Assembly (NCBI RefSeq): GCF_014200595.1
Contig: NZ_JACHCG010000001.1
Span: 3,183,780-3,247,779, forward strand
Direction of reading: 5' to 3'
Length of the DNA: 64,000 bases
DNA from: Pedobacter cryoconitis
GTDB taxonomy: Bacteria > Bacteroidota > Bacteroidia > Sphingobacteriales > Sphingobacteriaceae
The notes beneath the pieces were generated by a model. It ran no database searches, had not been told where the DNA came from, and was given only the letters and a program-made list of their open reading frames with translations. This document shows, one piece after another, positions 1 through 64,000 of the stretch. The translations under genes and the position numbers were made by a program. The first letter of the stretch is position 1, and every line of letters begins with the position of its first letter.

Positions 1-483
1 GTAATGCCGCATTTACGCGCACAACAATCGGGGCATGTTTTTAATATCTCTTCGATTGGTGGCTTTACAGGTTATTTTCCCGGATTCGGAATTTACTGTG
101 CTACAAAATTTGCGGTACAGGGTTTCACAGAAGCATTGGCAGCAGAGGTTAAATCTTTCGGGATTTATGCAACGATCGTTTCTCCTGGATATTTCCGCAC
201 TAACTTCCTTTCTACGGGTTCTTTAAATGTACCTAAGCACCAAATTGAGGCTTACAAAGAAGTCCGTGAAAGTCAGGATCAGCACCAGCACCTGATTGAT
301 GGCAACCAGGCAGGAGATCCTGAAAAAGCAGCCGCAGCAATTATTAAAGTAGCAACTGAAGAAAATCCCCCGCTGCATTTATTTTTAGGACAGGACGCTT
401 ATGATCTGGCTTATGCAAAAATGGATGCTGTAAAAGAAGATCTTGAAAATCTAAAGGAGATGATTACTTCAACTGGCTTCTAA
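1..483 (+). CDS. SDR family oxidoreductase, C-terminal part (5' end outside window)
   Basis: The reading frame is open from base 1, so the ATG at base 4 is probably internal and the Rossmann NAD(P)-binding half lies outside the window. What remains holds the catalytic part of a short-chain dehydrogenase: NISS gives the catalytic Ser, and IYCATKFA carries the Tyr-x-x-x-Lys pair. The next stretch, ending in a VSPGYFRTNF motif, is the usual post-catalytic loop. The remaining length (about 160 residues) fits the C-terminal 60% of a classical SDR of about 270 residues. Substrate is unknown. It converges on the acyltransferase gene that follows. Confidence 0.85.
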   Translation, partial: VMPHLRAQQSGHVFNISSIGGFTGYFPGFGIYCATKFAVQGFTEALAAEVKSFGIYATIVSPGYFRTNFLSTGSLNVPKHQIEAYKEVRESQDQHQHLIDGNQAGDPEKAAAAIIKVATEENPPLHLFLGQDAYDLAYAKMDAVKEDLENLKEMITSTGF

Positions 484-543
484 TGGCTTCCGGTATAAAT
501 CTGGCCCTCCCGTCCATTCCAGCTGTTTGGCGGGAGTATCAGT

Positions 544-1617
544 TTACTTCATTCTTTCATCCAGGCGATCTAATCTGAATTTCACAATCAGGAAATTTAA
601 AAGTGGCTCAGTAACCGTTGTTCGCACTTTTTCTATCAACGTGCCACCTAAAAACAATAACACGGCAATTAAAAACAGCGTAACATACACACTCCCAAAG
701 GCATAAGTTGTCGCAATTCTGTTCAGATTATCGGTCAGAAAATCGGCCGATCTGGGATGTTCATGAATCAGATAAATGGCTAATACCGAAGACGAGAAGA
801 AAGAAATCCAGGTATAAGATATTTTAAGGTTCTTAAATAGAAAGAAGAAAGAAATGGCAGAGATTAATACCAGCGGATTATTATAGAAAAATGCACGCCA
901 TGCCATACCTATACTCAGGTATTTCATACTAGTAAAAAACATTCCAAAGATCAGTAGTGAGCAGATCACATAAGCACTAAAGTAAAAGAGTTTCCCCTTT
1001 TTGAAGTCTATATATAAGCTGAAAGCCTGTCCGTAAAAGTAAATGCAGATAAAGCTGAATAAAGAATATCCATTCAACACACCTAATGAATCAGGATTAA
1101 GTATATAACCAACAATAAAGTTAGTGAGTGTTAGTACACCTAAAATATATAGAAACTGGAATTTAGACAGGTGTTTAACGGCCAGATTAAGAAAAGGGCT
1201 TAACAGGTACAGGAAAAAATATGTCGTAATAAACCACCATTGACCATTGGGCACAGATAGCAGGCCATTCAGTATAGTATCAAAAGACAGACTTTCGCCG
1301 TTAATCAGCCCGAATACAATATCAATTCCAATGCTATAAGTGACGGCTTGTATAAACAGGCTCAGAATTGTCTTTACCCTGAATTTTATTCCGTAATAAC
1401 CAGAGATAAATATAAAGCAGTTGACTGTCATAATCAGAAAACTATCAATAAATAACCCCTGTAAGGCGTCGTGATCAATATGTGTGCTTTCTGAGGTATA
1501 TAAAAGATGGAGACCTCTCCCACGCATCAAAAAGTGATGACAAACGATCATAATCATCAGGACTATCCTCAACAATTCGACATTGAGTTCTCTGGGTTGC
1601 TTCACCTTGGTATTCAT
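544..1617 (-). CDS. acyltransferase family membrane protein (acyltransferase 3 type)
   Basis: Polytopic membrane protein of about 357 residues with roughly ten hydrophobic segments. It begins with the acyltransferase-3 signature: a short charged N-terminus, then ELLRIVLMIMIVCHHF with the conserved His at the end of the first membrane helix. Family members move acyl groups onto extracytoplasmic sugars or peptidoglycan-type substrates; the target here is unknown. I chose the ATG at 1617; an in-frame TTG at 1650 would add 11 residues that look unlike the family start. No obvious operon partner: the genes on either side are separated by short gaps. Confidence 0.8.
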   Translation of the reverse strand: MNTKVKQPRELNVELLRIVLMIMIVCHHFLMRGRGLHLLYTSESTHIDHDALQGLFIDSFLIMTVNCFIFISGYYGIKFRVKTILSLFIQAVTYSIGIDIVFGLINGESLSFDTILNGLLSVPNGQWWFITTYFFLYLLSPFLNLAVKHLSKFQFLYILGVLTLTNFIVGYILNPDSLGVLNGYSLFSFICIYFYGQAFSLYIDFKKGKLFYFSAYVICSLLIFGMFFTSMKYLSIGMAWRAFFYNNPLVLISAISFFFLFKNLKISYTWISFFSSSVLAIYLIHEHPRSADFLTDNLNRIATTYAFGSVYVTLFLIAVLLFLGGTLIEKVRTTVTEPLLNFLIVKFRLDRLDERMK

Positions 1618-1722
1618 TGCTGGCCCGCCATTATTTAGCGGCGAACTCAAAGGTATTGTTTTTAAAGAAGTTCTGATCTTAAAGAAGCTCTGGTGTGCTA
1701 TATATCAGAGCTTCTTCAGGAG

Positions 1723-2592
1723 TTATTGGGGTAAACCGGCCAAGAAATTCAAGATATCCTGACTGATTTCCTTCACGTGAGTTTCTAATGCGAAATGTCC
1801 TGTTTTATAAAATTTCACTATTGCATCTGGATTATCTTTTTTACAGGCTTCTGCCCCGGCCGGTAAAAAATATGGATCTTCACTTCCCCAAACAACCAGC
1901 AATTGTGGTTTATAAGCTCTGAAGTAAGACTGAAACTTTGGATAAAGCGCAACATTAGTCCGGTAATCTTTCAATAGGTCAAGCTGTATTTCTACATTAC
2001 CCGGGCGGTCAAGAAAATGCTGGTCTAAAGTATAAGTTTCGGGCGCGATCAATGCAGGATCGCTTGCGCCTTCAAAGTATTGAAATTTAGTAGATTTCAA
2101 ACTCACAAACTCCTTCAGGTCATTCCGGTTTTCAGGAGATGGATCCTGCCAGTATTTTTGAATAGGATTCCAGCCTTTACTCAATCCCTGCTCATAAGCA
2201 TTTCCGTTTTGAGAAATAATACCGGTAATTTTTTCGGGGTTAGCAAGCATCAGCCTGAAGCCCACAGGAGCTCCGTAATCAAACACATAAATGGCAAAAC
2301 GTTTCAAAGCAAGTTCATCAATCAATAACTGCATAGTTTTGGCCAGGTTATCAAAGGTATAATCAAACTGATCGTTAGCCGGTGCATCAGAGTATCCAAA
2401 ACCAGGTAAATCTGGTGCGATTACATGGTATTTTTTACTGAGTTCAGGTATCAGGTTTCTGAACATAAAGGATGAGGTTGGATAGCCATGCAGGAGTAAG
2501 ACTACAGGGGCGTCTTCTGGCCCGGCTTCACGGTAAAATATATTTAATCCGTTGACTTTGATGTTGTGGTAATGAACTGCTTCTGTTTTCAT
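1723..2592 (-). CDS. alpha/beta hydrolase (haloalkane dehalogenase / epoxide hydrolase-like)
   Basis: A 289-residue alpha/beta hydrolase. HGYPTSSFMFRNLIP supplies the HG-x-P oxyanion segment, the elbow VFDYGAPVG places Asp instead of Ser as nucleophile, WGSEDPYF carries the acid and TGHFALE the catalytic His. An Asp nucleophile and HGYPTSS are typical of the haloalkane dehalogenase and epoxide hydrolase branches rather than esterases. It is transcribed divergently from the LysR regulator at 2684, with 91 bp between the starts, so it is the natural candidate target of that regulator. Substrate cannot be read from the sequence. Confidence 0.85.
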   Translation of the reverse strand: MKTEAVHYHNIKVNGLNIFYREAGPEDAPVVLLLHGYPTSSFMFRNLIPELSKKYHVIAPDLPGFGYSDAPANDQFDYTFDNLAKTMQLLIDELALKRFAIYVFDYGAPVGFRLMLANPEKITGIISQNGNAYEQGLSKGWNPIQKYWQDPSPENRNDLKEFVSLKSTKFQYFEGASDPALIAPETYTLDQHFLDRPGNVEIQLDLLKDYRTNVALYPKFQSYFRAYKPQLLVVWGSEDPYFLPAGAEACKKDNPDAIVKFYKTGHFALETHVKEISQDILNFLAGLPQ

Positions 2593-2662
2593 CTATATGA
2601 TTTTATAATTCAAAAGTAATTCATACATTTAATCTTTAAAAACGATTAATAGAGATACAAAC

Positions 2663-2679
2663 AATCATAATTAATGATT
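2663..2679. promoter_or_regulatory. palindrome in the divergent hydrolase/LysR promoter region
   Basis: AATCAT-AATTA-ATGATT is a perfect 6-bp inverted repeat with a 5-bp spacer, 4 bp upstream of the LysR ATG. A short AT-rich dyad between a LysR gene and its divergent partner is where an autoregulatory LysR site is expected. The call is inference; AT-rich palindromes also arise by chance. Confidence 0.35.
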
Positions 2680-2683
2680 TAAT

Positions 2684-3547
2684 ATGAATACTAATGATTT
2701 TAAAATATTCGAAGCTGTAGCAGCAAATGGGAGTTTTACCAGGGCTGCCGAAGCGATGTTTACCGTCCAGTCAAATGTGACAGCGAGAATTAAAATTTTA
2801 GAAGACGAATTTGCTGTTTCACTCTTTACAAGAACTTCAAGAAAGGTTGAATTGACTGCTGCGGGTGAAACACTGATTCATTATTTTAAACAGGTCGGGC
2901 AATTAATAGAAGAAGCGAAAAGAGAATTAGCTCAAAGTAATCAATTAATTGGTCAGCTTAGAATTGGCTGTATCGAAACCACGATGGCTTTGAAAGCACC
3001 TGATATTATCAATAAATTCAGCGAAATGTATCCCGAGATTGAACTTGAATTTAAAGCTGATATGTCTTCAAATCTGATCAATGAAGTACTCAACTACAAA
3101 TTGGACGCCGCTTTTGTAGCTGCACCAGTTTCAGTACCAGAATTGGCACAGCAAACAATTAAAGAAGAACAATTAGTGATGGTAACTTCCACTCAGTATA
3201 AAAAGATTGAGGAGCTTATTCAGGATAAGCAAGTAAAAATAGTTGTATTCGATCAGGGTTGCAATTATAGGGCAAGACTGGAATCATGGCTCAGCTTTAA
3301 AGGGATCGTTAATTATAAACGTATCGTAGTTAATTCTTTGGAAGGTATCATAAACTTTGTAGAAGCTGACCTGGCCATCACTATATTACCTGCTGAGTTA
3401 ATTGAACAGTATTATCAAAATAGAAAGTTAAAGACCTTTTCTATTGGAAAGGAACTTGGAACATCTACAACTATTCTTGTATATAGAAAAACAAGGGTAA
3501 ATGATAAGTTATTAGAGGCTTTTCTGGAAATGTATTCAAAATTATAA
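2684..3547 (+). CDS. LysR family transcriptional regulator
   Basis: A 287-residue regulator. Residues about 1-60 form the LysR winged helix-turn-helix (FEAVAANGSFTRAAEAMF, SNVTARIKILEDEF, LFTRTSRKVELTAAG). Residues about 90-287 form the periplasmic-binding-like effector domain, beginning at GQLRIGCIETT. Length and architecture are normal. It is divergent from the alpha/beta hydrolase and probably controls it and itself. The effector is unknown. The downstream phosphotransferase-like pseudogene begins almost at its stop codon. Confidence 0.92.
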   Translation: MNTNDFKIFEAVAANGSFTRAAEAMFTVQSNVTARIKILEDEFAVSLFTRTSRKVELTAAGETLIHYFKQVGQLIEEAKRELAQSNQLIGQLRIGCIETTMALKAPDIINKFSEMYPEIELEFKADMSSNLINEVLNYKLDAAFVAAPVSVPELAQQTIKEEQLVMVTSTQYKKIEELIQDKQVKIVVFDQGCNYRARLESWLSFKGIVNYKRIVVNSLEGIINFVEADLAITILPAELIEQYYQNRKLKTFSIGKELGTSTTILVYRKTRVNDKLLEAFLEMYSKL

Positions 3548-3588
3548 ACTATCATATACATATAGAAATTGAGGAAGCAGCAATATTC

Positions 3589-4315
3589 TTGTCCGGCAAA
3601 TTTGAGAATGTAACTCACCTTCAGCGTCTGGCTGAAGGCTGGTGGGCTCAGGCATTTTCATTTAATTGTGAAAAAGGAGAACTTGTATTACGCTTAGGTG
3701 CACATCCCCAGGATTTTCTAAAAGATAAGTTTGCCTTTGAAAAATTCAACAGGACTGCTATTCCGATAGCCCGGATTTTGGAAACAGGCCCGTTTAATAA
3801 GAATTTCCACTATTGTCTCTCTATCTTTTGTGCAGGTTTAACTGCGGATAAAATGCTGGCCAACGCAACTCATGAAACCGCATTAACCATTGTTCCGTCT
3901 ATTCTTCAGCCGCTTTACCATATTCATCAACTGGATACTTCACAGTTTAATGGTTGGGGACTAACTGATGGTAATGGAAACGGAGGTTGGCCATCATGGC
4001 CTGACTACCTTTCTTCCCTGTTTAATCAGAAATATCGGGCTAGCTGGCAGGAGCTCGGCCGTACATCGTGGCTTGATTCTGTTTTATTCGACAGATTGCA
4101 CTGAACCCTGGAATGCAGAAACAACTGCTTTTTCTTATCTATCATTCTGGAAAAAAGAAAAAGAAGCTCAGCAAATAGAAATTATCAATTTCCAGCAGCG
4201 ACTTGAATGTTATCACATTCACTATACACTTTTTCATCTTCATATTCATACTGCGCGCCAGGAAGAAAAGGAATATCATCATATAGCCCGGTGGGCTGAA
4301 AAAAACTTAATATAA
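3589..4315 (+). pseudogene. aminoglycoside/choline phosphotransferase-like gene with internal deletion and frameshift
   Basis: The first frame (to 4104) reads like the N-lobe of a small-molecule kinase of the APH family: LAEGWWAQAFSF resembles the glycine-loop strand and ELVLRLG the strand carrying the nucleotide contact, followed by a helical linker ending FDRLH and a stop. A second frame picks up at about 4090 with PWNAETTAFSYLSFWK and a C-terminal helical tail to 4315, as expected after the family's DW-x-x-A-x-x-GD-x-x-YD segment. The catalytic loop (H-G/A-D...N) and metal-binding Asp segment, normally 60-80 residues, are missing between them. The open frame also runs upstream of the TTG at 3589 without an ATG. 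I read this as a gene disabled by a deletion plus frame change. Confidence 0.7.
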
Positions 4316-4360
4316 GTTGAAAGCTTGTTTGATATGAATTATACTCAATTATTTTTATTT

Positions 4361-4368
4361 TACATTTG
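4361..4368 (+). promoter_or_regulatory. Bacteroidota -7 box (TAnnTTTG)
   Basis: TACATTTG lies 33 bp before the ATG of the gene at 4402 and matches the Bacteroidota sigma-ABfr -7 consensus. A well-spaced TTTG -33 box is not evident, so the call rests on the -7 match and position. Confidence 0.4.
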
Positions 4369-4401
4369 CCCCGAAGATCGGATATAGAAGATCAGGCATA
4401 A

Positions 4402-5445
4402 ATGAGTAAGTACAGAATTTCACTAATTATAGTTATAATTGTTGCAGCAGTTGCAGGTATTTTATACCTGCTGTATTCAACGAAAAAAGAAACAGTTCAA
4501 GCCTCAACGACTTTACAGTCCAATAATAGCGACTTCAAAAAAGACACTGTTAAATCAATAGAACATGCTGCTGAACAAACAACTTCTATTAGTTTAAAAA
4601 TCAGCTCGTTTCAGAGTTACCCATCTATAGCTGCAATGAATGAGGTAGAAAAAACAATCCGCCAGCAGCTTCCTTTATTAAATATAACGCAACGCTATTT
4701 GTTACTGGAGCAATGGGAAAAGGCTTTGACTCCAATGGTTAATCGTTTAGCTCCGGAGCAGCAACAAATCTTAGCAATTTATAAAAGCTTCACAAACACT
4801 AGTTATTTAGCAGGTGAAAGTTCAGGAGCTTACAGTAAAAGAATAAATACGGCATTGCCAGCTAAACTAAATCCTGCACAAAAAATATTGTTTCAACAAC
4901 TCACAGCCCGCCAGATCGAAATTACCGAGGCTGAAGAACAAGAGCCCGCGTTTGAACTTAAACCTGCTTACTGGAAAAATTTGTTTGCATCCCGGTTAAC
5001 GGCGGGTGATCAATATTATTGGAACCAGCAAACGATTGAAAATAATGCCGCAATTGATTATGATGCAGGACTCGCAGTTGATCGCGTGACGCTTGGAGAG
5101 TGGGCTTTTTCGTGGGAATCTTATTTGAAGAAATATCCTGAAGGCCATTACCGGAAAGAGGCAGAAGAAAAATACCGGAACTATATGAGCTATCTTTTAG
5201 TTGGTTTGGAAAATACACCTACTTTAAATTCAGAAACCTACAAAATTGAACCAGATGTAATTACAGATTTTGAATCTATAATTAAACGTCATCCTAACAG
5301 CACAGTCGCGAATTCAATTATCTTGTTCAGGAGAACAATACAAGATGCAGAGGGAAAAATTAACATTGCTCCAAAGCTCTATGAACTGGCAAACACGCTC
5401 ACCAGCGAAGCTCCATTTATCAAAAAAATAAGCGTTAAACCTTAA
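4402..5445 (+). CDS. hypothetical membrane-anchored protein
   Basis: I do not recognise this 347-residue protein. Residues about 5-25 (ISLIIVIIVAAVAGILYLLY) are a membrane anchor close to the N-terminus, with no signal-peptidase site. The rest is hydrophilic and mainly helical, with Gln/Glu-rich stretches and a segment (WESYLKKYPEGHYRKEAEEKY) like the end of a TPR-type repeat in tetratricopeptide scaffolds. A promoter-like box precedes it. Its stop codon touches the extended end of the convergent acyl-CoA synthetase gene. Confidence 0.7.
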   Translation: MSKYRISLIIVIIVAAVAGILYLLYSTKKETVQASTTLQSNNSDFKKDTVKSIEHAAEQTTSISLKISSFQSYPSIAAMNEVEKTIRQQLPLLNITQRYLLLEQWEKALTPMVNRLAPEQQQILAIYKSFTNTSYLAGESSGAYSKRINTALPAKLNPAQKILFQQLTARQIEITEAEEQEPAFELKPAYWKNLFASRLTAGDQYYWNQQTIENNAAIDYDAGLAVDRVTLGEWAFSWESYLKKYPEGHYRKEAEEKYRNYMSYLLVGLENTPTLNSETYKIEPDVITDFESIIKRHPNSTVANSIILFRRTIQDAEGKINIAPKLYELANTLTSEAPFIKKISVKP

Positions 5446-5523
5446 TTAAGGCCTAACGCTATACAAATATTCTTGTTCTGTGACCAAACCATTAGCCTTA
5501 CGTTCAGCTTCTAAGGATCTTAA

Positions 5524-7143
5524 CTATATCCTTCTGATCTTCCCACTAATTGTTTTGGGTAATTCAGTGACAAATTCAATGATGCGCGGCATCTTGTAAG
5601 GAGAAAGCCTTTTCCTGGAATAAGAAAACAATTCATCTGCCAGCGCTTTAGCGGGTTTATAATTTGCATTTAAAATCACAAATGCCTTAACCTCTAACCC
5701 TTTAAGTACATGAGGGCTACCCACTACAGCAGATTCCATGACAGCCTCATGTTCCAGCAATACACTTTCTACTTCGAAAGGCCCGATCCGATAGTCTGAA
5801 GACTTGATCACATCATCGTCCCTTCCTACAAACCAGATATATCCCTGTTCATCCTGATAAGCTTTATCACCTGTGTAATACAATCCATGTTTAAATACTT
5901 CGTTTTTCTTTTCCGGATCATTGAAGTAAGTATCGAATATACCATTTGGTCTTCCTGTATCCATTCTGACACAGATACTTCCTTCCTCCCCCAAAGGCAG
6001 CTCCGATCCCCGGTCATCAGCAATTACAACTTCATAGAGAAAAGTTGGTTTTCCCATAGAGCCTGATTTTACCGGATAACCGGGCAGATTAGCGACCATA
6101 CAAGTGCTTTCAGTTTGTCCAAAACCATCCCGCAACAATATACCCGTACCATTTTTCCAGGTTTCAATAACTTCTGGATTTAAAGGTTCTCCTGCTGCTA
6201 CACATTCCCTTAAACTGAAATGGTAACTCTTCAGGTCTTCCTGAATAAGCATACGCAAAACCGTAGGCGGTGCACAGAAAGTTGTGATTTTATATTTTTC
6301 CATCAGGCTTAGTGTTTCTCTGGCATTGAAACGTCCGGTTTGATGGAAAGCGAAAATACAAGCCCCTATATTCCAGGGGGCAAAAAAACTGCTCCAGGCA
6401 AATTTTGCCCAGCCTGGCTGTGATATATTATAATGGATATCTTCTGGCTGCAAACCAATCCAGGAACTGGTGGTCAGATGGCCAAAAGGATAACTGAGAT
6501 GTGTATGTATAACCACTTTGGGCATGCCTGTAGTACCAGAAGTAAAGAACAAGAATAAGGGATCATCAGCTTTAGTTGTTGCGCCAGCCGCTTCCTTGTT
6601 TTCCTGCTGTAAATCTTGCAGGTTATACCAGCCCTCTCTCCTTCCATCGGCAATAATTTTCACCACGATCTTTTTTCCGGAAAGTTGCTCTGCTTCTTCT
6701 ATTTTAGCGGCATTCTCTGTGTCTGCAATAACTACCTGGGGCATTAACTTTTCGAATCGGTAACTCATATCTGCAACCCCCAGAATATTGGCCGCCGGGA
6801 TCATCCGGAAACCTCCCTTAATGGTAGCCAGTATACTTAACCACGTTATTGGCTGCAAAGATAGTTGTGTTAAGATGATATTATTTTGCTGTATTCCCTT
6901 TTTTCTGAGAAAGTTAAGCAGCTGGTTAGCTTGACTGCTGATTTGTAAAAAACTAAAATCATGAACACTATTTCCGTCTGTCCACAGCAGTGCAGTTGCA
7001 GCAGGCCGTTCTTTAACATGAATTCCTTCAAAAATATCCGTAGCCCAGTTAAAGAATTCCGGCTTGTGCAGCGCTATATTTTTCAGTGCTCCGAATTGTT
7101 TGTCTGCTATAAGCTGGCGTACTTCTCTAAATGTTCTTTCCAT
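5524..7143 (-). CDS. AMP-dependent acyl-CoA synthetase, probably cut short by an in-frame TAG
   Basis: Adenylate-forming enzyme of the acetyl/medium-chain acyl-CoA synthetase type, activating a carboxylic acid with ATP and CoA. Motifs in order: the A3 phosphate loop TSGTTGMPK at residues 201-209, DGFGQTEST (A5), YTGDKAYQDEQGYIWFVGR (A7/A8), and PKTISGKIRR with the catalytic Lys at about 535. Translation stops at TAG (5524-5526) right after KIRRI, but the same frame continues for 25 codons, starting LRSLEAERKANGLV, to a TAA at 5446. Family members read KIRR-x-ELR here, so the TAG occupies the position normally holding Glu (a GAG-to-TAG change would explain it). All catalytic motifs are retained, so activity may survive. 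Confidence 0.88.
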   Translation of the reverse strand: MERTFREVRQLIADKQFGALKNIALHKPEFFNWATDIFEGIHVKERPAATALLWTDGNSVHDFSFLQISSQANQLLNFLRKKGIQQNNIILTQLSLQPITWLSILATIKGGFRMIPAANILGVADMSYRFEKLMPQVVIADTENAAKIEEAEQLSGKKIVVKIIADGRREGWYNLQDLQQENKEAAGATTKADDPLFLFFTSGTTGMPKVVIHTHLSYPFGHLTTSSWIGLQPEDIHYNISQPGWAKFAWSSFFAPWNIGACIFAFHQTGRFNARETLSLMEKYKITTFCAPPTVLRMLIQEDLKSYHFSLRECVAAGEPLNPEVIETWKNGTGILLRDGFGQTESTCMVANLPGYPVKSGSMGKPTFLYEVVIADDRGSELPLGEEGSICVRMDTGRPNGIFDTYFNDPEKKNEVFKHGLYYTGDKAYQDEQGYIWFVGRDDDVIKSSDYRIGPFEVESVLLEHEAVMESAVVGSPHVLKGLEVKAFVILNANYKPAKALADELFSYSRKRLSPYKMPRIIEFVTELPKTISGKIRRI

Positions 7144-7206
7144 ATTCTGAATTTAATAAAGCACGGTGAACCTAAAACTAAAAAAATACTTTATAACTAA
7201 CTAAAA

Positions 7207-8118
7207 TTAAAGTTTTTCTGCGGTCAGGTAATCCCAGCTGGCCTTAGTCAGTTCAGCAATGGTTAAATCAGTTGCTTTTTCATCTTCTTTAGTCATCGAC
7301 ACAAACACAGCAACGGCAAAATGTTTCCCATTTGGCAGTGTAACAATACCTATATCATTTGTAGCTGCTGTTAAACCAGCTGCATTTGCACCGGAGTTCC
7401 CTGTTTTATGTGCAACCGAAGTACCAGCAGGTAGTAAACCTTTGAGCTTATTGGCACCGGTCACTGTTTCAGTCATTACTTTCCATAAAAAATCATACGA
7501 AGTTTTAGAAAGAACCTTTTGGCTATAAAACAGCTTTAACAAGTCTGTAGCCGCAACAGGGGTTGTCCAATTAGTGAATTGTACATTTTCATCCTGGTGC
7601 ATTTGCTCTTCCGTAGCTACTATAGCCACTTGTTTAATACCCAGACTATGAATATACTGATTAACTTTTGACGGCCCGCCCATTAACCTGAACAGGATAT
7701 CACAGCCATTGTTATCGCTTTGTGAAACGGTATAACTTAAAATCTCTGACAAAGCTATTTCAACTTCTCCATTTGTATATTTATCTCTCAACGGACTCCA
7801 GGTATTTGGCAGCAGATCACTCTTTTTAACCAGGATCTTTTGATCCAGCTTTAGTTTACCTTTATCTACCTGGTTTAAAATTGCTAAAGCAAGATGGAAT
7901 TTGTAAACGCTTTGCATCGGCAGGTGTTTTGTTCCATTCACTGTGATTGTATCTCCATTCTGTAAATCTGTTAATGAAAATCCAATAGTTGCAGCATGTG
8001 AACTTACAATAGCCTGAAGCTTTTTTCGCAGCTCATTTTTTTGCGCGAACCCATTTACTGAAATAGTCAGTAAAAGTCCGGCAATAATCATTTTTTTTAA
8101 TGTAATAAATCCTTTCAT
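7207..8118 (-). CDS. bla: class A beta-lactamase, extended-spectrum A2 (PER/VEB/CfxA-like) branch
   Basis: Periplasmic serine beta-lactamase of 303 residues that hydrolyses beta-lactams. A signal peptide (MIIAGLLLTISVNGFA) precedes the mature protein. Ser70-Val-Tyr-Lys73 is the active-site S-x-x-K, Ser134-Asp-Asn is the SDN loop, Glu170 in TEEQM corresponds to the general base of the omega loop, and Lys238-Thr-Gly is the KTG strand. The omega-loop wording (EEQMHQDENVQFTNW) matches subclass A2 enzymes, which are common chromosomal genes in Bacteroidota. No regulator of the AmpR or BlaI type is adjacent, and the gene stands alone. Spectrum cannot be predicted from this alone. Confidence 0.92.
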   Translation of the reverse strand: MKGFITLKKMIIAGLLLTISVNGFAQKNELRKKLQAIVSSHAATIGFSLTDLQNGDTITVNGTKHLPMQSVYKFHLALAILNQVDKGKLKLDQKILVKKSDLLPNTWSPLRDKYTNGEVEIALSEILSYTVSQSDNNGCDILFRLMGGPSKVNQYIHSLGIKQVAIVATEEQMHQDENVQFTNWTTPVAATDLLKLFYSQKVLSKTSYDFLWKVMTETVTGANKLKGLLPAGTSVAHKTGNSGANAAGLTAATNDIGIVTLPNGKHFAVAVFVSMTKEDEKATDLTIAELTKASWDYLTAEKL

Positions 8119-8445
8119 ATGACAAAATAACGCATAATTTGACTTTAGTGTATGTCGTCTTTTGACAAAATTTATTTATAAAATCCACCAGGTAACTTTT
8201 ATTTATATTCCTGGCTCAGGCTAACTTCCTCAGTATAAAATGTCTGAAAATTAAAAAAAATACTAAGTCACCACTTTTGAATAAAATATCCACTATATTG
8301 CCTTTTAGGAAACATCATTAACTACATCCAATGAAAATTATTTTACTCAAAGCTAATTTAACGCAGGTTTTCCCCCACCTGACCTACATTATGTTCCAGG
8401 CTGATGATTACTGAAAACTAAGAATGGATTATTCATATCCCGGCA
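8119..8445. other. 327-bp divergent intergenic region between beta-lactamase and TetR genes
   Basis: No open frame or RNA gene is visible. The region must hold the promoters of both divergent genes. A 5-bp dyad CAGGT-n8-ACCTG at 8364-8381 lies 65 bp before the TetR start and could be an operator, but it is short. Otherwise the sequence is AT-rich and featureless. Confidence 0.5.
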
Positions 8446-9099
8446 ATGGAAAGTAAAGACAACGTCAAACATAGAAATAAAGAACAGACCAAAAGAAAAC
8501 TTCTTCAGGCCGTAGGTGAAATTATTATAGAAAAGGGATACTCAGGTTTAGGAGTAAATAAAATCGCCAATAAAGCAGGCGTAGACAAAAAACTCATTTA
8601 TCGTTATTTCGGAGATGGTAACACGTTGGTAGAAACCTATATCCTGGAAAAAGATTACTGGCTTGGTTTTGCAGATAAATTACAGGAATTCAATGCGATC
8701 AAATCCCCCGGTCAGGCAAAAGAAATTATATCAGCCATGCTGGAACGTCAATTTATCTTCTTATACGAAGAAGAGGCCATGCAACATATGGTTCTGGAAG
8801 AATTGACTTCCAAAAGTCCCTTAATGGCTAGTATATGTAATATCAGAGGAAATATAGGCGCAAGCTTACTTAAACATACAGACCCTTATTTTAAAGATTC
8901 TGAAGTGAATTTCAGGGCAGTCAGCGCGTTACTGGTATCGGGCATTTATTACCTTGTTTTACAAGCTAAAATTAATGGCGGAACCATATGTGGAATTGAC
9001 GTTAATAGTCCCGAAGGAAGAGAAGAAGTCATAAAAACTATCCGACATATTATTGAATGGGCTTATGAGGCTCCGAAAAAACAAACTAAAGAAAACTAA
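8446..9099 (+). CDS. TetR family transcriptional regulator
   Basis: A 217-residue repressor type. Residues about 10-60 are the TetR helix-turn-helix (KRKLLQAVGEIIIEKGYSGL, VNKIANKAGVDKKLIYRYFG). The remaining helical part is the ligand-binding and dimer domain. The next genes in the same direction (32 bp to the unknown protein, then the MFS transporter) look like one transcription unit, which suggests the regulator controls export by the MFS pump. Effector unknown. Confidence 0.9.
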   Translation: MESKDNVKHRNKEQTKRKLLQAVGEIIIEKGYSGLGVNKIANKAGVDKKLIYRYFGDGNTLVETYILEKDYWLGFADKLQEFNAIKSPGQAKEIISAMLERQFIFLYEEEAMQHMVLEELTSKSPLMASICNIRGNIGASLLKHTDPYFKDSEVNFRAVSALLVSGIYYLVLQAKINGGTICGIDVNSPEGREEVIKTIRHIIEWAYEAPKKQTKEN

Positions 9100-9131
9100 T
9101 ACACAATTTTTCAATAAACGCCAGAAATACC

Positions 9132-9971
9132 ATGAAATATGAACTACAGGAATTCAAGTCGCTGGTTGACACCTTACACGAAAGTGAAGGGCTTGAAGCC
9201 TGGATGACTGAACAGCGTAATCCTATTGAAAATATAGCCATAGAGGCTATACGTATTTGCCAGATATTTAAGGACGTTAGTCTGCAAAATGATGCAGTTC
9301 TGTTTACTAAATATTTCCATCAGCATCAGCATGAATTGGTTACCATGGCCGAACGGGTCTATACTTTCTTAAATGTTCAGGAGCTGGAAGACAACGAGGA
9401 TAATGATGGGGAACTTACCTTGCAACGCCTTTATAATGCGCTGGTAAGCATCCTGCAATTTATGCAGACGCAACTGAAAAATTTCTTTAAAACTGATGGA
9501 AAAGTTCCTTATAGTTTTATTGAGCAGCATCAGTACCAGGAAGAAAGGAACCACCATTTCATAGAAAAAACACTACTCGAAAGAAGTATCAATAAAACTA
9601 TTGTTACCCATTTGCTAACCGTTCTGAGGTTTGAGGATCAGCAGCCCAATGAAGAAATATCTTTTGCAGTTTATACCTACGTTTTAAAAGTACAAAAGGA
9701 ATTGCTGATCTATTTACAGGGACAGGATGATGAAACCAATAATTACAGAATTCTTAAACTGCTTACTACGTTAAACTTAAACAGCATAGGAATTTATGAG
9801 CACTTTCATGGAGTAATCAATGACAATCAACTACCACATTTTAAAATTCCTGGTTTTCAAAAACCAACCGATCCGATTAAGATGTCTTTATTATTGTTCA
9901 TCATCACCGAAATTAATTCTTTGCACGCCTTAAAATTAATTGCAAAAGAGTTGTACCCTTTAACTAACTAA
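9132..9971 (+). CDS. hypothetical protein between TetR regulator and MFS transporter
   Basis: I do not recognise this 279-residue protein. It has no signal peptide or membrane segment. It is predicted helical with many charged residues and several His-rich clusters (FHQHQHEL, RNHHFIE). The gene begins 32 bp after the TetR stop and is followed 79 bp later by the MFS gene, so it is probably co-transcribed. A cytoplasmic accessory or regulatory role is possible, but nothing in the sequence shows it. Confidence 0.7.
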   Translation: MKYELQEFKSLVDTLHESEGLEAWMTEQRNPIENIAIEAIRICQIFKDVSLQNDAVLFTKYFHQHQHELVTMAERVYTFLNVQELEDNEDNDGELTLQRLYNALVSILQFMQTQLKNFFKTDGKVPYSFIEQHQYQEERNHHFIEKTLLERSINKTIVTHLLTVLRFEDQQPNEEISFAVYTYVLKVQKELLIYLQGQDDETNNYRILKLLTTLNLNSIGIYEHFHGVINDNQLPHFKIPGFQKPTDPIKMSLLLFIITEINSLHALKLIAKELYPLTN

Positions 9972-10050
9972 AAAAACTTAAAATATCCTCAGTAAGCATT
10001 ATATTTTCATATTCTTTACCACATTATGCATAATTTAAGTTAATTACATA

Positions 10051-11202
10051 ATGTCGCAAACGAAAACAAAGCCTTCCTCTACCCTTATTAGGGCACGCAG
10101 ATCCACCATGCTTATTTTTTTAGTGTGTGGATTGGGAGTGGCCAGCTGGGCACCCATCGTTCCCTATGCAAAAGAGCGCCTTGGGTTTAATGATGCAAAC
10201 TTAGGCTTGTTACTTCTTTTAATGGGTGCCGGCGCTTTGATCATGATGCCAATTACCGGAATTCTGATCCGAAAAAATGGCAGCAAGAAAATTACTTTAA
10301 GTGCCATTATAATCTTATCTATTGTACTTCCTTTGCTTTTGCTCATGGATACGCCATTAACAATGGGGCTTACCTTATTTACTTTTGGCGCCGCTATAGG
10401 AACGATTGATGTAGCCATGAATGCTCAGGCCATCAATATAGAACGGTATTATTCACAACATATCATGTCTTCCTTTCATGGATTGTTTAGCCTTGGTGGA
10501 ATCCTTGGACCACTGTTTATGGGTGGAATGATCAAATCCGGATTACAACCTGTTATTGCTATAGGAACTATTTCGGTCGTCTTGCTGCTGATTGTATTCA
10601 GCCAGTATAAATCATTGTTATCATCAGCTCATGAATCAAAAGATACAGAGCAAACAAAATTCTCCTGGCCGGGGCGCGCAGTAATTTTCCTGGGCCTGAT
10701 GTGCTTTATTGTCTTTTTGGCCGAAGGGTCAATTCTGGATTGGAGCGCCGTATTCTTAAAAGATATCAAGAATTTTGATGAAGCTATTGCCGGGGCAGGT
10801 TATGCTGCATTTTCAATTGCCATGACAGCCATGCGCTTATTGGGTGATAAATTTGTAGATAAAGTAAGTCCGCAAAAGATAGTCTTGTTTGGAGCGGCGA
10901 TTTCATCGGCAGGATATCTTGTTGCAGTATTCAGTCCATGGGGATGGCTTTCTTTGGCGGGTTTTGTATTGGTGGGCCTGGGGGCTGCTAACATCGTTCC
11001 TGTTCTATTTAGCGCAGCTGGTAAAATAAAAGGTGTTCCAGCTTCGGTAGCTTTACCTATAGTAACCACGATAGGTTATACTGGTTCACTGGCAGGCCCG
11101 GCAGGAATTGGTTTCATTGCTTATTCCAGTTCTCTTTCGGTTGCATTCTGCGTTATTGCATTACTGCTGCTGGTCGTGAGTATTTCTTACCGTCAGCAAT
11201 AG
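10051..11202 (+). CDS. MFS transporter (YbjJ/fucose-permease-like)
   Basis: Inner-membrane carrier of 383 residues with about twelve membrane helices in two six-helix halves. The N-terminal half has VPYAKERLGFNDANLGLLLL and a GxLIRKNGSKK loop typical of the MFS motif between helices 2 and 3. The FFxFGAAIGTIDVAMNAQA-like segment with MNAQ and SSFHGLFSLGGILGP resembles the YbjJ/FucP branch. Probably a proton-coupled exporter or sugar carrier; the substrate is not shown. It is likely in one unit with the TetR gene at 8446. Confidence 0.88.
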   Translation: MSQTKTKPSSTLIRARRSTMLIFLVCGLGVASWAPIVPYAKERLGFNDANLGLLLLLMGAGALIMMPITGILIRKNGSKKITLSAIIILSIVLPLLLLMDTPLTMGLTLFTFGAAIGTIDVAMNAQAINIERYYSQHIMSSFHGLFSLGGILGPLFMGGMIKSGLQPVIAIGTISVVLLLIVFSQYKSLLSSAHESKDTEQTKFSWPGRAVIFLGLMCFIVFLAEGSILDWSAVFLKDIKNFDEAIAGAGYAAFSIAMTAMRLLGDKFVDKVSPQKIVLFGAAISSAGYLVAVFSPWGWLSLAGFVLVGLGAANIVPVLFSAAGKIKGVPASVALPIVTTIGYTGSLAGPAGIGFIAYSSSLSVAFCVIALLLLVVSISYRQQ

Positions 11203-11272
11203 ATATATGTAAAATTCTTATGAAAATTCTTATCTTGATAAGGTATAATTCATGGAAACACAGGAACTGATT

Positions 11273-11842
11273 ATGAAAAAGTATTTATTGATATTTATTT
11301 CAATAACAGGGCTCTTTGCCTGTGTTAATATTGATCACCGAAGAGCTTTGTTTGATGCACAACTGGATGTTTTTAAGAAAAACGATAGCTATCATGAGGT
11401 ACAGACATCCGCGAATAAAAGCCTGAAGAAATGGGTTGCTGAAGATCTCAGAGATATTCAGGTGCTCAAAAAATGCAATTGGAAATTAGATGATGCTGTA
11501 TTTTTTAATAGTAAAAAAGACAGATGTTATTTACTATTGCTCATTCAGGACAAGGATACGCTGGCCAAACAGGATTATGTTTACGTAATGTATGGTGCAT
11601 TAGAAAATGAAAAATGGGATATCTATTTCACCGGCCTTTCCACAATGATATTTTCCAGAGATAAGTATAGCAAAGATGAGCATGAGCCCATATCTATGGC
11701 AGCGCTTTCGCTGTTAAGCAGAGAAGAGGTGCTTCATGATTATTATAAAGCAAACAGGCGTATTAACGATGAATATGTAAACAAGGCCTACACACAGGAA
11801 TTAAAAAAGAAGCAGGAAACCTTTCTTAAGAAAAAACATTAG
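11273..11842 (+). CDS. hypothetical lipoprotein
   Basis: I do not recognise the family. From the ATG at 11273 the protein starts MKKYLLIFISITGLFACVN, a lipoprotein signal with Cys at the lipobox (GLFAC). An ATG at 11252 would place seven polar residues before the signal and is less likely. The mature part (about 170 residues) is hydrophilic with a Lys-rich C-terminus. It stands between the MFS gene and the M48 peptidase without an obvious shared function. Confidence 0.7.
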   Translation: MKKYLLIFISITGLFACVNIDHRRALFDAQLDVFKKNDSYHEVQTSANKSLKKWVAEDLRDIQVLKKCNWKLDDAVFFNSKKDRCYLLLLIQDKDTLAKQDYVYVMYGALENEKWDIYFTGLSTMIFSRDKYSKDEHEPISMAALSLLSREEVLHDYYKANRRINDEYVNKAYTQELKKKQETFLKKKH

Positions 11843-11940
11843 CGCCATTAATTTAAAAGAATAATTTATTATTTTAAGAGCAAACAATTCTTGCTGATTA
11901 TTTGTTGATCGATACATAACAAATAACTAAATAATAAAAA

Positions 11941-12732
11941 ATGAACAAAACTATCTTACCTCTCGCAATGCTGGGATTAACGCTTTCTTTTGGGATACAT
12001 TCCGCCTCAGCACAAATTAAGCTAAACAGTAAAGGTCTTGGCGCATTACAAAAGGGCGCAAAAGCAGTAACCTTCTCAGATGCCGATGCTGCAAAACTTG
12101 CCAGTGAAGCCGTAACCTGGATGGATGAGCACAATACTGTTGCCGCTGCTAAAGATCCTTATACGATCAGGTTGAATAAGATCTTTTCAAAACATGAAAA
12201 CGAAGGCGGACTTAAGCTAAACTATAAAGTATATAAAGTGAAAGACATCAATGCTTTCGCCTGCGCGGATGGTAGTGTACGCGTATTTTCTTCTTTAATG
12301 GATATCATGAGCGATGATGAGTTATTAGGGATTATCGGTCACGAAATTGGACATGTTGCCAATAAAGATACCAGGGATGCAGTGAGAAGTGCTTATAAAA
12401 GAGAAGCAATATCCGATGCAGCTTCTTCTCAATCGGGCGTAGTGAATTCACTTTCACAAAGTCAGCTGGGAAGTTTTGCCAATGCACTTTTAGATAGTAA
12501 ATACAACCGTAAACAAGAAAGTGAAGCTGATGACTATTCTTATGAGTTTATGAAAAAACATAATTATAAGGTAACTGCTTTAGCAAGTGCATTCCAGAAA
12601 TTCGCTGATATGGAAAAATCATCTGGTGCTGAAAAAAGTAAAACAGAAAAGATGTTAAGTTCACATCCTGATAGCGGTTCACGCGCAGCAAAAATCTTAG
12701 AAAAAGCTAAAAAAGACGGCTTGTCAAAATAA
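11941..12732 (+). CDS. M48 family zinc metalloprotease, secreted
   Basis: A 263-residue exported peptidase. Residues 1-24 are a signal peptide ending at SASAQ. HEIGH at residues 134-138 supplies two zinc ligands and the catalytic Glu. ESEAD at 193-197 is the EXXXD helix giving the third ligand. It lacks the membrane helices of HtpX, so it belongs with the soluble periplasmic or lipoprotein M48 group (BepA/LoiP-like), which act in envelope quality control. A strong hairpin follows its stop. Confidence 0.9.
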   Translation: MNKTILPLAMLGLTLSFGIHSASAQIKLNSKGLGALQKGAKAVTFSDADAAKLASEAVTWMDEHNTVAAAKDPYTIRLNKIFSKHENEGGLKLNYKVYKVKDINAFACADGSVRVFSSLMDIMSDDELLGIIGHEIGHVANKDTRDAVRSAYKREAISDAASSQSGVVNSLSQSQLGSFANALLDSKYNRKQESEADDYSYEFMKKHNYKVTALASAFQKFADMEKSSGAEKSKTEKMLSSHPDSGSRAAKILEKAKKDGLSK

Positions 12733-12762
12733 GCTGTTTACTTTTTAAAACAAGTTGTTATT

Positions 12763-12792
12763 AAAATGCCGGGGCCGAAACCCGGCATTTTT
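12763..12792. terminator. bidirectional hairpin terminator between M48 and EamA genes
   Basis: AAAATGCCGGG and CCCGGCATTTT form a perfect 11-bp stem around a 7-nt loop, with T runs reading in both directions. It overlaps the end of the convergent EamA gene and serves both genes. Confidence 0.85.
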
Positions 12793-13661
12793 CATGTATT
12801 TTCTTGTACAACAGCCTTTTTAGTCGTCAATGTCGCTCCTGCACTGGCAATAATTACACAGCCAACTGCGAGCCACTGATTAAACGTCAAAAATTCATGT
12901 AACAGAATCAGTCCATTCAAAGCAGCTACGGCTGGCTCCAGGCTCATTAAGATACTGAATGTACGCGCAGGCATTTGCCGCAGCGCATTAATTTCGAGTG
13001 TAAATGGTATTGCACTGGACAAAAGTGCCAATGCACCTCCCATTAAAAGAAGAGTTGGCGTTAAATGGGTCAATCCCCCACTTCCAATTCCAAATGGCGC
13101 AACAACTATGGTAGCAAATAACATTCCTACAGTAACTGCATCTCCCCCATTCATAATCTTCGAGATTTTCCCGCCCATTACAATATAACCTGCCCAGAAG
13201 CCTCCCGCAGTCAATGCCAATAAAACACCAATGAGATCGATCCCTTTACCAGTCCAGGGCGCAATAAGTGCAATTCCTATTCCAGCCAGCAAAATCCATA
13301 AATAGTCAGTTATCCGTTTAGATCCAAATATAGCCACGATTAAAGGGCCCACGAATTCAAGGGTAACACCTAAACCAAGTGGTATCCGTTCAATTGCCAT
13401 ATAAAAAATCATGTTCATTAATCCAAGGGATATCCCATAAGGAATAACTGCTTTCCATTGCTTAGCGGTAAGCTTTGTTAGGTTTGTCCGGTTAACGGCC
13501 ATCAGGATAACGGCCGAAAGACCGATCCGGATCAGGGCTGTACTTTGCGCACCTAAAACAGGAAACAGACCTTTAGCAATTGCAGCTCCGCACTGTACAC
13601 TGATAATTGATAAAAGAACGGCAGGAATTGGTGGTAAGGTAAAAGATTTATTATTATTCAT
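12792..13661 (-). CDS. EamA/RhtA-type DMT transporter
   Basis: Inner-membrane carrier of about 289 residues with ten hydrophobic helices in two EamA repeats (first half ending near APWTGKGID, second starting with ILLALTAGGFWAGY). The LEINALRQMPARTFSILMSLEPA segment is the conserved stretch of the RhtA (threonine/homoserine exporter) branch. I chose the ATG at 13661 (MNNNKSF); a longer frame to 13790 runs through the 32-bp inverted repeat and is not real coding sequence. Substrate probably amino acids or small metabolites. Confidence 0.88.
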   Translation of the reverse strand: MNNNKSFTLPPIPAVLLSIISVQCGAAIAKGLFPVLGAQSTALIRIGLSAVILMAVNRTNLTKLTAKQWKAVIPYGISLGLMNMIFYMAIERIPLGLGVTLEFVGPLIVAIFGSKRITDYLWILLAGIGIALIAPWTGKGIDLIGVLLALTAGGFWAGYIVMGGKISKIMNGGDAVTVGMLFATIVVAPFGIGSGGLTHLTPTLLLMGGALALLSSAIPFTLEINALRQMPARTFSILMSLEPAVAALNGLILLHEFLTFNQWLAVGCVIIASAGATLTTKKAVVQENT

Positions 13662-13723
13662 TTGCACCGCAAATTTAGCTATTATTTTCCTCAATAATAA
13701 CGGGGGCACTTTAACAAGTATAA

Positions 13724-13790
13724 GTGGTCGGTGTTGAGAAGGGGTTGAATAGGCCAATGGCCTATTCAACCCCTTCTCAACACCGACCAC
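13724..13790. repeat. perfect 32-bp inverted repeat hairpin
   Basis: Two perfectly complementary 32-bp arms (13724-13755 and 13759-13790) are separated by only 3 bases (AAT). It lies 34 bp downstream of the RND pump gene and 62 bp upstream of the EamA start. It could terminate the efflux operon, although no strong T run follows on the minus strand. The length and perfection are unusual for a simple terminator and suggest a REP-like mobile hairpin or attenuator. Confidence 0.85.
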
Positions 13791-13824
13791 AATAGGAGCA
13801 AGAACACAGGTTCTTTAATCAGTG

Positions 13825-16800
13825 CTATTCTGCAATAGCAGTATAAGGTTTATCTTGTTTCATTACCTTTTTACGGTAAGCCCAATAAAATACAATCGGG
13901 AATATAAACAGGTTGAATAAAGTATCAGAAATCAATCCACCGATCACTACTGTAGCCAGTGGTTTAGAAGTTTCAGAACCAATACCCGTAGACATTGCCG
14001 CTGGCAATAATCCAATAGCTGCCATCATCGCAGTCATTACCACAGGGCGGATACGGGATTCTACACCAATTCTAAGCGCATCAATAAACGTCCATTCCGG
14101 ATGACTATGGCGCATTTCTTTGATATTTGATTTGAATTTGGTAATCAGTATGACCCCATTCTGCACACAGATACCAAATAAAGCTATAAAGCCGATCCCT
14201 GAAGAAATACTAAAGTTTATCCCCGTCAGCAGCAGTGCAAATATCCCACCCACAATGGCAAACGGTACATTATTTAACACAAGTAATGAATCTTTGATCG
14301 TTCCGAATAAAATAAACAGCACGAAGAAAATCAACAGGATACTAATCGGTACAACCTGTGTTAAACGCTGCGTCGCTCTTTGCTGATTCTCAAAATCACC
14401 TGCCCATTCCATATGGTAACCTTTCGGCAATTTAACCTGGGCATTCACTTTATCCTGAGCCTCTTTAATCGTGCTGCCCATATCACGGCCACGGACAGAA
14501 AATTTGATTGCCCCATATCTTTTGTGCTTATCACGGTAAATCAAACTCGGGCCAACCAGTTTTCTGATATTAGCAATTTCCCGAAGCGGGACTTTATTCC
14601 CTGAAAGTGTTGGTACACGCAAATCACCGATCGCATTCGCATTGTTCCTGAAGTTTTCAGGATAACGGATCCGCAAATCAAACTTACGCTCTCCCTCATA
14701 AATCTGTGTAGCCGCTTTCCCGCCAATAGCTGTTTCAATAACTGCACCAGCATCTGCGGTAGTTACCCCATAAAGAGCCATTTTTTCCTGATCCAGATCA
14801 ATCCGCAATTCAGGTTGTCCGAGGTTCCGCATAATACCAAGATCTTCCACTCCCTTAATCTCTTTCATGATCTTGAAAATCTTCTCTTCTTTCTCTTCAA
14901 CAAATTTGAGATCATCGCCAAATAACTTCACAACGATAGATCCCTTTACACCAGATACAGCTTCCTCTACGTTATCAGAAATTGGCTGAGAAAAATTGAG
15001 GTCAATCCCCGGAAAGAATTTCAGTTTTTCCTGCATCCGCTGGATCAATTCAGGTTTACTCTCTTTACTTTTCCACTGATCTTGTGGGTAAAGATCCACA
15101 TGAAACTCCAGATTGTAGAATCCTGTGGCATCAGTTCCGTCATCGGGACGGCCTGTTTGAGAAATAACCTGTTTAACTTCAGGAAAGCTTCTGAAGGTTC
15201 TGCGCATATCATTGGCCAGTTTTACAGATTCTCCAAGCGAAGTGCTCAAAGGTCCGGTTGCCCTGACATAAATAGTTCCCTCATTAAGTTGCGGTAAAAA
15301 CTCTGTCCCTAAAAACTTAAAGCAGAAAAGACTGACCGCCAGGATGATAATAGCTATTGGAAAAGCAATTTTCCTACCTTTGAAACAAATATTGAAAAGC
15401 CGCATGGAATTGCGCGTGATCCACTCCACAAAGAAATTATGCTTTTCACGAACATTCTTTTTCAATAGCACACTGGCCATGACTGGTACTAAAGTAAAAG
15501 TCAGGATTAGTGCACCTAATAAAGCAAAACCTAACGTCCAGGCTAATGGAGAAAACATTTTACCTTCTACCTTTTCAAAGCTAAAGATTGGCAGCAAGCC
15601 AATAATGATGATCAGTTTCGCGAAGAATATACCTTTACCATTAATCAGACATGCTTCTTTGATCATTCCCAGTTTACTGAGTTTGTTGAATTTCTCCATC
15701 CCCTCCTTCTTCGCCCGATGATCCAGTACCACAAAGATACCTTCCATCATCACGACCGCCCCATCTATGATAATACCAAAGTCAATCGCCCCCATCGAGA
15801 GTAAATTGGCAGACATGCCTTTAAATTTCAGACAAATAAATGCAAAGAGTAAAGCCAGCGGGATCACAATAGCCACAATAATTGTGGTCCGCCAATCGGC
15901 CATAAACAAGAATACGATGACAGTCACAAAAATGATCCCTTCGGCCATGTTATGCAGCACCGTGTGGGTTGCAAAATCTACCAGATCTTCCCGGTCATAA
16001 AAAGCATTGATCTTAACGTCATCCGGCAATATACTATTGTTCAGTTCATCAACTTTGGCTTTAAGGCTTTGAATCACATCATTCGTATTTCCACCTTTCA
16101 GCATCACCACAATTCCCTCCACTACATCAGGGTCACCATCACGGCCAACCTGTCCAAGAGGCGGCAAACTTGATTCTGTAACCTCCCCAATATTTTTTAC
16201 GAAGATGGGCGTCCCTTTTACATTATCAACAATGATGTTTTTAATCTCATTGATATTATTCAGCAGACCAATTCCCCGCACGACATAAGCCTGTCCGCTT
16301 TGCTCAATCACATCACCGCCTACATTAATATTACTTTTAGAAACCGCATCATAAACTTCCAGCGGCGTAACGCCATACTGCACAGCCTTTTCAGGATCAA
16401 TCGTAATCTGATAAGCTTTAGTCGGGCCACCGAAACTATTTACATCTGCTACACCAGGCACAGAACGTATTTCACGCTCCACTACCCATTCTTCTAAAGT
16501 TTTAAGTTCCTTAACAGACTTCTTGCTGCTGGTTAAGGTATACCTGAAAATCTCACCAGTTGGCCCATAAGGTGGTGAAATCTCAGGCTTGGTTCCTTCT
16601 GGCAAATCGGCGTCGCCCAAATGATTGTTCAATTGTAAACGCGCGTAGTCATACTCGACATTGTCCTCAAAAGTTACTTTGACTACCGAAAGCCCAAATA
16701 AAGAGGAAGACCGGATCGATGTTTTTTTCTGCGCCGGATTCATTGCTATTTCAAGCGGCCGGGTCACAAATTTCTCCACTTCCTCCGCACTGCGGCCAGG

Positions 16801-16968
16801 CCACTGTGTGATGATAGTCAGTGAAGTATTGGTTACATCCGGGAATGCATCTATCGCGATGCTTTTAAAACTGAAGTATCCTCCCACCAGGAGCAGGAAC
16901 GTCATGAAAAATATAAAGAACTTGTTCTTAAGAGAAAAAGCCAGTACTGATTTAATTACTTTATTCAT
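13825..16968 (-). CDS. czcA: CzcA-type heavy-metal efflux RND pump
   Basis: A 1047-residue inner-membrane proton/metal antiporter forming the pump of a CzcCBA-type tripartite system. N-terminal helix then porter loop, then helices 2-6, with a second loop and helices in the C-half, the usual RND duplication. The TM4 segment DFGIIIDGAVVMMEG matches the HME-1/HME-2 (Co/Zn/Cd, Czc) signature rather than the AIGAMVDAA of Cu/Ag pumps. The GRSAEEVEKFVTRPLEI opening is typical. Adaptor, outer-membrane and two-component genes follow upstream on the same strand. Divalent metal specificity is inferred from the motif. Confidence 0.92.
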   Translation of the reverse strand: MNKVIKSVLAFSLKNKFFIFFMTFLLLVGGYFSFKSIAIDAFPDVTNTSLTIITQWPGRSAEEVEKFVTRPLEIAMNPAQKKTSIRSSSLFGLSVVKVTFEDNVEYDYARLQLNNHLGDADLPEGTKPEISPPYGPTGEIFRYTLTSSKKSVKELKTLEEWVVEREIRSVPGVADVNSFGGPTKAYQITIDPEKAVQYGVTPLEVYDAVSKSNINVGGDVIEQSGQAYVVRGIGLLNNINEIKNIIVDNVKGTPIFVKNIGEVTESSLPPLGQVGRDGDPDVVEGIVVMLKGGNTNDVIQSLKAKVDELNNSILPDDVKINAFYDREDLVDFATHTVLHNMAEGIIFVTVIVFLFMADWRTTIIVAIVIPLALLFAFICLKFKGMSANLLSMGAIDFGIIIDGAVVMMEGIFVVLDHRAKKEGMEKFNKLSKLGMIKEACLINGKGIFFAKLIIIIGLLPIFSFEKVEGKMFSPLAWTLGFALLGALILTFTLVPVMASVLLKKNVREKHNFFVEWITRNSMRLFNICFKGRKIAFPIAIIILAVSLFCFKFLGTEFLPQLNEGTIYVRATGPLSTSLGESVKLANDMRRTFRSFPEVKQVISQTGRPDDGTDATGFYNLEFHVDLYPQDQWKSKESKPELIQRMQEKLKFFPGIDLNFSQPISDNVEEAVSGVKGSIVVKLFGDDLKFVEEKEEKIFKIMKEIKGVEDLGIMRNLGQPELRIDLDQEKMALYGVTTADAGAVIETAIGGKAATQIYEGERKFDLRIRYPENFRNNANAIGDLRVPTLSGNKVPLREIANIRKLVGPSLIYRDKHKRYGAIKFSVRGRDMGSTIKEAQDKVNAQVKLPKGYHMEWAGDFENQQRATQRLTQVVPISILLIFFVLFILFGTIKDSLLVLNNVPFAIVGGIFALLLTGINFSISSGIGFIALFGICVQNGVILITKFKSNIKEMRHSHPEWTFIDALRIGVESRIRPVVMTAMMAAIGLLPAAMSTGIGSETSKPLATVVIGGLISDTLFNLFIFPIVFYWAYRKKVMKQDKPYTAIAE

Positions 16969-17000
16969 TGCTTGAATTTAAACGGGTTAAGCGGATCATG

Positions 17001-18095
17001 TTATTTCAGAGATTCGTACAGGAACAACTGTCTTGACGCTATAATCTGATCACCGGGTTTTAAACCTGAGCTGATATAAGCACGGTCTTCCACACGTTTG
17101 GAAACAGTAATTGGCTGTATACGTACCTGCGATTTACCATCTTTGACCACCACATAATTCTTGTCATTATCCAGCACAATTGAACGGGTATTGATCATAG
17201 GCAGGTTCTCTCCCGATTTTGCCTGTACCACTACATTAGCAAACATTTGCGGTTTCAGCAAATTCCCCGGGTTACTGATTTTTACACGGGCACGCATTAA
17301 TTTATTATCCTTGTCAATCATATTGTACACTTTATCTATTTTCCCGGTGAAAATTTTTCCCGGATAAGCCAGCGTAGTAATTTGAACCGGATATCCCGTT
17401 TGTACACTTGTGATATCGGATTCGTAAATATTGACAATGATATAAACTGAAGAAAGATCAGCAATGGTAAACAGGTTCTCTGTATTGTCAGCTCTTACCT
17501 GCATATTGCTGGTGATGTTTTTTTCGACGATATATCCGCTGATCGGCGCTTTAATCAGGTAACCACGCTTGTCACTTTTATTGATTGACATCACAGAATG
17601 CGCCCGGCTATTTTCTGCCGACGCCTTTTGGTAGTCTGATTTTGCCTGTTCCAGATCCTTGCCCGAAGCCAGTCCGCTCTGATATAAGTCTTTTGTGGCT
17701 TCCAGTGTTCTTTTGGTATCCCTTAAATCTGCTTCTGCACTAATCAGGTCTTTAGAGTAACCAGCAACTTCCACACTGTGCATGCTGGCCAGAGTTTGCC
17801 CTTTGCTCACGACATCTCCAAGCAGCACATTTACATTTTCAGTGATCCCGCTCACCATAGGATAAATTTTAGCGACCTTATTTTCATCAGGCTCTATCGT
17901 TCCGGTCAGTGTGATCTGAGAAACTGCACTGGCCTGCTGAACAGTATCCACTAACAGACTGCCCAATAAACTATCTGTGACCTTAAATTTATTATCCTCA
18001 GGTTTTGAGGCTGCATCGTGACGTGTGCAAGACGAGAATAATAAAGTGGCAGTACCAAATGCAGCTGCCAGCGTAAATATTTTGTAAGTATGCAT
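17001..18095 (-). CDS. czcB: RND efflux periplasmic adaptor (CzcB/CusB-like)
   Basis: A 364-residue membrane fusion protein. It begins with a lipoprotein-type signal (AAAFGTATLLFSSCTRH, Cys in the lipobox) that would anchor it to the membrane. A barrel-sandwich/lipoyl part (MVSGITENVNVLLGDVVSKGQTLA ... KAPISGYIVEK) flanks a helical hairpin (about residues 110-175), followed by a beta-barrel and the membrane-proximal domain. It links the CzcA pump to the TolC-family channel. The gene sits between the two partners, with 32 bp to the pump gene and 9 bp from the outer-membrane gene. Confidence 0.92.
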   Translation of the reverse strand: MHTYKIFTLAAAFGTATLLFSSCTRHDAASKPEDNKFKVTDSLLGSLLVDTVQQASAVSQITLTGTIEPDENKVAKIYPMVSGITENVNVLLGDVVSKGQTLASMHSVEVAGYSKDLISAEADLRDTKRTLEATKDLYQSGLASGKDLEQAKSDYQKASAENSRAHSVMSINKSDKRGYLIKAPISGYIVEKNITSNMQVRADNTENLFTIADLSSVYIIVNIYESDITSVQTGYPVQITTLAYPGKIFTGKIDKVYNMIDKDNKLMRARVKISNPGNLLKPQMFANVVVQAKSGENLPMINTRSIVLDNDKNYVVVKDGKSQVRIQPITVSKRVEDRAYISSGLKPGDQIIASRQLFLYESLK

Positions 18096-18104
18096 ATAAA
18101 GAGG

Positions 18105-19415
18105 TTATTGCTGATTAAAGAATGGAGTACCCGTAACGAAATTCAACTGTTCTAAAGAGCTGATTCTGTTTAGCTGCAAATTGTTCAGCTGAATCGCATT
18201 GGTTTTATAGGAATCATAGAAATCAAGGAATTCAAGCAGGCTGATGTTATGTTTCTCATAGCTCTTATAAACCTCTTCGATCAGATGGGTAAAGTCTGCT
18301 TTAAACTTAGGATCAAAGCTGTTATAAAGCCTCTCCAGCCTATCCGCAGCCTGATAACTATTATCCAGATCACTTTGCAGCTGATCTTCCTGTTGTGCCA
18401 ATGCATTTTTGCTGACATCAATCGCAACCTTTGCCTGTCTGATATTTCCCTGGTTCCGGTTAAAAAGAGGAAGCGGTATACTTATTCCAAGACCAGTATA
18501 ATTAGGCGTATAGCCTGCAAAACGGTCATAAGTAACCGACATGGTCACATCTGGTATAGCCATTGACTTTTGCAGTCTGAGGTTAAGGTTACTGGATTCA
18601 ATTACAGAATGTGATAGTTTTAAATCATATCTGTTGGTATAAGCAGAATCAAGCATTTTTTTATAAGAAACCTGCTGCAACAAATCTTTACCATCCAGGT
18701 TGAATTCAAGCTGAGGTACGATATGTACATTAGCATTGGTACGGGTTAGCAATTTAAATTCGCTTTGCACATCATCGATACCATCTTTCAGGTCATTTAA
18801 TTCTGATTGAAGCGTATACAGTTGAGATTGAATCCTTAACACTTCTTTCAGTGCAATATTCTCTTTAGCATATTGCTGTTTGAATCCAACCAGTGTTTTA
18901 GATAAAGAGCTGATCTCTTTGGCATATACTTTTGCAGATTGCTCTTGATAGTAGATTTTATAAAAATCTGTTCTCAAAGTATATTTAAGGGTACGCAAAA
19001 GATCAAAAAGCTGAAATTCTGCCTGTTGCACGCCCATTTTGGCCAGCCGGATATTCTTATTCCGTTTACCAGCTGTTTGAAAAAGCTGTGAAATACTTGC
19101 AGCACGCTGCCCGGTCTGTTTACTGACATCCAATATCCTCTTGTTTGTGGAATTGTATAATATGTTCTCATAGGATACTTCCGGGTTATCAAACAAACGG
19201 GCGGTAATCACTTGTGCCCTGGCGTCGTCAATATTATATTGACCAGCTATTAAACTCAGGTTATTTTTAAGAAACAGGTCCTCTGCCTGTTTGATCGTGA
19301 TGTTCAATGAATCACGCGTATCATTTTTGCCATCATCCCTTGCAATTACTGAATCAATTCCGGTAAAACCACAGAGATTTACCAGCAATACAGGGAGCAC
19401 AAATTTCAATTGCAT
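18105..19415 (-). CDS. czcC: TolC family outer-membrane efflux protein (CzcC-like)
   Basis: A 436-residue outer-membrane factor. A signal sequence opens the protein (VLPVLLVNLCGFTGIDSVIA). Two repeats of long coiled helices follow (NITIKQAEDLFLKNNLSL near the start, ESSNLNLRLQKSMAIPDVTM in the second half), with the GLGISIPLPLFNRNQGNI segment diagnostic of TolC-type CzcC/CusC proteins. It is the first gene of the three-gene efflux operon; the 102-bp gap to the sensor kinase gene upstream should hold the operon promoter. Confidence 0.92.
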   Translation of the reverse strand: MQLKFVLPVLLVNLCGFTGIDSVIARDDGKNDTRDSLNITIKQAEDLFLKNNLSLIAGQYNIDDARAQVITARLFDNPEVSYENILYNSTNKRILDVSKQTGQRAASISQLFQTAGKRNKNIRLAKMGVQQAEFQLFDLLRTLKYTLRTDFYKIYYQEQSAKVYAKEISSLSKTLVGFKQQYAKENIALKEVLRIQSQLYTLQSELNDLKDGIDDVQSEFKLLTRTNANVHIVPQLEFNLDGKDLLQQVSYKKMLDSAYTNRYDLKLSHSVIESSNLNLRLQKSMAIPDVTMSVTYDRFAGYTPNYTGLGISIPLPLFNRNQGNIRQAKVAIDVSKNALAQQEDQLQSDLDNSYQAADRLERLYNSFDPKFKADFTHLIEEVYKSYEKHNISLLEFLDFYDSYKTNAIQLNNLQLNRISSLEQLNFVTGTPFFNQQ

Positions 19416-19517
19416 AGCTTTATTATTTTAATAACAAAGCTATAGTATAGGTATTAGGGACTACTTAAGGGCAGATTATACGGGCATTAGAAGTTCATTA
19501 GAAAGCTTTAATGTGGT

Positions 19518-20873
19518 TTAATTTATAGGCAGGTAGACATAAAAAGTGGTACCCTGGCCTAATACTGATTCCACCTGAATAGCACCATTGTGCTGCTTCA
19601 CAATATTATTGGTTAAAGAAAGACCAATGCCGTAACCTGAAAAATTCAAAGCATTGGCGGAACGGTAAAATGGCTGAAATATCTTTTTAATATCAGCAGG
19701 GCTAATACCAATGCCGACATCTTTAATGGCGATGATCATTTGCTGGTTCTTATAACCTACAGTACATAAGACTTCCTGACCTACAGAGAATTTAACCGCA
19801 TTCTTAAGGATATTATTAATGGCAATAAATAACAACTGCCTGTTTCCCTGTAAAGTTCTTTTAGACTGATCGGTTGGTAAATCATAAACAATTTTAATAG
19901 GATCAGTATTGGTCTTAAAGGCTAATTCATCTGCAATTTCCCAGATCAGTTCGTCTATCCTTATACTTTGAAAGTCTTTGTTATCCAAATTGGTTTGCAT
20001 CAGCTCCATTAAACTATTAATGATATAGTTTAACCTTTCCACACTACCTACAATCTCCTGTAAAGCATGTTTATACTCTTCAGGACTGCGCTCTTTCATT
20101 AAAGTGATTTCGGCCTCTCCCAAGATAGAAGTGATCGGTGTCCGCAATTCATGAGAAGCATTCGCAACAAATGATTTCTGACTTTCAAAAGATTGTTCCA
20201 GATGTTCCAGCAACTGATTAATAGCTGAAGATAAATTATCTGTTTCATCAGTTTTCGCCTGATTAACACTTAACCTGTGGTGTAAGCTGGATGCTCTGAT
20301 TCTTTTCAGGTTATCTGTAATGGAAACGATAGGCTGCAAAGAAATCCGCGCAAAAATACGCCCGATGAAAAAAGTAATAAACAGGGAACTGATAAAAAAT
20401 GCAGTCATGATCAGCCTGAGCTGCTCCATATCATGCAAGCCCCTGTCATCGACCGCAGAAACCACTACGATAAAATTACCTGAGTTATCCGGATAGTAAA
20501 TACCGGTAATCTGGGTTTCCCCCTGCCGCAAATGAATAGATTTCTTTTTAACGATCTGTGCCAGAAACTCATGTTTCCAGCTAATAGAATCCTCCCTGGT
20601 GAATTTAGAATTAAACTTATCGTCATAAACCCGGATAGATTCGTGGGTGAGCGACTGAGGGAATTTTTTGGCGACCTGTCTGAATATATCTTTTGATAAG
20701 TTATCTTCTGCAAGGTAAAACTGCGCAACTGTTACAGCCCTTTCATCGAGCTTATTCATAAAAGATTTTAAGCGATTATGTTCTACCAGTAAATAAATAC
20801 CTGTTAAGACCACCAAAAGTAAAATGGCGAACATAAAGGTAAATTGCAGCGATAGTCTGTTTTTAACTTTCAT
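19518..20873 (-). CDS. membrane sensor histidine kinase (CzcS/CusS-like)
   Basis: A 451-residue kinase. First membrane helix at about 10-30, a periplasmic sensor of about 130 residues, second helix (LIMTAFFISSLFITFFIG), HAMP, then the H box SHELRTPITSILGEAE with the phosphorylated His, and an ATPase domain with N box NNILKNAVKFS, GIGISPADIKKIF and GYGIGLSL. Beside its cognate regulator (20893) and the metal efflux operon, so it probably senses periplasmic metal. The regulator gene ends 20 bp before this start. Confidence 0.92.
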   Translation of the reverse strand: MKVKNRLSLQFTFMFAILLLVVLTGIYLLVEHNRLKSFMNKLDERAVTVAQFYLAEDNLSKDIFRQVAKKFPQSLTHESIRVYDDKFNSKFTREDSISWKHEFLAQIVKKKSIHLRQGETQITGIYYPDNSGNFIVVVSAVDDRGLHDMEQLRLIMTAFFISSLFITFFIGRIFARISLQPIVSITDNLKRIRASSLHHRLSVNQAKTDETDNLSSAINQLLEHLEQSFESQKSFVANASHELRTPITSILGEAEITLMKERSPEEYKHALQEIVGSVERLNYIINSLMELMQTNLDNKDFQSIRIDELIWEIADELAFKTNTDPIKIVYDLPTDQSKRTLQGNRQLLFIAINNILKNAVKFSVGQEVLCTVGYKNQQMIIAIKDVGIGISPADIKKIFQPFYRSANALNFSGYGIGLSLTNNIVKQHNGAIQVESVLGQGTTFYVYLPIN

Positions 20874-20892
20874 CGGGACGGCTTTTGCTTCA

Positions 20893-21567
20893 TCAATTAT
20901 CCTTAATCACGTAACCCATTCCAATCACTGTATGGATCAGTTGCTGATCAAAACCTTTATCAATTTTAGCACGCAGGTAATTAATGTATACGTCAATCAG
21001 GTTGGTCCCTCTATTAAATGAGATTCCCCAAACCGCTTCAGCAATATAAACTCTGGACAATACGCGTTCTTTATTCGCCATCAGCACTTCCAGCAGGGTA
21101 AATTCCTTAGCGGATAAAATGATATTTTTGCCATTACGGGTGACCGTCTTTTTATAACAATCCATTTCCAGGTTATGAATCCTGAAAATAGTCCCTGGTA
21201 AAACCTGGTCACGGCGTCTGCCTAAAGCTTTGATCCGGGCCAGCAATTCTGCAAAGTGAAAGGGTTTAGTTAAATAATCATCGGCGCCGTTCTCCAGCCC
21301 CTGTACTTTATCACTTACTGTATTTAAAGCAGAAAGCATTAGAATAGGAACTTCTTTCTTTAATTGCCTGATTTGCTTACAAACTTCCATCCCATTCAGG
21401 TATGGAAGGATAACATCCAATATAATCAGCTCATAATCATTCTCCAGAGCCATTTTACAACCCATATTCCCATCATAAGCAACGGTTACGGTATTCAATT
21501 GTTCCTCCAGCCCTTTTTTAATAAATGCAGCAACCTTGGGCTCGTCTTCAATCATTAAAATATTCAT
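20893..21567 (-). CDS. OmpR-family response regulator (CzcR/CusR-like)
   Basis: A 224-residue regulator. Receiver domain at 1-115 with acidic pocket EDE, phosphoacceptor Asp in LIILDVILPYLNG and the Lys in TKPF. A winged-helix OmpR_C DNA-binding domain follows (LSAKEFTLLEVLMANKERVLSR ... DVYINYLRAKID). It is paired with the kinase at 19518 and likely activates the czc-type operon downstream on the same strand. Confidence 0.93.
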   Translation of the reverse strand: MNILMIEDEPKVAAFIKKGLEEQLNTVTVAYDGNMGCKMALENDYELIILDVILPYLNGMEVCKQIRQLKKEVPILMLSALNTVSDKVQGLENGADDYLTKPFHFAELLARIKALGRRRDQVLPGTIFRIHNLEMDCYKKTVTRNGKNIILSAKEFTLLEVLMANKERVLSRVYIAEAVWGISFNRGTNLIDVYINYLRAKIDKGFDQQLIHTVIGMGYVIKDN

Positions 21568-21793
21568 TTTTCCTTCTAATTATGAGTGCATATTGATTGC
21601 CTCAAAGATACCCCTAACGAATAGCATTTTGACCTACATTAAAGGATTTTAATGTTGATTATCAATTTATTAGCTAAAATAAGGGTTAAGAATTGAATAG
21701 CTCTGAGAATGAAGCTTCTGGAGATTAAAACAACATTAAAACAGAGATCTGAAAATAGATTGGCTCCTGAAAAAATCAGAAGCCACTGTTAAT

Positions 21794-23584
21794 TTACTCC
21801 ATATAATCAGCCTGGCGGCTCAATAAAGCACGATATTTATTGAACACCGCTGTTTTGGAAACAAAGCCTATATATTCTTCCTGTTCATTTAAAACAGGTA
21901 ACAACCATGCATTCTCTTTTTCCATCTTTTTCAGTACTATTTTCATAGAATCTGTGATGAATACAATAGAAGGGGCTGTCTGCATTAAATCATGTACAGT
22001 TAAGTCCGGATTAGCCGGATTGTTAATTGCTTTTTTCAATACATCCTCCACATAAATCAACCCTTTGAAAGATTTGTCTTCTGCAATGACCGGGAATATA
22101 TTTCGTTTAGACTGTAGGATTTCCGGCAGTTTTTCCGCAATAGTTTCTTCCTCATTCAGTACCAGGTAATCTTTTTCTACCAGGTATTTTAACTTCATCA
22201 TATGCAGTACGGTCGTGTCTTTGTCTTCATGAGACATCAGCTCACCACTTTCAGCAAGAGGTTTAGTATAGATAGAGTATTTATTTGTACTCCTGTTAAT
22301 CAGGTAAGAAATAGCTGAGGTAATCATTAAAGGTACCATCAGTACATATCCGCCAGTAATTTCTGCGATCAGGAATATTCCGGTAAGCGGTGCGTGCATA
22401 ATTGCACTGAGTGAAGCTGCCATCCCTGCAACAATAAAATTAGAAACATTCACATGGGCAATTCCTAAAGTATTAATCGTAAAAGCAAGCAGGAAACCAA
22501 TTAATCCACCCATAATTAAACTGGGTGCGAAAATACCTCCGTTACCACCAGCACCAAGCGTAACCAATGTGGCCGCCGATTTTGCAAATACGGTAATCGC
22601 TGTAAATAAAATAACAACGGTAGGGATATTGCTATAAGCAGAAAAAATACTGTTTGTAATTACAGCGGTGTAATTTCCGCCTAAAAGATTTTTAATCGTT
22701 ACATATCCCTCGCCATACAGCGTAGGAAACAGAAAAACCATTGCCCCCAGTACAATACCACCAACAACAACCTTTTGATAAGGATGTTTGATCTTATAGA
22801 ACAGACCTTTGATAAAGTAATTGGCTTTGGTAAAATACATCGAAAACAGGCCAATCAGCACAGCCAGTACAACATACCAGGCCAGCGAATTGAATTTCCA
22901 TCCTTCGGTAACCAAAAAGAACAATTGTTCATTGTAAAAGAAACGTGCCACCACCGCAGCCGTAGCAGAAGAAAGTAACAGCGGTATAAATGCCGGAATA
23001 GTAAATTCAGGTAACAGGATTTCAATTGCAAACACAATTCCTGCAATAGGGCTGTTGAATGCGCCTGCAATACCTGCGGCAGCACCACAAGCCAGCAGCA
23101 TAGTAGTTTCGCGGTAAGAAAGCCCTAAAAAGCGGCCTACAACAGACCCTATACCTCCTCCGCTGGTTACAATTGGTGCTTCCAGCCCGGTTGATCCACC
23201 AAAGCCGACTGTTAAAGCCGCAGTGATAATCTGTGAATAGATATTATGGGGTTCTACCCTGCTTGATTTTTTAGAGATCGTATACAATAAAGGTGTTAAA
23301 CCGGTTTCGAATTTCCCTTTCCGGATAAAACGCCTTACATACATGACAGAAAGCAGTATCCCTATAAATGGAAACACCAGGAACAGATAATACTTATATT
23401 GCCAGTGAAAACCGTCCTGTAAAAAGTCTTCAATGTGATGGGTAATCGTTTTTAGCAGTGCCGCAGCAAGTCCGGCCAGAACGCCAACTATCATGGCCGC
23501 TATAACGAGGAAATTTCTATTAGAGATTTTTGTCCTTCGGTATTGATTTACAGCGTCAAGATAGTTGACCAGTCTTACGTACAT
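21794..23584 (-). CDS. ClC family chloride channel/antiporter with C-terminal CBS pair
   Basis: A 596-residue membrane protein. The ClC core (about 20-430) has the gating-Glu segment STGLEAP (the GKEGP position) and the ion-binding GAGGNGGIFAPSLIMG. Two CBS domains follow (about 460-590), usually nucleotide-sensing. Prokaryotic ClCs are Cl-/H+ antiporters or fluoride/chloride channels; which type is not decidable here. It ends the minus-strand block; 11 bp separate its start from the RluA gene. Confidence 0.9.
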   Translation of the reverse strand: MYVRLVNYLDAVNQYRRTKISNRNFLVIAAMIVGVLAGLAAALLKTITHHIEDFLQDGFHWQYKYYLFLVFPFIGILLSVMYVRRFIRKGKFETGLTPLLYTISKKSSRVEPHNIYSQIITAALTVGFGGSTGLEAPIVTSGGGIGSVVGRFLGLSYRETTMLLACGAAAGIAGAFNSPIAGIVFAIEILLPEFTIPAFIPLLLSSATAAVVARFFYNEQLFFLVTEGWKFNSLAWYVVLAVLIGLFSMYFTKANYFIKGLFYKIKHPYQKVVVGGIVLGAMVFLFPTLYGEGYVTIKNLLGGNYTAVITNSIFSAYSNIPTVVILFTAITVFAKSAATLVTLGAGGNGGIFAPSLIMGGLIGFLLAFTINTLGIAHVNVSNFIVAGMAASLSAIMHAPLTGIFLIAEITGGYVLMVPLMITSAISYLINRSTNKYSIYTKPLAESGELMSHEDKDTTVLHMMKLKYLVEKDYLVLNEEETIAEKLPEILQSKRNIFPVIAEDKSFKGLIYVEDVLKKAINNPANPDLTVHDLMQTAPSIVFITDSMKIVLKKMEKENAWLLPVLNEQEEYIGFVSKTAVFNKYRALLSRQADYME

Positions 23585-23595
23585 TTCTTATGGGT

Positions 23596-24318
23596 TTAGC
23601 AATCGAATTTATCTAACAATTTAATCAGTGTAGCAAAGTCTTTTGGGTATGGTGCATCAATTTCGATGTCTTCCCCATCCAGGCCTTTAAAGATGACATG
23701 TTTGGCATGTAATGCGAAACGCTTCATAATCGGAAGCTCTTCATCATCTTTTGCAATCCGGTAACCTTTTTTGATACTGGATAAAAATACAGGTTTACCT
23801 TTATATAAGGTATCTCCGCAAATTGCGGCACGCTGCGTAGCCAGGTGAATCCTGATCTGGTGCATACGGCCTGTAATCGGCTTACATTCCACTAAAGTAT
23901 AATGTCTGTAAAATTTAATAGAATTAAAAATGGTTTCAGCACGTTTACCTTCCTTACGGTCAATCGTAACGCTCCTGTTTCCATCATTTAAGATAGGCAG
24001 GTCAATGAAAAGCTCTTTAAACGTAAACAACCCGTCAACAACGGCATGATACGTCTTCTGGACTTTACGTTTCTCGAACTGCATCGAGACTGAACGATAG
24101 GCTTCCGGATTTTTAGCAATGATAATTGCACCTGATGTTTCTTTGTCTAAGCGGTGACAAACCTGTGCATCAGCTGAATACTGTTTTGCAAGGCGAAGTA
24201 TATTAACTTCGCCGGAGCCGCCACGCTCGTCTAATGAGGCAACAAATGGCGGCTTATTTACAACGATATGGTTATCGTCTTCGAATAGAATGAGGTCTTT
24301 AAATGAAGGATATTTCAA
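23596..24318 (-). CDS. RluA family pseudouridine synthase
   Basis: A 240-residue RNA-modifying enzyme that isomerises uridine to pseudouridine in rRNA or tRNA. The catalytic motif is HRLDKETSG (Asp nucleophile), followed by the family segments KTYHAVVDG and ITGRMHQIRIHLA. There is no S4 domain, as in the smaller RluA members. The start shows FEDDNHIVVNKPP, the normal family opening. Target site is not predictable. Confidence 0.92.
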   Translation of the reverse strand: MKYPSFKDLILFEDDNHIVVNKPPFVASLDERGGSGEVNILRLAKQYSADAQVCHRLDKETSGAIIIAKNPEAYRSVSMQFEKRKVQKTYHAVVDGLFTFKELFIDLPILNDGNRSVTIDRKEGKRAETIFNSIKFYRHYTLVECKPITGRMHQIRIHLATQRAAICGDTLYKGKPVFLSSIKKGYRIAKDDEELPIMKRFALHAKHVIFKGLDGEDIEIDAPYPKDFATLIKLLDKFDC

Positions 24319-24389
24319 TGGTGTGGATTTATAAAACAGTACAAAAGTACAATTTCATCCTTTACCATTTGAAATAAGAATGTAAATGA

Positions 24390-25079
24390 TTAAGAAAGTT
24401 CGAATTTATACCCTACTCCTTTGACAGTTGCCACGTAAGTTTCGCCTAATTTCTCTCTCAATTTACGGATATGCACATCTATAGTCCGGTTGGTAACGAC
24501 CACAGAATCTTCCCAGATATTTTTAAGGATAGACTCTCTTGTATATACCTTGCCAGGTTTAGAAGCCAGCAGATACAGCAATTCAAATTCTTTCTTTGCC
24601 AATACTACTTTCTGTCCGCTCTGATAAACAAGATAAGCTTCTCTGTCGATTACTAAATCTCCAATTTCAACTTTGTTCTCAGAAATCTCATCATTGCTTA
24701 CGTTTCTTCTCAATATCGCATTGATACGGCTTACTAAAGCACGTGGCTTAATTGGTTTAGCGATATAATCATCTGCTCCAACATTAAAACCAGCAATTTC
24801 TGAATACTCTTCACTTCTTGCGGTCAGAAAAACCATGAAAGTATTTTTGAACTCAGGAATAGCACGCATCAGACGGCAGGCTTCAATCCCATCCATCTTA
24901 GGCATCATGATATCCAGAATGATCAGATCAGGGTGTACTTTTTTAGCAACTGCAATCCCATCCTGTCCGTTGCTGGCCAGGTAAACCTGATAACCTTCTT
25001 TTTTAAGGTTATATTCAACTAACTCTAAGATATCAGGTTCATCATCAACTATCAGTATCTTTTGTTTTACGGCGCTCAT
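24390..25079 (-). CDS. PhoB/OmpR-family response regulator, orphan
   Basis: A 229-residue regulator. Receiver domain with DDE pocket, phosphoacceptor Asp in LIILDIMMPKMDG and the conserved Lys in AKPI. OmpR_C winged helix with DVHIRKLREKLG recognition helix. No sensor kinase is adjacent: the neighbours are RluA and the TlpA-like lipoprotein. In Bacteroidota such orphan PhoB-like regulators often act with a distant kinase; the partner is unknown here. Confidence 0.92.
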   Translation of the reverse strand: MSAVKQKILIVDDEPDILELVEYNLKKEGYQVYLASNGQDGIAVAKKVHPDLIILDIMMPKMDGIEACRLMRAIPEFKNTFMVFLTARSEEYSEIAGFNVGADDYIAKPIKPRALVSRINAILRRNVSNDEISENKVEIGDLVIDREAYLVYQSGQKVVLAKKEFELLYLLASKPGKVYTRESILKNIWEDSVVVTNRTIDVHIRKLREKLGETYVATVKGVGYKFELS

Positions 25080-25184
25080 GTCTTTAAATATTTGTTACGA
25101 AATTAAGTAATCATTTGCATAACCAGGTTAAAGGTAAGTTAACAAATTGTTAATGACACCTGATAGTTTAACATTGAATTAGGG

Positions 25185-26291
25185 TTAACGTAAAGTCTTT
25201 TCTAAAAACTTATCCAGTTCTTCAGCTCTCAGATTTTTAGCAATAATTTTACCAGCTGGATCCAGGATGAATGAGCTTGGAATAGCTTCAACCTGGTACA
25301 TTCTTACCGTAGGGCTTTCAAAATCTTTTAGTTCACTGGCATGTGTCCATGTTAATCCGTCTGCAATTACCGCTTGTTTCCATGCTACAGGATCTTTATC
25401 TAAAGATACACCCAGGATAGTGAATTTTCTGTCTTTATATTTATTATAAACCTTCACTACGTTTGGATTCTCCTGCCTGCAAGGCTGGCACCAAGAAGCC
25501 CAGAAATCAAGCAATACATATTTCCCTCTTAAATCTGATAGTTTAACCGTTTTTCCATCAATAGTATTCATCGTAAAATCCGGAGCAAGCTGTCCGATTT
25601 GTACAGATTTCAGTTTAGCCATTCTAACTAAGAAATCAGTTACAGCTTCATTTTTATTGAAGTTACTCTTGATTTTTTCTGAATATGCAATCATTTCTTT
25701 CTCATAATCACTTGGATTTAAAGAGTTGATTGCATAGAATCCAGCCAGAGAAGTCGTATTGTCCATGGCAAATTTCAAAATATAGTTTACCAGGCCTTCA
25801 TTTTCTTTAATCAGTGCAGGTCTCATCTGGTTCGCAATGGCATCTCTGTTATGCGGCTGATTCGCTACATTTTCTTCAAATTGTGCCTGTAGGGCTGCAA
25901 GCTTTGCCACATATTGATTTTTATTCTTATTCAGCTCTTCCAGTTTATCAGCTTCTGCTGCTCCTGACAGTTTATACGCAAGGTTTTTATCTTCAAGATC
26001 TGCCTCTAAATTGATGACATCTCCATTTTTAGCAATCAGCATATATTCGCTGTTATCAATCTTTACTCTGAAAAAATCAACTTCAGGTGTACTTCTGCTA
26101 AACTTAAATTCTCCTTTATTTGATAACACTGTGGAGTCGAGTGGAGTCTCACTTGCTTTATTAATTCCGTATAAATAAACTTTTGCTTGTGGTTTAGCAT
26201 GTTCAAATTTCCCGCTGATCTCAAATTTGCTTTTGTCATTACAAGCGACAAATGCAATACATACGATTAATAGGGTGGCTATTCTGTTCAT
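25185..26291 (-). CDS. TlpA-type thioredoxin lipoprotein with N-terminal DUF4369 domain
   Basis: A 368-residue exported redox protein. Lipoprotein signal (LLIVCIAFVAC, Cys lipobox). Residues about 25-130 fit DUF4369, a beta-rich domain common in Bacteroidota. The C-terminal half (about 235-365) is a TlpA/AhpC-TSA thioredoxin fold with WASWCQPCRQENP, giving the CxxC active site. It probably acts in periplasmic thiol reduction or cytochrome maturation. It lies just after the gatB gene. Confidence 0.9.
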   Translation of the reverse strand: MNRIATLLIVCIAFVACNDKSKFEISGKFEHAKPQAKVYLYGINKASETPLDSTVLSNKGEFKFSRSTPEVDFFRVKIDNSEYMLIAKNGDVINLEADLEDKNLAYKLSGAAEADKLEELNKNKNQYVAKLAALQAQFEENVANQPHNRDAIANQMRPALIKENEGLVNYILKFAMDNTTSLAGFYAINSLNPSDYEKEMIAYSEKIKSNFNKNEAVTDFLVRMAKLKSVQIGQLAPDFTMNTIDGKTVKLSDLRGKYVLLDFWASWCQPCRQENPNVVKVYNKYKDRKFTILGVSLDKDPVAWKQAVIADGLTWTHASELKDFESPTVRMYQVEAIPSSFILDPAGKIIAKNLRAEELDKFLEKTLR

Positions 26292-26316
26292 ATTTATATA
26301 CTATATAGATTAATCC

Positions 26317-27780
26317 TTATTTTAATTTTTCCAATAACAGTTCATTAATTTTTGCGGGGTCTGCTTTCCCTTTTGCCATTTTCATAACTTCTCCGACAAA
26401 TAAACCTAAAACTCCTTTTTTACCGGTTTTATAAGCCGCAACCTGTGGCTTGAATTTTTCCAGCACCTGATCTACAAAACCAGCCAGCTCGCCATTGTTT
26501 TCTACAATCAGCAGGTTAAGTTTTAAAGCGAGTGCCGCAACATCAACATCCTTAGCCGACTGAATAGCCGGTAATAATTGTTGTAAAGCAATTTGCTGCG
26601 TGATTTTCTTTTCTTCCACCAGGTTAACGACCGCAGCAAGCTGTGTAGGGCTTACTTTAAAAGTAGTAATAGTCAGGCCCTGTTCATTTAGTAAAGCTCT
26701 GATCGGGCCGGTTAACCAGTTAATCAGGTTTTTAGGGTTCTTTACTAAAGTTAAAGCAGCATTCAGATAGTCCAGCAATTCTTTATCCTCTGTGAATATC
26801 AAAGCCTCAGAATTATTCAGGCCGAAATCTGCCATCAGCTTTGCTGTAATTTCACGGGGCAATGCAGGCATTCCTGCTTTCAAAGCATCCAGCCATTCAT
26901 CTGAGATCACGATAGGCGGCAGGTCCGGATCAGGGAAATAACGATAATCGTTCGCCATTTCTTTAGTCCGCATCGGCGCTGTAGTTCCATGATCAGCGTC
27001 AAATGTTAAAGTACTTTGAACAATTGAACCTCCGCTGCTAATCACTTCGATCTGGCGGTTAAATTCAAATTCCATCGCTCTGCGTACATTACGGATAGAG
27101 TTCAGGTTTTTTACCTCGCAACGTGTACCAAATTCTTCTGTTCCATTTTCACGGATCGATATGTTGGCATCACAGCGGAAACTTCCTTCTTCCATATTTC
27201 CATCCCCTACGTCCAGATGCCTGACCAGCTTTCTCATTTCGGTTAGCAATACAGAAGCTTCTTCGGCAGAGCGGATATCAGGTTCAGTTACAATTTCGAT
27301 CAAAGGCACTCCTGCCCTGTTCAGATCTACAAAAGAATAGTGATCATCCTGGTCATGCATACTTTTACCTGCATCTTCTTCCATATGGATACGGTTGATT
27401 CCGATACGTTTTTCTGTACCATCACTTAAAACCAGGTCGATATATCCATTCTGGCAAATCGGTTTGTTATCCTGAGTGATCTGGTAACCTTTAGGCAGAT
27501 CGGCATAGAAGTAATTTTTACGGTCAAAATAGTTGGTTTGATTGATCGTACAGTTAAGGGCCAGCCCCATTCTGATCGCTTTTCCAACTACTTCTTTATT
27601 CATTTTTGGCAATGCACCAGGCAAAGCCAATGAAACCGGAGAGATATGCGCATTCGGTTTTGCACCAAAAGCTGCGCTGTCTGAAGAAAATATTTTCGAT
27701 TTTGTATTTAACTGAACGTGAATCTCTAAGCCTGATACCAATTCAAATGCTGTGGGAGGAATAGCAGTTTTCGTACTCAT
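26317..27780 (-). CDS. gatB: aspartyl/glutamyl-tRNA amidotransferase subunit B
   Basis: A 487-residue subunit of GatCAB, which converts Glu-tRNA(Gln) or Asp-tRNA(Asn) to the amidated forms. The kinase-like catalytic part begins with FELVSGLEIHVQLNTKSKIF and contains RKNYFYADLPKGYQITQ and MEEGSFRCDANIS; a helical domain and the YqeY-like tail (from about 350) complete the subunit. Length is normal. gatA and gatC are not in the window. Confidence 0.96.
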   Translation of the reverse strand: MSTKTAIPPTAFELVSGLEIHVQLNTKSKIFSSDSAAFGAKPNAHISPVSLALPGALPKMNKEVVGKAIRMGLALNCTINQTNYFDRKNYFYADLPKGYQITQDNKPICQNGYIDLVLSDGTEKRIGINRIHMEEDAGKSMHDQDDHYSFVDLNRAGVPLIEIVTEPDIRSAEEASVLLTEMRKLVRHLDVGDGNMEEGSFRCDANISIRENGTEEFGTRCEVKNLNSIRNVRRAMEFEFNRQIEVISSGGSIVQSTLTFDADHGTTAPMRTKEMANDYRYFPDPDLPPIVISDEWLDALKAGMPALPREITAKLMADFGLNNSEALIFTEDKELLDYLNAALTLVKNPKNLINWLTGPIRALLNEQGLTITTFKVSPTQLAAVVNLVEEKKITQQIALQQLLPAIQSAKDVDVAALALKLNLLIVENNGELAGFVDQVLEKFKPQVAAYKTGKKGVLGLFVGEVMKMAKGKADPAKINELLLEKLK

Positions 27781-27923
27781 TTAAGGGCAATAAATTAAAC
27801 TAATGTCGTGAATTACTGTCTCACAAATATAACCAAATAAGTTTATGACCATGGGTTTAAGACGCATTTATAATCATGGCATAAACTTTGACAATTTACA
27901 TACACACACAAATTTGAAACGTT

Positions 27924-28526
27924 ATGAAAAAATTACTTTTAATTGCTGCTATTGGAATCGCTTCCCTTGCAGCTGCACCAGCGGCGAAAGCCCAGGTGAG
28001 TTTAAGTATAAATATTGGGTCACAGCCCCAATGGGGCCCTAGAGGATATAATCACGTTGATTATTATTATTTACCTGATGTAGATAGTTATTACTATGTA
28101 CCGACACGCCAGTTTGTTTATTTAAGTGGAAACAGATGGATCCATGCCCGTTCTCTTCCTTCAAGATACCGGGGTTATGATTTGTATGGCGGCAGAAAGG
28201 TAGTGATTAACAACTATGCTAATCCATGGACAAGACACAATTATTACAGAACGCAATATGTAAGCAATAACTATTATAGCAGACCATCGCGGGTTGTAGT
28301 CAGAAATAATTACCGTAACGATAGAAGAGATTACAATAGAGGAAATGGTAACGGCTGGGGAAGAGGTCATGACAGAGGAAATGGCTGGGGAAGAGGAAAT
28401 GACAGAGGAAATGGCTGGGGAAGAGGAAATGGCGGACATGACAACGGCAACAGAGGTAACCATGGTGGAGACAGAGGTAATCATGGTGGCGACCATGGTG
28501 GACATGGAAGAGGTGGCCGTAACTAA
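27924..28526 (+). CDS. secreted Gly/Arg/Asn-rich repeat protein
   Basis: A 200-residue exported protein with signal peptide (MKKLLLIAAIGIASLAAAPAAKA). The middle (about 30-130) is Tyr-rich. From about 130 the tail repeats R-G-N-G-W-G-R-G-N/H-D/G and then G-G-D/H-H-G units to the end, strongly positively charged. Likely a cell-surface or extracellular protein; the family is not recognised and function unknown. The DNA of the repeat tail yields long frames on the opposite strand, which are shadows. Confidence 0.8.
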   Translation: MKKLLLIAAIGIASLAAAPAAKAQVSLSINIGSQPQWGPRGYNHVDYYYLPDVDSYYYVPTRQFVYLSGNRWIHARSLPSRYRGYDLYGGRKVVINNYANPWTRHNYYRTQYVSNNYYSRPSRVVVRNNYRNDRRDYNRGNGNGWGRGHDRGNGWGRGNDRGNGWGRGNGGHDNGNRGNHGGDRGNHGGDHGGHGRGGRN

Positions 28527-28569
28527 TAGATATTACCAATAAATTACTGATATTATTAATTCTTATTGT

Positions 28570-28601
28570 AAAGTATCACGACCTTTGGGTTGTGATACTT
28601 T
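28570..28601 (+). terminator. hairpin terminator after the Gly-rich protein gene
   Basis: AAAGTATCACGACC pairs with GGTTGTGATACTTT (14 bp, one G-T pair) around a 4-nt loop, followed by TATTTTTAT. Confidence 0.8.
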
Positions 28602-28641
28602 ATTTTTATAAGCTATTTACTATTTTATATTAACCTGATTA

Positions 28642-29061
28642 ATGATGATTGAGAACATAGAAGCAATGCTGACCCGGAAAAACATTAACCCTACTGCCAT
28701 GCGGCTACTGGTACTGGATTTCCTGTTAAAGCAGTCTTCAGCAATCAGTCTGACCGATCTGGAAAAAGGATTAGATCCTTCAGACCGCATAACTTTGTAC
28801 CGTGCACTTAAGAAGTTTGAAGAAAAAGGGCTGGTACATAGTATTGACGATGGTTCTGGCGCGACTAAATATGCACTTTGTGAAAATGATTGCGAAGCCG
28901 GGCATCACCACGATCTGCATGTTCACTTTTTCTGTAATACCTGCCGGGAAACTTCTTGTTTGCCAAAACACCATATCCCGCAAATTGCCTTACCTGATGG
29001 CTTTAAATCTGAAGAAGTTAACCTGATCGTTAAAGGCGTTTGTAATAAATGTGTCCAATAG
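28642..29061 (+). CDS. Fur family transcriptional regulator
   Basis: A 139-residue metal-responsive repressor. Winged-helix part about 1-75 (NPTAMRLLVLDFLLKQS, SDRITLYRALKKFEEKGLV), then the regulatory domain with His-rich segment HHHDLHVHFFCNTCRETSC giving metal ligands, and a C-terminal CNKC pair for the structural zinc. It precedes a metal P-type ATPase by 97 bp and probably controls it; the dyad at 29065 is a candidate operator. Zinc is the likely metal (Zur-type) but Fe/peroxide types cannot be excluded. Confidence 0.9.
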   Translation: MMIENIEAMLTRKNINPTAMRLLVLDFLLKQSSAISLTDLEKGLDPSDRITLYRALKKFEEKGLVHSIDDGSGATKYALCENDCEAGHHHDLHVHFFCNTCRETSCLPKHHIPQIALPDGFKSEEVNLIVKGVCNKCVQ

Positions 29062-29064
29062 TTT

Positions 29065-29077
29065 GCAATACCATTGC
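29065..29077. promoter_or_regulatory. dyad between Fur-type regulator and metal ATPase, candidate operator
   Basis: GCAAT-ACC-ATTGC is a perfect 5-bp dyad with a 3-bp spacer, 15 bp upstream of the -7 box at 29092. Its place between a Fur-family gene and a metal exporter suggests a repressor site; the match to any known box was not tested. Confidence 0.4.
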
Positions 29078-29091
29078 GCTATAGTTTAAAG

Positions 29092-29099
29092 TACCTTTG
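29092..29099 (+). promoter_or_regulatory. Bacteroidota -7 box (TAnnTTTG) of the metal ATPase gene
   Basis: TACCTTTG, 60 bp before the ATG of the P-type ATPase, matches the consensus -7 box. The nearest TTTG lies 26 bp upstream, a longer spacing than usual. Confidence 0.45.
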
Positions 29100-29158
29100 T
29101 TTTAGAGAATCAAAAAAAAGCTTTAGCTTAATCAATCTCTTTGACTTAAGATACTATT

Positions 29159-31192
29159 ATGGCCACTAAAAATATAGATACCTGCTGTGATACAGCTACC
29201 ATTGCAGAGAAAAAACCTGCCGCAGCACACAAGCCACATACGCATGATAGTCATAGTCATGGCGATCATAACCATAGTCATGATGACCACAGCCACGATG
29301 ACCACGACCATGACCATGATCACGGCGATGGTGAAAGTTCAGGCTGGAAAGGCCAGATTCCTTTATTAACTTCATTAGCGATACTTGCAGTTATGTTAAC
29401 GCTGGAATATGGTTTTAAATTCATACCGGCAAAACCGGTTTCCCTGCTGATTTTTGGGGCCGCTTTCCTGCTGGCAGGATATAACGTATTGAAGTTAGCT
29501 TTCAGAAAAGCAATGAGACTGGATTTCTTCAATGAATTTTTCCTGATGAGCGTGGCCACAATTGGTGCATTCTCTATCGGATCTTACAGTGAAGGCGTCG
29601 CAGTAATGGTATTTTATTCCATCGGAGAATGGTTCCAGGATGTAGCCGTCTCTAATGCAAAACGCAGTATTAAAGCATTATTGGATATTCGTCCGGATAC
29701 AGTAGATGTAATCAGGGATGGAAAAATCACCACTATTAAACCTGCTGATGTTGAAATTGGTGAACTTATTCAGGTTAAAGCCGGAGAAAAAGTAGCCTTG
29801 GATGGCGAACTGGTTTCTGATAAAGGAACCTTCAATACCTCTGCGATGACTGGAGAGAGTAAACCAGATTCCAAAGCAAAAGGTGACAGCGTACTAGCTG
29901 GAATGATTAACCTGAACACGGTAATTGAGGTTAAAGTATTGTCTTTATTCAAAGATAGCAAGCTGAACAGGATTCTTGAAATGGTGCAGGATGCAACAGC
30001 AAGAAAGTCTAAAACCCAGTTGTTCATTTCCAGGTTTGCAAAAGTTTACACCCCTATTGTGTTCGCTTTAGCGGTACTGGTTGTAGCCCTGCCCTATCTG
30101 TTTGTAACCAACTATGTTTTTGCAGAGTGGTTATATCGCGGACTTGTTTTCTTAGTCATTAGCTGTCCTTGTGCTTTAGTTGTTTCCATTCCACTGGGGT
30201 ATTTTGGCGGTATAGGCCTGGCTTCTAAAAATGGTATTCTGTTCAAAGGATCAAACTTCCTGGATGTGATGACTACGATTAATACCGTAGTGATGGATAA
30301 AACCGGAACATTGACTAAAGGCGTTTTCAAAGTACAGCGTGTAGTTGCTGTGAATGGTGATGAAAAAGAATTATTGCGTTTAACTGCTGCTATTGAAAGC
30401 AAGTCTACTCACCCTATTGCTACTGCGGTGACTTTACATGCAGGTGATGTTTTACACAGCACAAAGATTGGTGAAGTAGAAGAAGTACCAGGAAAAGGGC
30501 TTAAAGGCCTGATTGACGGCAAACAGGTACTGGCTGGAAATATCAGGTTGCTGGATCAGTTTAACATTACTTATGCTGAGGAGGTAGCTAAAGAAGAAGA
30601 CACTGTAGTTGTAGTTGCGATAGACGGCGTTTATGCTGGATTTATTACGATTGCCGATGAGCTGAAAGAAGACGCAGTACAAGCCGTAAAGGAAATGCAT
30701 GAAATGAAAATCCAGACCGTAATGCTAAGTGGCGACAAACAGGCTGTGGTTGATAAAATAGGTAGATTACTAGGGATAGATCGTGCTTTTGGGGATCTTT
30801 TACCAGAAAACAAAGTTGAAAGAGTAGAAGAGCTGAAGCAGCAAGGCAAACATATCGCTTTTGTTGGAGACGGAATTAATGATGCTCCAGTTGTGGCATT
30901 GGCTGATGCAGGGATTGCTATGGGCGGATTGGGAAGCGATGCGACTATTGAAACTGCGGATATTGTGATCCAGAACGATATGCCTTCAAAAATTGTCACA
31001 GCGATTAAAATCGGAAGACTGACTAAAAACATAGTATGGCAGAATATTGCACTGGCGATGGGCGTGAAAGTAATTGTACTGATTTTGGGAGCCGGTGGCG
31101 TTGCAACTTTATGGGAAGCTGTAATTGCAGATGTAGGTGTTGCCCTGCTGGCAATTTTAAATGCGGTCAGGATTCAAAAAATGAAGCTTTAA
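29159..31192 (+). CDS. heavy-metal P-type ATPase (P1B, Zn/Cd/Co-type) with His-rich N-terminus
   Basis: A 677-residue ATP-driven metal exporter. It starts with a Cys-Cys pair and a His/Asp-rich stretch (about residues 24-60) instead of a classic CxxC HMA domain. Six to eight helices follow, with the SCPCALVVS motif in TM6 (CPC at 336-338), the actuator motif TGES, the phosphorylation site DKTGTLTKG (Asp380), STHPIA and GDGINDAP. CPC with a His-rich N-terminus is typical of Zn/Cd (P1B-2) or related pumps. The Fur-family regulator upstream supports a metal-stress role. Confidence 0.93.
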   Translation: MATKNIDTCCDTATIAEKKPAAAHKPHTHDSHSHGDHNHSHDDHSHDDHDHDHDHGDGESSGWKGQIPLLTSLAILAVMLTLEYGFKFIPAKPVSLLIFGAAFLLAGYNVLKLAFRKAMRLDFFNEFFLMSVATIGAFSIGSYSEGVAVMVFYSIGEWFQDVAVSNAKRSIKALLDIRPDTVDVIRDGKITTIKPADVEIGELIQVKAGEKVALDGELVSDKGTFNTSAMTGESKPDSKAKGDSVLAGMINLNTVIEVKVLSLFKDSKLNRILEMVQDATARKSKTQLFISRFAKVYTPIVFALAVLVVALPYLFVTNYVFAEWLYRGLVFLVISCPCALVVSIPLGYFGGIGLASKNGILFKGSNFLDVMTTINTVVMDKTGTLTKGVFKVQRVVAVNGDEKELLRLTAAIESKSTHPIATAVTLHAGDVLHSTKIGEVEEVPGKGLKGLIDGKQVLAGNIRLLDQFNITYAEEVAKEEDTVVVVAIDGVYAGFITIADELKEDAVQAVKEMHEMKIQTVMLSGDKQAVVDKIGRLLGIDRAFGDLLPENKVERVEELKQQGKHIAFVGDGINDAPVVALADAGIAMGGLGSDATIETADIVIQNDMPSKIVTAIKIGRLTKNIVWQNIALAMGVKVIVLILGAGGVATLWEAVIADVGVALLAILNAVRIQKMKL

Positions 31193-31214
31193 TTTAATTA
31201 TCTTCATCCCTGAA

Positions 31215-32096
31215 ATGAGAAGATTACAGGGAATAAAAAACAGCTGGAAATTAAGCCTGATTATCATCAGCTTAATTTCCTGTGCTCATCCGAAAGACAA
31301 CGTTTATCAGGCAGAATTATTTACGGAAAAGACAACGCTGAATACACCTGCAAAAAGTACAGGGCAGCTCTTTAAAAGACTCACATTAACCAGTAAAAAG
31401 GAAGAATTGATAGGTGGTATATTTGGGCGAAAGGGACATATGTCCTGGAATATCATCAATTACAGAGATACAACGATCCGCTTTAATCCTAACCTGAAAA
31501 ATCTGGTTGAGGATTATCAGTCAGATGAAATACCCTTATTTGATTTTTATACGATCTATTATCTGAATCCACAAAAAACCGCATTCCTTGCAGATATGCC
31601 GGGGCCTTCCAATATCAGCAGCCGCGTTTTTGTATTTTGTGCGCAACCAAACGGCTTAAAAATCTACCGGGTTGAGCGTCCTGCTAAGGAACAGATTTCT
31701 TCAGGAGATGAAAGTATTTACATGGGCATTTCTAAAATAGGTGGTAATCTGCTGTTGGTCAACAATGATTATCTTTTCAATCAGCGATCGGCAAAGGCAT
31801 ACCTGATTCCAAGACCAGATCCTAAAGAGAGAATGCAAGCAGACTTTACTATCCTCTCGCCAGATGGGAAAACTGTAGTTTTTAGTGCAAAAGGCAGTTC
31901 CACGGATCAGTTCGATTATATCTATCAATTCCATTATCCAAGTGGCAAGTTTGAAACAGACAGTATTCCTGCCGGTCAATATCAAAGTCCATTACTGGAC
32001 AAGAAAAAAAAGTGGCCGGAAACTCATTATGACTGGAGCAAAGATGCAAATGGAAGAATGTTTCTAAAACCTAAAGCGGCTTTTAGCTTAAAATAA
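31215..32096 (+). CDS. hypothetical lipoprotein-like protein
   Basis: I do not recognise this 293-residue protein. The N-terminus, LSLIIISLISCAH, is a lipoprotein-type signal with Cys in the lipobox. The rest is hydrophilic and beta-rich in appearance. It begins 22 bp after the P-type ATPase stop and may be co-transcribed with it, but there is no metal-binding motif that would link the two. Confidence 0.7.
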   Translation: MRRLQGIKNSWKLSLIIISLISCAHPKDNVYQAELFTEKTTLNTPAKSTGQLFKRLTLTSKKEELIGGIFGRKGHMSWNIINYRDTTIRFNPNLKNLVEDYQSDEIPLFDFYTIYYLNPQKTAFLADMPGPSNISSRVFVFCAQPNGLKIYRVERPAKEQISSGDESIYMGISKIGGNLLLVNNDYLFNQRSAKAYLIPRPDPKERMQADFTILSPDGKTVVFSAKGSSTDQFDYIYQFHYPSGKFETDSIPAGQYQSPLLDKKKKWPETHYDWSKDANGRMFLKPKAAFSLK

Positions 32097-32137
32097 TGCG
32101 ATAGAAAACACTTCTTTAGTTTACTTGTTTAGCTATT

Positions 32138-32731
32138 ATGGAACAGCTGCAACCTGAAACTAAACAAATCAACTTACTCTGGGAAGGGCATAAGTATAAA
32201 TCAGTAGAGAATTGTGTGGTGACCATCCAGGAGAAAGGAACTGAAATCACCGCTGTGGTTATTGGTGATTCCGGTGAAAAACCTTTTCGCCTTGACTACA
32301 CTATCAGAACTAATCAAAAATGGGAAACAGTATTTTTTGATATTAAAAGCCAGTTTAATGATCAGAAAGTAGAGTTAAGCTTTGAAAGTGACGGAAAAGG
32401 GAACTGGACAGATCATGGGAAACCACTGGATGAATTTAAAGGCTGTATTGACATTGACATTTCCCTAACTCCTTTCACCAATACCCTGCCTATCAGAAGA
32501 CTGGGCTCAAAACTGAAAACAGAACATGAGATTAAGGTGATTTACTTCGATATTTTAAATCAGCTGGTCAGATCAAACTTACAGGCCTATACCGCCCTGA
32601 CAGATTTCTGTTATCAGTACCGGAATATTGACAACGGTTATGAAGCTTTGCTGACCGTGGATGAACAAGGGCTTGTTGTGGTTTATCCGACCAGGTTCAA
32701 AAGAGGCACACATGTAGAAAGTAATTACTAG
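32138..32731 (+). CDS. putative glycolipid-binding domain protein (PF06475 type)
   Basis: A 197-residue cytoplasmic protein. The segment CIDIDISLTPFTNTLPIRRL is the signature stretch of the putative glycolipid-binding family, and the length matches (about 190 residues). Its opening LLWEGHKYKSVE is also family-like. The biochemical role is poorly characterised. A strong terminator follows directly. Confidence 0.82.
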   Translation: MEQLQPETKQINLLWEGHKYKSVENCVVTIQEKGTEITAVVIGDSGEKPFRLDYTIRTNQKWETVFFDIKSQFNDQKVELSFESDGKGNWTDHGKPLDEFKGCIDIDISLTPFTNTLPIRRLGSKLKTEHEIKVIYFDILNQLVRSNLQAYTALTDFCYQYRNIDNGYEALLTVDEQGLVVVYPTRFKRGTHVESNY

Positions 32732-32737
32732 CTATAC

Positions 32738-32778
32738 AAAAAACGGGCTGTCTCTAAAGAAAGAGACAGCCCGTTTTT
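32738..32778. terminator. strong bidirectional hairpin between the glycolipid-binding gene and alaS
   Basis: AAAAACGGGCTGTCTCT pairs with AGAGACAGCCCGTTTTT (17 bp, perfect) around a 6-nt loop; A/T runs on both sides make it work for both convergent genes. Confidence 0.92.
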
Positions 32779-32798
32779 ATATGGAATGAGTTGTTTGA

Positions 32799-35498
32799 TT
32801 ATTGAATTAACGTTGCCGCTTTTTCCAGAACTTTAGCTAATCCATCTTTATTTTTTCCTCCCGCAGTAGCGTAGAAAGGCTGGCCTCCTCCGCCCCCCTG
32901 AATATCTTTGGCTAATTCTCTAACCATATTCGAGGCATTGAGTTTCTTATCAGCTACCAGATTATCAGACAACATCACACTGATTCCAGGCTTGTCGTCA
33001 ATCAATGTAGTAAAAACAAGGTATAAATTATCTACGATATCTTTGATTGAAAATGCAAGGTTTTTCACTGCATCTGCATTGGGAAGATCCACATGAACGG
33101 CTATCATATTGATGCCATTGATCGTTTTCATATGGTGAACGATTTCATGTTTAAGATTTCCTGAACGCTCTAGAACTGCTTTTTCTGCTTCTTTTTTAAG
33201 CTTGTTATTTTCTTCAATCAAGGCGGTAACCGCAGCCGTCAGGTCTTTATTTCCTTTAAGCAGTGTTTTTAACTCACTGATTTCTTTATCCTGGTTGATG
33301 ATAAACTCTTCTGCGCGATCAGCTGTAATCGCTTCGATACGTCTTACACCCGCAGCTACAGCACTCTCAGAAATAATTTTGAAGTAACCGATCTGACCAG
33401 TAGACTGAACATGTGTACCACCACATAATTCTTTCGAATAGTTATCATCGAAAGTAATGATACGAACAAAGTCGCCGTACTTTTCGCCGAACAAAGCAGT
33501 CACTCCACTGGACAATGCTTCTTCATAAGGAACAAGTCTTTGCTCTTTTAAAGCAATGTTATCTCTTACTCTTTTATTGACGATGTGTTCGATCGCCGCT
33601 AATTCATCTTCAGTGATCTTCGTGAAATGAGAAAAGTCGAAGCGAAGGTAATCTGCATTTACCAAAGATCCCTTTTGATTCACATGGTCCCCCAGGACGT
33701 TCTTTAATGCTGCATGCAGTAAATGTGTCGCCGAGTGATTGTTATTCGTTTGTACGCGTTTATCTTCATCTACAACAGCCCAGAACTGACCATCTATGTC
33801 TTCAGGTAAAGAATCTGCGAAATGCACGATCACACCATTCTCTTTTTTAGTATCTGTAATTTCAACCGAGAACATTCTGCTATGATCTTCCAGACGGCCG
33901 GTATCACCGACCTGACCACCGCTTTCCCCATAGAAAGGAGTTTTCTGCAATACAATCTGATACTGCTCTTTTCCTTTGGCAGTTACTTGTCTGTATTTTA
34001 ATATTTTGGTTTCAATCTCCAGGAAGTCATAACCCACAAATTCAGTTTCAGGATCATCATGAACAGTAATCCAGTCGCCTGTATCGATTGCCGTAGCAGC
34101 TCTTGATCTGGCTTTTTGTTTTTGAAGGCTCTTCTGATATTCCTCCATGTCCACAGTCCATCTTTTCTCCCTTGCCATCAGTTCGGTCAGGTCAATCGGG
34201 AACCCGTAGGTATCCTGCAATTCAAAAGCAAAATCACCCGAAATCACCATCTGGTCTTTCAATATGCTGTAAACCCATGGATCTTCAAAAGACTTCTCCA
34301 GATCAATTGCATTTTCAGACATCAGAAAATCCGCTTGTTTAGCGGTGTAATTTTCAAAACGCTGAATACCTGTTGCCAGTGTTCTTAAGAAAGAAACTTC
34401 TTCTTCCAACACTACTTTCTGAACGAAATCCTGTTGTAAAACCAGTTCTTCAAAAACGCCTTTGAACTGTTCTGCAAGAACAGGCACCAATTGGTTTAAG
34501 AAAGGTTCTTTTAAATCAAGGAAAGTATAAGCGTAACGTACAGCTCTTCTTAAAATCCTGCGGATCACATACCCGGCTTTGTTATTTGCCGGCAACTGTC
34601 CGTCTGCAATTACAAATGAAATTGCACGGATATGATCGGCCATAACGCGCATTGCAATATCTGTTTTTTCATCAGCGCCATAAGCGATACCCGCTTTTTT
34701 TGCGATGAACTGGATCAGTGGCTGAAATACATCAGTATCATAGTTTGAAGCCTTATTCTGTAATACACGAACCAGACGTTCAAAGCCCATTCCAGTATCA
34801 ACATGTTGTGCAGGTAAAGGTTGTAATGAACCATCTTTCAATCTGTTGAACTGCATGAATACATTATTCCAGATTTCTATCACCTGCGGATGATCGGCAT
34901 TCACCAATTCTTTTCCGCTTGTTGCTGCGCGTTCATGATCAGGACGGCAATCCACGTGAATTTCCGAACACGGACCACATGGCCCCATGTCTCCCATTTC
35001 CCAGAAATTGTCTTTTTTATTTCCTAAAACAATGCGGTCTTCGGGAACATATTGCTTCCACAATTCGAAAGCTTCCGTATCTCTTGGAAGACCTTCTTTT
35101 TCGTCTCCTTCAAAAATGGAGACATACAATTTATCTTTCGGGATACCATAAACTTCTGTCAATAATTCCCAGCTCCAGGCAATAGCTTCTTTCTTGAAGT
35201 AGTCGCCGAAACTCCAGTTGCCCAACATCTCAAACATAGTGTGGTGATAGGTATCTATACCCACTTCTTCAAGATCATTGTGTTTACCGGAAACCCGTAA
35301 ACAACGTTGTGTATCGGTTACCCTTGGATACCTGGCGGGTGCTTCTCCCAAAAAGATATCTTTAAACTGATTCATACCTGCATTGGTAAACATCAGTGTC
35401 GGATCATTTTTTACAACGATAGGTGCCGATGAAACGATATGGTGTTGTTTCGATTCAAAAAAAGCTAAATATGCGTGTCTGATTTCTTTTGCTGTCAT
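32799..35498 (-). CDS. alaS: alanyl-tRNA synthetase
   Basis: A 899-residue class II synthetase charging tRNA(Ala). Catalytic core opens with FLAFFESKQHH-like sequence (AYLAFFESKQHHIV), DPTLMFTNAGMNQFK (motif 2-type loop) and HHTMFEMLGNWSFGDYFKKE. The editing domain has HSATHLLHAAL and CGGTHVQSTGQIG with the zinc/editing Cys and His. The C-Ala domain ends with GGGGGQPFYATAGGK. A full-length, normal bacterial AlaS. Confidence 0.97.
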   Translation of the reverse strand: MTAKEIRHAYLAFFESKQHHIVSSAPIVVKNDPTLMFTNAGMNQFKDIFLGEAPARYPRVTDTQRCLRVSGKHNDLEEVGIDTYHHTMFEMLGNWSFGDYFKKEAIAWSWELLTEVYGIPKDKLYVSIFEGDEKEGLPRDTEAFELWKQYVPEDRIVLGNKKDNFWEMGDMGPCGPCSEIHVDCRPDHERAATSGKELVNADHPQVIEIWNNVFMQFNRLKDGSLQPLPAQHVDTGMGFERLVRVLQNKASNYDTDVFQPLIQFIAKKAGIAYGADEKTDIAMRVMADHIRAISFVIADGQLPANNKAGYVIRRILRRAVRYAYTFLDLKEPFLNQLVPVLAEQFKGVFEELVLQQDFVQKVVLEEEVSFLRTLATGIQRFENYTAKQADFLMSENAIDLEKSFEDPWVYSILKDQMVISGDFAFELQDTYGFPIDLTELMAREKRWTVDMEEYQKSLQKQKARSRAATAIDTGDWITVHDDPETEFVGYDFLEIETKILKYRQVTAKGKEQYQIVLQKTPFYGESGGQVGDTGRLEDHSRMFSVEITDTKKENGVIVHFADSLPEDIDGQFWAVVDEDKRVQTNNNHSATHLLHAALKNVLGDHVNQKGSLVNADYLRFDFSHFTKITEDELAAIEHIVNKRVRDNIALKEQRLVPYEEALSSGVTALFGEKYGDFVRIITFDDNYSKELCGGTHVQSTGQIGYFKIISESAVAAGVRRIEAITADRAEEFIINQDKEISELKTLLKGNKDLTAAVTALIEENNKLKKEAEKAVLERSGNLKHEIVHHMKTINGINMIAVHVDLPNADAVKNLAFSIKDIVDNLYLVFTTLIDDKPGISVMLSDNLVADKKLNASNMVRELAKDIQGGGGGQPFYATAGGKNKDGLAKVLEKAATLIQ

Positions 35499-35518
35499 TC
35501 TTAGTAGAAATTATCCAA

Positions 35519-35526
35519 CAAAATTA
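35519..35526 (-). promoter_or_regulatory. Bacteroidota -7 box for alaS
   Basis: On the minus strand TAATTTTG (TAnnTTTG) lies 20 bp upstream of the alaS start. No clear -33 TTTG is seen. Confidence 0.4.
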
Positions 35527-35559
35527 AAATTTTATTGCGGTATTCTACTAAAATCCCTT

Positions 35560-35567
35560 TACATTTG
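35560..35567 (+). promoter_or_regulatory. Bacteroidota -7 box for the MerR-type gene
   Basis: TACATTTG matches TAnnTTTG, 47 bp before the ATG at 35615, with an ATTGC element about 22 bp upstream as a possible -33 region. Divergent from the alaS promoter. Confidence 0.5.
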
Positions 35568-35614
35568 AATGCTTTATATAAAAGCTATAAACCACTAAAT
35601 ATCAACACAGAAGT

Positions 35615-35950
35615 ATGCCTTACAAGGAACGGGAAATTAATAAAATGTATTATACGATGGGTGAGGTGACGGAAATGTTCAATGTAAACGCCTCACAGAT
35701 CCGCTTTTACGAGAAGGAATTTGACGTTCTCCAGCCTAAGAAAAACAAGAAAGGGAACCGTCTTTTTACTCCGGAAGATATTGAAAATTTAAAGATCATT
35801 TTTCACCTGGTGGATGATAAGGGCTTTACACTTAAAGGTGCAAAAGATCATTTAAAGAATAACAGTGCAGACGTTAAAGAAAACCAGAAGATCATTGCAT
35901 CGCTGGAAAAACTAAAAGATTTCTTATTAAAGTTAAACGACGAAATTTAA
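35615..35950 (+). CDS. MerR family transcriptional regulator (short)
   Basis: A 111-residue protein. MYYTMGEVTEMFNVNASQIR plus FYEKEFDVLQPKKN is the MerR winged-helix opening, followed by RLFTPEDIENLKIIFHLV and a coiled dimer helix. No effector domain or Cys metal site follows, which fits the short MerR-like regulators common in Bacteroidota. Target unknown. It precedes the HhH/beta-barrel gene by 49 bp. Confidence 0.88.
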   Translation: MPYKEREINKMYYTMGEVTEMFNVNASQIRFYEKEFDVLQPKKNKKGNRLFTPEDIENLKIIFHLVDDKGFTLKGAKDHLKNNSADVKENQKIIASLEKLKDFLLKLNDEI

Positions 35951-35998
35951 TTAATAAATTAACTTAGTTAACTAAATCAGCAGTACTTTGGGTTCATT

Positions 35999-38083
35999 AT
36001 GCCAAAGTCAGCTATCTCTTCCATCCAGTGTCCCGGGTTGCAAAGTATCAGAATAACTTTGCCGGGATACGGAATCTTACTCTCTATAGTCCTTTTCTGC
36101 CCTTGCAACACTGCATTTGCACAGGAAGAGGTACAAATCAAAGAAATAACCGCAACGCTTTCCGCTAATTTTACAGCCGAAGATCTTGCTGAGCTGACTG
36201 AACAGCTATCTTTTTATCTGAAATATCCGCTGGATCTCAACAGGACCAGTCCTGAGCAGCTCAAAGAGCTATTTTTTCTTTCGCCACTACAAATCAGCAA
36301 CTTTTTCACCCATATCCGGCTCAGCGGAAAACTAAAGGATGTTTTAGAACTTCAGGCTATAGCCGGTTTTGATGTCACTACAATTAACAGGCTGCTCCCG
36401 TTTATTAAAGTGAAAGAAGAACTGCCGCTGGATTTCAGTAAAGCAGGCAAAGGGGTCAATGAGCTTACCCTGAGATATGGACAATTGCTGGAAAAACAGA
36501 AAGGGTATAATGACCTTCCGGGCAGCAGATATCTGGGCACTCCGGAAAAATTATTGCTCCAGTACAGATACCGTCTGCATGATCAGGCTGCACTTTCCAT
36601 CGTCGCCAAAAAGGATGCCGGGGAAAGCTTTTTCAGTGGTAACAGCAAAAGTGGTTTTGACTTTATTTCCGGAAGCCTTGCCCTGTATAATTCCGGCAGA
36701 TTTAAAAAAATAGTTGCGGGAGATTACAGCCTGCAATTTGGCCAGGGTTTAAGCCTCTGGTCTGGTTCATCTTTTGGAAAAGGGGATGATGTAGCAGGCA
36801 TTGCCAAAAAGGATACCGGGCTTAAGCCTTATACTTCTGCCAATGAATATTCATTTTTCAGAGGTACAGGGGCAACCTATAGTTTACTAAAAAGCATTGA
36901 CTTAACAGGTTTTATATCACTTAGAAACTTAGATGCAAGCTTAACAAAATCTGCTGAAGGAATTCAGCAGTTATCAGCAATCAGTACCAGTGGCCTGCAC
37001 CGTACAGCTGCCGAAAACGAACATAAAGGAAAGCTGGGCTTATTACTTTATGGGGCGGCCATAACCTATAACAAAAACAGTTTAGACCTGGGGATTACAG
37101 CACATCATTCCAGTTATCAGCACGAATTTATTACGGGTACCCAGCGCTACAAACAATACAATTTCAGTGGCCGGGAACTCACGAATCTCGGGCTTCATTA
37201 CAATTATACCTTCAGGAATATTTATTTTTTTGGTGAGGCGGCTCATAGTATTCCCGGTGGTACCGCAGTACTCACCGGGACTATGGCCAGCTTGTCTCCC
37301 CGAATCTCTGCGATAGTCCTTTTCCGTAATTATGAGAAAGAACATATTAGCTTTTACAACAAGGCAGCAGGAGAAGGAAGTACTGCTGCCAACGAAAAAG
37401 GAGTTTATACTGGTTTACATATCAATGTGACCAAAAAGTGGACTTTATCTGCTTACGTTGATGTTTTTTGGTTTCCATGGGCAAAGTACAGGGTTGATGA
37501 AGCTTCTTCAGGATATGAGCTAACCGGAAGAATTACCTATAAGCCGGATAAAAAGTTTAAAGCCTTGCTGAGTTATCAAACCAAACATAGCCAGCAGAAC
37601 GAAGGTTCAGGTAAACCTGTGAACCCAATAGCTGACCTCAGGAAGGATAATTGCAGACTGGAGAGCAATCTTACACTCAACAGGAAGATAACGCTGCAAA
37701 ACCGCTTTGAAGTGACCCGTTATCAAAAAGGAATTGCCACTGCTGAATACGGATATCTATTTTATCAGGACGTAGCCTGGCATCCTATGTCTTCCAGGAT
37801 TTCAGCGAACCTCAGGCTGGCTTTTTTTCATACCACATCTTACAACAGCAGGATTTATGCTTATGAAGATGATGTACTGCACGGTACAGGTTCAGGTATT
37901 TACAGCGGCGAAGGAATCAGATCCTATTTTAACCTGAGTTATAATTTATCCAGGCAGCTCAGGGTCTGGGGCAGGTATGCAGTGTATGTGTATCCGGGAA
38001 TGGAAAAAACAGGGTCCGGACTGGAGGAAATCAATGGCAATAAAAAGTCAGAAATCAAACTTCAACTACGCTATCAGTTCTAA
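35999..38083 (+). CDS. secreted helix-hairpin-helix protein with outer-membrane beta-barrel-like C-terminus
   Basis: A 694-residue exported protein. A signal segment (LLSIVLFCPCNTAFAQ) ends near residue 42. Residues about 70-145 hold tandem helix-hairpin-helix motifs of ComEA type (LNRTSPEQLKELFFL, SGKLKDVLELQAIAGFDV), which bind double-stranded DNA in ComEA. The remaining 500+ residues are rich in alternating aromatic/polar strands (e.g. NLGLHYNYTFRNIYFFGEA, ends with LQLRYQF), as expected of an outer-membrane barrel with terminal Phe. The stop codon abuts comEC, so the two are one operon. A role at the outer membrane in DNA uptake is inferred. Confidence 0.75.
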   Translation: MPKSAISSIQCPGLQSIRITLPGYGILLSIVLFCPCNTAFAQEEVQIKEITATLSANFTAEDLAELTEQLSFYLKYPLDLNRTSPEQLKELFFLSPLQISNFFTHIRLSGKLKDVLELQAIAGFDVTTINRLLPFIKVKEELPLDFSKAGKGVNELTLRYGQLLEKQKGYNDLPGSRYLGTPEKLLLQYRYRLHDQAALSIVAKKDAGESFFSGNSKSGFDFISGSLALYNSGRFKKIVAGDYSLQFGQGLSLWSGSSFGKGDDVAGIAKKDTGLKPYTSANEYSFFRGTGATYSLLKSIDLTGFISLRNLDASLTKSAEGIQQLSAISTSGLHRTAAENEHKGKLGLLLYGAAITYNKNSLDLGITAHHSSYQHEFITGTQRYKQYNFSGRELTNLGLHYNYTFRNIYFFGEAAHSIPGGTAVLTGTMASLSPRISAIVLFRNYEKEHISFYNKAAGEGSTAANEKGVYTGLHINVTKKWTLSAYVDVFWFPWAKYRVDEASSGYELTGRITYKPDKKFKALLSYQTKHSQQNEGSGKPVNPIADLRKDNCRLESNLTLNRKITLQNRFEVTRYQKGIATAEYGYLFYQDVAWHPMSSRISANLRLAFFHTTSYNSRIYAYEDDVLHGTGSGIYSGEGIRSYFNLSYNLSRQLRVWGRYAVYVYPGMEKTGSGLEEINGNKKSEIKLQLRYQF

Positions 38084-40156
38084 ATGCGCATACGGCAAAC
38101 CATAAGTATTTTCGGCAGAATTCTGCTTCCATTCTGCATAGGATTATGGGTTCTGCATGCAGCAGATAATACCAAATTAAATTTGCCCGTCCTTATATTT
38201 TCAATTTTCTTATTTATTTTATTATTAATAATCAGATTTTTATACAGATTACTTAAAGTTTACCATTACAAATCACTTTTAGCATTGCTGATTAATCTGT
38301 TCTTTTTCAGCTTAGGATTGCTTTGGTATTCTAAAGCAAATCTGCCCGGAAATCTGAACAGCTTTTCCTACAATCAGGCAGATTTCCTGAAGATCTCCAT
38401 AGCCGGTGAGCCGCAGCAGCATGGTTCAGTCTTAAGATTTAAAGCAAAGGTTCTGGCGGGCTATACTGGTCATCAAAAACAGGAGACATCGGGCTATTTA
38501 CTGGTTGCCCTGCCTTCAGATTCAGCGCACCCGGTTGCGCTTCATTACGGAGAAAATTACTTTATTCCGGCGCATTATAAAGTAGTAGCTGCTCCCTATA
38601 ACCCTGCTGAGTTTGATTTTAAATTCTGGCTGGCCATGCAAAATATCCACCATCAGATCTTCCTTCAGCCAGGGGAATTGATTGCTGTTAAAGCGCAAAC
38701 AGGAATGCCGCTGATCAGCTTTGCGCTGGCCCTTCGTAAAAGCCAGGTGGCTATCTACAGGAAGTTACTTAAAGACGATAATGCTTTTGCAGTTGCCTCT
38801 ACCCTGATCCTTGGTTACCGGTCAGATTTAAGTGCTGAAACCTTAGCGGCCTATTCAAAAACAGGAACTATTCATGCACTCTCAGTTTCAGGGATGCATG
38901 TAGGGATTATTTACCTGGTGCTCAACTGGGCGCTGGGCTGGATGGACAGGAAAATCTGGCTAAAATGGAGCAAAGTACTGCTCTTGTTACTACTGATATG
39001 GGGTTACGCGGTATTAACCGGCTGCTCTGCTTCGGTGCTGCGTTCAGCAATTATGCTGAGTATATTCATCTTTGCCAAGGCCGTTCACAACCAGGCAAAC
39101 AGCTACCAGGTATTATATTTTTCGGCTTTTTGCCTGTTGCTGTATAATCCATTTTTCTTTTGGGATGTGGGTTTTCAACTCTCCTACCTGGCTGTGCTGG
39201 GATTAATTTATTTACAGCCAAAGCTGGAACAGCTCATCCATTTCAAATCGTTCTGGTTAAGAAAGCTCTGGAGCCTGATCAGCCTTTCAGTTGCCGCACA
39301 GCTTTTCACTTTCCCGCTGAGCAGTTATTATTTTCATCAGTTCCCGGTATATTTCATTTTGAGTAACCTGTTTATCGTACTTCCAGTCACACTTTTGATG
39401 TATATAGGTATTCTGCTCTTATTGTTCCGTTTATACTGGATCGCCCCATTGTTTGAGTGGCTTATTATTTTCATGAACCGCGGATTGGAAAAAATTGCAG
39501 CTCTCCCCTACTCCAGCATCAATATGATCTGGTTTACAAAAACTGAACTCGTTTTACTTTGCCTGTTTTTACTCCTGCTCTGTATTGCGCTGCAACAAAA
39601 GAACAAATACTATTTCGCACTTTCGCTTTTGGCCTCGGGCTGTTTTCAAGTAATGCTGGTCAAAGATGAACTCAATGCTGCAAGACAACAAAAGGTCATT
39701 CCTTTTACCTTAAACAGAAATTATGCTGTTGCTTTTATCAGTTCAACCCGGGCCATTCTGGTCACTGATTTACAACCGGCAGATCAAGCGTTTAAATTCC
39801 ATATACAGCCCGCACTGGATCAATTGAAAGTCCGGGAAATCACCTGTATGAAATGGGAAGGAACCTGTAATACCAAAAATTTTGAATTCAGGGAACATCA
39901 GCTCATTTTCAGGGATTTCAGGATACTGTTACTGGATAGCACTTTCAACAACCGGACAATTAAAGGAAACCCTGTTTTTGATGTCATCTGGATACATGGG
40001 GAACCCAAATTAAAAATTGAGGAGCTAAGAAGGGCTATAGCTTTCCATAAAATATGGATAGATGCAACCAATAGTAATCAGACCATTCGGCGCTATCAGC
40101 CGGATACTATAAACTTTAGTAAATCAATACTGTTTTTAAAACCTGGTTTCCGCTAA
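38084..40156 (+). CDS. comEC: ComEC/Rec2-family DNA uptake channel
   Basis: A 690-residue inner-membrane protein that translocates single-stranded DNA into the cytoplasm during transformation. The N-terminal part has two membrane helices and an OB-like periplasmic stretch (DUF4131, about 50-200). The competence domain has the signature LSVSGMHVGIIYLVL, GCSASVLRSAIM and the FQLSYLAVLGL helix. It appears to lack a full C-terminal metallo-beta-lactamase nuclease domain; the end is short and has no HxHxD motif, as in many Bacteroidota ComECs. ATG starts at the base after the previous stop. Confidence 0.9.
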   Translation: MRIRQTISIFGRILLPFCIGLWVLHAADNTKLNLPVLIFSIFLFILLLIIRFLYRLLKVYHYKSLLALLINLFFFSLGLLWYSKANLPGNLNSFSYNQADFLKISIAGEPQQHGSVLRFKAKVLAGYTGHQKQETSGYLLVALPSDSAHPVALHYGENYFIPAHYKVVAAPYNPAEFDFKFWLAMQNIHHQIFLQPGELIAVKAQTGMPLISFALALRKSQVAIYRKLLKDDNAFAVASTLILGYRSDLSAETLAAYSKTGTIHALSVSGMHVGIIYLVLNWALGWMDRKIWLKWSKVLLLLLLIWGYAVLTGCSASVLRSAIMLSIFIFAKAVHNQANSYQVLYFSAFCLLLYNPFFFWDVGFQLSYLAVLGLIYLQPKLEQLIHFKSFWLRKLWSLISLSVAAQLFTFPLSSYYFHQFPVYFILSNLFIVLPVTLLMYIGILLLLFRLYWIAPLFEWLIIFMNRGLEKIAALPYSSINMIWFTKTELVLLCLFLLLLCIALQQKNKYYFALSLLASGCFQVMLVKDELNAARQQKVIPFTLNRNYAVAFISSTRAILVTDLQPADQAFKFHIQPALDQLKVREITCMKWEGTCNTKNFEFREHQLIFRDFRILLLDSTFNNRTIKGNPVFDVIWIHGEPKLKIEELRRAIAFHKIWIDATNSNQTIRRYQPDTINFSKSILFLKPGFR

Positions 40157-40365
40157 CCTACAGGATTCATAATTTTAAACTGCTCGATCCAGCCCTGTTC
40201 AAAATTACTATCCTGATATTTAGCTCCAAATTCTTCTGGCGTATACCATATTGCGGTATCCGGTTCATAAATCCAGCAATTTTGACGCAAGGCTTCCTTA
40301 ATGAGTACAATTACGTCGATAAAGTGCCCTTGTTGCTGTTGTTCATTAGCAAATGAATCCATCAT
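40153..40365 (-). CDS. hypothetical small acidic protein
   Basis: I do not recognise this 70-residue protein. It is acidic and aromatic-rich (RQNCWIYEPDTAIWYTPEEF), without signal or membrane segment. Its stop overlaps the comEC stop on the other strand. It lies 6 bp after the next minus-strand gene (40372), so the two form one unit. Confidence 0.6.
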   Translation of the reverse strand: MMDSFANEQQQQGHFIDVIVLIKEALRQNCWIYEPDTAIWYTPEEFGAKYQDSNFEQGWIEQFKIMNPVG

Positions 40366-40371
40366 AGTTTT

Positions 40372-40710
40372 TTAGGTCATCCTGGTGGTACTCACAAAGT
40401 AATCCTTTGCTATAGTACCAAACAGGATAAATACAAATCTGAATTTATATGATTTAACACCAAACTGGATTAAAAACTGAACCAGATAAGGTTCTATTGT
40501 CTGTAAAAACACATTACAATAATCACCAGGCTGGCTGACGATTTGTTTCGCCCTGTATCCCTCACTCAATTTGTTCAGATTAACTTTTACAGAGCTATCT
40601 TCATCGACATCAAAGAAATTGCCCGCCGTAACCGACCAGCTTGAAGACTGACTATTTTGTACCCATTGATTCAGGTGGTTGTTCAATTGTTTATTAAATT
40701 CTTTTTCCAT
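40372..40710 (-). CDS. hypothetical protein, first of a two-gene unit
   Basis: Unrecognised 112-residue protein. N-terminal half is Asn/Gln/Ser-rich and hydrophilic; the C-terminal half is more hydrophobic with a basic end (FRFVFILFGTIAKDYF). No known motif. It is followed 6 bp later by the small ORF at 40153. Confidence 0.6.
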   Translation of the reverse strand: MEKEFNKQLNNHLNQWVQNSQSSSWSVTAGNFFDVDEDSSVKVNLNKLSEGYRAKQIVSQPGDYCNVFLQTIEPYLVQFLIQFGVKSYKFRFVFILFGTIAKDYFVSTTRMT

Positions 40711-40838
40711 AGCACAACAAAATTATGCTAATATTTTTAGTAAAACAAATAGAATTGAAATTTTTTTTAGTAAATAACAGGAAGCTGGTGTATTTATCAG
40801 TAGCTGAAATATAACGGTTCTTTGCATTATTTTTTATT

Positions 40839-40846
40839 TACTTTTG
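40839..40846 (+). promoter_or_regulatory. Bacteroidota -7 box of the enoyl-CoA hydratase gene
   Basis: TACTTTTG fits TAnnTTTG, 35 bp before the ATG, with TTTG 14 bp further upstream (closer than usual). Confidence 0.4.
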
Positions 40847-40880
40847 ACTAAAATAAGCCTCATATTCTATAATAGTATAC

Positions 40881-41660
40881 ATGACTTCACCCCTGGTATT
40901 ATATACGGTAAATGATCGTATTGCTACGATTTCACTGAACCGCCCCGATAAACGCAATGCTTTTAGTCCGGAACTGGTCAGTTCCCTAACGGAAACTTTG
41001 TTAAAGGCGTCTGATGATGAAGAAGTAAAAGTGATCATTTTAAAGGCCATTGGCCCTGTTTTCAGTGCTGGTGCTGACCTTGCTTACCTACAGCAATTAC
41101 AAAACAACACTCATGAAGAGAACGTTCAGGATAGCCAAAATCTGAAGACACTATTTACAACGATCTATTATTTACCCAAAGTGGTTATTGCGCAGGTTGA
41201 AGGACATGCTATTGCTGGCGGATGTGGACTGGCAACGGTCTGTGACGTCATTTTCGCTGTTCCCGAGGCTGGTTTTGGCTATACAGAAGTAAAATTAGGC
41301 TTTGTTCCCGCAATTGTTTCGTGTTTTCTGATGCGTAAAACCAGTGAAACAATTGCCAAAAAGATACTGCTGACAGGCGATTTATTCTCCGCAGAACAAG
41401 CACTGGCCTATAATTTGATTACTTATGTAACAAATAAGGATGAAATTAGTCAGAAGGTACAGGATTTTGCGCAAAAGCTTTGCAATGAAGCCTCCGGAAA
41501 CGCCCTGATGGTAACTAAACAACTCATTGGTCAGACAACTAATCCTGAACTGGAAAAGGCCCTGAATTTAGCAGTACAAATTAATGCCAGAGTCAGAGAG
41601 AGTGAAGACTTTAAAAAAGGAATTGCTTCTTTTCTCAGCAAAGAAAAAATTAAATGGTAA
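40881..41660 (+). CDS. enoyl-CoA hydratase/isomerase family protein
   Basis: A 259-residue crotonase-fold enzyme acting on acyl-CoA, e.g. hydrating enoyl-CoA in fatty acid or amino acid breakdown. Oxyanion-hole segments are GPVFSAGADLAYLQ and GHAIAGGCGLATVCDVIF; the following GFGYTEVKLGFVPAIV contains the conserved Glu-x-x-x-Gly-x-x-Pro. Length and start are normal. Precise substrate not readable. The next gene begins 20 bp after the stop. Confidence 0.92.
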   Translation: MTSPLVLYTVNDRIATISLNRPDKRNAFSPELVSSLTETLLKASDDEEVKVIILKAIGPVFSAGADLAYLQQLQNNTHEENVQDSQNLKTLFTTIYYLPKVVIAQVEGHAIAGGCGLATVCDVIFAVPEAGFGYTEVKLGFVPAIVSCFLMRKTSETIAKKILLTGDLFSAEQALAYNLITYVTNKDEISQKVQDFAQKLCNEASGNALMVTKQLIGQTTNPELEKALNLAVQINARVRESEDFKKGIASFLSKEKIKW

Positions 41661-41680
41661 ACTATTAAAAACTAATAAAT

Positions 41681-42352
41681 ATGTTAAAGTCGATTAAAAC
41701 AAGTGTACTAGCTGTCATATTAATCAGCACGGCTGTGATTGCACATGCACAGAAAAAAGTAAATGAAGGTACACTTACCTATGGTCTTACTTACGAGCTG
41801 ACCGCAGAACAGCAGTCTATGGCTTCACAGCTACCTAAAGAGACTAAATTAAAATTCAACGGAAATCTGTTAAAAATAGAAATGCAGCAAGGACCTGCAA
41901 AAATTACAATTATCTCGGACGGAATTCAGAAAAACGGATTGGTATTGGTTGACGTTCCACCTATCCAAAAACAATATGCAGTAAAAACTACCAAAGAAGA
42001 AAGTGAGCAGACTATGGGTAAACCTCCTGTTTTAAGTGATTTCAAAGCTACTGGTGAGAAATTAAAAATAGGAAACTATAACACAGAGAAATATACTTAT
42101 AAAGACGATAAAGGTACTGCTTATGAACTTTGGGCAACAAATGATATTCAATTGCCAGAAGGAATCATTGGCGAAGAATTCAAAGCTTTAAAAGCTACAC
42201 CTATCAAATTTACACGTGTACAAAACGGTGTTAAAGCAGTTTTAACCATTACTTCAGTTGCTGAAGATAAAGTTGGCCCGATTACATTAGATGTTCCTCC
42301 TGCTTATGAAGTAACAACTATGGACGCTTTAAGAGCAATGGGCGGTCAATAA
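41681..42352 (+). CDS. secreted DUF4412-like protein
   Basis: A 223-residue exported protein. Signal peptide (VLAVILISTAVIAHAQ). The rest is beta-rich with features of the DUF4412 type (GTLTYGLTYELT, GNYNTEKYTYKDDKGTAYELWATNDIQLP), a periplasmic or outer-membrane-related domain of unknown role. The match is by pattern only. It may share a transcript with the enoyl-CoA hydratase and ends at a strong terminator. Confidence 0.65.
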   Translation: MLKSIKTSVLAVILISTAVIAHAQKKVNEGTLTYGLTYELTAEQQSMASQLPKETKLKFNGNLLKIEMQQGPAKITIISDGIQKNGLVLVDVPPIQKQYAVKTTKEESEQTMGKPPVLSDFKATGEKLKIGNYNTEKYTYKDDKGTAYELWATNDIQLPEGIIGEEFKALKATPIKFTRVQNGVKAVLTITSVAEDKVGPITLDVPPAYEVTTMDALRAMGGQ

Positions 42353-42372
42353 GCACCAGATAATATATTAAG

Positions 42373-42416
42373 AGGCCTTCTGATGAAGCATTTCAATAAT
42401 GCAAATCAGAAGGCCT
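42373..42416 (+). terminator. nested hairpin terminator
   Basis: Outer stem AGGCCTTCTGAT/ATCAGAAGGCCT (12 bp) encloses an inner 5-bp stem GCATT/AATGC; TTTTTATTTT follows. Strong terminator of the 41681 gene. Confidence 0.9.
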
Positions 42417-42445
42417 TTTTATTTTAAAGGAAACAAACAATGTAT

Positions 42446-42453
42446 TACATTTG
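42446..42453 (+). promoter_or_regulatory. Bacteroidota -7 box of the DPP-IV gene
   Basis: TACATTTG (TAnnTTTG) 46 bp upstream of the ATG at 42500, just after the preceding terminator. Confidence 0.5.
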
Positions 42454-42499
42454 AAATGCAGGAAAGATCAAAAAACCAGCAAAAAAAACACTAAATCAA

Positions 42500-44683
42500 A
42501 TGGAGCGGAAACTCATTATTTTAAAATTATCTATTGCCCTGTTTATCACATCCTTCGCTATTCCAGCGGCCAATGCCCAATATAAAAAAGAAGGAATCAA
42601 CTGGACGAAAGATGGAAATGGCTATTATCAGAATTCATATGGCGGGATTGAGATAGTTACCTTACCTAAAAGCGAAGCCAAAACTTTAATCAGCAGTGCA
42701 CTGCTTACCCCGTCGGGGCAGAGCCAGCCATTGCCAATTAAAGATTTCGTACTTTCTGCTGATGGGACTAAGGCACTGATCTATACCAATAGTAAAAGAG
42801 TATGGCGCTATGAAACCAGGGGGGATTACTGGCTGGCTGATTTAACTACCAATAAACTGGTACAAATCGGAAAAGATAAACCAGCTTCTTCTTTGATGTT
42901 TGCTAAACTATCTCCTGATGCCAGTAAAGTTGCTTATGTAAGCGGACACAATATCTATGTTGAGGATATCAAAAGCGGAACAAGTAAAGCGCTGACTACA
43001 GATGGCACAGCCAGACTGATCAATGGAACTTTTGACTGGGTATATGAAGAAGAATTCGATTGCAGGGACGGCTTTAAATGGAGCCCTGACGGAGCATCTA
43101 TTGCTTATTGGCAGATTGATGCTAAAAAGATCAAAAACTTCCTCATGATCAACAACACGGATTCTATTTATCCGTATACTGTACCAGTAGAATACCCTAT
43201 TGTTGGAGAAGATCCTTCATCCTGCAAAATTGGTGTAGTGAATGTAAGTACTGCACAAACTACCTGGGTGAAAGTACCTGGTGATGCGATACAGAATTAT
43301 ATCCCGAGAATGGATTGGGTGCCGAATACAAATGACCTGATTTTACAACAGCTGAACAGAGAGCAAAATACCAGTCGTGTATTTGTTGCCAATACACAAT
43401 CCGGATCGGTAAATAACATTTATACAGAAACTGATAAAGCCTGGATTGATGCCGCACCGGAATGGCAGTGGATCAATAATGGAAAAGAGTTTATCTGGCC
43501 AAGCGAAAAAGACGGATGGCGTCATTTTTACCGGATTAGTAAAGACGGTAAAAAACAAACACTGATTACCAAAGGTGATTATGATGTAATTGAAAGCAGC
43601 CTGGTAGACGAAAAAAACAACACCCTTTACTTTCTTGCTTCACCAACAAATGCGACGCAAAAATATCTGTACAAAACAAAACTTGATGGTAAAGGACAGT
43701 TAGACCAGGTTACTCCTTCTGTTTTTCCCGGAACACACGAATATGATATTTCCCCGAATGGAATTTTTGCCAAACATACTTATCAGAGTGCAAATATAGC
43801 GCCTATCAGCGAATGGATGAAAATGGATTCAGGCAATCCTTTCACCATGGAAGGAAGTCTGACCAATCAGATGGCAAGAATCCGTCTGCCAAAAAACAAA
43901 ACAGAATTCTTCAAAATCAAAACCGAAGATGGTGTAGAACTGGATGGATGGATGAAAAAACCAGACAACTTTGATCAGACTAAAAAATATCCTGTTGTAT
44001 TTTATGTTTATGGCGAACCTGGTGCACAAACTGTATTGGATACCTACGGAGTTAGTCATAACTTTTTATATGATGGAAACATGCCTCAGGATGGTTATAT
44101 CTACATTTCCATTGAAAACAGAGGAGCACCAGCACCAAAAGGACGTGAATTCCGCAAGTCTATCTACAAAAATATTGGTGTTTTAAATATCCGTGATCAG
44201 GCTATGGCTGCAAAAAAGATTATAGAATGGCCTTTTGTAGACAAAGACAGGGTTGCAGTATGGGGATGGAGCGGAGGCGGTTCTTCAACACTTAACCTGA
44301 TGTTCCAATATCCTGAAATTTATAAAACAGGTATAGCTATTGCAGCAGTTGGCAATCAGCTTACTTATGACAATATTTACCAGGAACGTTATATGGGTTC
44401 TCCGTTAAAGACTAAAGAAGCCTACATTAAAGGTTCGCCAGTAACAAATGCACACAACTTAAAAGGAAACTTATTGTATATACACGGTACAGGTGATGAT
44501 AACGTACATTATCAAAATGCAGAAATGCTGATCAATGAATTTATTAAAAGTCAAAAAGTGTTTCAATTTATGTCGTACCCAAATCGTACGCATGGCATTT
44601 CCGAAGGAGATGGTACAAGAGAACACCTTTCTAAAACTTATACTAAATACCTGCAAACTTACTGCCCTCCGGGTGGAAAATAG
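42500..44683 (+). CDS. S9B dipeptidyl-peptidase IV-like serine peptidase
   Basis: A 727-residue exported exopeptidase that removes N-terminal dipeptides (usually X-Pro). Signal peptide ends near NAQYKKEG. The N-terminal beta-propeller (about 30-470) has the DPP-IV marker YEEEFDCRDGFKWSPDG (Glu pair binding the free amino end). The alpha/beta hydrolase domain shows WGWSGGGSS with Ser591, DDNVH with Asp667 and RTHGIS with His698, in the same order as human DPP-IV. Probably periplasmic, in peptide utilisation. Confidence 0.94.
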   Translation: MERKLIILKLSIALFITSFAIPAANAQYKKEGINWTKDGNGYYQNSYGGIEIVTLPKSEAKTLISSALLTPSGQSQPLPIKDFVLSADGTKALIYTNSKRVWRYETRGDYWLADLTTNKLVQIGKDKPASSLMFAKLSPDASKVAYVSGHNIYVEDIKSGTSKALTTDGTARLINGTFDWVYEEEFDCRDGFKWSPDGASIAYWQIDAKKIKNFLMINNTDSIYPYTVPVEYPIVGEDPSSCKIGVVNVSTAQTTWVKVPGDAIQNYIPRMDWVPNTNDLILQQLNREQNTSRVFVANTQSGSVNNIYTETDKAWIDAAPEWQWINNGKEFIWPSEKDGWRHFYRISKDGKKQTLITKGDYDVIESSLVDEKNNTLYFLASPTNATQKYLYKTKLDGKGQLDQVTPSVFPGTHEYDISPNGIFAKHTYQSANIAPISEWMKMDSGNPFTMEGSLTNQMARIRLPKNKTEFFKIKTEDGVELDGWMKKPDNFDQTKKYPVVFYVYGEPGAQTVLDTYGVSHNFLYDGNMPQDGYIYISIENRGAPAPKGREFRKSIYKNIGVLNIRDQAMAAKKIIEWPFVDKDRVAVWGWSGGGSSTLNLMFQYPEIYKTGIAIAAVGNQLTYDNIYQERYMGSPLKTKEAYIKGSPVTNAHNLKGNLLYIHGTGDDNVHYQNAEMLINEFIKSQKVFQFMSYPNRTHGISEGDGTREHLSKTYTKYLQTYCPPGGK

Positions 44684-44692
44684 ACTAGCCTT

Positions 44693-44745
44693 TTTAACTA
44701 TAAAACCCCTTATTTGTTCGTCAGATAAGGGGTTTTATAGTTAAA
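44693..44745. terminator. 21-bp perfect hairpin terminator between convergent genes
   Basis: TTTAACTATAAAACCCCTTAT and its exact complement are separated by 11 bases; A/T flanks work on both strands, serving the DPP-IV gene and the convergent SDR gene. Confidence 0.9.
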
Positions 44746-44748
44746 TTG

Positions 44749-45525
44749 TTATGCCCCCTGGCCTATATTAATCATCAGGCCCCCATCCATTACATAAGTG
44801 CTGCCAGTTACATAATCTGCTTCTTCAGAAGCTAAGAATAAAGCCAGGTAAGCAATTTCTTCAGGTCTTCCAGCTCTGCCTAGCGGTATATGCGTTTCCG
44901 CTTTTTCCCTTACTTCAGGATTATCTACAGCTTTCTGATTCATTGCAGTCAAAATCATACCCGGCGCTATATTATTTACGTTAATTCCAAATTTACCCAC
45001 CTCTAATGCAATGGTCCGCATGAGATTCTTTATTCCAGCTTTTGAGGCATTGTAATCTCCATTTCCGGGTGCATTGATTTCTTCATGAACAGAAGAGATA
45101 TTAATGATCTTACCCGGTTTACTTACACCTTTGCGGTGCTGAATAAATTTCCTGCTACAGAAAAACGTTCCGTATAAATTAGTTTTGATAGTCTTGTCAA
45201 AAACTTCCGTACTCATCTCGTCAATTGGAATCCCCGAGCCATTTACGCCAGAATTGTTAACCAGGATATCAATCCCACCAAATTCTTTGATAATTGCCTG
45301 CATTTTTGCTTCTACACCCTGTTCATTGCTCACATCAAGTTCAATGAGTGAAGCCTTTCCGCCATGCACTTTTACAGCTTTCAATGCCTCCTGCCCTCTT
45401 TCCTCATTGCTATGATAACAGACCACTACATTTGCGCCGTTTTTAGCGAATTCAATCGCAATTGCACGTCCAATTCCAGAATCAGATCCGGTTACCAATG
45501 CAATTTTGTTTTCCAGTTTCTTCAT
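44749..45525 (-). CDS. SDR family oxidoreductase (glucose 1-dehydrogenase-like)
   Basis: A 258-residue classical short-chain dehydrogenase. TGSDSGIGRAIAIEF is the NAD(P) glycine motif, NNSGVNG the NNAG-like strand, INISSVHE holds the catalytic Ser, and YNASKAG the Tyr-x-x-x-Lys. The C-terminal GSTYVMDGGL is the usual end, which places it with the glucose 1-dehydrogenase-like branch by overall pattern. Substrate is not certain. Confidence 0.9.
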   Translation of the reverse strand: MKKLENKIALVTGSDSGIGRAIAIEFAKNGANVVVCYHSNEERGQEALKAVKVHGGKASLIELDVSNEQGVEAKMQAIIKEFGGIDILVNNSGVNGSGIPIDEMSTEVFDKTIKTNLYGTFFCSRKFIQHRKGVSKPGKIINISSVHEEINAPGNGDYNASKAGIKNLMRTIALEVGKFGINVNNIAPGMILTAMNQKAVDNPEVREKAETHIPLGRAGRPEEIAYLALFLASEEADYVTGSTYVMDGGLMINIGQGA

Positions 45526-45642
45526 GTCTTATAGTTATAAGCCGTTCATATTTATTAAGCGCCGGCCTAATTAACAAACCATAAAAATCAAGATATGTTT
45601 TAGACCTCAAACTTTAGAGATATCCGTTTGTTGTAACATCCA

Positions 45643-46650
45643 ATGGCACTGATTTCATTCACTAATAAAGGCATATTCTGTAAACAGGGCGGTTTTTACA
45701 TCGACCCCTGGCAACCTGTAGATCTGGCTGTAACGACTCACGGACACGCAGATCACGTGAAGTTTGGCAATAAAGCATATTTATGCCATGAACTCACAAA
45801 ACCGGTCCTACTACAAAGGCTTGGTGCAGATTTACCCATACAAACTTTACCTTATTACAAGGAAATCACAATCAATGGCGTTAAATTAAGCCTTTTTCCC
45901 GCCGGACATGTGATCGGATCTGCCCAGATAAGGCTGGAATATAAAGGTGAAATCTGTGTAATTTCCGGAGATTATAAAGTGGAATATGATGGCATCAGCA
46001 CTGCTTTTGAACCTGTAAAATGCCACACTTTTGTTTCTGAAAGTACTTTTGGCCTGCCTATTTATAAGTGGCTGCCACAAGAAGAAGTCTTTGGAAAAAT
46101 AAGAAACTGGGTTTCAGATAACCATGACCAGTTAAAAACAAGCGTACTGATCGCTTATAGTTTAGGAAAAGCGCAAAGGCTGATTAAAAACCTTGCTGGA
46201 GATCAAAAGATCTATGTACATCAATCAATTGCTAACCTCAATGAAGGCTTTATCAGAGCTGGTGTTGACCTCCCCGAAACTATCCGGATTACACCCGATC
46301 TAAAAAAAGAAGAGCTGCAAAAAGGAATAGTCATTGTGCCTCCTGCGCTTGCAGATGGTAAATGGATGAAAAGTTTAATGAGTGCTTCTACCGGGATTTG
46401 TTCCGGATGGATGCAGGTAAGAGCAGGCCGCAGATGGCAATCTGCCGATGCAGGATTTGCATTGAGTGATCATGCAGACTGGCCTGGTCTATTGACTGCG
46501 ATTAAGGCTACTGAAGCAGAAAAGGTATTTGTAACCCACGGATTTGTATCCACATTTTCCAGGTACCTTAATGAAATAGGAATAGAAGCAGAAGAAGTAA
46601 CTACACGTTACGGAAACGAAGGAGAAGAAGAAATCATAAAAGAAGCTTAA
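45643..46650 (+). CDS. ligase-associated DNA exonuclease (MBL fold)
   Basis: First gene of the known ligase/Lhr/exonuclease/PdeM repair operon. 335 residues of metallo-beta-lactamase/beta-CASP fold: the metal motif is TTHGHADHVKFGN, FPAGHVIGSAQIRLEY gives the next His, and SDHADWPGLL the late Asp-His. The ligase gene begins 2 bp after its stop. Together these enzymes are thought to process and seal DNA breaks, from comparative genomics of the family. Confidence 0.9.
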   Translation: MALISFTNKGIFCKQGGFYIDPWQPVDLAVTTHGHADHVKFGNKAYLCHELTKPVLLQRLGADLPIQTLPYYKEITINGVKLSLFPAGHVIGSAQIRLEYKGEICVISGDYKVEYDGISTAFEPVKCHTFVSESTFGLPIYKWLPQEEVFGKIRNWVSDNHDQLKTSVLIAYSLGKAQRLIKNLAGDQKIYVHQSIANLNEGFIRAGVDLPETIRITPDLKKEELQKGIVIVPPALADGKWMKSLMSASTGICSGWMQVRAGRRWQSADAGFALSDHADWPGLLTAIKATEAEKVFVTHGFVSTFSRYLNEIGIEAEEVTTRYGNEGEEEIIKEA

Positions 46651-46651
46651 T

Positions 46652-48256
46652 TTGAAAAGGTTTACGGAATTGATACAGCAGCTGGAAACCAGCAATAAGA
46701 CCAACGACAAAATCGCGGCCCTGGTTAGCTATTTCAGCACGGCCGATGAAAAGGACAAGCCTTATGTAATTGCGATGTTTACCGGCAAAAAGCCACGCAG
46801 GCCTGTTACGACTGCATTAATCCGGGAATGGGCTATAGAACTGAGTGATATTCCCGCCTGGCTATTTGCAGAAAGTTACCATAGTGTTGGCGATTTGAGT
46901 GAAACCATTGCTTTGGTTCTTCCTCCGGCTAAACACATCACTGATCGTAAACTGCATGAATGGATTACGGATCTTGCTTTAATCAGCACTCAGGATGATG
47001 CTGCAAAAAAAGAATTTATCCTAAAAGCATGGGATAGTCTGGATACCCGGGAGCGCTTCATCTTTAATAAGTTAATTTCCGGGAATTTCAGAATTGGGGT
47101 ATCTAATAAGATGCTCGTGAATGCACTGGCCAAACAAAGTGACACTGACAGCAATAAAATCATGCACAGTATCATGGGTAAATGGACGCCAGCAGAGATC
47201 ACTTATCAGGAGCTGATTGACGGTGCACATGTGAATACTGATAATTCATGGCCTTACCCTTTTTGCCTGGCTTATGCGCTGGATACCACACCAGAAAACC
47301 TGGGTGAAACGACTGCATGGCAGGCAGAATGGAAATGGGATGGTATCAGGGGTCAGATTGTCAAACGAAATGGTGAATTATTTATTTGGTCCAGAGGGGA
47401 AGAATTGGTGACGGATCAATTTCCTGAATTACATTTCCTGAAGGATGAACTTCCTGATGGAACAGTAGTAGATGGAGAAATCCTTTCTGTCAAAGATGGA
47501 AATGTACAAGCATTCAGTATCCTGCAACAACGGTTAAACAGAAAAACTATTCATAAATCACAATTAAAAGATGCGCCAGTAGGTTTCTACTGTTATGACA
47601 TTCTGGAATTTCAAGGCCAGGATATCAGAACCTCCCCTTTATCGGCAAGAAGAAAAATTCTGGTGGATATTATTGCTGCACTCCAAATCAAAGATGTGGC
47701 GATCCTCTCCCCTGTTATTGATTTCAATGATTGGGAGCAATTGGCCGAAATCAGAAAAGAATCAAGAGCGAACAACAGTGAAGGCATTATGCTGAAAAAA
47801 CTGGATTCTCTTTACCATAGCGGCCGCAAGCGTGGCGATTGGTGGAAATGGAAAATTAACCCATATACCGTTGATACAGTCATGATTTATGCACAAAAAG
47901 GAAGTGGCCGCCGGGCAAACCACTTTACTGATTATACTTTTGCAGTGAGAGATGGGGAGCAATTAATTACCATTGCCAAAGCCTACTCTGGTTTAACGGA
48001 TATAGAGATTAAAGAAGTAGACAGTTTTGTCAGGAAGAATGCGATAGAGAAGTTTGGCCCTGTGAGAACAGTGAAACCAGAACTGGTATTTGAAATTGCG
48101 TTTGAAGGAATTGCTGAAAGTAAAAGACATAAAGCTGGCCTGGCTTTGCGTTTCCCCCGTATCGCCCGCTGGCGAAAAGATAAAAATGCTTCGGAAATTA
48201 ATACGCTGGACGATTTAAGACAATTGTTGGCTTCAACGTTATCAAACGAATTATGA
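46652..48256 (+). CDS. ATP-dependent DNA ligase (operon with exonuclease and Lhr-type helicase)
   Basis: A 534-residue ligase. An N-terminal DNA-binding domain (about 1-205), then the adenylation domain with the motif I Lys in EWKWDGIRGQ, followed by motif III/IV segments (DGTVVDGEIL, EGIMLKKLDSLY) and motif V KWKINPYTVD, then the OB domain. It starts with TTG at 46652, 2 bp after the previous stop; the MKRFTELI opening suits the family and no nearby ATG is better. Its last 4 bases overlap the helicase start. Confidence 0.92.
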   Translation: MKRFTELIQQLETSNKTNDKIAALVSYFSTADEKDKPYVIAMFTGKKPRRPVTTALIREWAIELSDIPAWLFAESYHSVGDLSETIALVLPPAKHITDRKLHEWITDLALISTQDDAAKKEFILKAWDSLDTRERFIFNKLISGNFRIGVSNKMLVNALAKQSDTDSNKIMHSIMGKWTPAEITYQELIDGAHVNTDNSWPYPFCLAYALDTTPENLGETTAWQAEWKWDGIRGQIVKRNGELFIWSRGEELVTDQFPELHFLKDELPDGTVVDGEILSVKDGNVQAFSILQQRLNRKTIHKSQLKDAPVGFYCYDILEFQGQDIRTSPLSARRKILVDIIAALQIKDVAILSPVIDFNDWEQLAEIRKESRANNSEGIMLKKLDSLYHSGRKRGDWWKWKINPYTVDTVMIYAQKGSGRRANHFTDYTFAVRDGEQLITIAKAYSGLTDIEIKEVDSFVRKNAIEKFGPVRTVKPELVFEIAFEGIAESKRHKAGLALRFPRIARWRKDKNASEINTLDDLRQLLASTLSNEL

Positions 48257-50781
48257 TACTGGAAAAGAGTACAGGTTATAAAAAAGTAATCAAATGGTTA
48301 AAGAGCAAGAAAAAAAAGCCCTTTAAGTTCCAGACTGATGCCTGGCAATATTATGCGGAAGGTTATAGTGGGCTGGTCAATGCGCCTACCGGTTTTGGAA
48401 AGACATTTTCCCTGTTTCTGGCTGTGGTGATCGATGAATTAAATACACAGTTACCTGTTAAAGCAGGCACGGTAAAAGCCAGCGTAGTAAAAAAAAGAAA
48501 AAAGAGTACAGGGCTCAAACTTATCTGGATTACTCCACTACGTTCTTTAGCTAAAGATTTGGCGAGAGCTATGCGCGAAGTTTGTCTGGAGCTGGAAATT
48601 GACTGGCAAGTTGGTGTACGAAACGGTGATACCTCTCAAAATGAAAAGCTGAAGCAGAAAAAGCAAATGCCGGAAGTTTTAATAATCACCCCCGAAAGTA
48701 TGCACCTGTTACTTGCACAGAAAAACAGTTTAAGTTATTTTGAAGATTTACAATGTATAGTTGCAGATGAATGGCATGAATTATTAGGGAGCAAACGCGG
48801 GGTGATGGCAGAACTCGCCATTTCCAGGATCAAAGGTCTGGTTAAAGAAAAACATCCCGAAAGACTGCTTAGGGTATGGGGGATCTCTGCAACGATAGGA
48901 AATATGGAAGAGGCGCTGGACGTACTGGTTCCTGATCAGGACGTTTTAAAAACTACAGTCGTTGCTGATATAGAAAAAAAGATACAAATTAAATCTATCC
49001 TTCCCGATCATATTGATATGTTACCCTGGGCTGGTCACCTTGGCCATAAGCTGGCACATAAATTACTGCCAATTATTGAGAAGAGCAAAACCACTTTAAT
49101 TTTCTGCAATACCCGCGGACAGGCCGAACTCTGGTATCAGAATTTACTGAAACTGGATGAAAACCTGGCAGGACAAATCGCTATCCATCATGGGTCAATA
49201 GATTATGAATTGCGCAACTGGATTGAAGAAGCGATTCATACCGGGGTACTAAAAGCGGTCATCAGTACTTCTTCTCTCGATCTTGGTGTAGATTTTAAAC
49301 CTGTGGATACCGTAGTTCAAATTGGTTCTCCTAAAGGGGTTGCCCGGTTTCTTCAACGTGCCGGACGCAGCGGACACTCCCCTTTTGAAACCTCAAAGAT
49401 TTATTTCTTACCTACTCATGCGCTGGAACTGGTCGAAGCCGCAGCTATTAAAGAGGCAGCTAGAACACAGAACATTGAAAGCCGGCAGCCTGTAGTAATG
49501 GCCTTTGATACGTTAATCCAATATATGGTCACACTGGCCGTGGGTGATGGGTTTGATGATCAGAAATTATACAACGAGGTTAAAAATACATTTGCATTCA
49601 GAGAACTGGAACTTTCAGAGTGGAACTGGATGATGCAATTCATCACTACAGGAGGCGATAGCTTAACGGCCTATACCGAATTCAGCAAAGTAGAAAAAGA
49701 AGACGGCTTATGGAAAGTTAAAAGCAGACAGGTAGCCATGCGTCATCGTTTACACATAGGAACCATTGTTAGTGATGCAATGATCAAAGTCAAATATCTG
49801 ACGGGTGGTTATGTAGGAATGCTCGAAGAATCATTTATGGCTAAAATGAAACCTGGTAATAGTTTCACCTTAGCAGGCAGGGTTCTTGAATTTGTGATGG
49901 TTAAAGAAATGACTGTCCTGGTGCGTAAAAGTAAACTCAAAAGTGCAATTACACCAAGCTGGATGGGTGGTAGGATGTCTTTAACTGCTAATCTTGGTGC
50001 AATTTTGAGAAAAAAATATAATGAAACCTTAGATAAAACTCACCAGGATGAAGAACTTGATATTATTCTTCCACTATTTGAAAGACAAGCAAAGGTTTCG
50101 CACGTACCTAAGGATGATGAGTTTTTGATCGAACTGATTAAAACCAGGGATGGCTATCATTTTTTTGCTTATCCTTTTGAGGGAAGGCAAGTCCATGAGA
50201 TCATGGCTGCATTGATAGCTTACCGGCTGGGTAAAGTAAAACCTATAAGTTTTTCTATAGCCATGAACGATTATGGTTTTGAACTGCTCAGTGAACAGCC
50301 CATCCCTTTGGATGAAGAAAACATCAAACTACTTTTTACCCCGGTTAATTTAGGGGAAGATATTGTGGCGAGTATTAATGCGACAGAAATGGCGAGACGG
50401 AAATTCAGAGATATTGCCTGTATTTCTGGTTTGGTATTTCAAGGATATCCGGGTAAATATGTTGCGAACAAACATTTACAATCTTCTTCTTCGTTATTTT
50501 TCAATGTCTTTAGTGATTATGATAAACATAACTTATTATTGCGTCAGGCCTATGACGAAGCATTTTATCAGCAAATTGAAGAACCAAGGTTAGCCGCAGC
50601 TTTGCATAGAATACAAGCCAGTAAAGTAATCATTGTCAAAGCTGAAAGTTATACGCCTTTATGTTTCCCGATAAAAGTTGATAGTCTGAGAGAAAACATG
50701 AGCACAGAGGAGCTGGGAGAAAGAATAGCAAGAATGACTGCTGAGGCAGATAAAAAGCAGACGATACGCAATAAAAAATGA
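48253..50781 (+). CDS. ligase-associated Lhr-type DEXH-box helicase
   Basis: An 842-residue superfamily 2 helicase. Motif I is NAPTGFGKTFS, motif Ia WITPLRSLAKD, motif II DEWHELLGSKRG (DEWH in place of DEAH, normal for Lhr-type), motif III ISATIG, and the second RecA domain has HHGSIDYELR, TSSLDLGVDF and LQRAGRSGHSP (motif VI). The C-terminal Lhr-like domains follow. It overlaps the ligase gene by 4 bp and the PdeM gene by 4 bp, so the operon is translationally coupled. Confidence 0.93.
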   Translation: MILEKSTGYKKVIKWLKSKKKKPFKFQTDAWQYYAEGYSGLVNAPTGFGKTFSLFLAVVIDELNTQLPVKAGTVKASVVKKRKKSTGLKLIWITPLRSLAKDLARAMREVCLELEIDWQVGVRNGDTSQNEKLKQKKQMPEVLIITPESMHLLLAQKNSLSYFEDLQCIVADEWHELLGSKRGVMAELAISRIKGLVKEKHPERLLRVWGISATIGNMEEALDVLVPDQDVLKTTVVADIEKKIQIKSILPDHIDMLPWAGHLGHKLAHKLLPIIEKSKTTLIFCNTRGQAELWYQNLLKLDENLAGQIAIHHGSIDYELRNWIEEAIHTGVLKAVISTSSLDLGVDFKPVDTVVQIGSPKGVARFLQRAGRSGHSPFETSKIYFLPTHALELVEAAAIKEAARTQNIESRQPVVMAFDTLIQYMVTLAVGDGFDDQKLYNEVKNTFAFRELELSEWNWMMQFITTGGDSLTAYTEFSKVEKEDGLWKVKSRQVAMRHRLHIGTIVSDAMIKVKYLTGGYVGMLEESFMAKMKPGNSFTLAGRVLEFVMVKEMTVLVRKSKLKSAITPSWMGGRMSLTANLGAILRKKYNETLDKTHQDEELDIILPLFERQAKVSHVPKDDEFLIELIKTRDGYHFFAYPFEGRQVHEIMAALIAYRLGKVKPISFSIAMNDYGFELLSEQPIPLDEENIKLLFTPVNLGEDIVASINATEMARRKFRDIACISGLVFQGYPGKYVANKHLQSSSSLFFNVFSDYDKHNLLLRQAYDEAFYQQIEEPRLAAALHRIQASKVIIVKAESYTPLCFPIKVDSLRENMSTEELGERIARMTAEADKKQTIRNKK

Positions 50782-51425
50782 TCATTACTATTAAAGGAGA
50801 AGAGCTGGTACTGAGCCAACAAAGAGCGATTTACTGGACGAGCAAAAAAATGCTGATTATCAGCGACCTGCATCTGGGCAAAGGGGCTCATTTTAGAAAA
50901 GCAGGCATTCAGATCCCCGTTACACTCAATACAGCAGACCTGAATAAACTAACGGAATTAATCACTGAATTTTCACCTGATAGTTTATTGATTACTGGTG
51001 ATATGTTTCATCATCAAATGAATAGTGAAGCAGAGCTTTTCCGTCAATGGAGATCACAGTATCCGGAGTTGAAGATTATCCTGATCAAAGGGAATCATGA
51101 CCGGTTAAAACCTGAAGATTATATAGGTTTAGGGATCGAAACTTATCAAAAAGAACTTTTATATACACCATTCAGGTTTATACATGATCAGCCGGAGACT
51201 ACTGATGAATATTACAATATCACAGGACATATCCATCCGGGAGTTACGATTTATGGAAAAGCGCGTCAGCTGATGCGGTTACCGTGTTTCTATTTCGGTA
51301 AAAACTGTGCGATCTTGCCTGCCTTCAGTGTCTTTACAGGTTTAAGTAAAGTTAAGGCTGAAAAGGGCGACTTATTTTATGCAATTACACCAGAAAAGGT
51401 AATCCTGATTGATCAGGTTAAGTAA
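50778..51425 (+). CDS. pdeM: ligase-associated DNA damage response endonuclease PdeM
   Basis: A 215-residue calcineurin-like metallophosphoesterase and the last gene of the four-gene ligase operon. Metal motifs: ISDLHLGKGAHF (D-x-H), ITGDMFHH (GD), IKGNHD (GNHD) and ITGHIHPG (GHxH). The start overlaps the helicase stop. Family members are nucleases of this repair cluster. Confidence 0.92.
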   Translation: MIITIKGEELVLSQQRAIYWTSKKMLIISDLHLGKGAHFRKAGIQIPVTLNTADLNKLTELITEFSPDSLLITGDMFHHQMNSEAELFRQWRSQYPELKIILIKGNHDRLKPEDYIGLGIETYQKELLYTPFRFIHDQPETTDEYYNITGHIHPGVTIYGKARQLMRLPCFYFGKNCAILPAFSVFTGLSKVKAEKGDLFYAITPEKVILIDQVK

Positions 51426-51448
51426 TATAAGCTGATTAACTCAGTGGT

Positions 51449-51486
51449 ATTGGCTTAATCAGGAATGATTTCCTGATTAAGCCAAT
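51449..51486. terminator. 17-bp hairpin terminator after the repair operon
   Basis: ATTGGCTTAATCAGGAA pairs perfectly with TTCCTGATTAAGCCAAT around 4 bases, between the convergent pdeM and Nudix genes. Confidence 0.85.
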
Positions 51487-51499
51487 AAAATATAATGTT

Positions 51500-51949
51500 T
51501 TAGTCCGCAGACTCAGCAATCAGTGAAAGCAACATATTAACAACCGTTTTATCAGTTTTAAAAGTCACATCACTTTCTGCAAGTGCATTCAGATCAATCC
51601 AGCGGAAAGATTGTAAAGTTTCAGGATCAAAATCAAAAGCTTCTGTTTTGAATTTCATCGTTAAGGTATTTACTTCTCTAACCAGGTAATAGATACTAAT
51701 GATCTGACTATCATTGAAAGAAGACTTTTCGTAAAAATCTGTTGTATAGAAATGGCTTAAGACTTCAATCTCAGCATTACACTCTTCCATAAATTCACGT
51801 TTCAGTGCATCAATAAGGCCTTCACCATATTCTAACCCACCACCAGGAAACTTGCTGAAGCTTCGTCCTCCCGATTGTTCGTCACTAACCAATATTTGAT
51901 TATCTGCATTGATTAATAGACCGTAAACTCTTACATTGAAATAACTCAT
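51500..51949 (-). CDS. Nudix hydrolase
   Basis: A 149-residue nucleotide-pyrophosphate hydrolase. The Nudix box reads GGGLEYGEGLIDALKREFME followed by E-C, matching G-x5-E-x7-R-E-x-x-E-E. ATG at 51949 (MSYFNVRVYGLL) is the likely start; a TTG at 52000 would add an unusual 17 residues. Substrate unknown. Confidence 0.88.
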   Translation of the reverse strand: MSYFNVRVYGLLINADNQILVSDEQSGGRSFSKFPGGGLEYGEGLIDALKREFMEECNAEIEVLSHFYTTDFYEKSSFNDSQIISIYYLVREVNTLTMKFKTEAFDFDPETLQSFRWIDLNALAESDVTFKTDKTVVNMLLSLIAESAD

Positions 51950-52198
51950 GGTTGAAATGTTTGTTTTGCTGAAAATGTATATAGAGCTGTCTGAACTCAA
52001 ATAAAGTACGGAGTTTTCACGGCGCAGTTATTTCCCAAAGACAACTAATAAGGTGACAAATATAAACAAACATCTCACCCATGCTATGATAAAAGCATTT
52101 TTAAGTAAACTCAAATAATGTATTCAGACTTCGTAAGAGATCAAATCTTACTGTTAATAAAATTATCAATTCTGTTAATTTTATTACCGATTAATGTT

Positions 52199-52206
52199 TA
52201 TGTTTG
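52199..52206 (+). promoter_or_regulatory. Bacteroidota -7 box (TAnnTTTG)
   Basis: TATGTTTG lies 25 bp before the ATG at 52232. Confidence 0.4.
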
Positions 52207-52231
52207 ATTTCCAGGTTATTGAAACTATAAT

Positions 52232-52834
52232 ATGAAAAGACTATTATTCCTCCTCTTTTTACTTCCTTTCTCTTCATTTGCACAGAACGATACAGTAAAT
52301 ACTTACGTATTCCCTGGAATTCAGGATAGTATAGCTGGCACCTCATTGATTTTAAAAAACAACGTGCTGCTTTTTCAAAAAGTTTATTCTTCAGCATTAA
52401 ATAAAGATGGACTGGCGAATGCTTTAAGATCTTTTTTGCCAACTGTGAATAGTTTTGAATTGTCTGATGTTACTAATCAGACGACTTACCAGTTAAAAGG
52501 AAAAATCTCCAACTACTTCGTGAATTACCGGAAGTATGGAGATGGAAACAGCGGAGTAAGTAACCTGATTTATTTTCCTTTGAATGCTGATGTACTGATC
52601 CAGATTAAAGACGGCAAGTATAGAGTAACTATATCAAATTTGATAGTCCAGCAATATTATGAAAGTAGTATTATCAACAAAGACAATACTGCGCTTGAAT
52701 CATTTATCACTAAAAATGACCGCTCTAAAATTCAAAAAAACAATAAATCGATAAAGACGTTAAGATATATTGACAACGAGCTGAATTTTGCGTTCGATCT
52801 GAATTCAACGGCTAAAATTACCGATAACTTTTAA
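52232..52834 (+). CDS. hypothetical secreted protein
   Basis: A 200-residue exported protein with a short signal peptide (LLFLLFLLPFSSFAQ). The mature part is mixed alpha/beta with many Asn/Ser; its pattern (LILKNNVLLFQKVYSS, YFPLNADVLIQIKDGKYRVTI) resembles the DUF4468/TBP-like fold seen in Bacteroidota secreted proteins, but the match is by eye only. Function unknown. Confidence 0.65.
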   Translation: MKRLLFLLFLLPFSSFAQNDTVNTYVFPGIQDSIAGTSLILKNNVLLFQKVYSSALNKDGLANALRSFLPTVNSFELSDVTNQTTYQLKGKISNYFVNYRKYGDGNSGVSNLIYFPLNADVLIQIKDGKYRVTISNLIVQQYYESSIINKDNTALESFITKNDRSKIQKNNKSIKTLRYIDNELNFAFDLNSTAKITDNF

Positions 52835-52853
52835 GCACCTTAACAGAGAAACG

Positions 52854-53831
52854 TTATTTGCTAAAATGCTTCTTATTTTTTGTGGTATTTTCTAAATTCC
52901 ATCCGATTTCTCCTGCAAAAGACTCCTGTCTTACCGGACAATCCATTAGCTTGCAATAATTACAGCATTCTGATAAACAAGGATCGGCATGTATAAACAG
53001 TTCAGTATTCCTGTCTGCATTTCCATTAATTAAATGATCAATTGATGAAATTTCAGTATGCACCTGATTTAAATCATAATAATAAGGAAGTGTAAGGTGA
53101 CAATCAATATGAAGATCTGAACCGTATTGCTGTGCCCTTAAATTATGAACATCAATCCAGGAATTATGCCTGTTATTTTGAAGTATCTCTACGATAGTTT
53201 CAACCAGTTCCACATTACTCTCGTCCATTAAACCGCCTACAGATTTTCTGGTAAGCTTATATCCGCTATAAACAATATAGATACCAAGGAGAATAGAAAT
53301 CACACTATCTAACCAGTAAATTTCAGTGACTTTGATTAAAAGAATACCTATAACCAGGCCACCACTGGTTACCGCATCCGTCAGCAGGTGTTTACCATCT
53401 GCCTCCAAAGTCAGTGACCGGTGTTTTTTACCCGTATTGATCAAATAATAACCTACCAGCAGATTAATCACCCCGGTAATTCCGATAATGATTGCTCCAT
53501 CCAGCAGCTGATGAATTTCCCGGGGAACTATCAGATCATAACTGGATTTAAAGATGATAATCAATCCAGCAACGGCGATCAGTACGCCCTCTACGAAGGC
53601 AGAGAAGAACTCTACCTTACCATGACCATAAGGATGGTTTTCATCTTTTGGTAAAGTGGCCAGATAGATACTATAAAAAGCAAAACTACTGGCCAGTACA
53701 TTGACAATACTTTCAGCAGCATTTGTTAAAATTGCATTGGAATGCGTAATGAAGTATGCACCAAATTTGGCCAGCATCAGGACAACGCTAATGCAGAGTG
53801 AAACGAGTATTGCTTTCTTTTTAGGCTGCAA
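52854..53831 (-). CDS. cation diffusion facilitator family transporter with Cys-rich tail
   Basis: A 325-residue inner-membrane metal/proton antiporter with six helices. The first transport site is in TM2 (NAAESIVNVLASSFAFYS), with a HPYGHGKVEFFSA loop and TM5 site (HLLTDAVTSGG), the D/H arrangement of Zn/Fe-type CDFs. A cytoplasmic CDF dimer domain follows (about 215-285). The last 40 residues contain a cluster of Cys (CLSECCNYCKLMDC) that is unusual for the family and may bind metal. Confidence 0.88.
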   Translation of the reverse strand: MQPKKKAILVSLCISVVLMLAKFGAYFITHSNAILTNAAESIVNVLASSFAFYSIYLATLPKDENHPYGHGKVEFFSAFVEGVLIAVAGLIIIFKSSYDLIVPREIHQLLDGAIIIGITGVINLLVGYYLINTGKKHRSLTLEADGKHLLTDAVTSGGLVIGILLIKVTEIYWLDSVISILLGIYIVYSGYKLTRKSVGGLMDESNVELVETIVEILQNNRHNSWIDVHNLRAQQYGSDLHIDCHLTLPYYYDLNQVHTEISSIDHLINGNADRNTELFIHADPCLSECCNYCKLMDCPVRQESFAGEIGWNLENTTKNKKHFSK

Positions 53832-53981
53832 AGGATTGATTTTAGGCTCAAAAATACAATTCTATCAGCACATAAGGACATGTTCATTATTAAATCGATA
53901 ATAAGCCCCCCCTTTAAATAAAAAATTAATAATTTATATATTATAAAGTACTTTTTTTAGTGCCAAATTGCTCCAGGTTTT

Positions 53982-53989
53982 TATATTTG
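53982..53989 (+). promoter_or_regulatory. Bacteroidota -7 box of the aminotransferase gene
   Basis: TATATTTG matches TAnnTTTG, 18 bp before the ATG at 54008, implying a very short leader. Confidence 0.5.
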
Positions 53990-54007
53990 CTTTCTTATAA
54001 GCGAATC

Positions 54008-55201
54008 ATGACATTTTTATCGAAAAGAATCAATAACCTATCAGAATCACAGACCATTAAAATGGCAAAGCTGGGGAGAGAACTCACCGCTAAAGGAATT
54101 GATGTAATTAATTTAAGCTTCGGAGAGCCTGACTTTTTTACACCAGAACATGTTAAGGAGGCCGCTAAAAAGGCGATCGATGAAAACTATTCTTATTATA
54201 CTCCTGTATCCGGTTACCCTGAACTGCGGAAGGCAATTGTTGAAAAGCTGAAGAATGAAAATGGATTAACTTATACTTTTGATCAGATTGTAGTATCAAC
54301 TGGTGCAAAGCAATCATTAGCTAATGCAGTAATGTGTTTGGTTAACCCTGGAGAAGAAGTAATCGTACCTACTCCTTACTGGGTTTCTTACTCTGAAATG
54401 ATCAAATTAGCAGAAGGTGAAACTGTTTTCATTAATGCTACAGTAGAGAATGACTTCAAAATCACTGCTGATCAGCTTGAAGCTGCTATTACACCAAATA
54501 CAAAGCTTTTCATGTTTTCTTCTCCATGTAACCCAACAGGATCTGTTTACAGCCATGAAGAATTAGCCAGCCTTGCAGCTGTATTTGAAAAACACCCGAA
54601 TATTTATATTATCTCTGATGAGATTTACGAACATATCAACTTTGTAGATAAACATGCTTCAATTGCTTCTTTTGATGCAATCAAAGACCGTGTGATCATT
54701 ATCAATGGTTTCTCAAAAGCTTACGCAATGACAGGCTGGAGAGTAGGTTATATGGCTTCTAACACTGAAATAGCCAATGCTTGTGATAAATTACAAGGTC
54801 AGATTACTTCAGGAACTTCATCGATCTCACAACGTGCGGCCCTTGCAGCTTACCAAAGCAGCCTGGACAGTGTAGTGGAAATGAAAAATGAGTTCAGAAA
54901 GCGCAGAGATTTAGTTTATGGATTACTGAAAGAAGTTCCGGGTATTAAAGTAAACCTTCCGGACGGGGCTTTCTATTTCTTCCCTGAAGTGAAAGAATAC
55001 TTTGGAAAAAGCATCGATGGTAAAGTGATTACGAATGCTGAAGACTTATGTCTGTATTTATTAAATGAAGCGCATGTATCAACTGTTACAGGTGAGGCTT
55101 TCGGTAACGAAGACTGTATCCGTATTTCTTATGCAGCAGCAGAAGAGCAATTGGTAAAAGCAGTATCAAGAATCAAAGAAGCGTTAGCTAAATTAAGCTA
55201 G
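54008..55201 (+). CDS. class I aspartate aminotransferase (subgroup I-beta)
   Basis: A PLP enzyme of about 397 residues converting aspartate and 2-oxoglutarate to oxaloacetate and glutamate. SFGEPDFFTPEHVKEAAKKA is the N-terminal substrate segment, YYTPVSGYPELRKAI the family pattern, FSSPCNPTGSVY the cofactor-contact Asn, SDEIYEHINF the Asp/Tyr pair, and NGFSKAYAMTGWRVGY has the catalytic Lys (SKxxAMTGWR). I start at the ATG at 54008 (MTFLSKRIN), not the upstream GTG/ATG at 53960. Confidence 0.95.
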   Translation: MTFLSKRINNLSESQTIKMAKLGRELTAKGIDVINLSFGEPDFFTPEHVKEAAKKAIDENYSYYTPVSGYPELRKAIVEKLKNENGLTYTFDQIVVSTGAKQSLANAVMCLVNPGEEVIVPTPYWVSYSEMIKLAEGETVFINATVENDFKITADQLEAAITPNTKLFMFSSPCNPTGSVYSHEELASLAAVFEKHPNIYIISDEIYEHINFVDKHASIASFDAIKDRVIIINGFSKAYAMTGWRVGYMASNTEIANACDKLQGQITSGTSSISQRAALAAYQSSLDSVVEMKNEFRKRRDLVYGLLKEVPGIKVNLPDGAFYFFPEVKEYFGKSIDGKVITNAEDLCLYLLNEAHVSTVTGEAFGNEDCIRISYAAAEEQLVKAVSRIKEALAKLS

Positions 55202-55245
55202 TTTATCAATTAAAATTATAAGCTCTATTTAAAATAAGCGAGATT

Positions 55246-55278
55246 AAAAGCCAGTGATTATCATGATCACTGGCTTTT
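55246..55278 (+). terminator. hairpin terminator after the aminotransferase
   Basis: AAAAGCCAGTGAT/ATCACTGGCTTTT, 13-bp perfect stem with 7-nt loop. Confidence 0.85.
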
Positions 55279-55413
55279 GATGTTTTAGCGGGATTGTTGA
55301 ATTATTTTATACCTACTTAAACCCTAACCATGCTTCCTAATAGACTAATAATACTTTTTCTCATAATTGCTAAATAATTTCGAATCGGTTTTCGCTGACA
55401 GAAGTAATAACAA

Positions 55414-55509
55414 ATGTTAAGATTTCCAGCTCTAAAATGGAACGCGCTGCGTTCCATTTTAGACAATAACATAAGGGATGCTAAAGCAAGAAAAGCTTAC
55501 GGACAGTAA
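55414..55509 (+). other. short coding remnant with fold-back sequence (unrecognised)
   Basis: A 31-codon open frame starting MLRFPALKWNALRS and ending RDAKARKAYGQ. Its tail closely resembles the end of the plus-strand remnant at 59679 (RDASSRKTYSQ), and KWNALRS resembles the conserved KWNAxRS peptide of DUF1016 proteins. A 14-bp perfect palindrome (55432-55445/55449-55462, loop GCT) lies inside. I take it for a leftover of a gene, not a functional protein. Apart from this and the two hairpins, 55202-55574 shows no gene. Confidence 0.4.
55432..55462. repeat. 14-bp perfect inverted repeat
   Basis: CTAAAATGGAACGC-GCT-GCGTTCCATTTTAG. A related but imperfect GGAACGCACTGCGTTTC sequence occurs within the DUF1016 pseudogene at about 59296. 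Confidence 0.7.
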
Positions 55510-55510
55510 A

Positions 55511-55543
55511 TAACAAAGTCCGGCTTACTGCCAGGCTTTGTTA
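55511..55543 (-). terminator. possible terminator after the DUF4926 gene
   Basis: TAACAAAG/CTTTGTTA 8-bp stem downstream of the DUF4926 stop on the minus strand. No long T run. Confidence 0.35.
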
Positions 55544-55574
55544 AAACAGTTTTATTTTGAATATTATCTTATCA

Positions 55575-55763
55575 CTAAACCTTAACAATATTAGATGATT
55601 TAACCGTTAAAACATCTAATGTTTCAAAAGAGTCGTTAACAAACTCAATCTCATAATCCGGCGGGAAATTAGGATAAATAATAAGTACAGTTCCTTTACT
55701 TCCCGCTGGAACTTTATCATTTAGGTCAACTAAAGACCTTATAACATCATATATCTCTATCAT
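55575..55763 (-). CDS. DUF4926 domain protein, candidate immunity protein
   Basis: A 62-residue single-domain protein. The pattern VIRSLVDLNDKVPAGSKGTV followed by LIIYP, YEIEFV and LDVLTVKSSNIVKV matches DUF4926, a small beta-barrel fold. DUF4926 genes are often found just downstream of DUF6883-type toxin genes; here it starts 7 bp after a decayed RHS tip with a DUF6883-like domain. The likely job is neutralising that toxin, even though the toxin gene itself is broken. Confidence 0.8.
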   Translation of the reverse strand: MIEIYDVIRSLVDLNDKVPAGSKGTVLIIYPNFPPDYEIEFVNDSFETLDVLTVKSSNIVKV

Positions 55764-55770
55764 AATATTT

Positions 55771-56521
55771 TTATTTCGCAGGAAAAGCAGTAATTAACCG
55801 AACCACGTTATCATTATTTTTATCCAGGCCATCAGCACATTAATAACTCGCCCATTTGCTCCTGTTACAGGTATAACCTGATTAAATTTTGTACCGTATT
55901 GTGTTACACTAGTCTCCACTGCCTTGCCCCCGTCTCTAAAACTAACTGCTTCACTAACCCAGCTGAATTTTTATTTGTAAAGCCTAGTACATTTGGCTTT
56001 AGCCACACCAATAGCATGATCGACATTCAATAGATATCCAGCCAACTTCTCTTCAACGGACAATTGCGACACAGCCTTTAATTCTGCAGATGGCCCAAAA
56101 GATGGGTCAATTACAAAATTAATAGTTGACAAGCCTTGCGCATTACAATCAACATCATAATTAAACCCACCATGATCTCTCCTCCGTCTAAATAGGACAT
56201 TGCGCTTTGCCAAAAAGACGTTAGTCGATTGATTTTTGGTGCCTTTGTAAAATCAAGGTTCCTTGTCTGTTTTCCATTTCCTTTCTTAGGATCTTCTTGT
56301 TGCGGCACAAGCTGCCTAAACATAGTTTGAGCTTCTTCAGCAGATTCAGATGAAATATTACCATTAGCATCCGTGGTCATCATACCATCTGGATCAATAT
56401 TTCTAATTGGATTATTGATTGCGTAGTCATAAGGTGACCACCTTCTACTCATCTCCGCCAAAGGATCCACCCCACCTCCCTATCACCGGGTCATAGAACC
56501 TTGCGCCGTAATCATACTCCT
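55771..56521 (-). pseudogene. RHS C-terminal tip C with DUF6883-like toxin domain, frameshifted
   Basis: Reads [16 protein letters not shown], then after a frame change [21 protein letters not shown] and IRNIDPDGM, the RHS-associated core end. The variable part follows in shifted frames: a [20 protein letters not shown] region, EKLAGYLLNVDHAIGVAKAK, GFTNKNSAGLVKQLVLE, VTQYGTKFNQVIPVTGANG and NNDNVVRLITAFPAK before the TAA at 55771. The YLLNxDHxxGxxKAK and RLITAFP pieces are DUF6883-like. At least four frame changes are needed, so the gene is dead. It begins at the same core point as tips A and B. Confidence 0.75.
56476..56521 (-). repeat. RHS core homology segment of tip C
   Basis: 46 bp encoding the [15 protein letters not shown] core, differing at one base from 58071-58116 and at several from 60977-61022. 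Homology to the other tips stops at the 5' side of this segment. Confidence 0.85.
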
Positions 56522-56531
56522 TTACATCAAA

Positions 56532-57350
56532 CTACTGTTTAATTACAGAATCTATCAAGTTTACTCCGTTAATTATTTTATTATTAATATCATATAAATT
56601 ACTCTCAATAAGTATTCGATATTTACCTTTTTCAGGAAAAGCATTGGAAATTTTCACCGTACTATTTACAACTTTAAGAAATTTATATTGACTTTGATTT
56701 ATTTTAACAGTAATAGATAACCTGGCCTTTTCTGGATTTGCCACAGTAATATATAAATCATTAACATCTGTAAACACTCTACTTGCACTTAGCTGGTAAC
56801 CTAATGGAGTTACAGCTTTATTTTTAGAATTAATTGAATAAAAGTCAGGGCTTACAACTAGACCATTCATCTCTTTTAATTTAAGATTCCCTTCAATATC
56901 ATAATCAATAGAAAAAGATATCTTTTTATTAATATCATATAATAGATATTTTTTTTTATGGCCATTATCGTAATAATTGTACCATCCTCCGTATGGTTTA
57001 CCATCCATATAGTATCCAGAGTAGGCTAATTTCCCATTATTATTATATAAATATCCTTTACCACTAGGTTGTCCATCAACAAAAAATGTTTTACTTTTTA
57101 TTTTACCATTTTCGTAATACATTATTTCCCAACCTTGCTTTATTCCATTTAAGACATGTCCAATTACATATACTTTACCAGCTTTATATATTGTTACTTT
57201 TCCATTAGCTTTTCCTTCTGAATTGTGGTTGATAAATGTGGCATCTTGCTTAAAAAGCTCTACACATTTCATTTGAATTTTCTCCCGATTAAAGTAAAAA
57301 ATTGCAGCAATACCAATAAAGAATAACAAATTTTTATTCAATGATTTCAT
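56532..57350 (-). CDS. membrane-anchored MORN-repeat protein, candidate immunity protein of tip B
   Basis: A 272-residue protein. N-terminal membrane anchor (LLFFIGIAAIFYF) and then several MORN/YwqK-type repeats at about 50-150 (YYENGKIKSKTFFVDGQPSG, YLYNNNGKLAYSGYYMDGKP, GGWYNYYDNGHKKKY). The C-terminal part is beta-rich. It begins 8 bp after the tip B stop, the standard place for an immunity gene of a polymorphic toxin. MORN-repeat partners of toxin genes are known from Bacteroidota; the pairing here is by position. Confidence 0.75.
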   Translation of the reverse strand: MKSLNKNLLFFIGIAAIFYFNREKIQMKCVELFKQDATFINHNSEGKANGKVTIYKAGKVYVIGHVLNGIKQGWEIMYYENGKIKSKTFFVDGQPSGKGYLYNNNGKLAYSGYYMDGKPYGGWYNYYDNGHKKKYLLYDINKKISFSIDYDIEGNLKLKEMNGLVVSPDFYSINSKNKAVTPLGYQLSASRVFTDVNDLYITVANPEKARLSITVKINQSQYKFLKVVNSTVKISNAFPEKGKYRILIESNLYDINNKIINGVNLIDSVIKQ

Positions 57351-57358
57351 CTATTAAT

Positions 57359-58116
57359 TTATTTTTTCATTAATTTTGTTTTACCCAGCCAAGTAAATCC
57401 GCTAAAGTTTTCATAACCAAACCGCTTTATTTGTCTTCTTTTTGCTTCTGATTCCGTTATTGTATCTTTTCTAACCGGATCAATCACCAAATGCTCATAA
57501 ATATCCCCCTCTATTCCATTAGGCTTGTCGTTAGGTGAAGTTTTATCCTCCTTAATAAGATTTAAGTTTTTAGCCGCATCATATACATCAAATGGATTAT
57601 AGATATTTGGATCAGCATTTGTCCTTAATTGTCCCATGTAACTGAACAATGGGGACATATCTCCCAAATTGCCTACTTTACCAGCATTTGGTCTTAAATG
57701 AGCATCTTGATCCTCACCTATTGAGTTATCATTGTTAAAAAAGTTCCAACCTTCACCAATTTTTGCATCCTTCGATTGCCAATTACTTAATGACCAATTA
57801 GAAGAATTATCTGATTGACTTTCCTTAGCTTGAGAATTGAAATGTCCAACTGTTGTTTCATTTTGGCCAGTATTATAACCCCATTCCTTACCCGATTTAT
57901 ATATTTCAGAAGGTTTATTTCCCGATATCCAATCAGCTGCTTTTCTTAACCAAGCACCTAACTTACTATATCTCCCATCAGGATCAACAAAACCAGTCGG
58001 ATTATTGAAGGCGTAATTATACGGCGAATATCGCCTCATCTTCTCAGAAAGCGGATCTACAACGTTCCATCTCCCTATCACCGGGTCATAGAACCTAGCG
58101 CCGTAATCATACTCCT
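57359..58116 (-). CDS. orphan RHS C-terminal tip B, 5'-truncated, unknown toxin domain
   Basis: Reads [41 protein letters not shown] and FVDPDG, the RHS-associated core end, then about 200 residues of variable sequence. The variable domain has no motif I know; its end ([35 protein letters not shown]) is basic and could be the toxic part. No ATG or signal precedes it: the upstream frame has a stop just before the core (TGA, then LCREEYDYG), so it is a displaced tip, not a full RHS gene. The GTG at 58081 is an internal Val. It is followed by a MORN-repeat gene. Confidence 0.75.
58071..58116 (-). repeat. RHS core homology segment of tip B
   Basis: 45 of 46 bases identical to 56476-56521 and 39 of 46 to 60977-61022. 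Marks the 5' edge of the cassette. Confidence 0.85.
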
Positions 58117-58141
58117 CTCTACAGAGATAATGTCCTCAATA

Positions 58142-58447
58142 CTATAAACTAATCATTTTCACCCCATAATAATCAATTATACCCCCAATAACTAAAGCTA
58201 TAAAACCATTTAGATACCAAAATCTCTTAACCCATTTTTTTAAGAATAACGTGTTAAATAAACTTATTAAAAATGTTCCACAAACTAATCCAATAATAGC
58301 ATAAGTCCACAATATCAATGGAACTTCAGCACTAGAACTATCGCCAGCACTTAAAATGGGTATCATTACCCAAAAGATTACATATAAACCTATCCAGAAC
58401 AAATACAAGCTGATAGGTCCAAAATTATTATTTAACGATCTTTCCAT
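58142..58447 (-). CDS. small membrane protein, possible orphan immunity gene
   Basis: A 101-residue protein with about three hydrophobic segments (YLFWIGLYVIFWVMIPIL, LILWTYAIIGLVCGTFLISL, YLNGFIALVIGGIIDYYGV). Not recognised. It lies just upstream of tip B in the cassette array but without its own tip, so it may be the immunity half of a cassette whose toxin half is lost. That role is inference from position only. Confidence 0.6.
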   Translation of the reverse strand: MERSLNNNFGPISLYLFWIGLYVIFWVMIPILSAGDSSSAEVPLILWTYAIIGLVCGTFLISLFNTLFLKKWVKRFWYLNGFIALVIGGIIDYYGVKMISL

Positions 58448-58507
58448 TTCTAAATAAATTTTAACGGTCTCCTTCGGTGTCTAATGACAATCCCAATAAC
58501 TATGTTA

Positions 58508-58560
58508 ATAATGGTTCTATGTTATTTAGCTCAGGTCAGATTTTTCACCAGCAGAAGTAG
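58508..58560. repeat. sequence shared with 61814-61868
   Basis: About 50 bp, including an identical TATGTTATTTAGCT and TTTTTCACC, directly downstream of the DUF1016 pseudogene. The other copy is downstream of the recombinase operon. Confidence 0.6.
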
Positions 58561-58573
58561 TGATTTACTAGTG

Positions 58574-59587
58574 TTATTTTAGTCGTTTCTCCATTTCTAC
58601 AGCCTCTCTTTCTTTTGCAATTTCTTGCTGTAACTCTTGCTCGGTTGGAAGATAGGTTTTGTATTTCGATGCAAAGATTTGTTTGCTATCATTCAATAGA
58701 CTGTATTTGGCTACTGCATTGTTTTTTTCGGAACAAAGTATTAATCCAATAGTTGGATTATCGCTTTCCTGTCTCATTTTTTCTTCAAAGATCCGAACGT
58801 ACATATCCATTTGCCCAACATCCTGATGGCTGAGCTTGCCTTTATTTAAATCAATCAGTAGAAAGCATTTTAGGATGTAATTGTAAAAAACCAGATCAAT
58901 AAAAAAGTGCTCCCCCTCTAAACTTATCCGATATTTCCTGCTTACAAATGAAAAGCCTTTTCCCAGTTCCAATAAAAAATCCTATAGCTTATCAATAATA
59001 GCTTGTTCAAGTTCCTGTTCATAAAAATTGATATTAGCTTTCAGTTCCAAAAAATCAAGTACATAAGGATCTTTGATGATATCCCTTGCTTCTCTTTTTT
59101 ACCTTCCGCTTCTGCTTTTACTAGCGTCTGACCTCCTTTTTGGGTCAATACCATTCTTTCAAAATACAGACTATTTAGCTGCCTTTAAAGTGTTCTAGTA
59201 CTCCAATTACCTTCAATGGCTTCTTGTATGTAAAACAATCTGGCATCCTCTCTTTCCGTTTTTAACAACAAACGGTAATGTGTCCAACTCAATTCGGAAC
59301 GCACTGCGTTTCATTTTGGAAAAACAACGTAGAATTGCCTTATATAGCGCAAGTTTCGACTGCTAAAACTTTTCCCATATTCTTTGGCTAACCGAACTGA
59401 TAATTCTTCCAATAAAGCGGCTCCATAACCTGCTTTTTCTTTTCCATCTTGTTCATTTTCAACAATCAATTCCCAATATGCCAATAGACCTCAACCATAG
59501 TAGCATTAACTACCCGGTAAGCGGTATCTTTACCTGTTTTATATTGCTGTAAAGTCTCTCTATATGGGTTGCCAGCGTATCGTTCAT
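58574..59587 (-). pseudogene. DUF1016/YhcG-like PDDEXK nuclease gene, multiply broken
   Basis: The intact 3' end (58574-58972) encodes the C-terminal PDDEXK nuclease domain: ELGKGFSFVSRKYRI, EHFFIDLVFYNYILKCFLLIDL and DVGQMDMYVRIFEEK, the typical Asp...Asp-x-Lys-like layout of DUF1016. Upstream pieces in shifting frames give DPYVLDFLELKANINFYE, AIIDKL-stop-DFLLELGKG (TAG at 58984), ELSWTHYRLLLKTERED, a TGA in place of Trp in PK-W-NAVRS, and an N-terminus from about ATG 59587 (MNDTLATHIERLYSNIK). Intact relatives are about 350 residues. The gene is decayed and probably a remnant of an earlier element or defence island. Confidence 0.8.
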
Positions 59588-59678
59588 AATTACAATATTA
59601 ATGTTTTCTTTTTATTCTATTGGATGATTATTTCAACAGATAATGCTCATTCAGTTCTCCTTTGATAAAAGACTGTAA

Positions 59679-59786
59679 AGGATACAACAGATAAAGAGAC
59701 TTGCTGAAAAAGGACAGAACCATACACTAGTTATTATTGATACTTTTCTTAGGGATGCAAGTTCCAGAAAAACTTATAGTCAGTAA
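59679..59786 (+). other. plus-strand coding remnant ending RDASSRKTYSQ
   Basis: A 35-codon stretch after an in-frame TAA reads RIQQIKRLAEKGQNHTLVII then DTFLRDASSRKTYSQ-stop. The tail closely resembles the plus-strand remnant at 55414-55509, so both appear to be C-terminal leftovers of the same gene family, each just beyond the 3' end of an RHS cassette. Family unknown. Confidence 0.4.
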
Positions 59787-59822
59787 ACAATTAAGCCCCC
59801 ATAGCTATATAAACATTAACTT

Positions 59823-60227
59823 TTAATCCTTAATTACCACCTGCCAATTTGATTTAATTAAATCTTCCTCAGAATATTCTAGCCTTTTATATAGGCGTTT
59901 TAGAATTAAATCATCTATACTATTATGGGCTTTTAACGAATCTGCACTAAATACAAAGAAATTGACTTTTTTATTTTTACTGTTTAATAAAAATCTCTTC
60001 CATCCGCTAGCGCCATTTTCCATCGCATCAAGAGTATCATTTACCAATAATACATTACTGTAATAATATTCTGTATGATTAATACTTGGATACTCAGGTA
60101 CCGTATCTATATTCCACAAAATATTAATATTATGATCAGTATGATTAACAACTTCTATTATTGCAGGAGCTGGATCATAGATACAAGAGGTCAAAAACAA
60201 AATAAGGACGATAATATATTTTTTCAT
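59823..60227 (-). CDS. lipoprotein, candidate immunity protein of tip A
   Basis: A 134-residue lipoprotein: MKKYIIVLILFLTSCIYDP puts Cys in the lipobox. The mature part is short, Asn/Tyr-rich and beta-like. ATG at 60227 is preferred over 60260 because it starts the signal peptide. It begins 8 bp after the tip A stop, the immunity position; an exported immunity protein would suit a toxin acting in the envelope. Confidence 0.7.
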   Translation of the reverse strand: MKKYIIVLILFLTSCIYDPAPAIIEVVNHTDHNINILWNIDTVPEYPSINHTEYYYSNVLLVNDTLDAMENGASGWKRFLLNSKNKKVNFFVFSADSLKAHNSIDDLILKRLYKRLEYSEEDLIKSNWQVVIKD

Positions 60228-60234
60228 AGCATTA

Positions 60235-61022
60235 TCAATAAAAAAGTGGTGCATATACATTTGGCGGTACTATATAAGGATTAACAGGATTCTGATCATA
60301 AGACGGCTTGAGAGGAAACCTTCTTCTATCCCAATTTCTTGGAGCCCCAAAATATTGATAAGATTCATCATTTGCATCCTTTTCAGTGTAAAAAGTATGG
60401 TGGTCGTATGTCGAACTAATGTTAGACCAAGTAGCACTTGCTAAACTAGGTATAGCATTAAATAAATAAAATGAAGTTTTACCTGTTCTATTTGACTGCA
60501 AAACATGACCAAATTCATGCCTAAGCAAATTTACATCTTTAGCACTTTTTGAACTGACAAAAATGCCAATACCTGGCAACGTTAATCCAGCTCCCTTGGC
60601 CATTCCTTCCATTTTATAAACTGGAACTCCTTCGAAATTATTATTTTCATTTTTAGCTATAATTTGTGTTTGTCCGCTAACGGATGACGTAGCAGATTCT
60701 CCTGTATTAGCACTAGTTGCAGTACCATCTGCATTCAAATTAACAGTACCTGCGTTTGCTCCTGAGCTTACAATGCTAGCTGTAGTACCTATGTTGGTAT
60801 AGCCTGCTTGTTCTGAACTACCATCAACCCATTTTACATTTTTAAGATCTTTGGACTGATACCAATCAGTTGCTTCCATTCCATCCGGATCAATAAATCT
60901 GATCGGATTGTTATTCCCATAAACATAAGGACTGAAACGTCTACTCTTCTCAGAAAGTGGATCTACCGTATTGAAACGCCCAATCACCGGATCATAGAAC
61001 CTCGCCCCGTAATCGTACTCCC
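60235..61022 (-). CDS. orphan RHS C-terminal tip A, 5'-truncated, zincin-type toxin domain
   Basis: Reads [39 protein letters not shown] and [12 protein letters not shown], the RHS-associated core end, then a low-complexity Ser/Thr/Ala/Asn linker and a toxin-like end. Counting from the GTG at 60987, HEFGH is at residues 157-161 (zinc ligands His157, His161, Glu158 catalytic) and [19 protein letters not shown] could supply the third ligand (Glu202 or near). This HExxH...E...YFG pattern is the metallopeptidase layout seen in RHS and other polymorphic toxins. There is no proper start or upstream core, so it is an orphan tip. Confidence 0.75.
60977..61022 (-). repeat. RHS core homology segment of tip A
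   Basis: 46 bp matching 39 positions of the tip B segment. Homology ends at 61022, where the GC-rich segment begins. Confidence 0.8.
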
Positions 61023-61399
61023 TTAAGCAACTTTTTTTGGGTTTGCCGGATTTGCTGGCCGCACTTTTTCAGTGCTATAAAGAACTTTCCTTTCCCGTAA
61101 AGTTAGTGCTTTATTTGAGTTTACTGGTTGGACTTGTTTGGCTTTTTTTGTTGGAGATTCGACTTTTAAGGTGCGGAACTATGAAAGGCAGTGCTGATTC
61201 GTTAGTACATCTGTTACAGCAAAGATAGCCCCGAAAGTAAAGCAGTAAAGGGCTTTCGCGGCATAAACGCACATAGCCTTTGCCCTCAAAAAGGCCATTT
61301 ATTCCACGATCCCTTGACAGCTTCACTTTCTTAGGCTCTGGGTGGCTTAACAAATGAACTACCTGAACCTCTGATGAAAGGATGGCAATTTGCCCCCTC

Positions 61400-61456
61400 C
61401 AGGGATAAAAAGAGCTTTGGCAGAGCGGAGGATAAGAGCGGCTCTTTTTATCCCTG
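61400..61456. repeat. 16-bp inverted repeat
   Basis: CAGGGATAAAAAGAGC (61400-61415) and GCTCTTTTTATCCCTG (61441-61456), perfect arms with a 25-nt centre. Confidence 0.8.
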
Positions 61457-61813
61457 AGAGGTTGGGCGGGAGCACTGTCCCTGTTTCAAGGGGTACAGGT
61501 TGTTCTCCCGACCAGTCCTGCACTGCCACCATCAATGAACAATACCATGCTGCCGCAGGCTTTGCCGCTGACCGACTGGAAGGAGACGGCATATATAAAC
61601 AAAGGCAAAGGTTGCTCTTTGCAGGCGTTTGCCTGCACTGTTTGGCAGTGAGAGCCGATAGCCCGGATAACACCTTTTTTTGATGAAAGTACTTTGGCTA
61701 TGGGCTGGAACGGGAGCGCTGGCCGAGGGGGGACGAGCGGCTATTTAATATAATACCCATTATAATACCAGCACTGGGATTGAACCAAAGTCATGGATTA
61801 CTCTGCTGCGTTT

Positions 61814-61868
61814 ATAATGTGTATTATGTTATTTAGCTTCGGGCCGGTTTTTCACCGGCAGCAAAGCG
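61814..61868. repeat. sequence shared with 58508-58560
   Basis: Second copy of the roughly 50-bp similarity, about 80 bp downstream of the recombinase 2 stop. It also contains a GCCGG-n7-CCGGC hairpin that is degraded in the other copy. Confidence 0.6.
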
Positions 61869-61950
61869 AGCGGAAGGACAGCAAAATACAGAGGCAAGCG
61901 AGCCCTTTGCGAGCTGGCTGGATTTTGAGGGACTGGAGGCGTGCGGGGGT

Positions 61951-62862
61951 TTATTTGAGTGGATGGTGTTTATTTAAAGCTTCTTTCAGGTCTTCCAGGT
62001 TACTGGTTTGATAGCGCTCGGTACTGCTCACATATTTATGCCCTGCCATATATTGAACTGTCCGTAAGTCTTTTTCTTTCAGCCATTCGGTAATCACGCT
62101 TTGACGAAGCTGTACTGCATTTTTATATTTAGGGTTCAGCCTGCGTAGAGCCTGGTTCAGGTGGTATAAGCTGTTTTTGATGTTCTCACAACCATTCATA
62201 CTGATGAACAACTGACTGGTTTGTTCGGCTGCTTTCATCACTTTAGGTTTTCTACCGGATCGTTCTGCTATTCTGTTAGCAAAGATTTTAGAACGGGTCA
62301 CATGGATATATTCATACAGTTCCATGATCTGGAAGGCTTCCAGTTTGAGCGTCCTGCTGTTGGTCTGCTCATTTGCCGGTATATAGACCTTTCCTTCTTT
62401 TAACCTGATATGTTCTGCCTTTAGCTGATGCAGTTCCTGACTAGTCAAACCCTGGTAGACCAGTAAAGACAAGATCACTTTATTGCGCTGGCTCCGGTCA
62501 TCTTTGACCGCATAACTTTCATACAAAGCTTCCAGTTCTTCTTTTTCCAGCAGACCACCGGGAACAGTTTTTAAGCCCCCTTTCAACCGGATACCTGCTA
62601 CCGGGTTATAGCTAACCTTGTTTTGTTCTTGTAACCAGCTGAAGTAATACCGGATCGCCAGCAGCATCCTGTTCACCAGGCCAATGCCTTTATTTTCCTG
62701 TTTCTGCTGGTCGGCATAATCAAGGATTTCCTTAAAGCTTACCTGTTCCAAACTGAGACTTTCACCTGAAAGCCAGGCCAGAAAGTAACTCGTATATTTC
62801 CGGTGCTGGTAAACTGTAACCGGTTTTAAGCCCCGCTGTTGTAAGTATTCTTCAAAGTTCAT
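61951..62862 (-). CDS. tyrosine recombinase/integrase-like protein, degenerate catalytic set
   Basis: A 303-residue phage-integrase-family protein with an N-terminal core-binding domain (about 1-95) and a catalytic domain. The expected box I Arg is replaced: YQGLTSQEL has Thr140 where active relatives have Arg. Box II reads QLRQSV (Gln251, Arg253, Gln254) instead of HxLRH. His275 (MAGHKYVSS) and Tyr284 (STERYQ) are present. It may be a structural or regulatory partner of the intact recombinase at 62852, whose stop it overlaps by 11 bp. Confidence 0.85.
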   Translation of the reverse strand: MNFEEYLQQRGLKPVTVYQHRKYTSYFLAWLSGESLSLEQVSFKEILDYADQQKQENKGIGLVNRMLLAIRYYFSWLQEQNKVSYNPVAGIRLKGGLKTVPGGLLEKEELEALYESYAVKDDRSQRNKVILSLLVYQGLTSQELHQLKAEHIRLKEGKVYIPANEQTNSRTLKLEAFQIMELYEYIHVTRSKIFANRIAERSGRKPKVMKAAEQTSQLFISMNGCENIKNSLYHLNQALRRLNPKYKNAVQLRQSVITEWLKEKDLRTVQYMAGHKYVSSTERYQTSNLEDLKEALNKHHPLK

Positions 62863-63727
62863 CTACGATATGGGTATAGATTTGTGTACTTTCCAAACTG
62901 CTATGGCCTAAGAACAACTGGATCTGTTCCAGCTTCATTCCAGATTGCAATAGATGGGTAGCAATACTATGACGAAGGGTATGCGGACCGACAGCCTTTT
63001 TGATTCCCGATGCCGATCTTAGTTTCCAGATCCGTTCAAAAGCTGTCTTTAGCCGTTTGCCATGAATATTTAACAGCAGTGCCGATTCCCTTCCTCCGCA
63101 CCCCAGGTACGGACGGCCATAGTTCAGGTAATGTTCCAGCTCTGTTTTATTACTGCCTGTCAAGGGAACATATCTGGCTTTATAACCTTTGCCTTTACGA
63201 ACCAGCACCAGTTCCTTTTCCAGCAAGATGTCTTCTGTATTTAAGCTCAGTCCTTCACTCTTTCTCAGCCCACATCCGTAATACAAGGCCAGTAGTGCCC
63301 GGTCACGTAAGCCCAGCGGACTTTCTGCTGTCGTGGCATACAGTTTGGCGATTTCTTTTCTGGTCAGGACACTTTTAACATTAGCCGTTTCACCTTTGAT
63401 CCTGGTTTTCACCGCGAAGCTTTCCTGACCACTTTCGCACAGGTAACGGGCAAACTTACGGATCACCTGCAAGTGTTTGCGCCTGTAGTTCAAACTCAGT
63501 GTACCACCTCCGGTTTTACCTTGTTTATCACTCAGCTCATGCAGGTAGTTTTGCAGATGGCTTTCCTGTATTTGTGACAGGCTGTTGCAGCCATGTGATT
63601 CCAGAAAAGCCAGGAACTCACCCAGCAGTTTAGGCATATCCCTTTGGCTGCTTGGATCAAAGTTCAGGATCCTCAGCCATTCACTGAAACCGGCTTGCTG
63701 GCGGATGTAAAGTAGATTTTCCATCAT
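62852..63727 (-). CDS. tyrosine recombinase/integrase (XerC/D-like), complete catalytic set
   Basis: A 291-residue site-specific recombinase. Core-binding domain about 10-105, catalytic domain after that. Catalytic residues: Arg155 (YGCGLRKSEGL), Lys183 (GYKARYVPL), His249-x-x-Arg252 (GPHTLRHSIATH), His275 (LGHSSLESTQ) and the nucleophile Tyr284 (IYTH). It probably resolves or inserts a mobile DNA segment. The next gene (61951) overlaps its end by 11 bp, so the pair is translationally coupled. No gene of either recombination target is visible. Confidence 0.92.
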   Translation of the reverse strand: MMENLLYIRQQAGFSEWLRILNFDPSSQRDMPKLLGEFLAFLESHGCNSLSQIQESHLQNYLHELSDKQGKTGGGTLSLNYRRKHLQVIRKFARYLCESGQESFAVKTRIKGETANVKSVLTRKEIAKLYATTAESPLGLRDRALLALYYGCGLRKSEGLSLNTEDILLEKELVLVRKGKGYKARYVPLTGSNKTELEHYLNYGRPYLGCGGRESALLLNIHGKRLKTAFERIWKLRSASGIKKAVGPHTLRHSIATHLLQSGMKLEQIQLFLGHSSLESTQIYTHIVDEL

Positions 63728-63754
63728 CTGTTTTTTTTGCTAACTGTACATTTT

Positions 63755-64000
63755 TTACCCGGTGCGGGTGACTGCCCCTTTCTTACTGAGCTGCTGCACT
63801 TTGACTAACCCATCAGCCCCATGGGTTACTGCCGGGTTACAGGATACTGACCTGATCTGTGACAGGATACCCGCCACCATCGCCTGACCATTTTCCTGCA
63901 ACGTCTCCATATCGTTCCAGCTCTGTACTTTATACTCAAAGCCTTTATAGCGGTTCCCCCTGGTGATCTTGATATAGCCCATCCGTTCCAGCTCATACAG
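63755..64000 (-). CDS. C-terminal end of an unrecognised gene upstream of the recombinases (partial)
   Basis: The frame is open from the window edge: LYELERMGYIKITRGNRYKG then FEYKVQSWNDMETL and a basic tail ending at 63755. The opening looks like a winged-helix end (ELERMGYIKIT), suggesting a DNA-binding or replication-type protein in the same mobile unit; the family cannot be fixed from this piece. It lies 27 bp upstream of the first recombinase on the same strand. Confidence 0.6.
   Translation of the reverse strand: MYELERMGYIKITRGNRYKGFEYKVQSWNDMETLQENGQAMVAGILSQIRSVSCNPAVTHGADGLVKVQQLSKKGAVTRTG

Follow-up and report, generated by a model that had tools for sequence, protein, structure and literature searches.

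Displaced Rhs toxin tips in Pedobacter cryoconitis: probable assembly of an orphan array by site-specific integrative elements

Background

Orphan rhs-CT/rhsI and cdiA-CT/cdiI arrays are described as exchanging their modules by homologous or illegitimate recombination (PMC3967940, PMC6336857), and the T6SS immunity arrays of V. cholerae as arising by a recombination that expressly does without specific integration sites (PMC5361080), according to the available parts of these papers. In these arrays, as in the locus described here, headless tips and/or immunity genes are lined up behind a full-length gene and are read as the result of sequential displacement. However, compared with these accounts, 44 of the 47 tips collected here begin at one site with no core on its left, and many lie beside a recombinase element.

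The available text on rAID-1 (PMC12247911) reports co-oriented orphan immunity genes arrayed behind a recombinase, so that there, as here, a tyrosine recombinase stands beside immunity-gene arrays in Bacteroidota. By contrast, the present elements carry tips with C-terminal domains (CTs), fused in frame, and encode two recombinases and an ATPase. As their immunity-like genes are accompanied by tips with CTs, they do not belong to rAID-1 as presented there. GInts carry ginABCD, i.e. three integrases and a small helix-loop-helix protein, in the accessible part of PMC5385486. Like the present elements, GInts (PMC5385486), SE, RIT and Tn554 (PMC10214605) are portrayed in these texts as combining several tyrosine recombinases, site-specific integration and variable cargo, and GinC lacks the first arginine, as does Rec2 here. 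The present elements differ from these four, so far as the same texts describe them, by two recombinases associated with an MCM-like ATPase and an XRE repressor, by a toxin gene as target and by a left end that is coding sequence of that gene. With two recombinases plus an ATPase, they are not GInts in the sense of the available description. They do not encode integron integrases either, as TIGR02249 matches the Rec1 of contig C6 below its cut-off (125.2 versus 265 bits).

Prophages and islands that integrate inside genes can carry a replacement end with which the 3' end of the target gene is restored. The elements considered here likewise appear to integrate in a gene and to carry a replacement end. 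However, the end restored by prophages and islands is equivalent to the one replaced, whereas here it consists of a different C-terminal domain and a new immunity-like gene. Among the matches listed for titles and beginnings of abstracts, a set including few subscription or bioRxiv papers, no description of a tip-swapping integrative element was found. The array very probably owes its formation to one family of site-specific integrative elements, which target rhs genes in their 3' part.

Organization of the locus

The window, i.e. the whole stretch of 64,000 nucleotides analysed, displays the layout of an orphan array (Table 1): TIGR03696 matches, ORF layout and CT divergence define Rhs core ends with variable CTs, then immunity-like genes, with no head. 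As the initial annotation had claimed, the three toxin segments share one orientation (all on the minus strand) and start at the same base: over the 46 bases of 58071-58116, tip 2 is identical to tip 3 at 45 positions and to tip 1 at 39. Over longer stretches, identity drops to 73/100 and then 121/200 between tips 2 and 3, and to 60/100 and then 88/200 between tips 2 and 1. None of the three is preceded by an Rhs core, again as annotated, and the GTG assigned to them as start by the ORF caller lies within the conserved core end and is not taken here as a real start. The proposed three-tip array holds for these coreless common starts, but tip 3 is broken, its frame closing 22 codons after the site. 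The three small partner genes are also present, together with a fourth small gene directly before tip 2.

The absence of the core is explained by the fact that the window ends where contig C1 ends (window position 64000): the missing rhs head of the array is in the assembly gap. Among nine contig ends of this genome, no exact overlaps of at least 20 bases were found. Full-length rhs genes with matching cores were sought in the rest of the genome and found there, the 6.35 Mb containing 24 Rhs-core matches. The tips can still be regarded as a reserve of displaced toxin/immunity modules that have no head, but the junctions described below do not bear out the proposed recombination of such modules with a main gene by way of the common core.

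The frame enclosing tip 1 matches TIGR03696 (2.8e-13); tip 1 also has a weak eCIS_core match, below cut-off, and its CT contains an HExxH motif read by eye. Pfam and NCBIfam scans of its 145-aa putative immunity protein gave no match. Five of the 20 tips scanned have a Pfam match: DUF6973 twice, DUF5675 and, below cut-off, Ntox24 and Hydantoinase_A. From sequence, the CTs are putative toxins that the products of the neighbouring genes would neutralise.

Table 1. Coordinates of the toxin-tip array and the adjoining element in the window
Feature	Position	Strand	Evidence or remark
DUF4926 protein, putative immunity gene of tip 3	55575..55763	-	PF16277 4.3e-11
Displaced tip 3, frame-broken remnant	55971..56513	-	Site at 56513
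Putative immunity gene of tip 2, MORN-like	56532..57350	-	Weak PF07661, below cut-off
Displaced tip 2	57359..58108	-	Open 249 codons; TIGR03696 2.5e-11 on enclosing frame
Second right-end type, with small membrane-protein-like gene (58142-58447) directly before tip 2	58109..58447	-	ORF
Putative immunity gene of tip 1	59823..60260	-	ORF, lipoprotein-like, 145 aa
Displaced tip 1 (Rhs core end and CT)	60235..61014	-	Start GATTACGG; open 259 codons
Element right end (E), no convincing gene, abuts tip 1	61015..61950	-	
Rec2, second tyrosine recombinase, without first catalytic arginine	61951..62862	-	PF00589 E 2.1e-11
Rec1, tyrosine recombinase, full catalytic set	62852..63727	-	PF00589 E 1.5e-36
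AAA+ (MCM-like) ATPase, C-terminal piece	63755..64000	-	Cut by contig end

Recombinases, ATPase and right ends

Rec1 has the complete catalytic residues of the recombinase of a tyrosine-recombinase integrative element: R, K, H, R, H and Y are kept in all 31 aligned homologues. Arg I is found in only two of 33 Rec2 homologues, and the histidine of HxxR is replaced by Gln in 31 of the 33. The ATPase piece matches residues 459-538 of a 539-aa ATPase (70%, tblastn). A fold search assigned the ATPase an MCM AAA+ fold, the model being barely probed outside residues 105-501; its profile had no match among PDB sequences, no confirmed relative among viral contigs and two weak matches in phages.

Right end E has 15 whole or partial matches in the genome, and similar right ends precede tips in related genomes. 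This typical right end is absent from tips 2 and 3, which follow other right ends; their route is therefore less certain. In the relative G127, a remnant of CT2 adjoins a truncated Rec2, as does a 94% identical fragment of the putative immunity gene of tip 2. A relative of the membrane-protein-like gene precedes a tip in G127 (65%), and another (61%) lies at the aminotransferase locus of the relative G042 with no tip behind it.

Flanks like the second right-end type recur before tips on contigs C1 and C6 of this genome, in G042 (two) and in G127, and other tips that follow unrelated sequence still begin at the same base. Both observations suit an integron-like system, partly compatible with an integrative element, in which Rec1 and Rec2 would move single tip-immunity cassettes in trans, the full element being one of several cassette types and tips 2 and 3 being non-autonomous. 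However, many E-type remnants look less like separate cassettes than like full elements that have eroded, and no common short att motif was resolved beyond the site, which makes this scheme rather unlikely. In four arrays, the right-end remnants become shorter with distance from the head, a gradient that contig C8 does not fit.

Distribution

Rec2 was found in 11 of 145 genomes of the genus (20 matches), with a tip in the fetched downstream flank of 15 of the 20; one match (G098, 48%) has no tip within 12 kb. A set of named genomes provided 33 ATPase loci, six of them identical to loci of the genus set. Using a profile seeded with 56 tips, some from the loci scanned, tips were found at 30 of the 33 (all but L130, L134 and L142), upstream of the ATPase at 25 of 27 (all but L130 and L133) and downstream of Rec2 at 13 of 18 (all but L122, L141, L142, L144 and L145). 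All 45 tips share the strand of the element and none is on the opposite one; for comparison, the present genome has 24 core matches in its 6.35 Mb. One of the named loci, L114 of Pedobacter aquatilis CECT 7114, looks intact.

The collection contains one genome per species. At the locus orthologous to that of the window, G042 carries a full-length rhs gene without any element, and in six other relatives no rhs tip occurs in the 20-60 kb read. Relatives of CT1 and CT2 occur in 10 and five of the 145 genus genomes, respectively, including this one. The matches outside this genome are partial, four of those to CT1 lying in open frames of 1,172-1,761 codons, and therefore provide no direct before/after pair. 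For this genome, neither an excision or a circular form nor a pair of strains before and after an exchange was observed.

Distant relatives on plasmids adjoin rhs and CdiA-type genes. Among seven plasmid regions opened, six were annotated and five plainly contain RHS/CdiA-type genes or headless Rhs tips, including a circular Lonsdalea record of 11,289 bp with two headless tips; in the sixth, an Imm26 gene lies near a large gene with FG-GAP repeats.

A fixed boundary and repeated units

To collect tips, the motif GATTAYGG was located in this genome, in the genomes of relatives and on named contigs, the fixed site at tip starts spanning 5-11 bases. In this census, which includes tandem copies and shared loci so that not all tips are independent, similarity to the core is 0.82-1.00 over the first 28 bases right of the site. 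On its left, of the 47 tips whose left flank is complete, 44 do not exceed 0.62, i.e. no more than shuffled flanks (95% point, 0.62). The three exceptions are a C8 tip (0.76) and contigs L122 and L125, which begin inside a true core. The shared start of the tips is more than chance. Four paralogous rhs cores are 93-97% identical over the 100 nt that precede the site; identity drops to 60-70% over the following 100 nt and is at random level from about 200 nt on. Many tips adjoin the right end of a tyrosine-recombinase element that has the next tip as its own left end, and some follow unrelated sequence yet share the start base. The boundaries are fixed, and the two ends share a short identical overlap (GATTACGGGGC in C6, ACGATTACGG in G042); inspection by eye revealed no convincing inverted repeat in the arms around the site.

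In related genomes, the unit consists of an in-frame tip with its CT, an immunity-like gene, a repressor, the ATPase, Rec1, Rec2 and a right end, and this conserved right end is followed by a displaced tip starting exactly at GATTAYGG. Contig C6 of this genome contains 6,400 identical bases with a period of 6,389. The first of the copies begins in frame, at GATTACGG inside an rhs frame of 1,143 codons; the second copy comes after the right end, and a different tip stands at the third junction. In the same way, G042 contains 6,183 identical bases with a period of 6,173, bounded at the same site. Such tandem units could also originate from unequal homologous recombination. Four contigs (L115, L118, L123 and L127) span from site to site within 3 bases; a terminal overlap of at least 15 bases, the sign of a circular contig, was found in none of 37 contigs or stretches. 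The backbones of three units of this genome are 96.3-97.4% identical over about 1.3 kb, and no similarity was found between these units from after the first 145 nt (the core end) to the end of the immunity gene. A conserved architecture with common boundaries carries unrelated cargo on near-identical backbones.

Site-specific integration is a better reading of the junctions than homologous recombination via the core. In the classical route, published for Salmonella rhs (PMC3967940), V. cholerae T6SS (PMC5361080) and Acinetobacter cdi orphans (PMC6336857) and followed here in the available parts of these papers, incoming DNA recombines with the core, homologously or illegitimately, and replaces the CT; orphan tips are left behind, and the recombinase genes are bystanders. 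Apart from about 20 extra bases of core retained by one C8 tip, which would fit this route, the data speak against it: the core is missing left of the site in those 44 of 47 tips, the right end of the element occupies its place for many of them, tandem units are bounded by the site, and tips occur at 30 of 33 ATPase loci, all on one strand. Recombination through the core is rejected as the main route, and this explanation as a whole appears very improbable. Insertion of a tip-less transposon (ATPase-Rec1-Rec2-right end) behind immunity genes or into rhs would account for a conserved backbone with non-conserved cargo, but is scarcely credible and was rejected, since the tip site is where the tandem units and the four contigs of unit length start, which places the tip inside the repeated unit.

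Proposed mechanism

For a site-specific integrative element of about 5.7-8.9 kb (the range of the examples), the following model can be drawn. The order is att, Rhs core end and putative toxin CT, putative immunity gene, repressor, MCM-like AAA+ ATPase, Rec1, Rec2, conserved right end and att; the tip has no start codon and is in frame with the target rhs, the repressor, usually present and of XRE type, is on the opposite strand, and a SymE-like small gene is often present. Mobility would rely on the recombinases and a circular form, whose att site would recombine with GATTAYGG inside the resident rhs. The tip of the element would then become the new in-frame C-terminus of rhs, while the old tip and its immunity gene would be left behind the right end of the element. 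Repeated insertion would lead to a stack of old tips in which older elements erode. The process may be reversible, as excision of the newest element would put the previous tip back in frame.

More tentatively, though still plausibly, a widespread superfamily of self-replicating site-specific elements may replace the ends of polymorphic toxins and be a main source of their tip diversity. Its members would combine a primase and/or an MCM-like helicase, Xer-type recombinases and XRE/SymE control, and would target Rhs in Bacteroidota and Enterobacterales and CdiA-type genes in Pseudomonadota. The locus would operate as a last-in-first-out stack: integration would push a new tip and excision would pop it, the previous tip being in frame again.

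Significance

The origin of new polymorphic-toxin tips with a matching antidote is usually credited to homologous recombination. If the present model is true, a dedicated one-site element carrying both tip and immunity gene would account for orphan arrays and tandem repeats, and for the breaks of contigs at rhs loci; it would also render toxin-tip exchange testable and tie the evolution of these weapons to the spread of mobile elements. If the superfamily reading is also true, such elements would be a main source of toxin-tip diversity.

Organization of the array

The displaced Rhs tips of the array and the element end adjoining them are listed in the table. The initial annotation had given 45/46 and 39/46 identical bases for the segment shared by the tips, and both values were exact on recount. 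It had also seen no RHS core upstream of the tips; this is borne out and explained by the position of the window, whose right end is the end of contig C1.

Features of the tip array and of the adjoining element
Feature	Position	Strand	Remark
ATPase gene, terminal part	63755-64000	minus	cut at the right end of the window
Rec1, tyrosine recombinase	62852-63727	minus	
Rec2, tyrosine recombinase	61951-62862	minus	
Right end	61015-61950	minus	~0.94 kb, no convincing gene
Tip 1	60235-61014	minus	then lipoprotein-like gene
DUF1016-like nuclease remnant (name by eye)	58574-59600		decayed; between the partner gene of tip 1 and the membrane-protein-like gene
Small membrane-protein-like gene	58109-58447	minus	directly before tip 2
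Tip 2	57359-58108	minus	then MORN-like gene
Tip 3	from 56513	minus	frame-broken; then DUF4926 gene

Rhs cores outside the array, which the initial annotation had proposed to look for, were found by a genome-wide check: the Rhs-core family has 24 matches in this genome (23 above the family cut-off), lying in open frames that reach 2,568 codons. Base-level inspection covered 21 of the 24, the other three lying outside the stretches fetched. A 121-base piece of tip 2 matches 20 places in the genome. The ends of contigs C1, C4, C8, C10 and C11 fall within such sequence, and the assembly therefore breaks at these repeats.

Boundaries and content of the repeated unit

On contig C6 of the same genome, after a 1,143-codon rhs frame come an immunity-like gene, the gene of a 539-aa ATPase, both recombinase genes (Rec1, then Rec2) and the right end; a second copy of the whole comes next (period of 6,389, 6,400 identical bases). 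The first copy starts at GATTACGG within the rhs gene, the second starts at the same bases immediately after the right end, and a different tip is found at the third junction. The single-contig assembly of the genus genome G042 carries the same tandem arrangement (period of 6,173, 6,183 identical bases). GATTACGG comprises the bases common to all junctions, the overlap being longer in C6 (11 bases) and G042 (10). Since the junctions of both share it, the tip is the start of the repeated unit and the right end its finish. Another locus, L136, is an 8,885-bp tandem repeat.

Up to the site, the final 100 nt of four rhs cores of this genome are 93-97% identical; past it, identity drops to 60-70% in the next 100 nt and, some 200 nt onward, to 37-52%, against 46-52% in five shuffled controls. 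The backbones of three units are 96.3-97.4% identical over about 1.3 kb from just after the immunity-like gene, yet no similarity was found among these units from after the first 145 nt to the end of that gene. An opposite-strand HTH gene lies between the immunity-like gene and the ATPase gene in 16 of 17 units (by eye; none seen in L136) and was confirmed in the unit of contig C11 (PF01381, 1.3e-13). Several units also carry a SymE-like gene (PF08845, 1.4e-8 in C11). Several remnants have an extra 0.5-0.6 kb at the Rec2 end, where it joins the right end (C8 28173-28724, C4 222311-222903 and, in genus genome G127, flipped, 24978-25511); that of G127 is a 177-aa ORF that looks ORF6N-like by eye.

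What precedes tips 2 and 3 differs from the typical right end. Several tips have directly before them a small membrane-protein-like gene whose 3' flank is similar: tip 2 of the window, one on C6 (~310523-310870), two in G042 and, by flank similarity, one in G127. This second type of right end may point to a different element or to a non-autonomous cassette.

Array order and history of the locus

Judging from their remnants, arrays read as ordered with the newest unit first and the oldest and most eroded last, because right-end remnants get smaller from the head outward on C6 (full, full, 353, 219, 173 and 87 bp), in G042 at 3.01 Mb (Rec2 fragment 287 + 933, then 214, 158 and 103) and at 3.26 Mb (full, full, 150), and in G127 (721 + 934, then 233). 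Contrary to this gradient, C8 has 163 bp near the head and larger Rec2 and right-end pieces farther off.

The array of the window adjoins an aminotransferase gene. No rhs tip was found beside this gene in six of the eight relatives fetched (G014, G013, G095, G015, G016 and G139; 20-60 kb read). In G042, a full-length rhs gene without element is flanked there by an MFS-type gene and the aminotransferase gene. G127 has an array of other content, including a CT2 remnant with its MORN gene next to a truncated Rec2, suggesting that the window's tip 2 was formerly carried on such an element. Compared with window 55299-58573, the DUF1016-like stretch of G013 (L227/L228) directly adjoins the aminotransferase gene; the 3.3 kb holding tips 2 and 3 in the window are missing there from between the two blocks, with no clean site at the junction.

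In this genome, the MFS-type gene and the end of contig C2 are 3.7 kb apart; the contig ends just past a 1,099-codon frame. The last 0.2 kb of this frame and its flank match at 78% the end of the large gene preceding the C8 rhs core. The head gene of the array is therefore probably within the gap between C2 and C1. The gene preceding the C8 core (flipped, 27311-30916) encodes 1,100-1,200 aa, a size similar to that of the gene at the C2 end; the product of this large gene is a possible partner of Rhs.

Orphan tips as the end product have been described before (Zhang 2012, PMC3482391; PMC3967940; PMC5361080; PMC6336857) and attributed to recombination, mostly homologous or illegitimate; Zhang 2012 mentions XerC/D adjoining polyimmunity loci. 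A literature search by title and start of abstract found no account of the tip-swapping element proposed here.

Distribution of the element

Rec2 is present in 11 of 145 genus genomes, this one included (20 matches in total), and elements whose Rec2 are only 57-69% identical still end at the same base. A Rhs tip lies within the fetched downstream flank of 15 of the 20 matches; two of the other five (G127 and G042 at 3.01 Mb) have one further down.

The ATPase profile retrieved 33 named loci from Pedobacter, Mucilaginibacter, Sphingobacterium, Arcticibacter, Fulvivirga, Sediminibacterium, Flavobacteriales, Saprospiraceae and others. Six of the 33 (L114-L117, L143, L146) also belong to the genus set. 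With a tip profile seeded with 56 tips, partly from the very loci scanned, at least one tip was found at 30 of the 33 (none at L130, L134 and L142), and all 45 tips are on the strand of the element. A tip occurs at most 4 kb upstream of the ATPase gene in 25 of the 27 loci whose upstream sequence spans 1.7 kb or more (misses: L130, L133), and at most 2.5 kb behind Rec2 in 13 of the 18 whose downstream sequence spans 1.4 kb or more (misses: L122, L141, L142, L144, L145). Three members that are more distant (L138, L139, L141) have a displaced frame open for 53-95 codons ahead of the tip match; their site thus seems to be further upstream.

Plasmids carry still more distant relatives (27 records; for the 20 matches listed, identity is 27.6-35.7%), one of which served as query of a second search. 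Seven regions were chosen and opened, six annotated and the seventh (Caballeronia) without gene table. Those of Aureispira and Aureibacter carry RHS genes with repeated units; FHA/CdiA-type genes are found in Paraburkholderia, with a displaced tip behind XerC (by eye), and in Enterobacter, where a repeated immunity accession points to a second copy; the Janthinobacterium region has a large FG-GAP repeat gene and, not far from it, an Imm26 gene. The sixth annotated region, an 11,289-bp circular record from Lonsdalea populi (L241), carries two Rhs-like tips (by eye) together with a primase and XerC, and lacks a head gene; this closed circle of two element-like units with headless tips is a candidate excised form. 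In each of the six, the annotation given to the ATPase relative is toprim, CHC2 or primase protein; L133 and L136 have a DnaG-type primase as a separate gene.

Four contigs (L115, L118, L123 and L127) both begin and end at the site, to within 3 bases, and such one-element-long draft contigs bounded by the target site could serve to find these elements.
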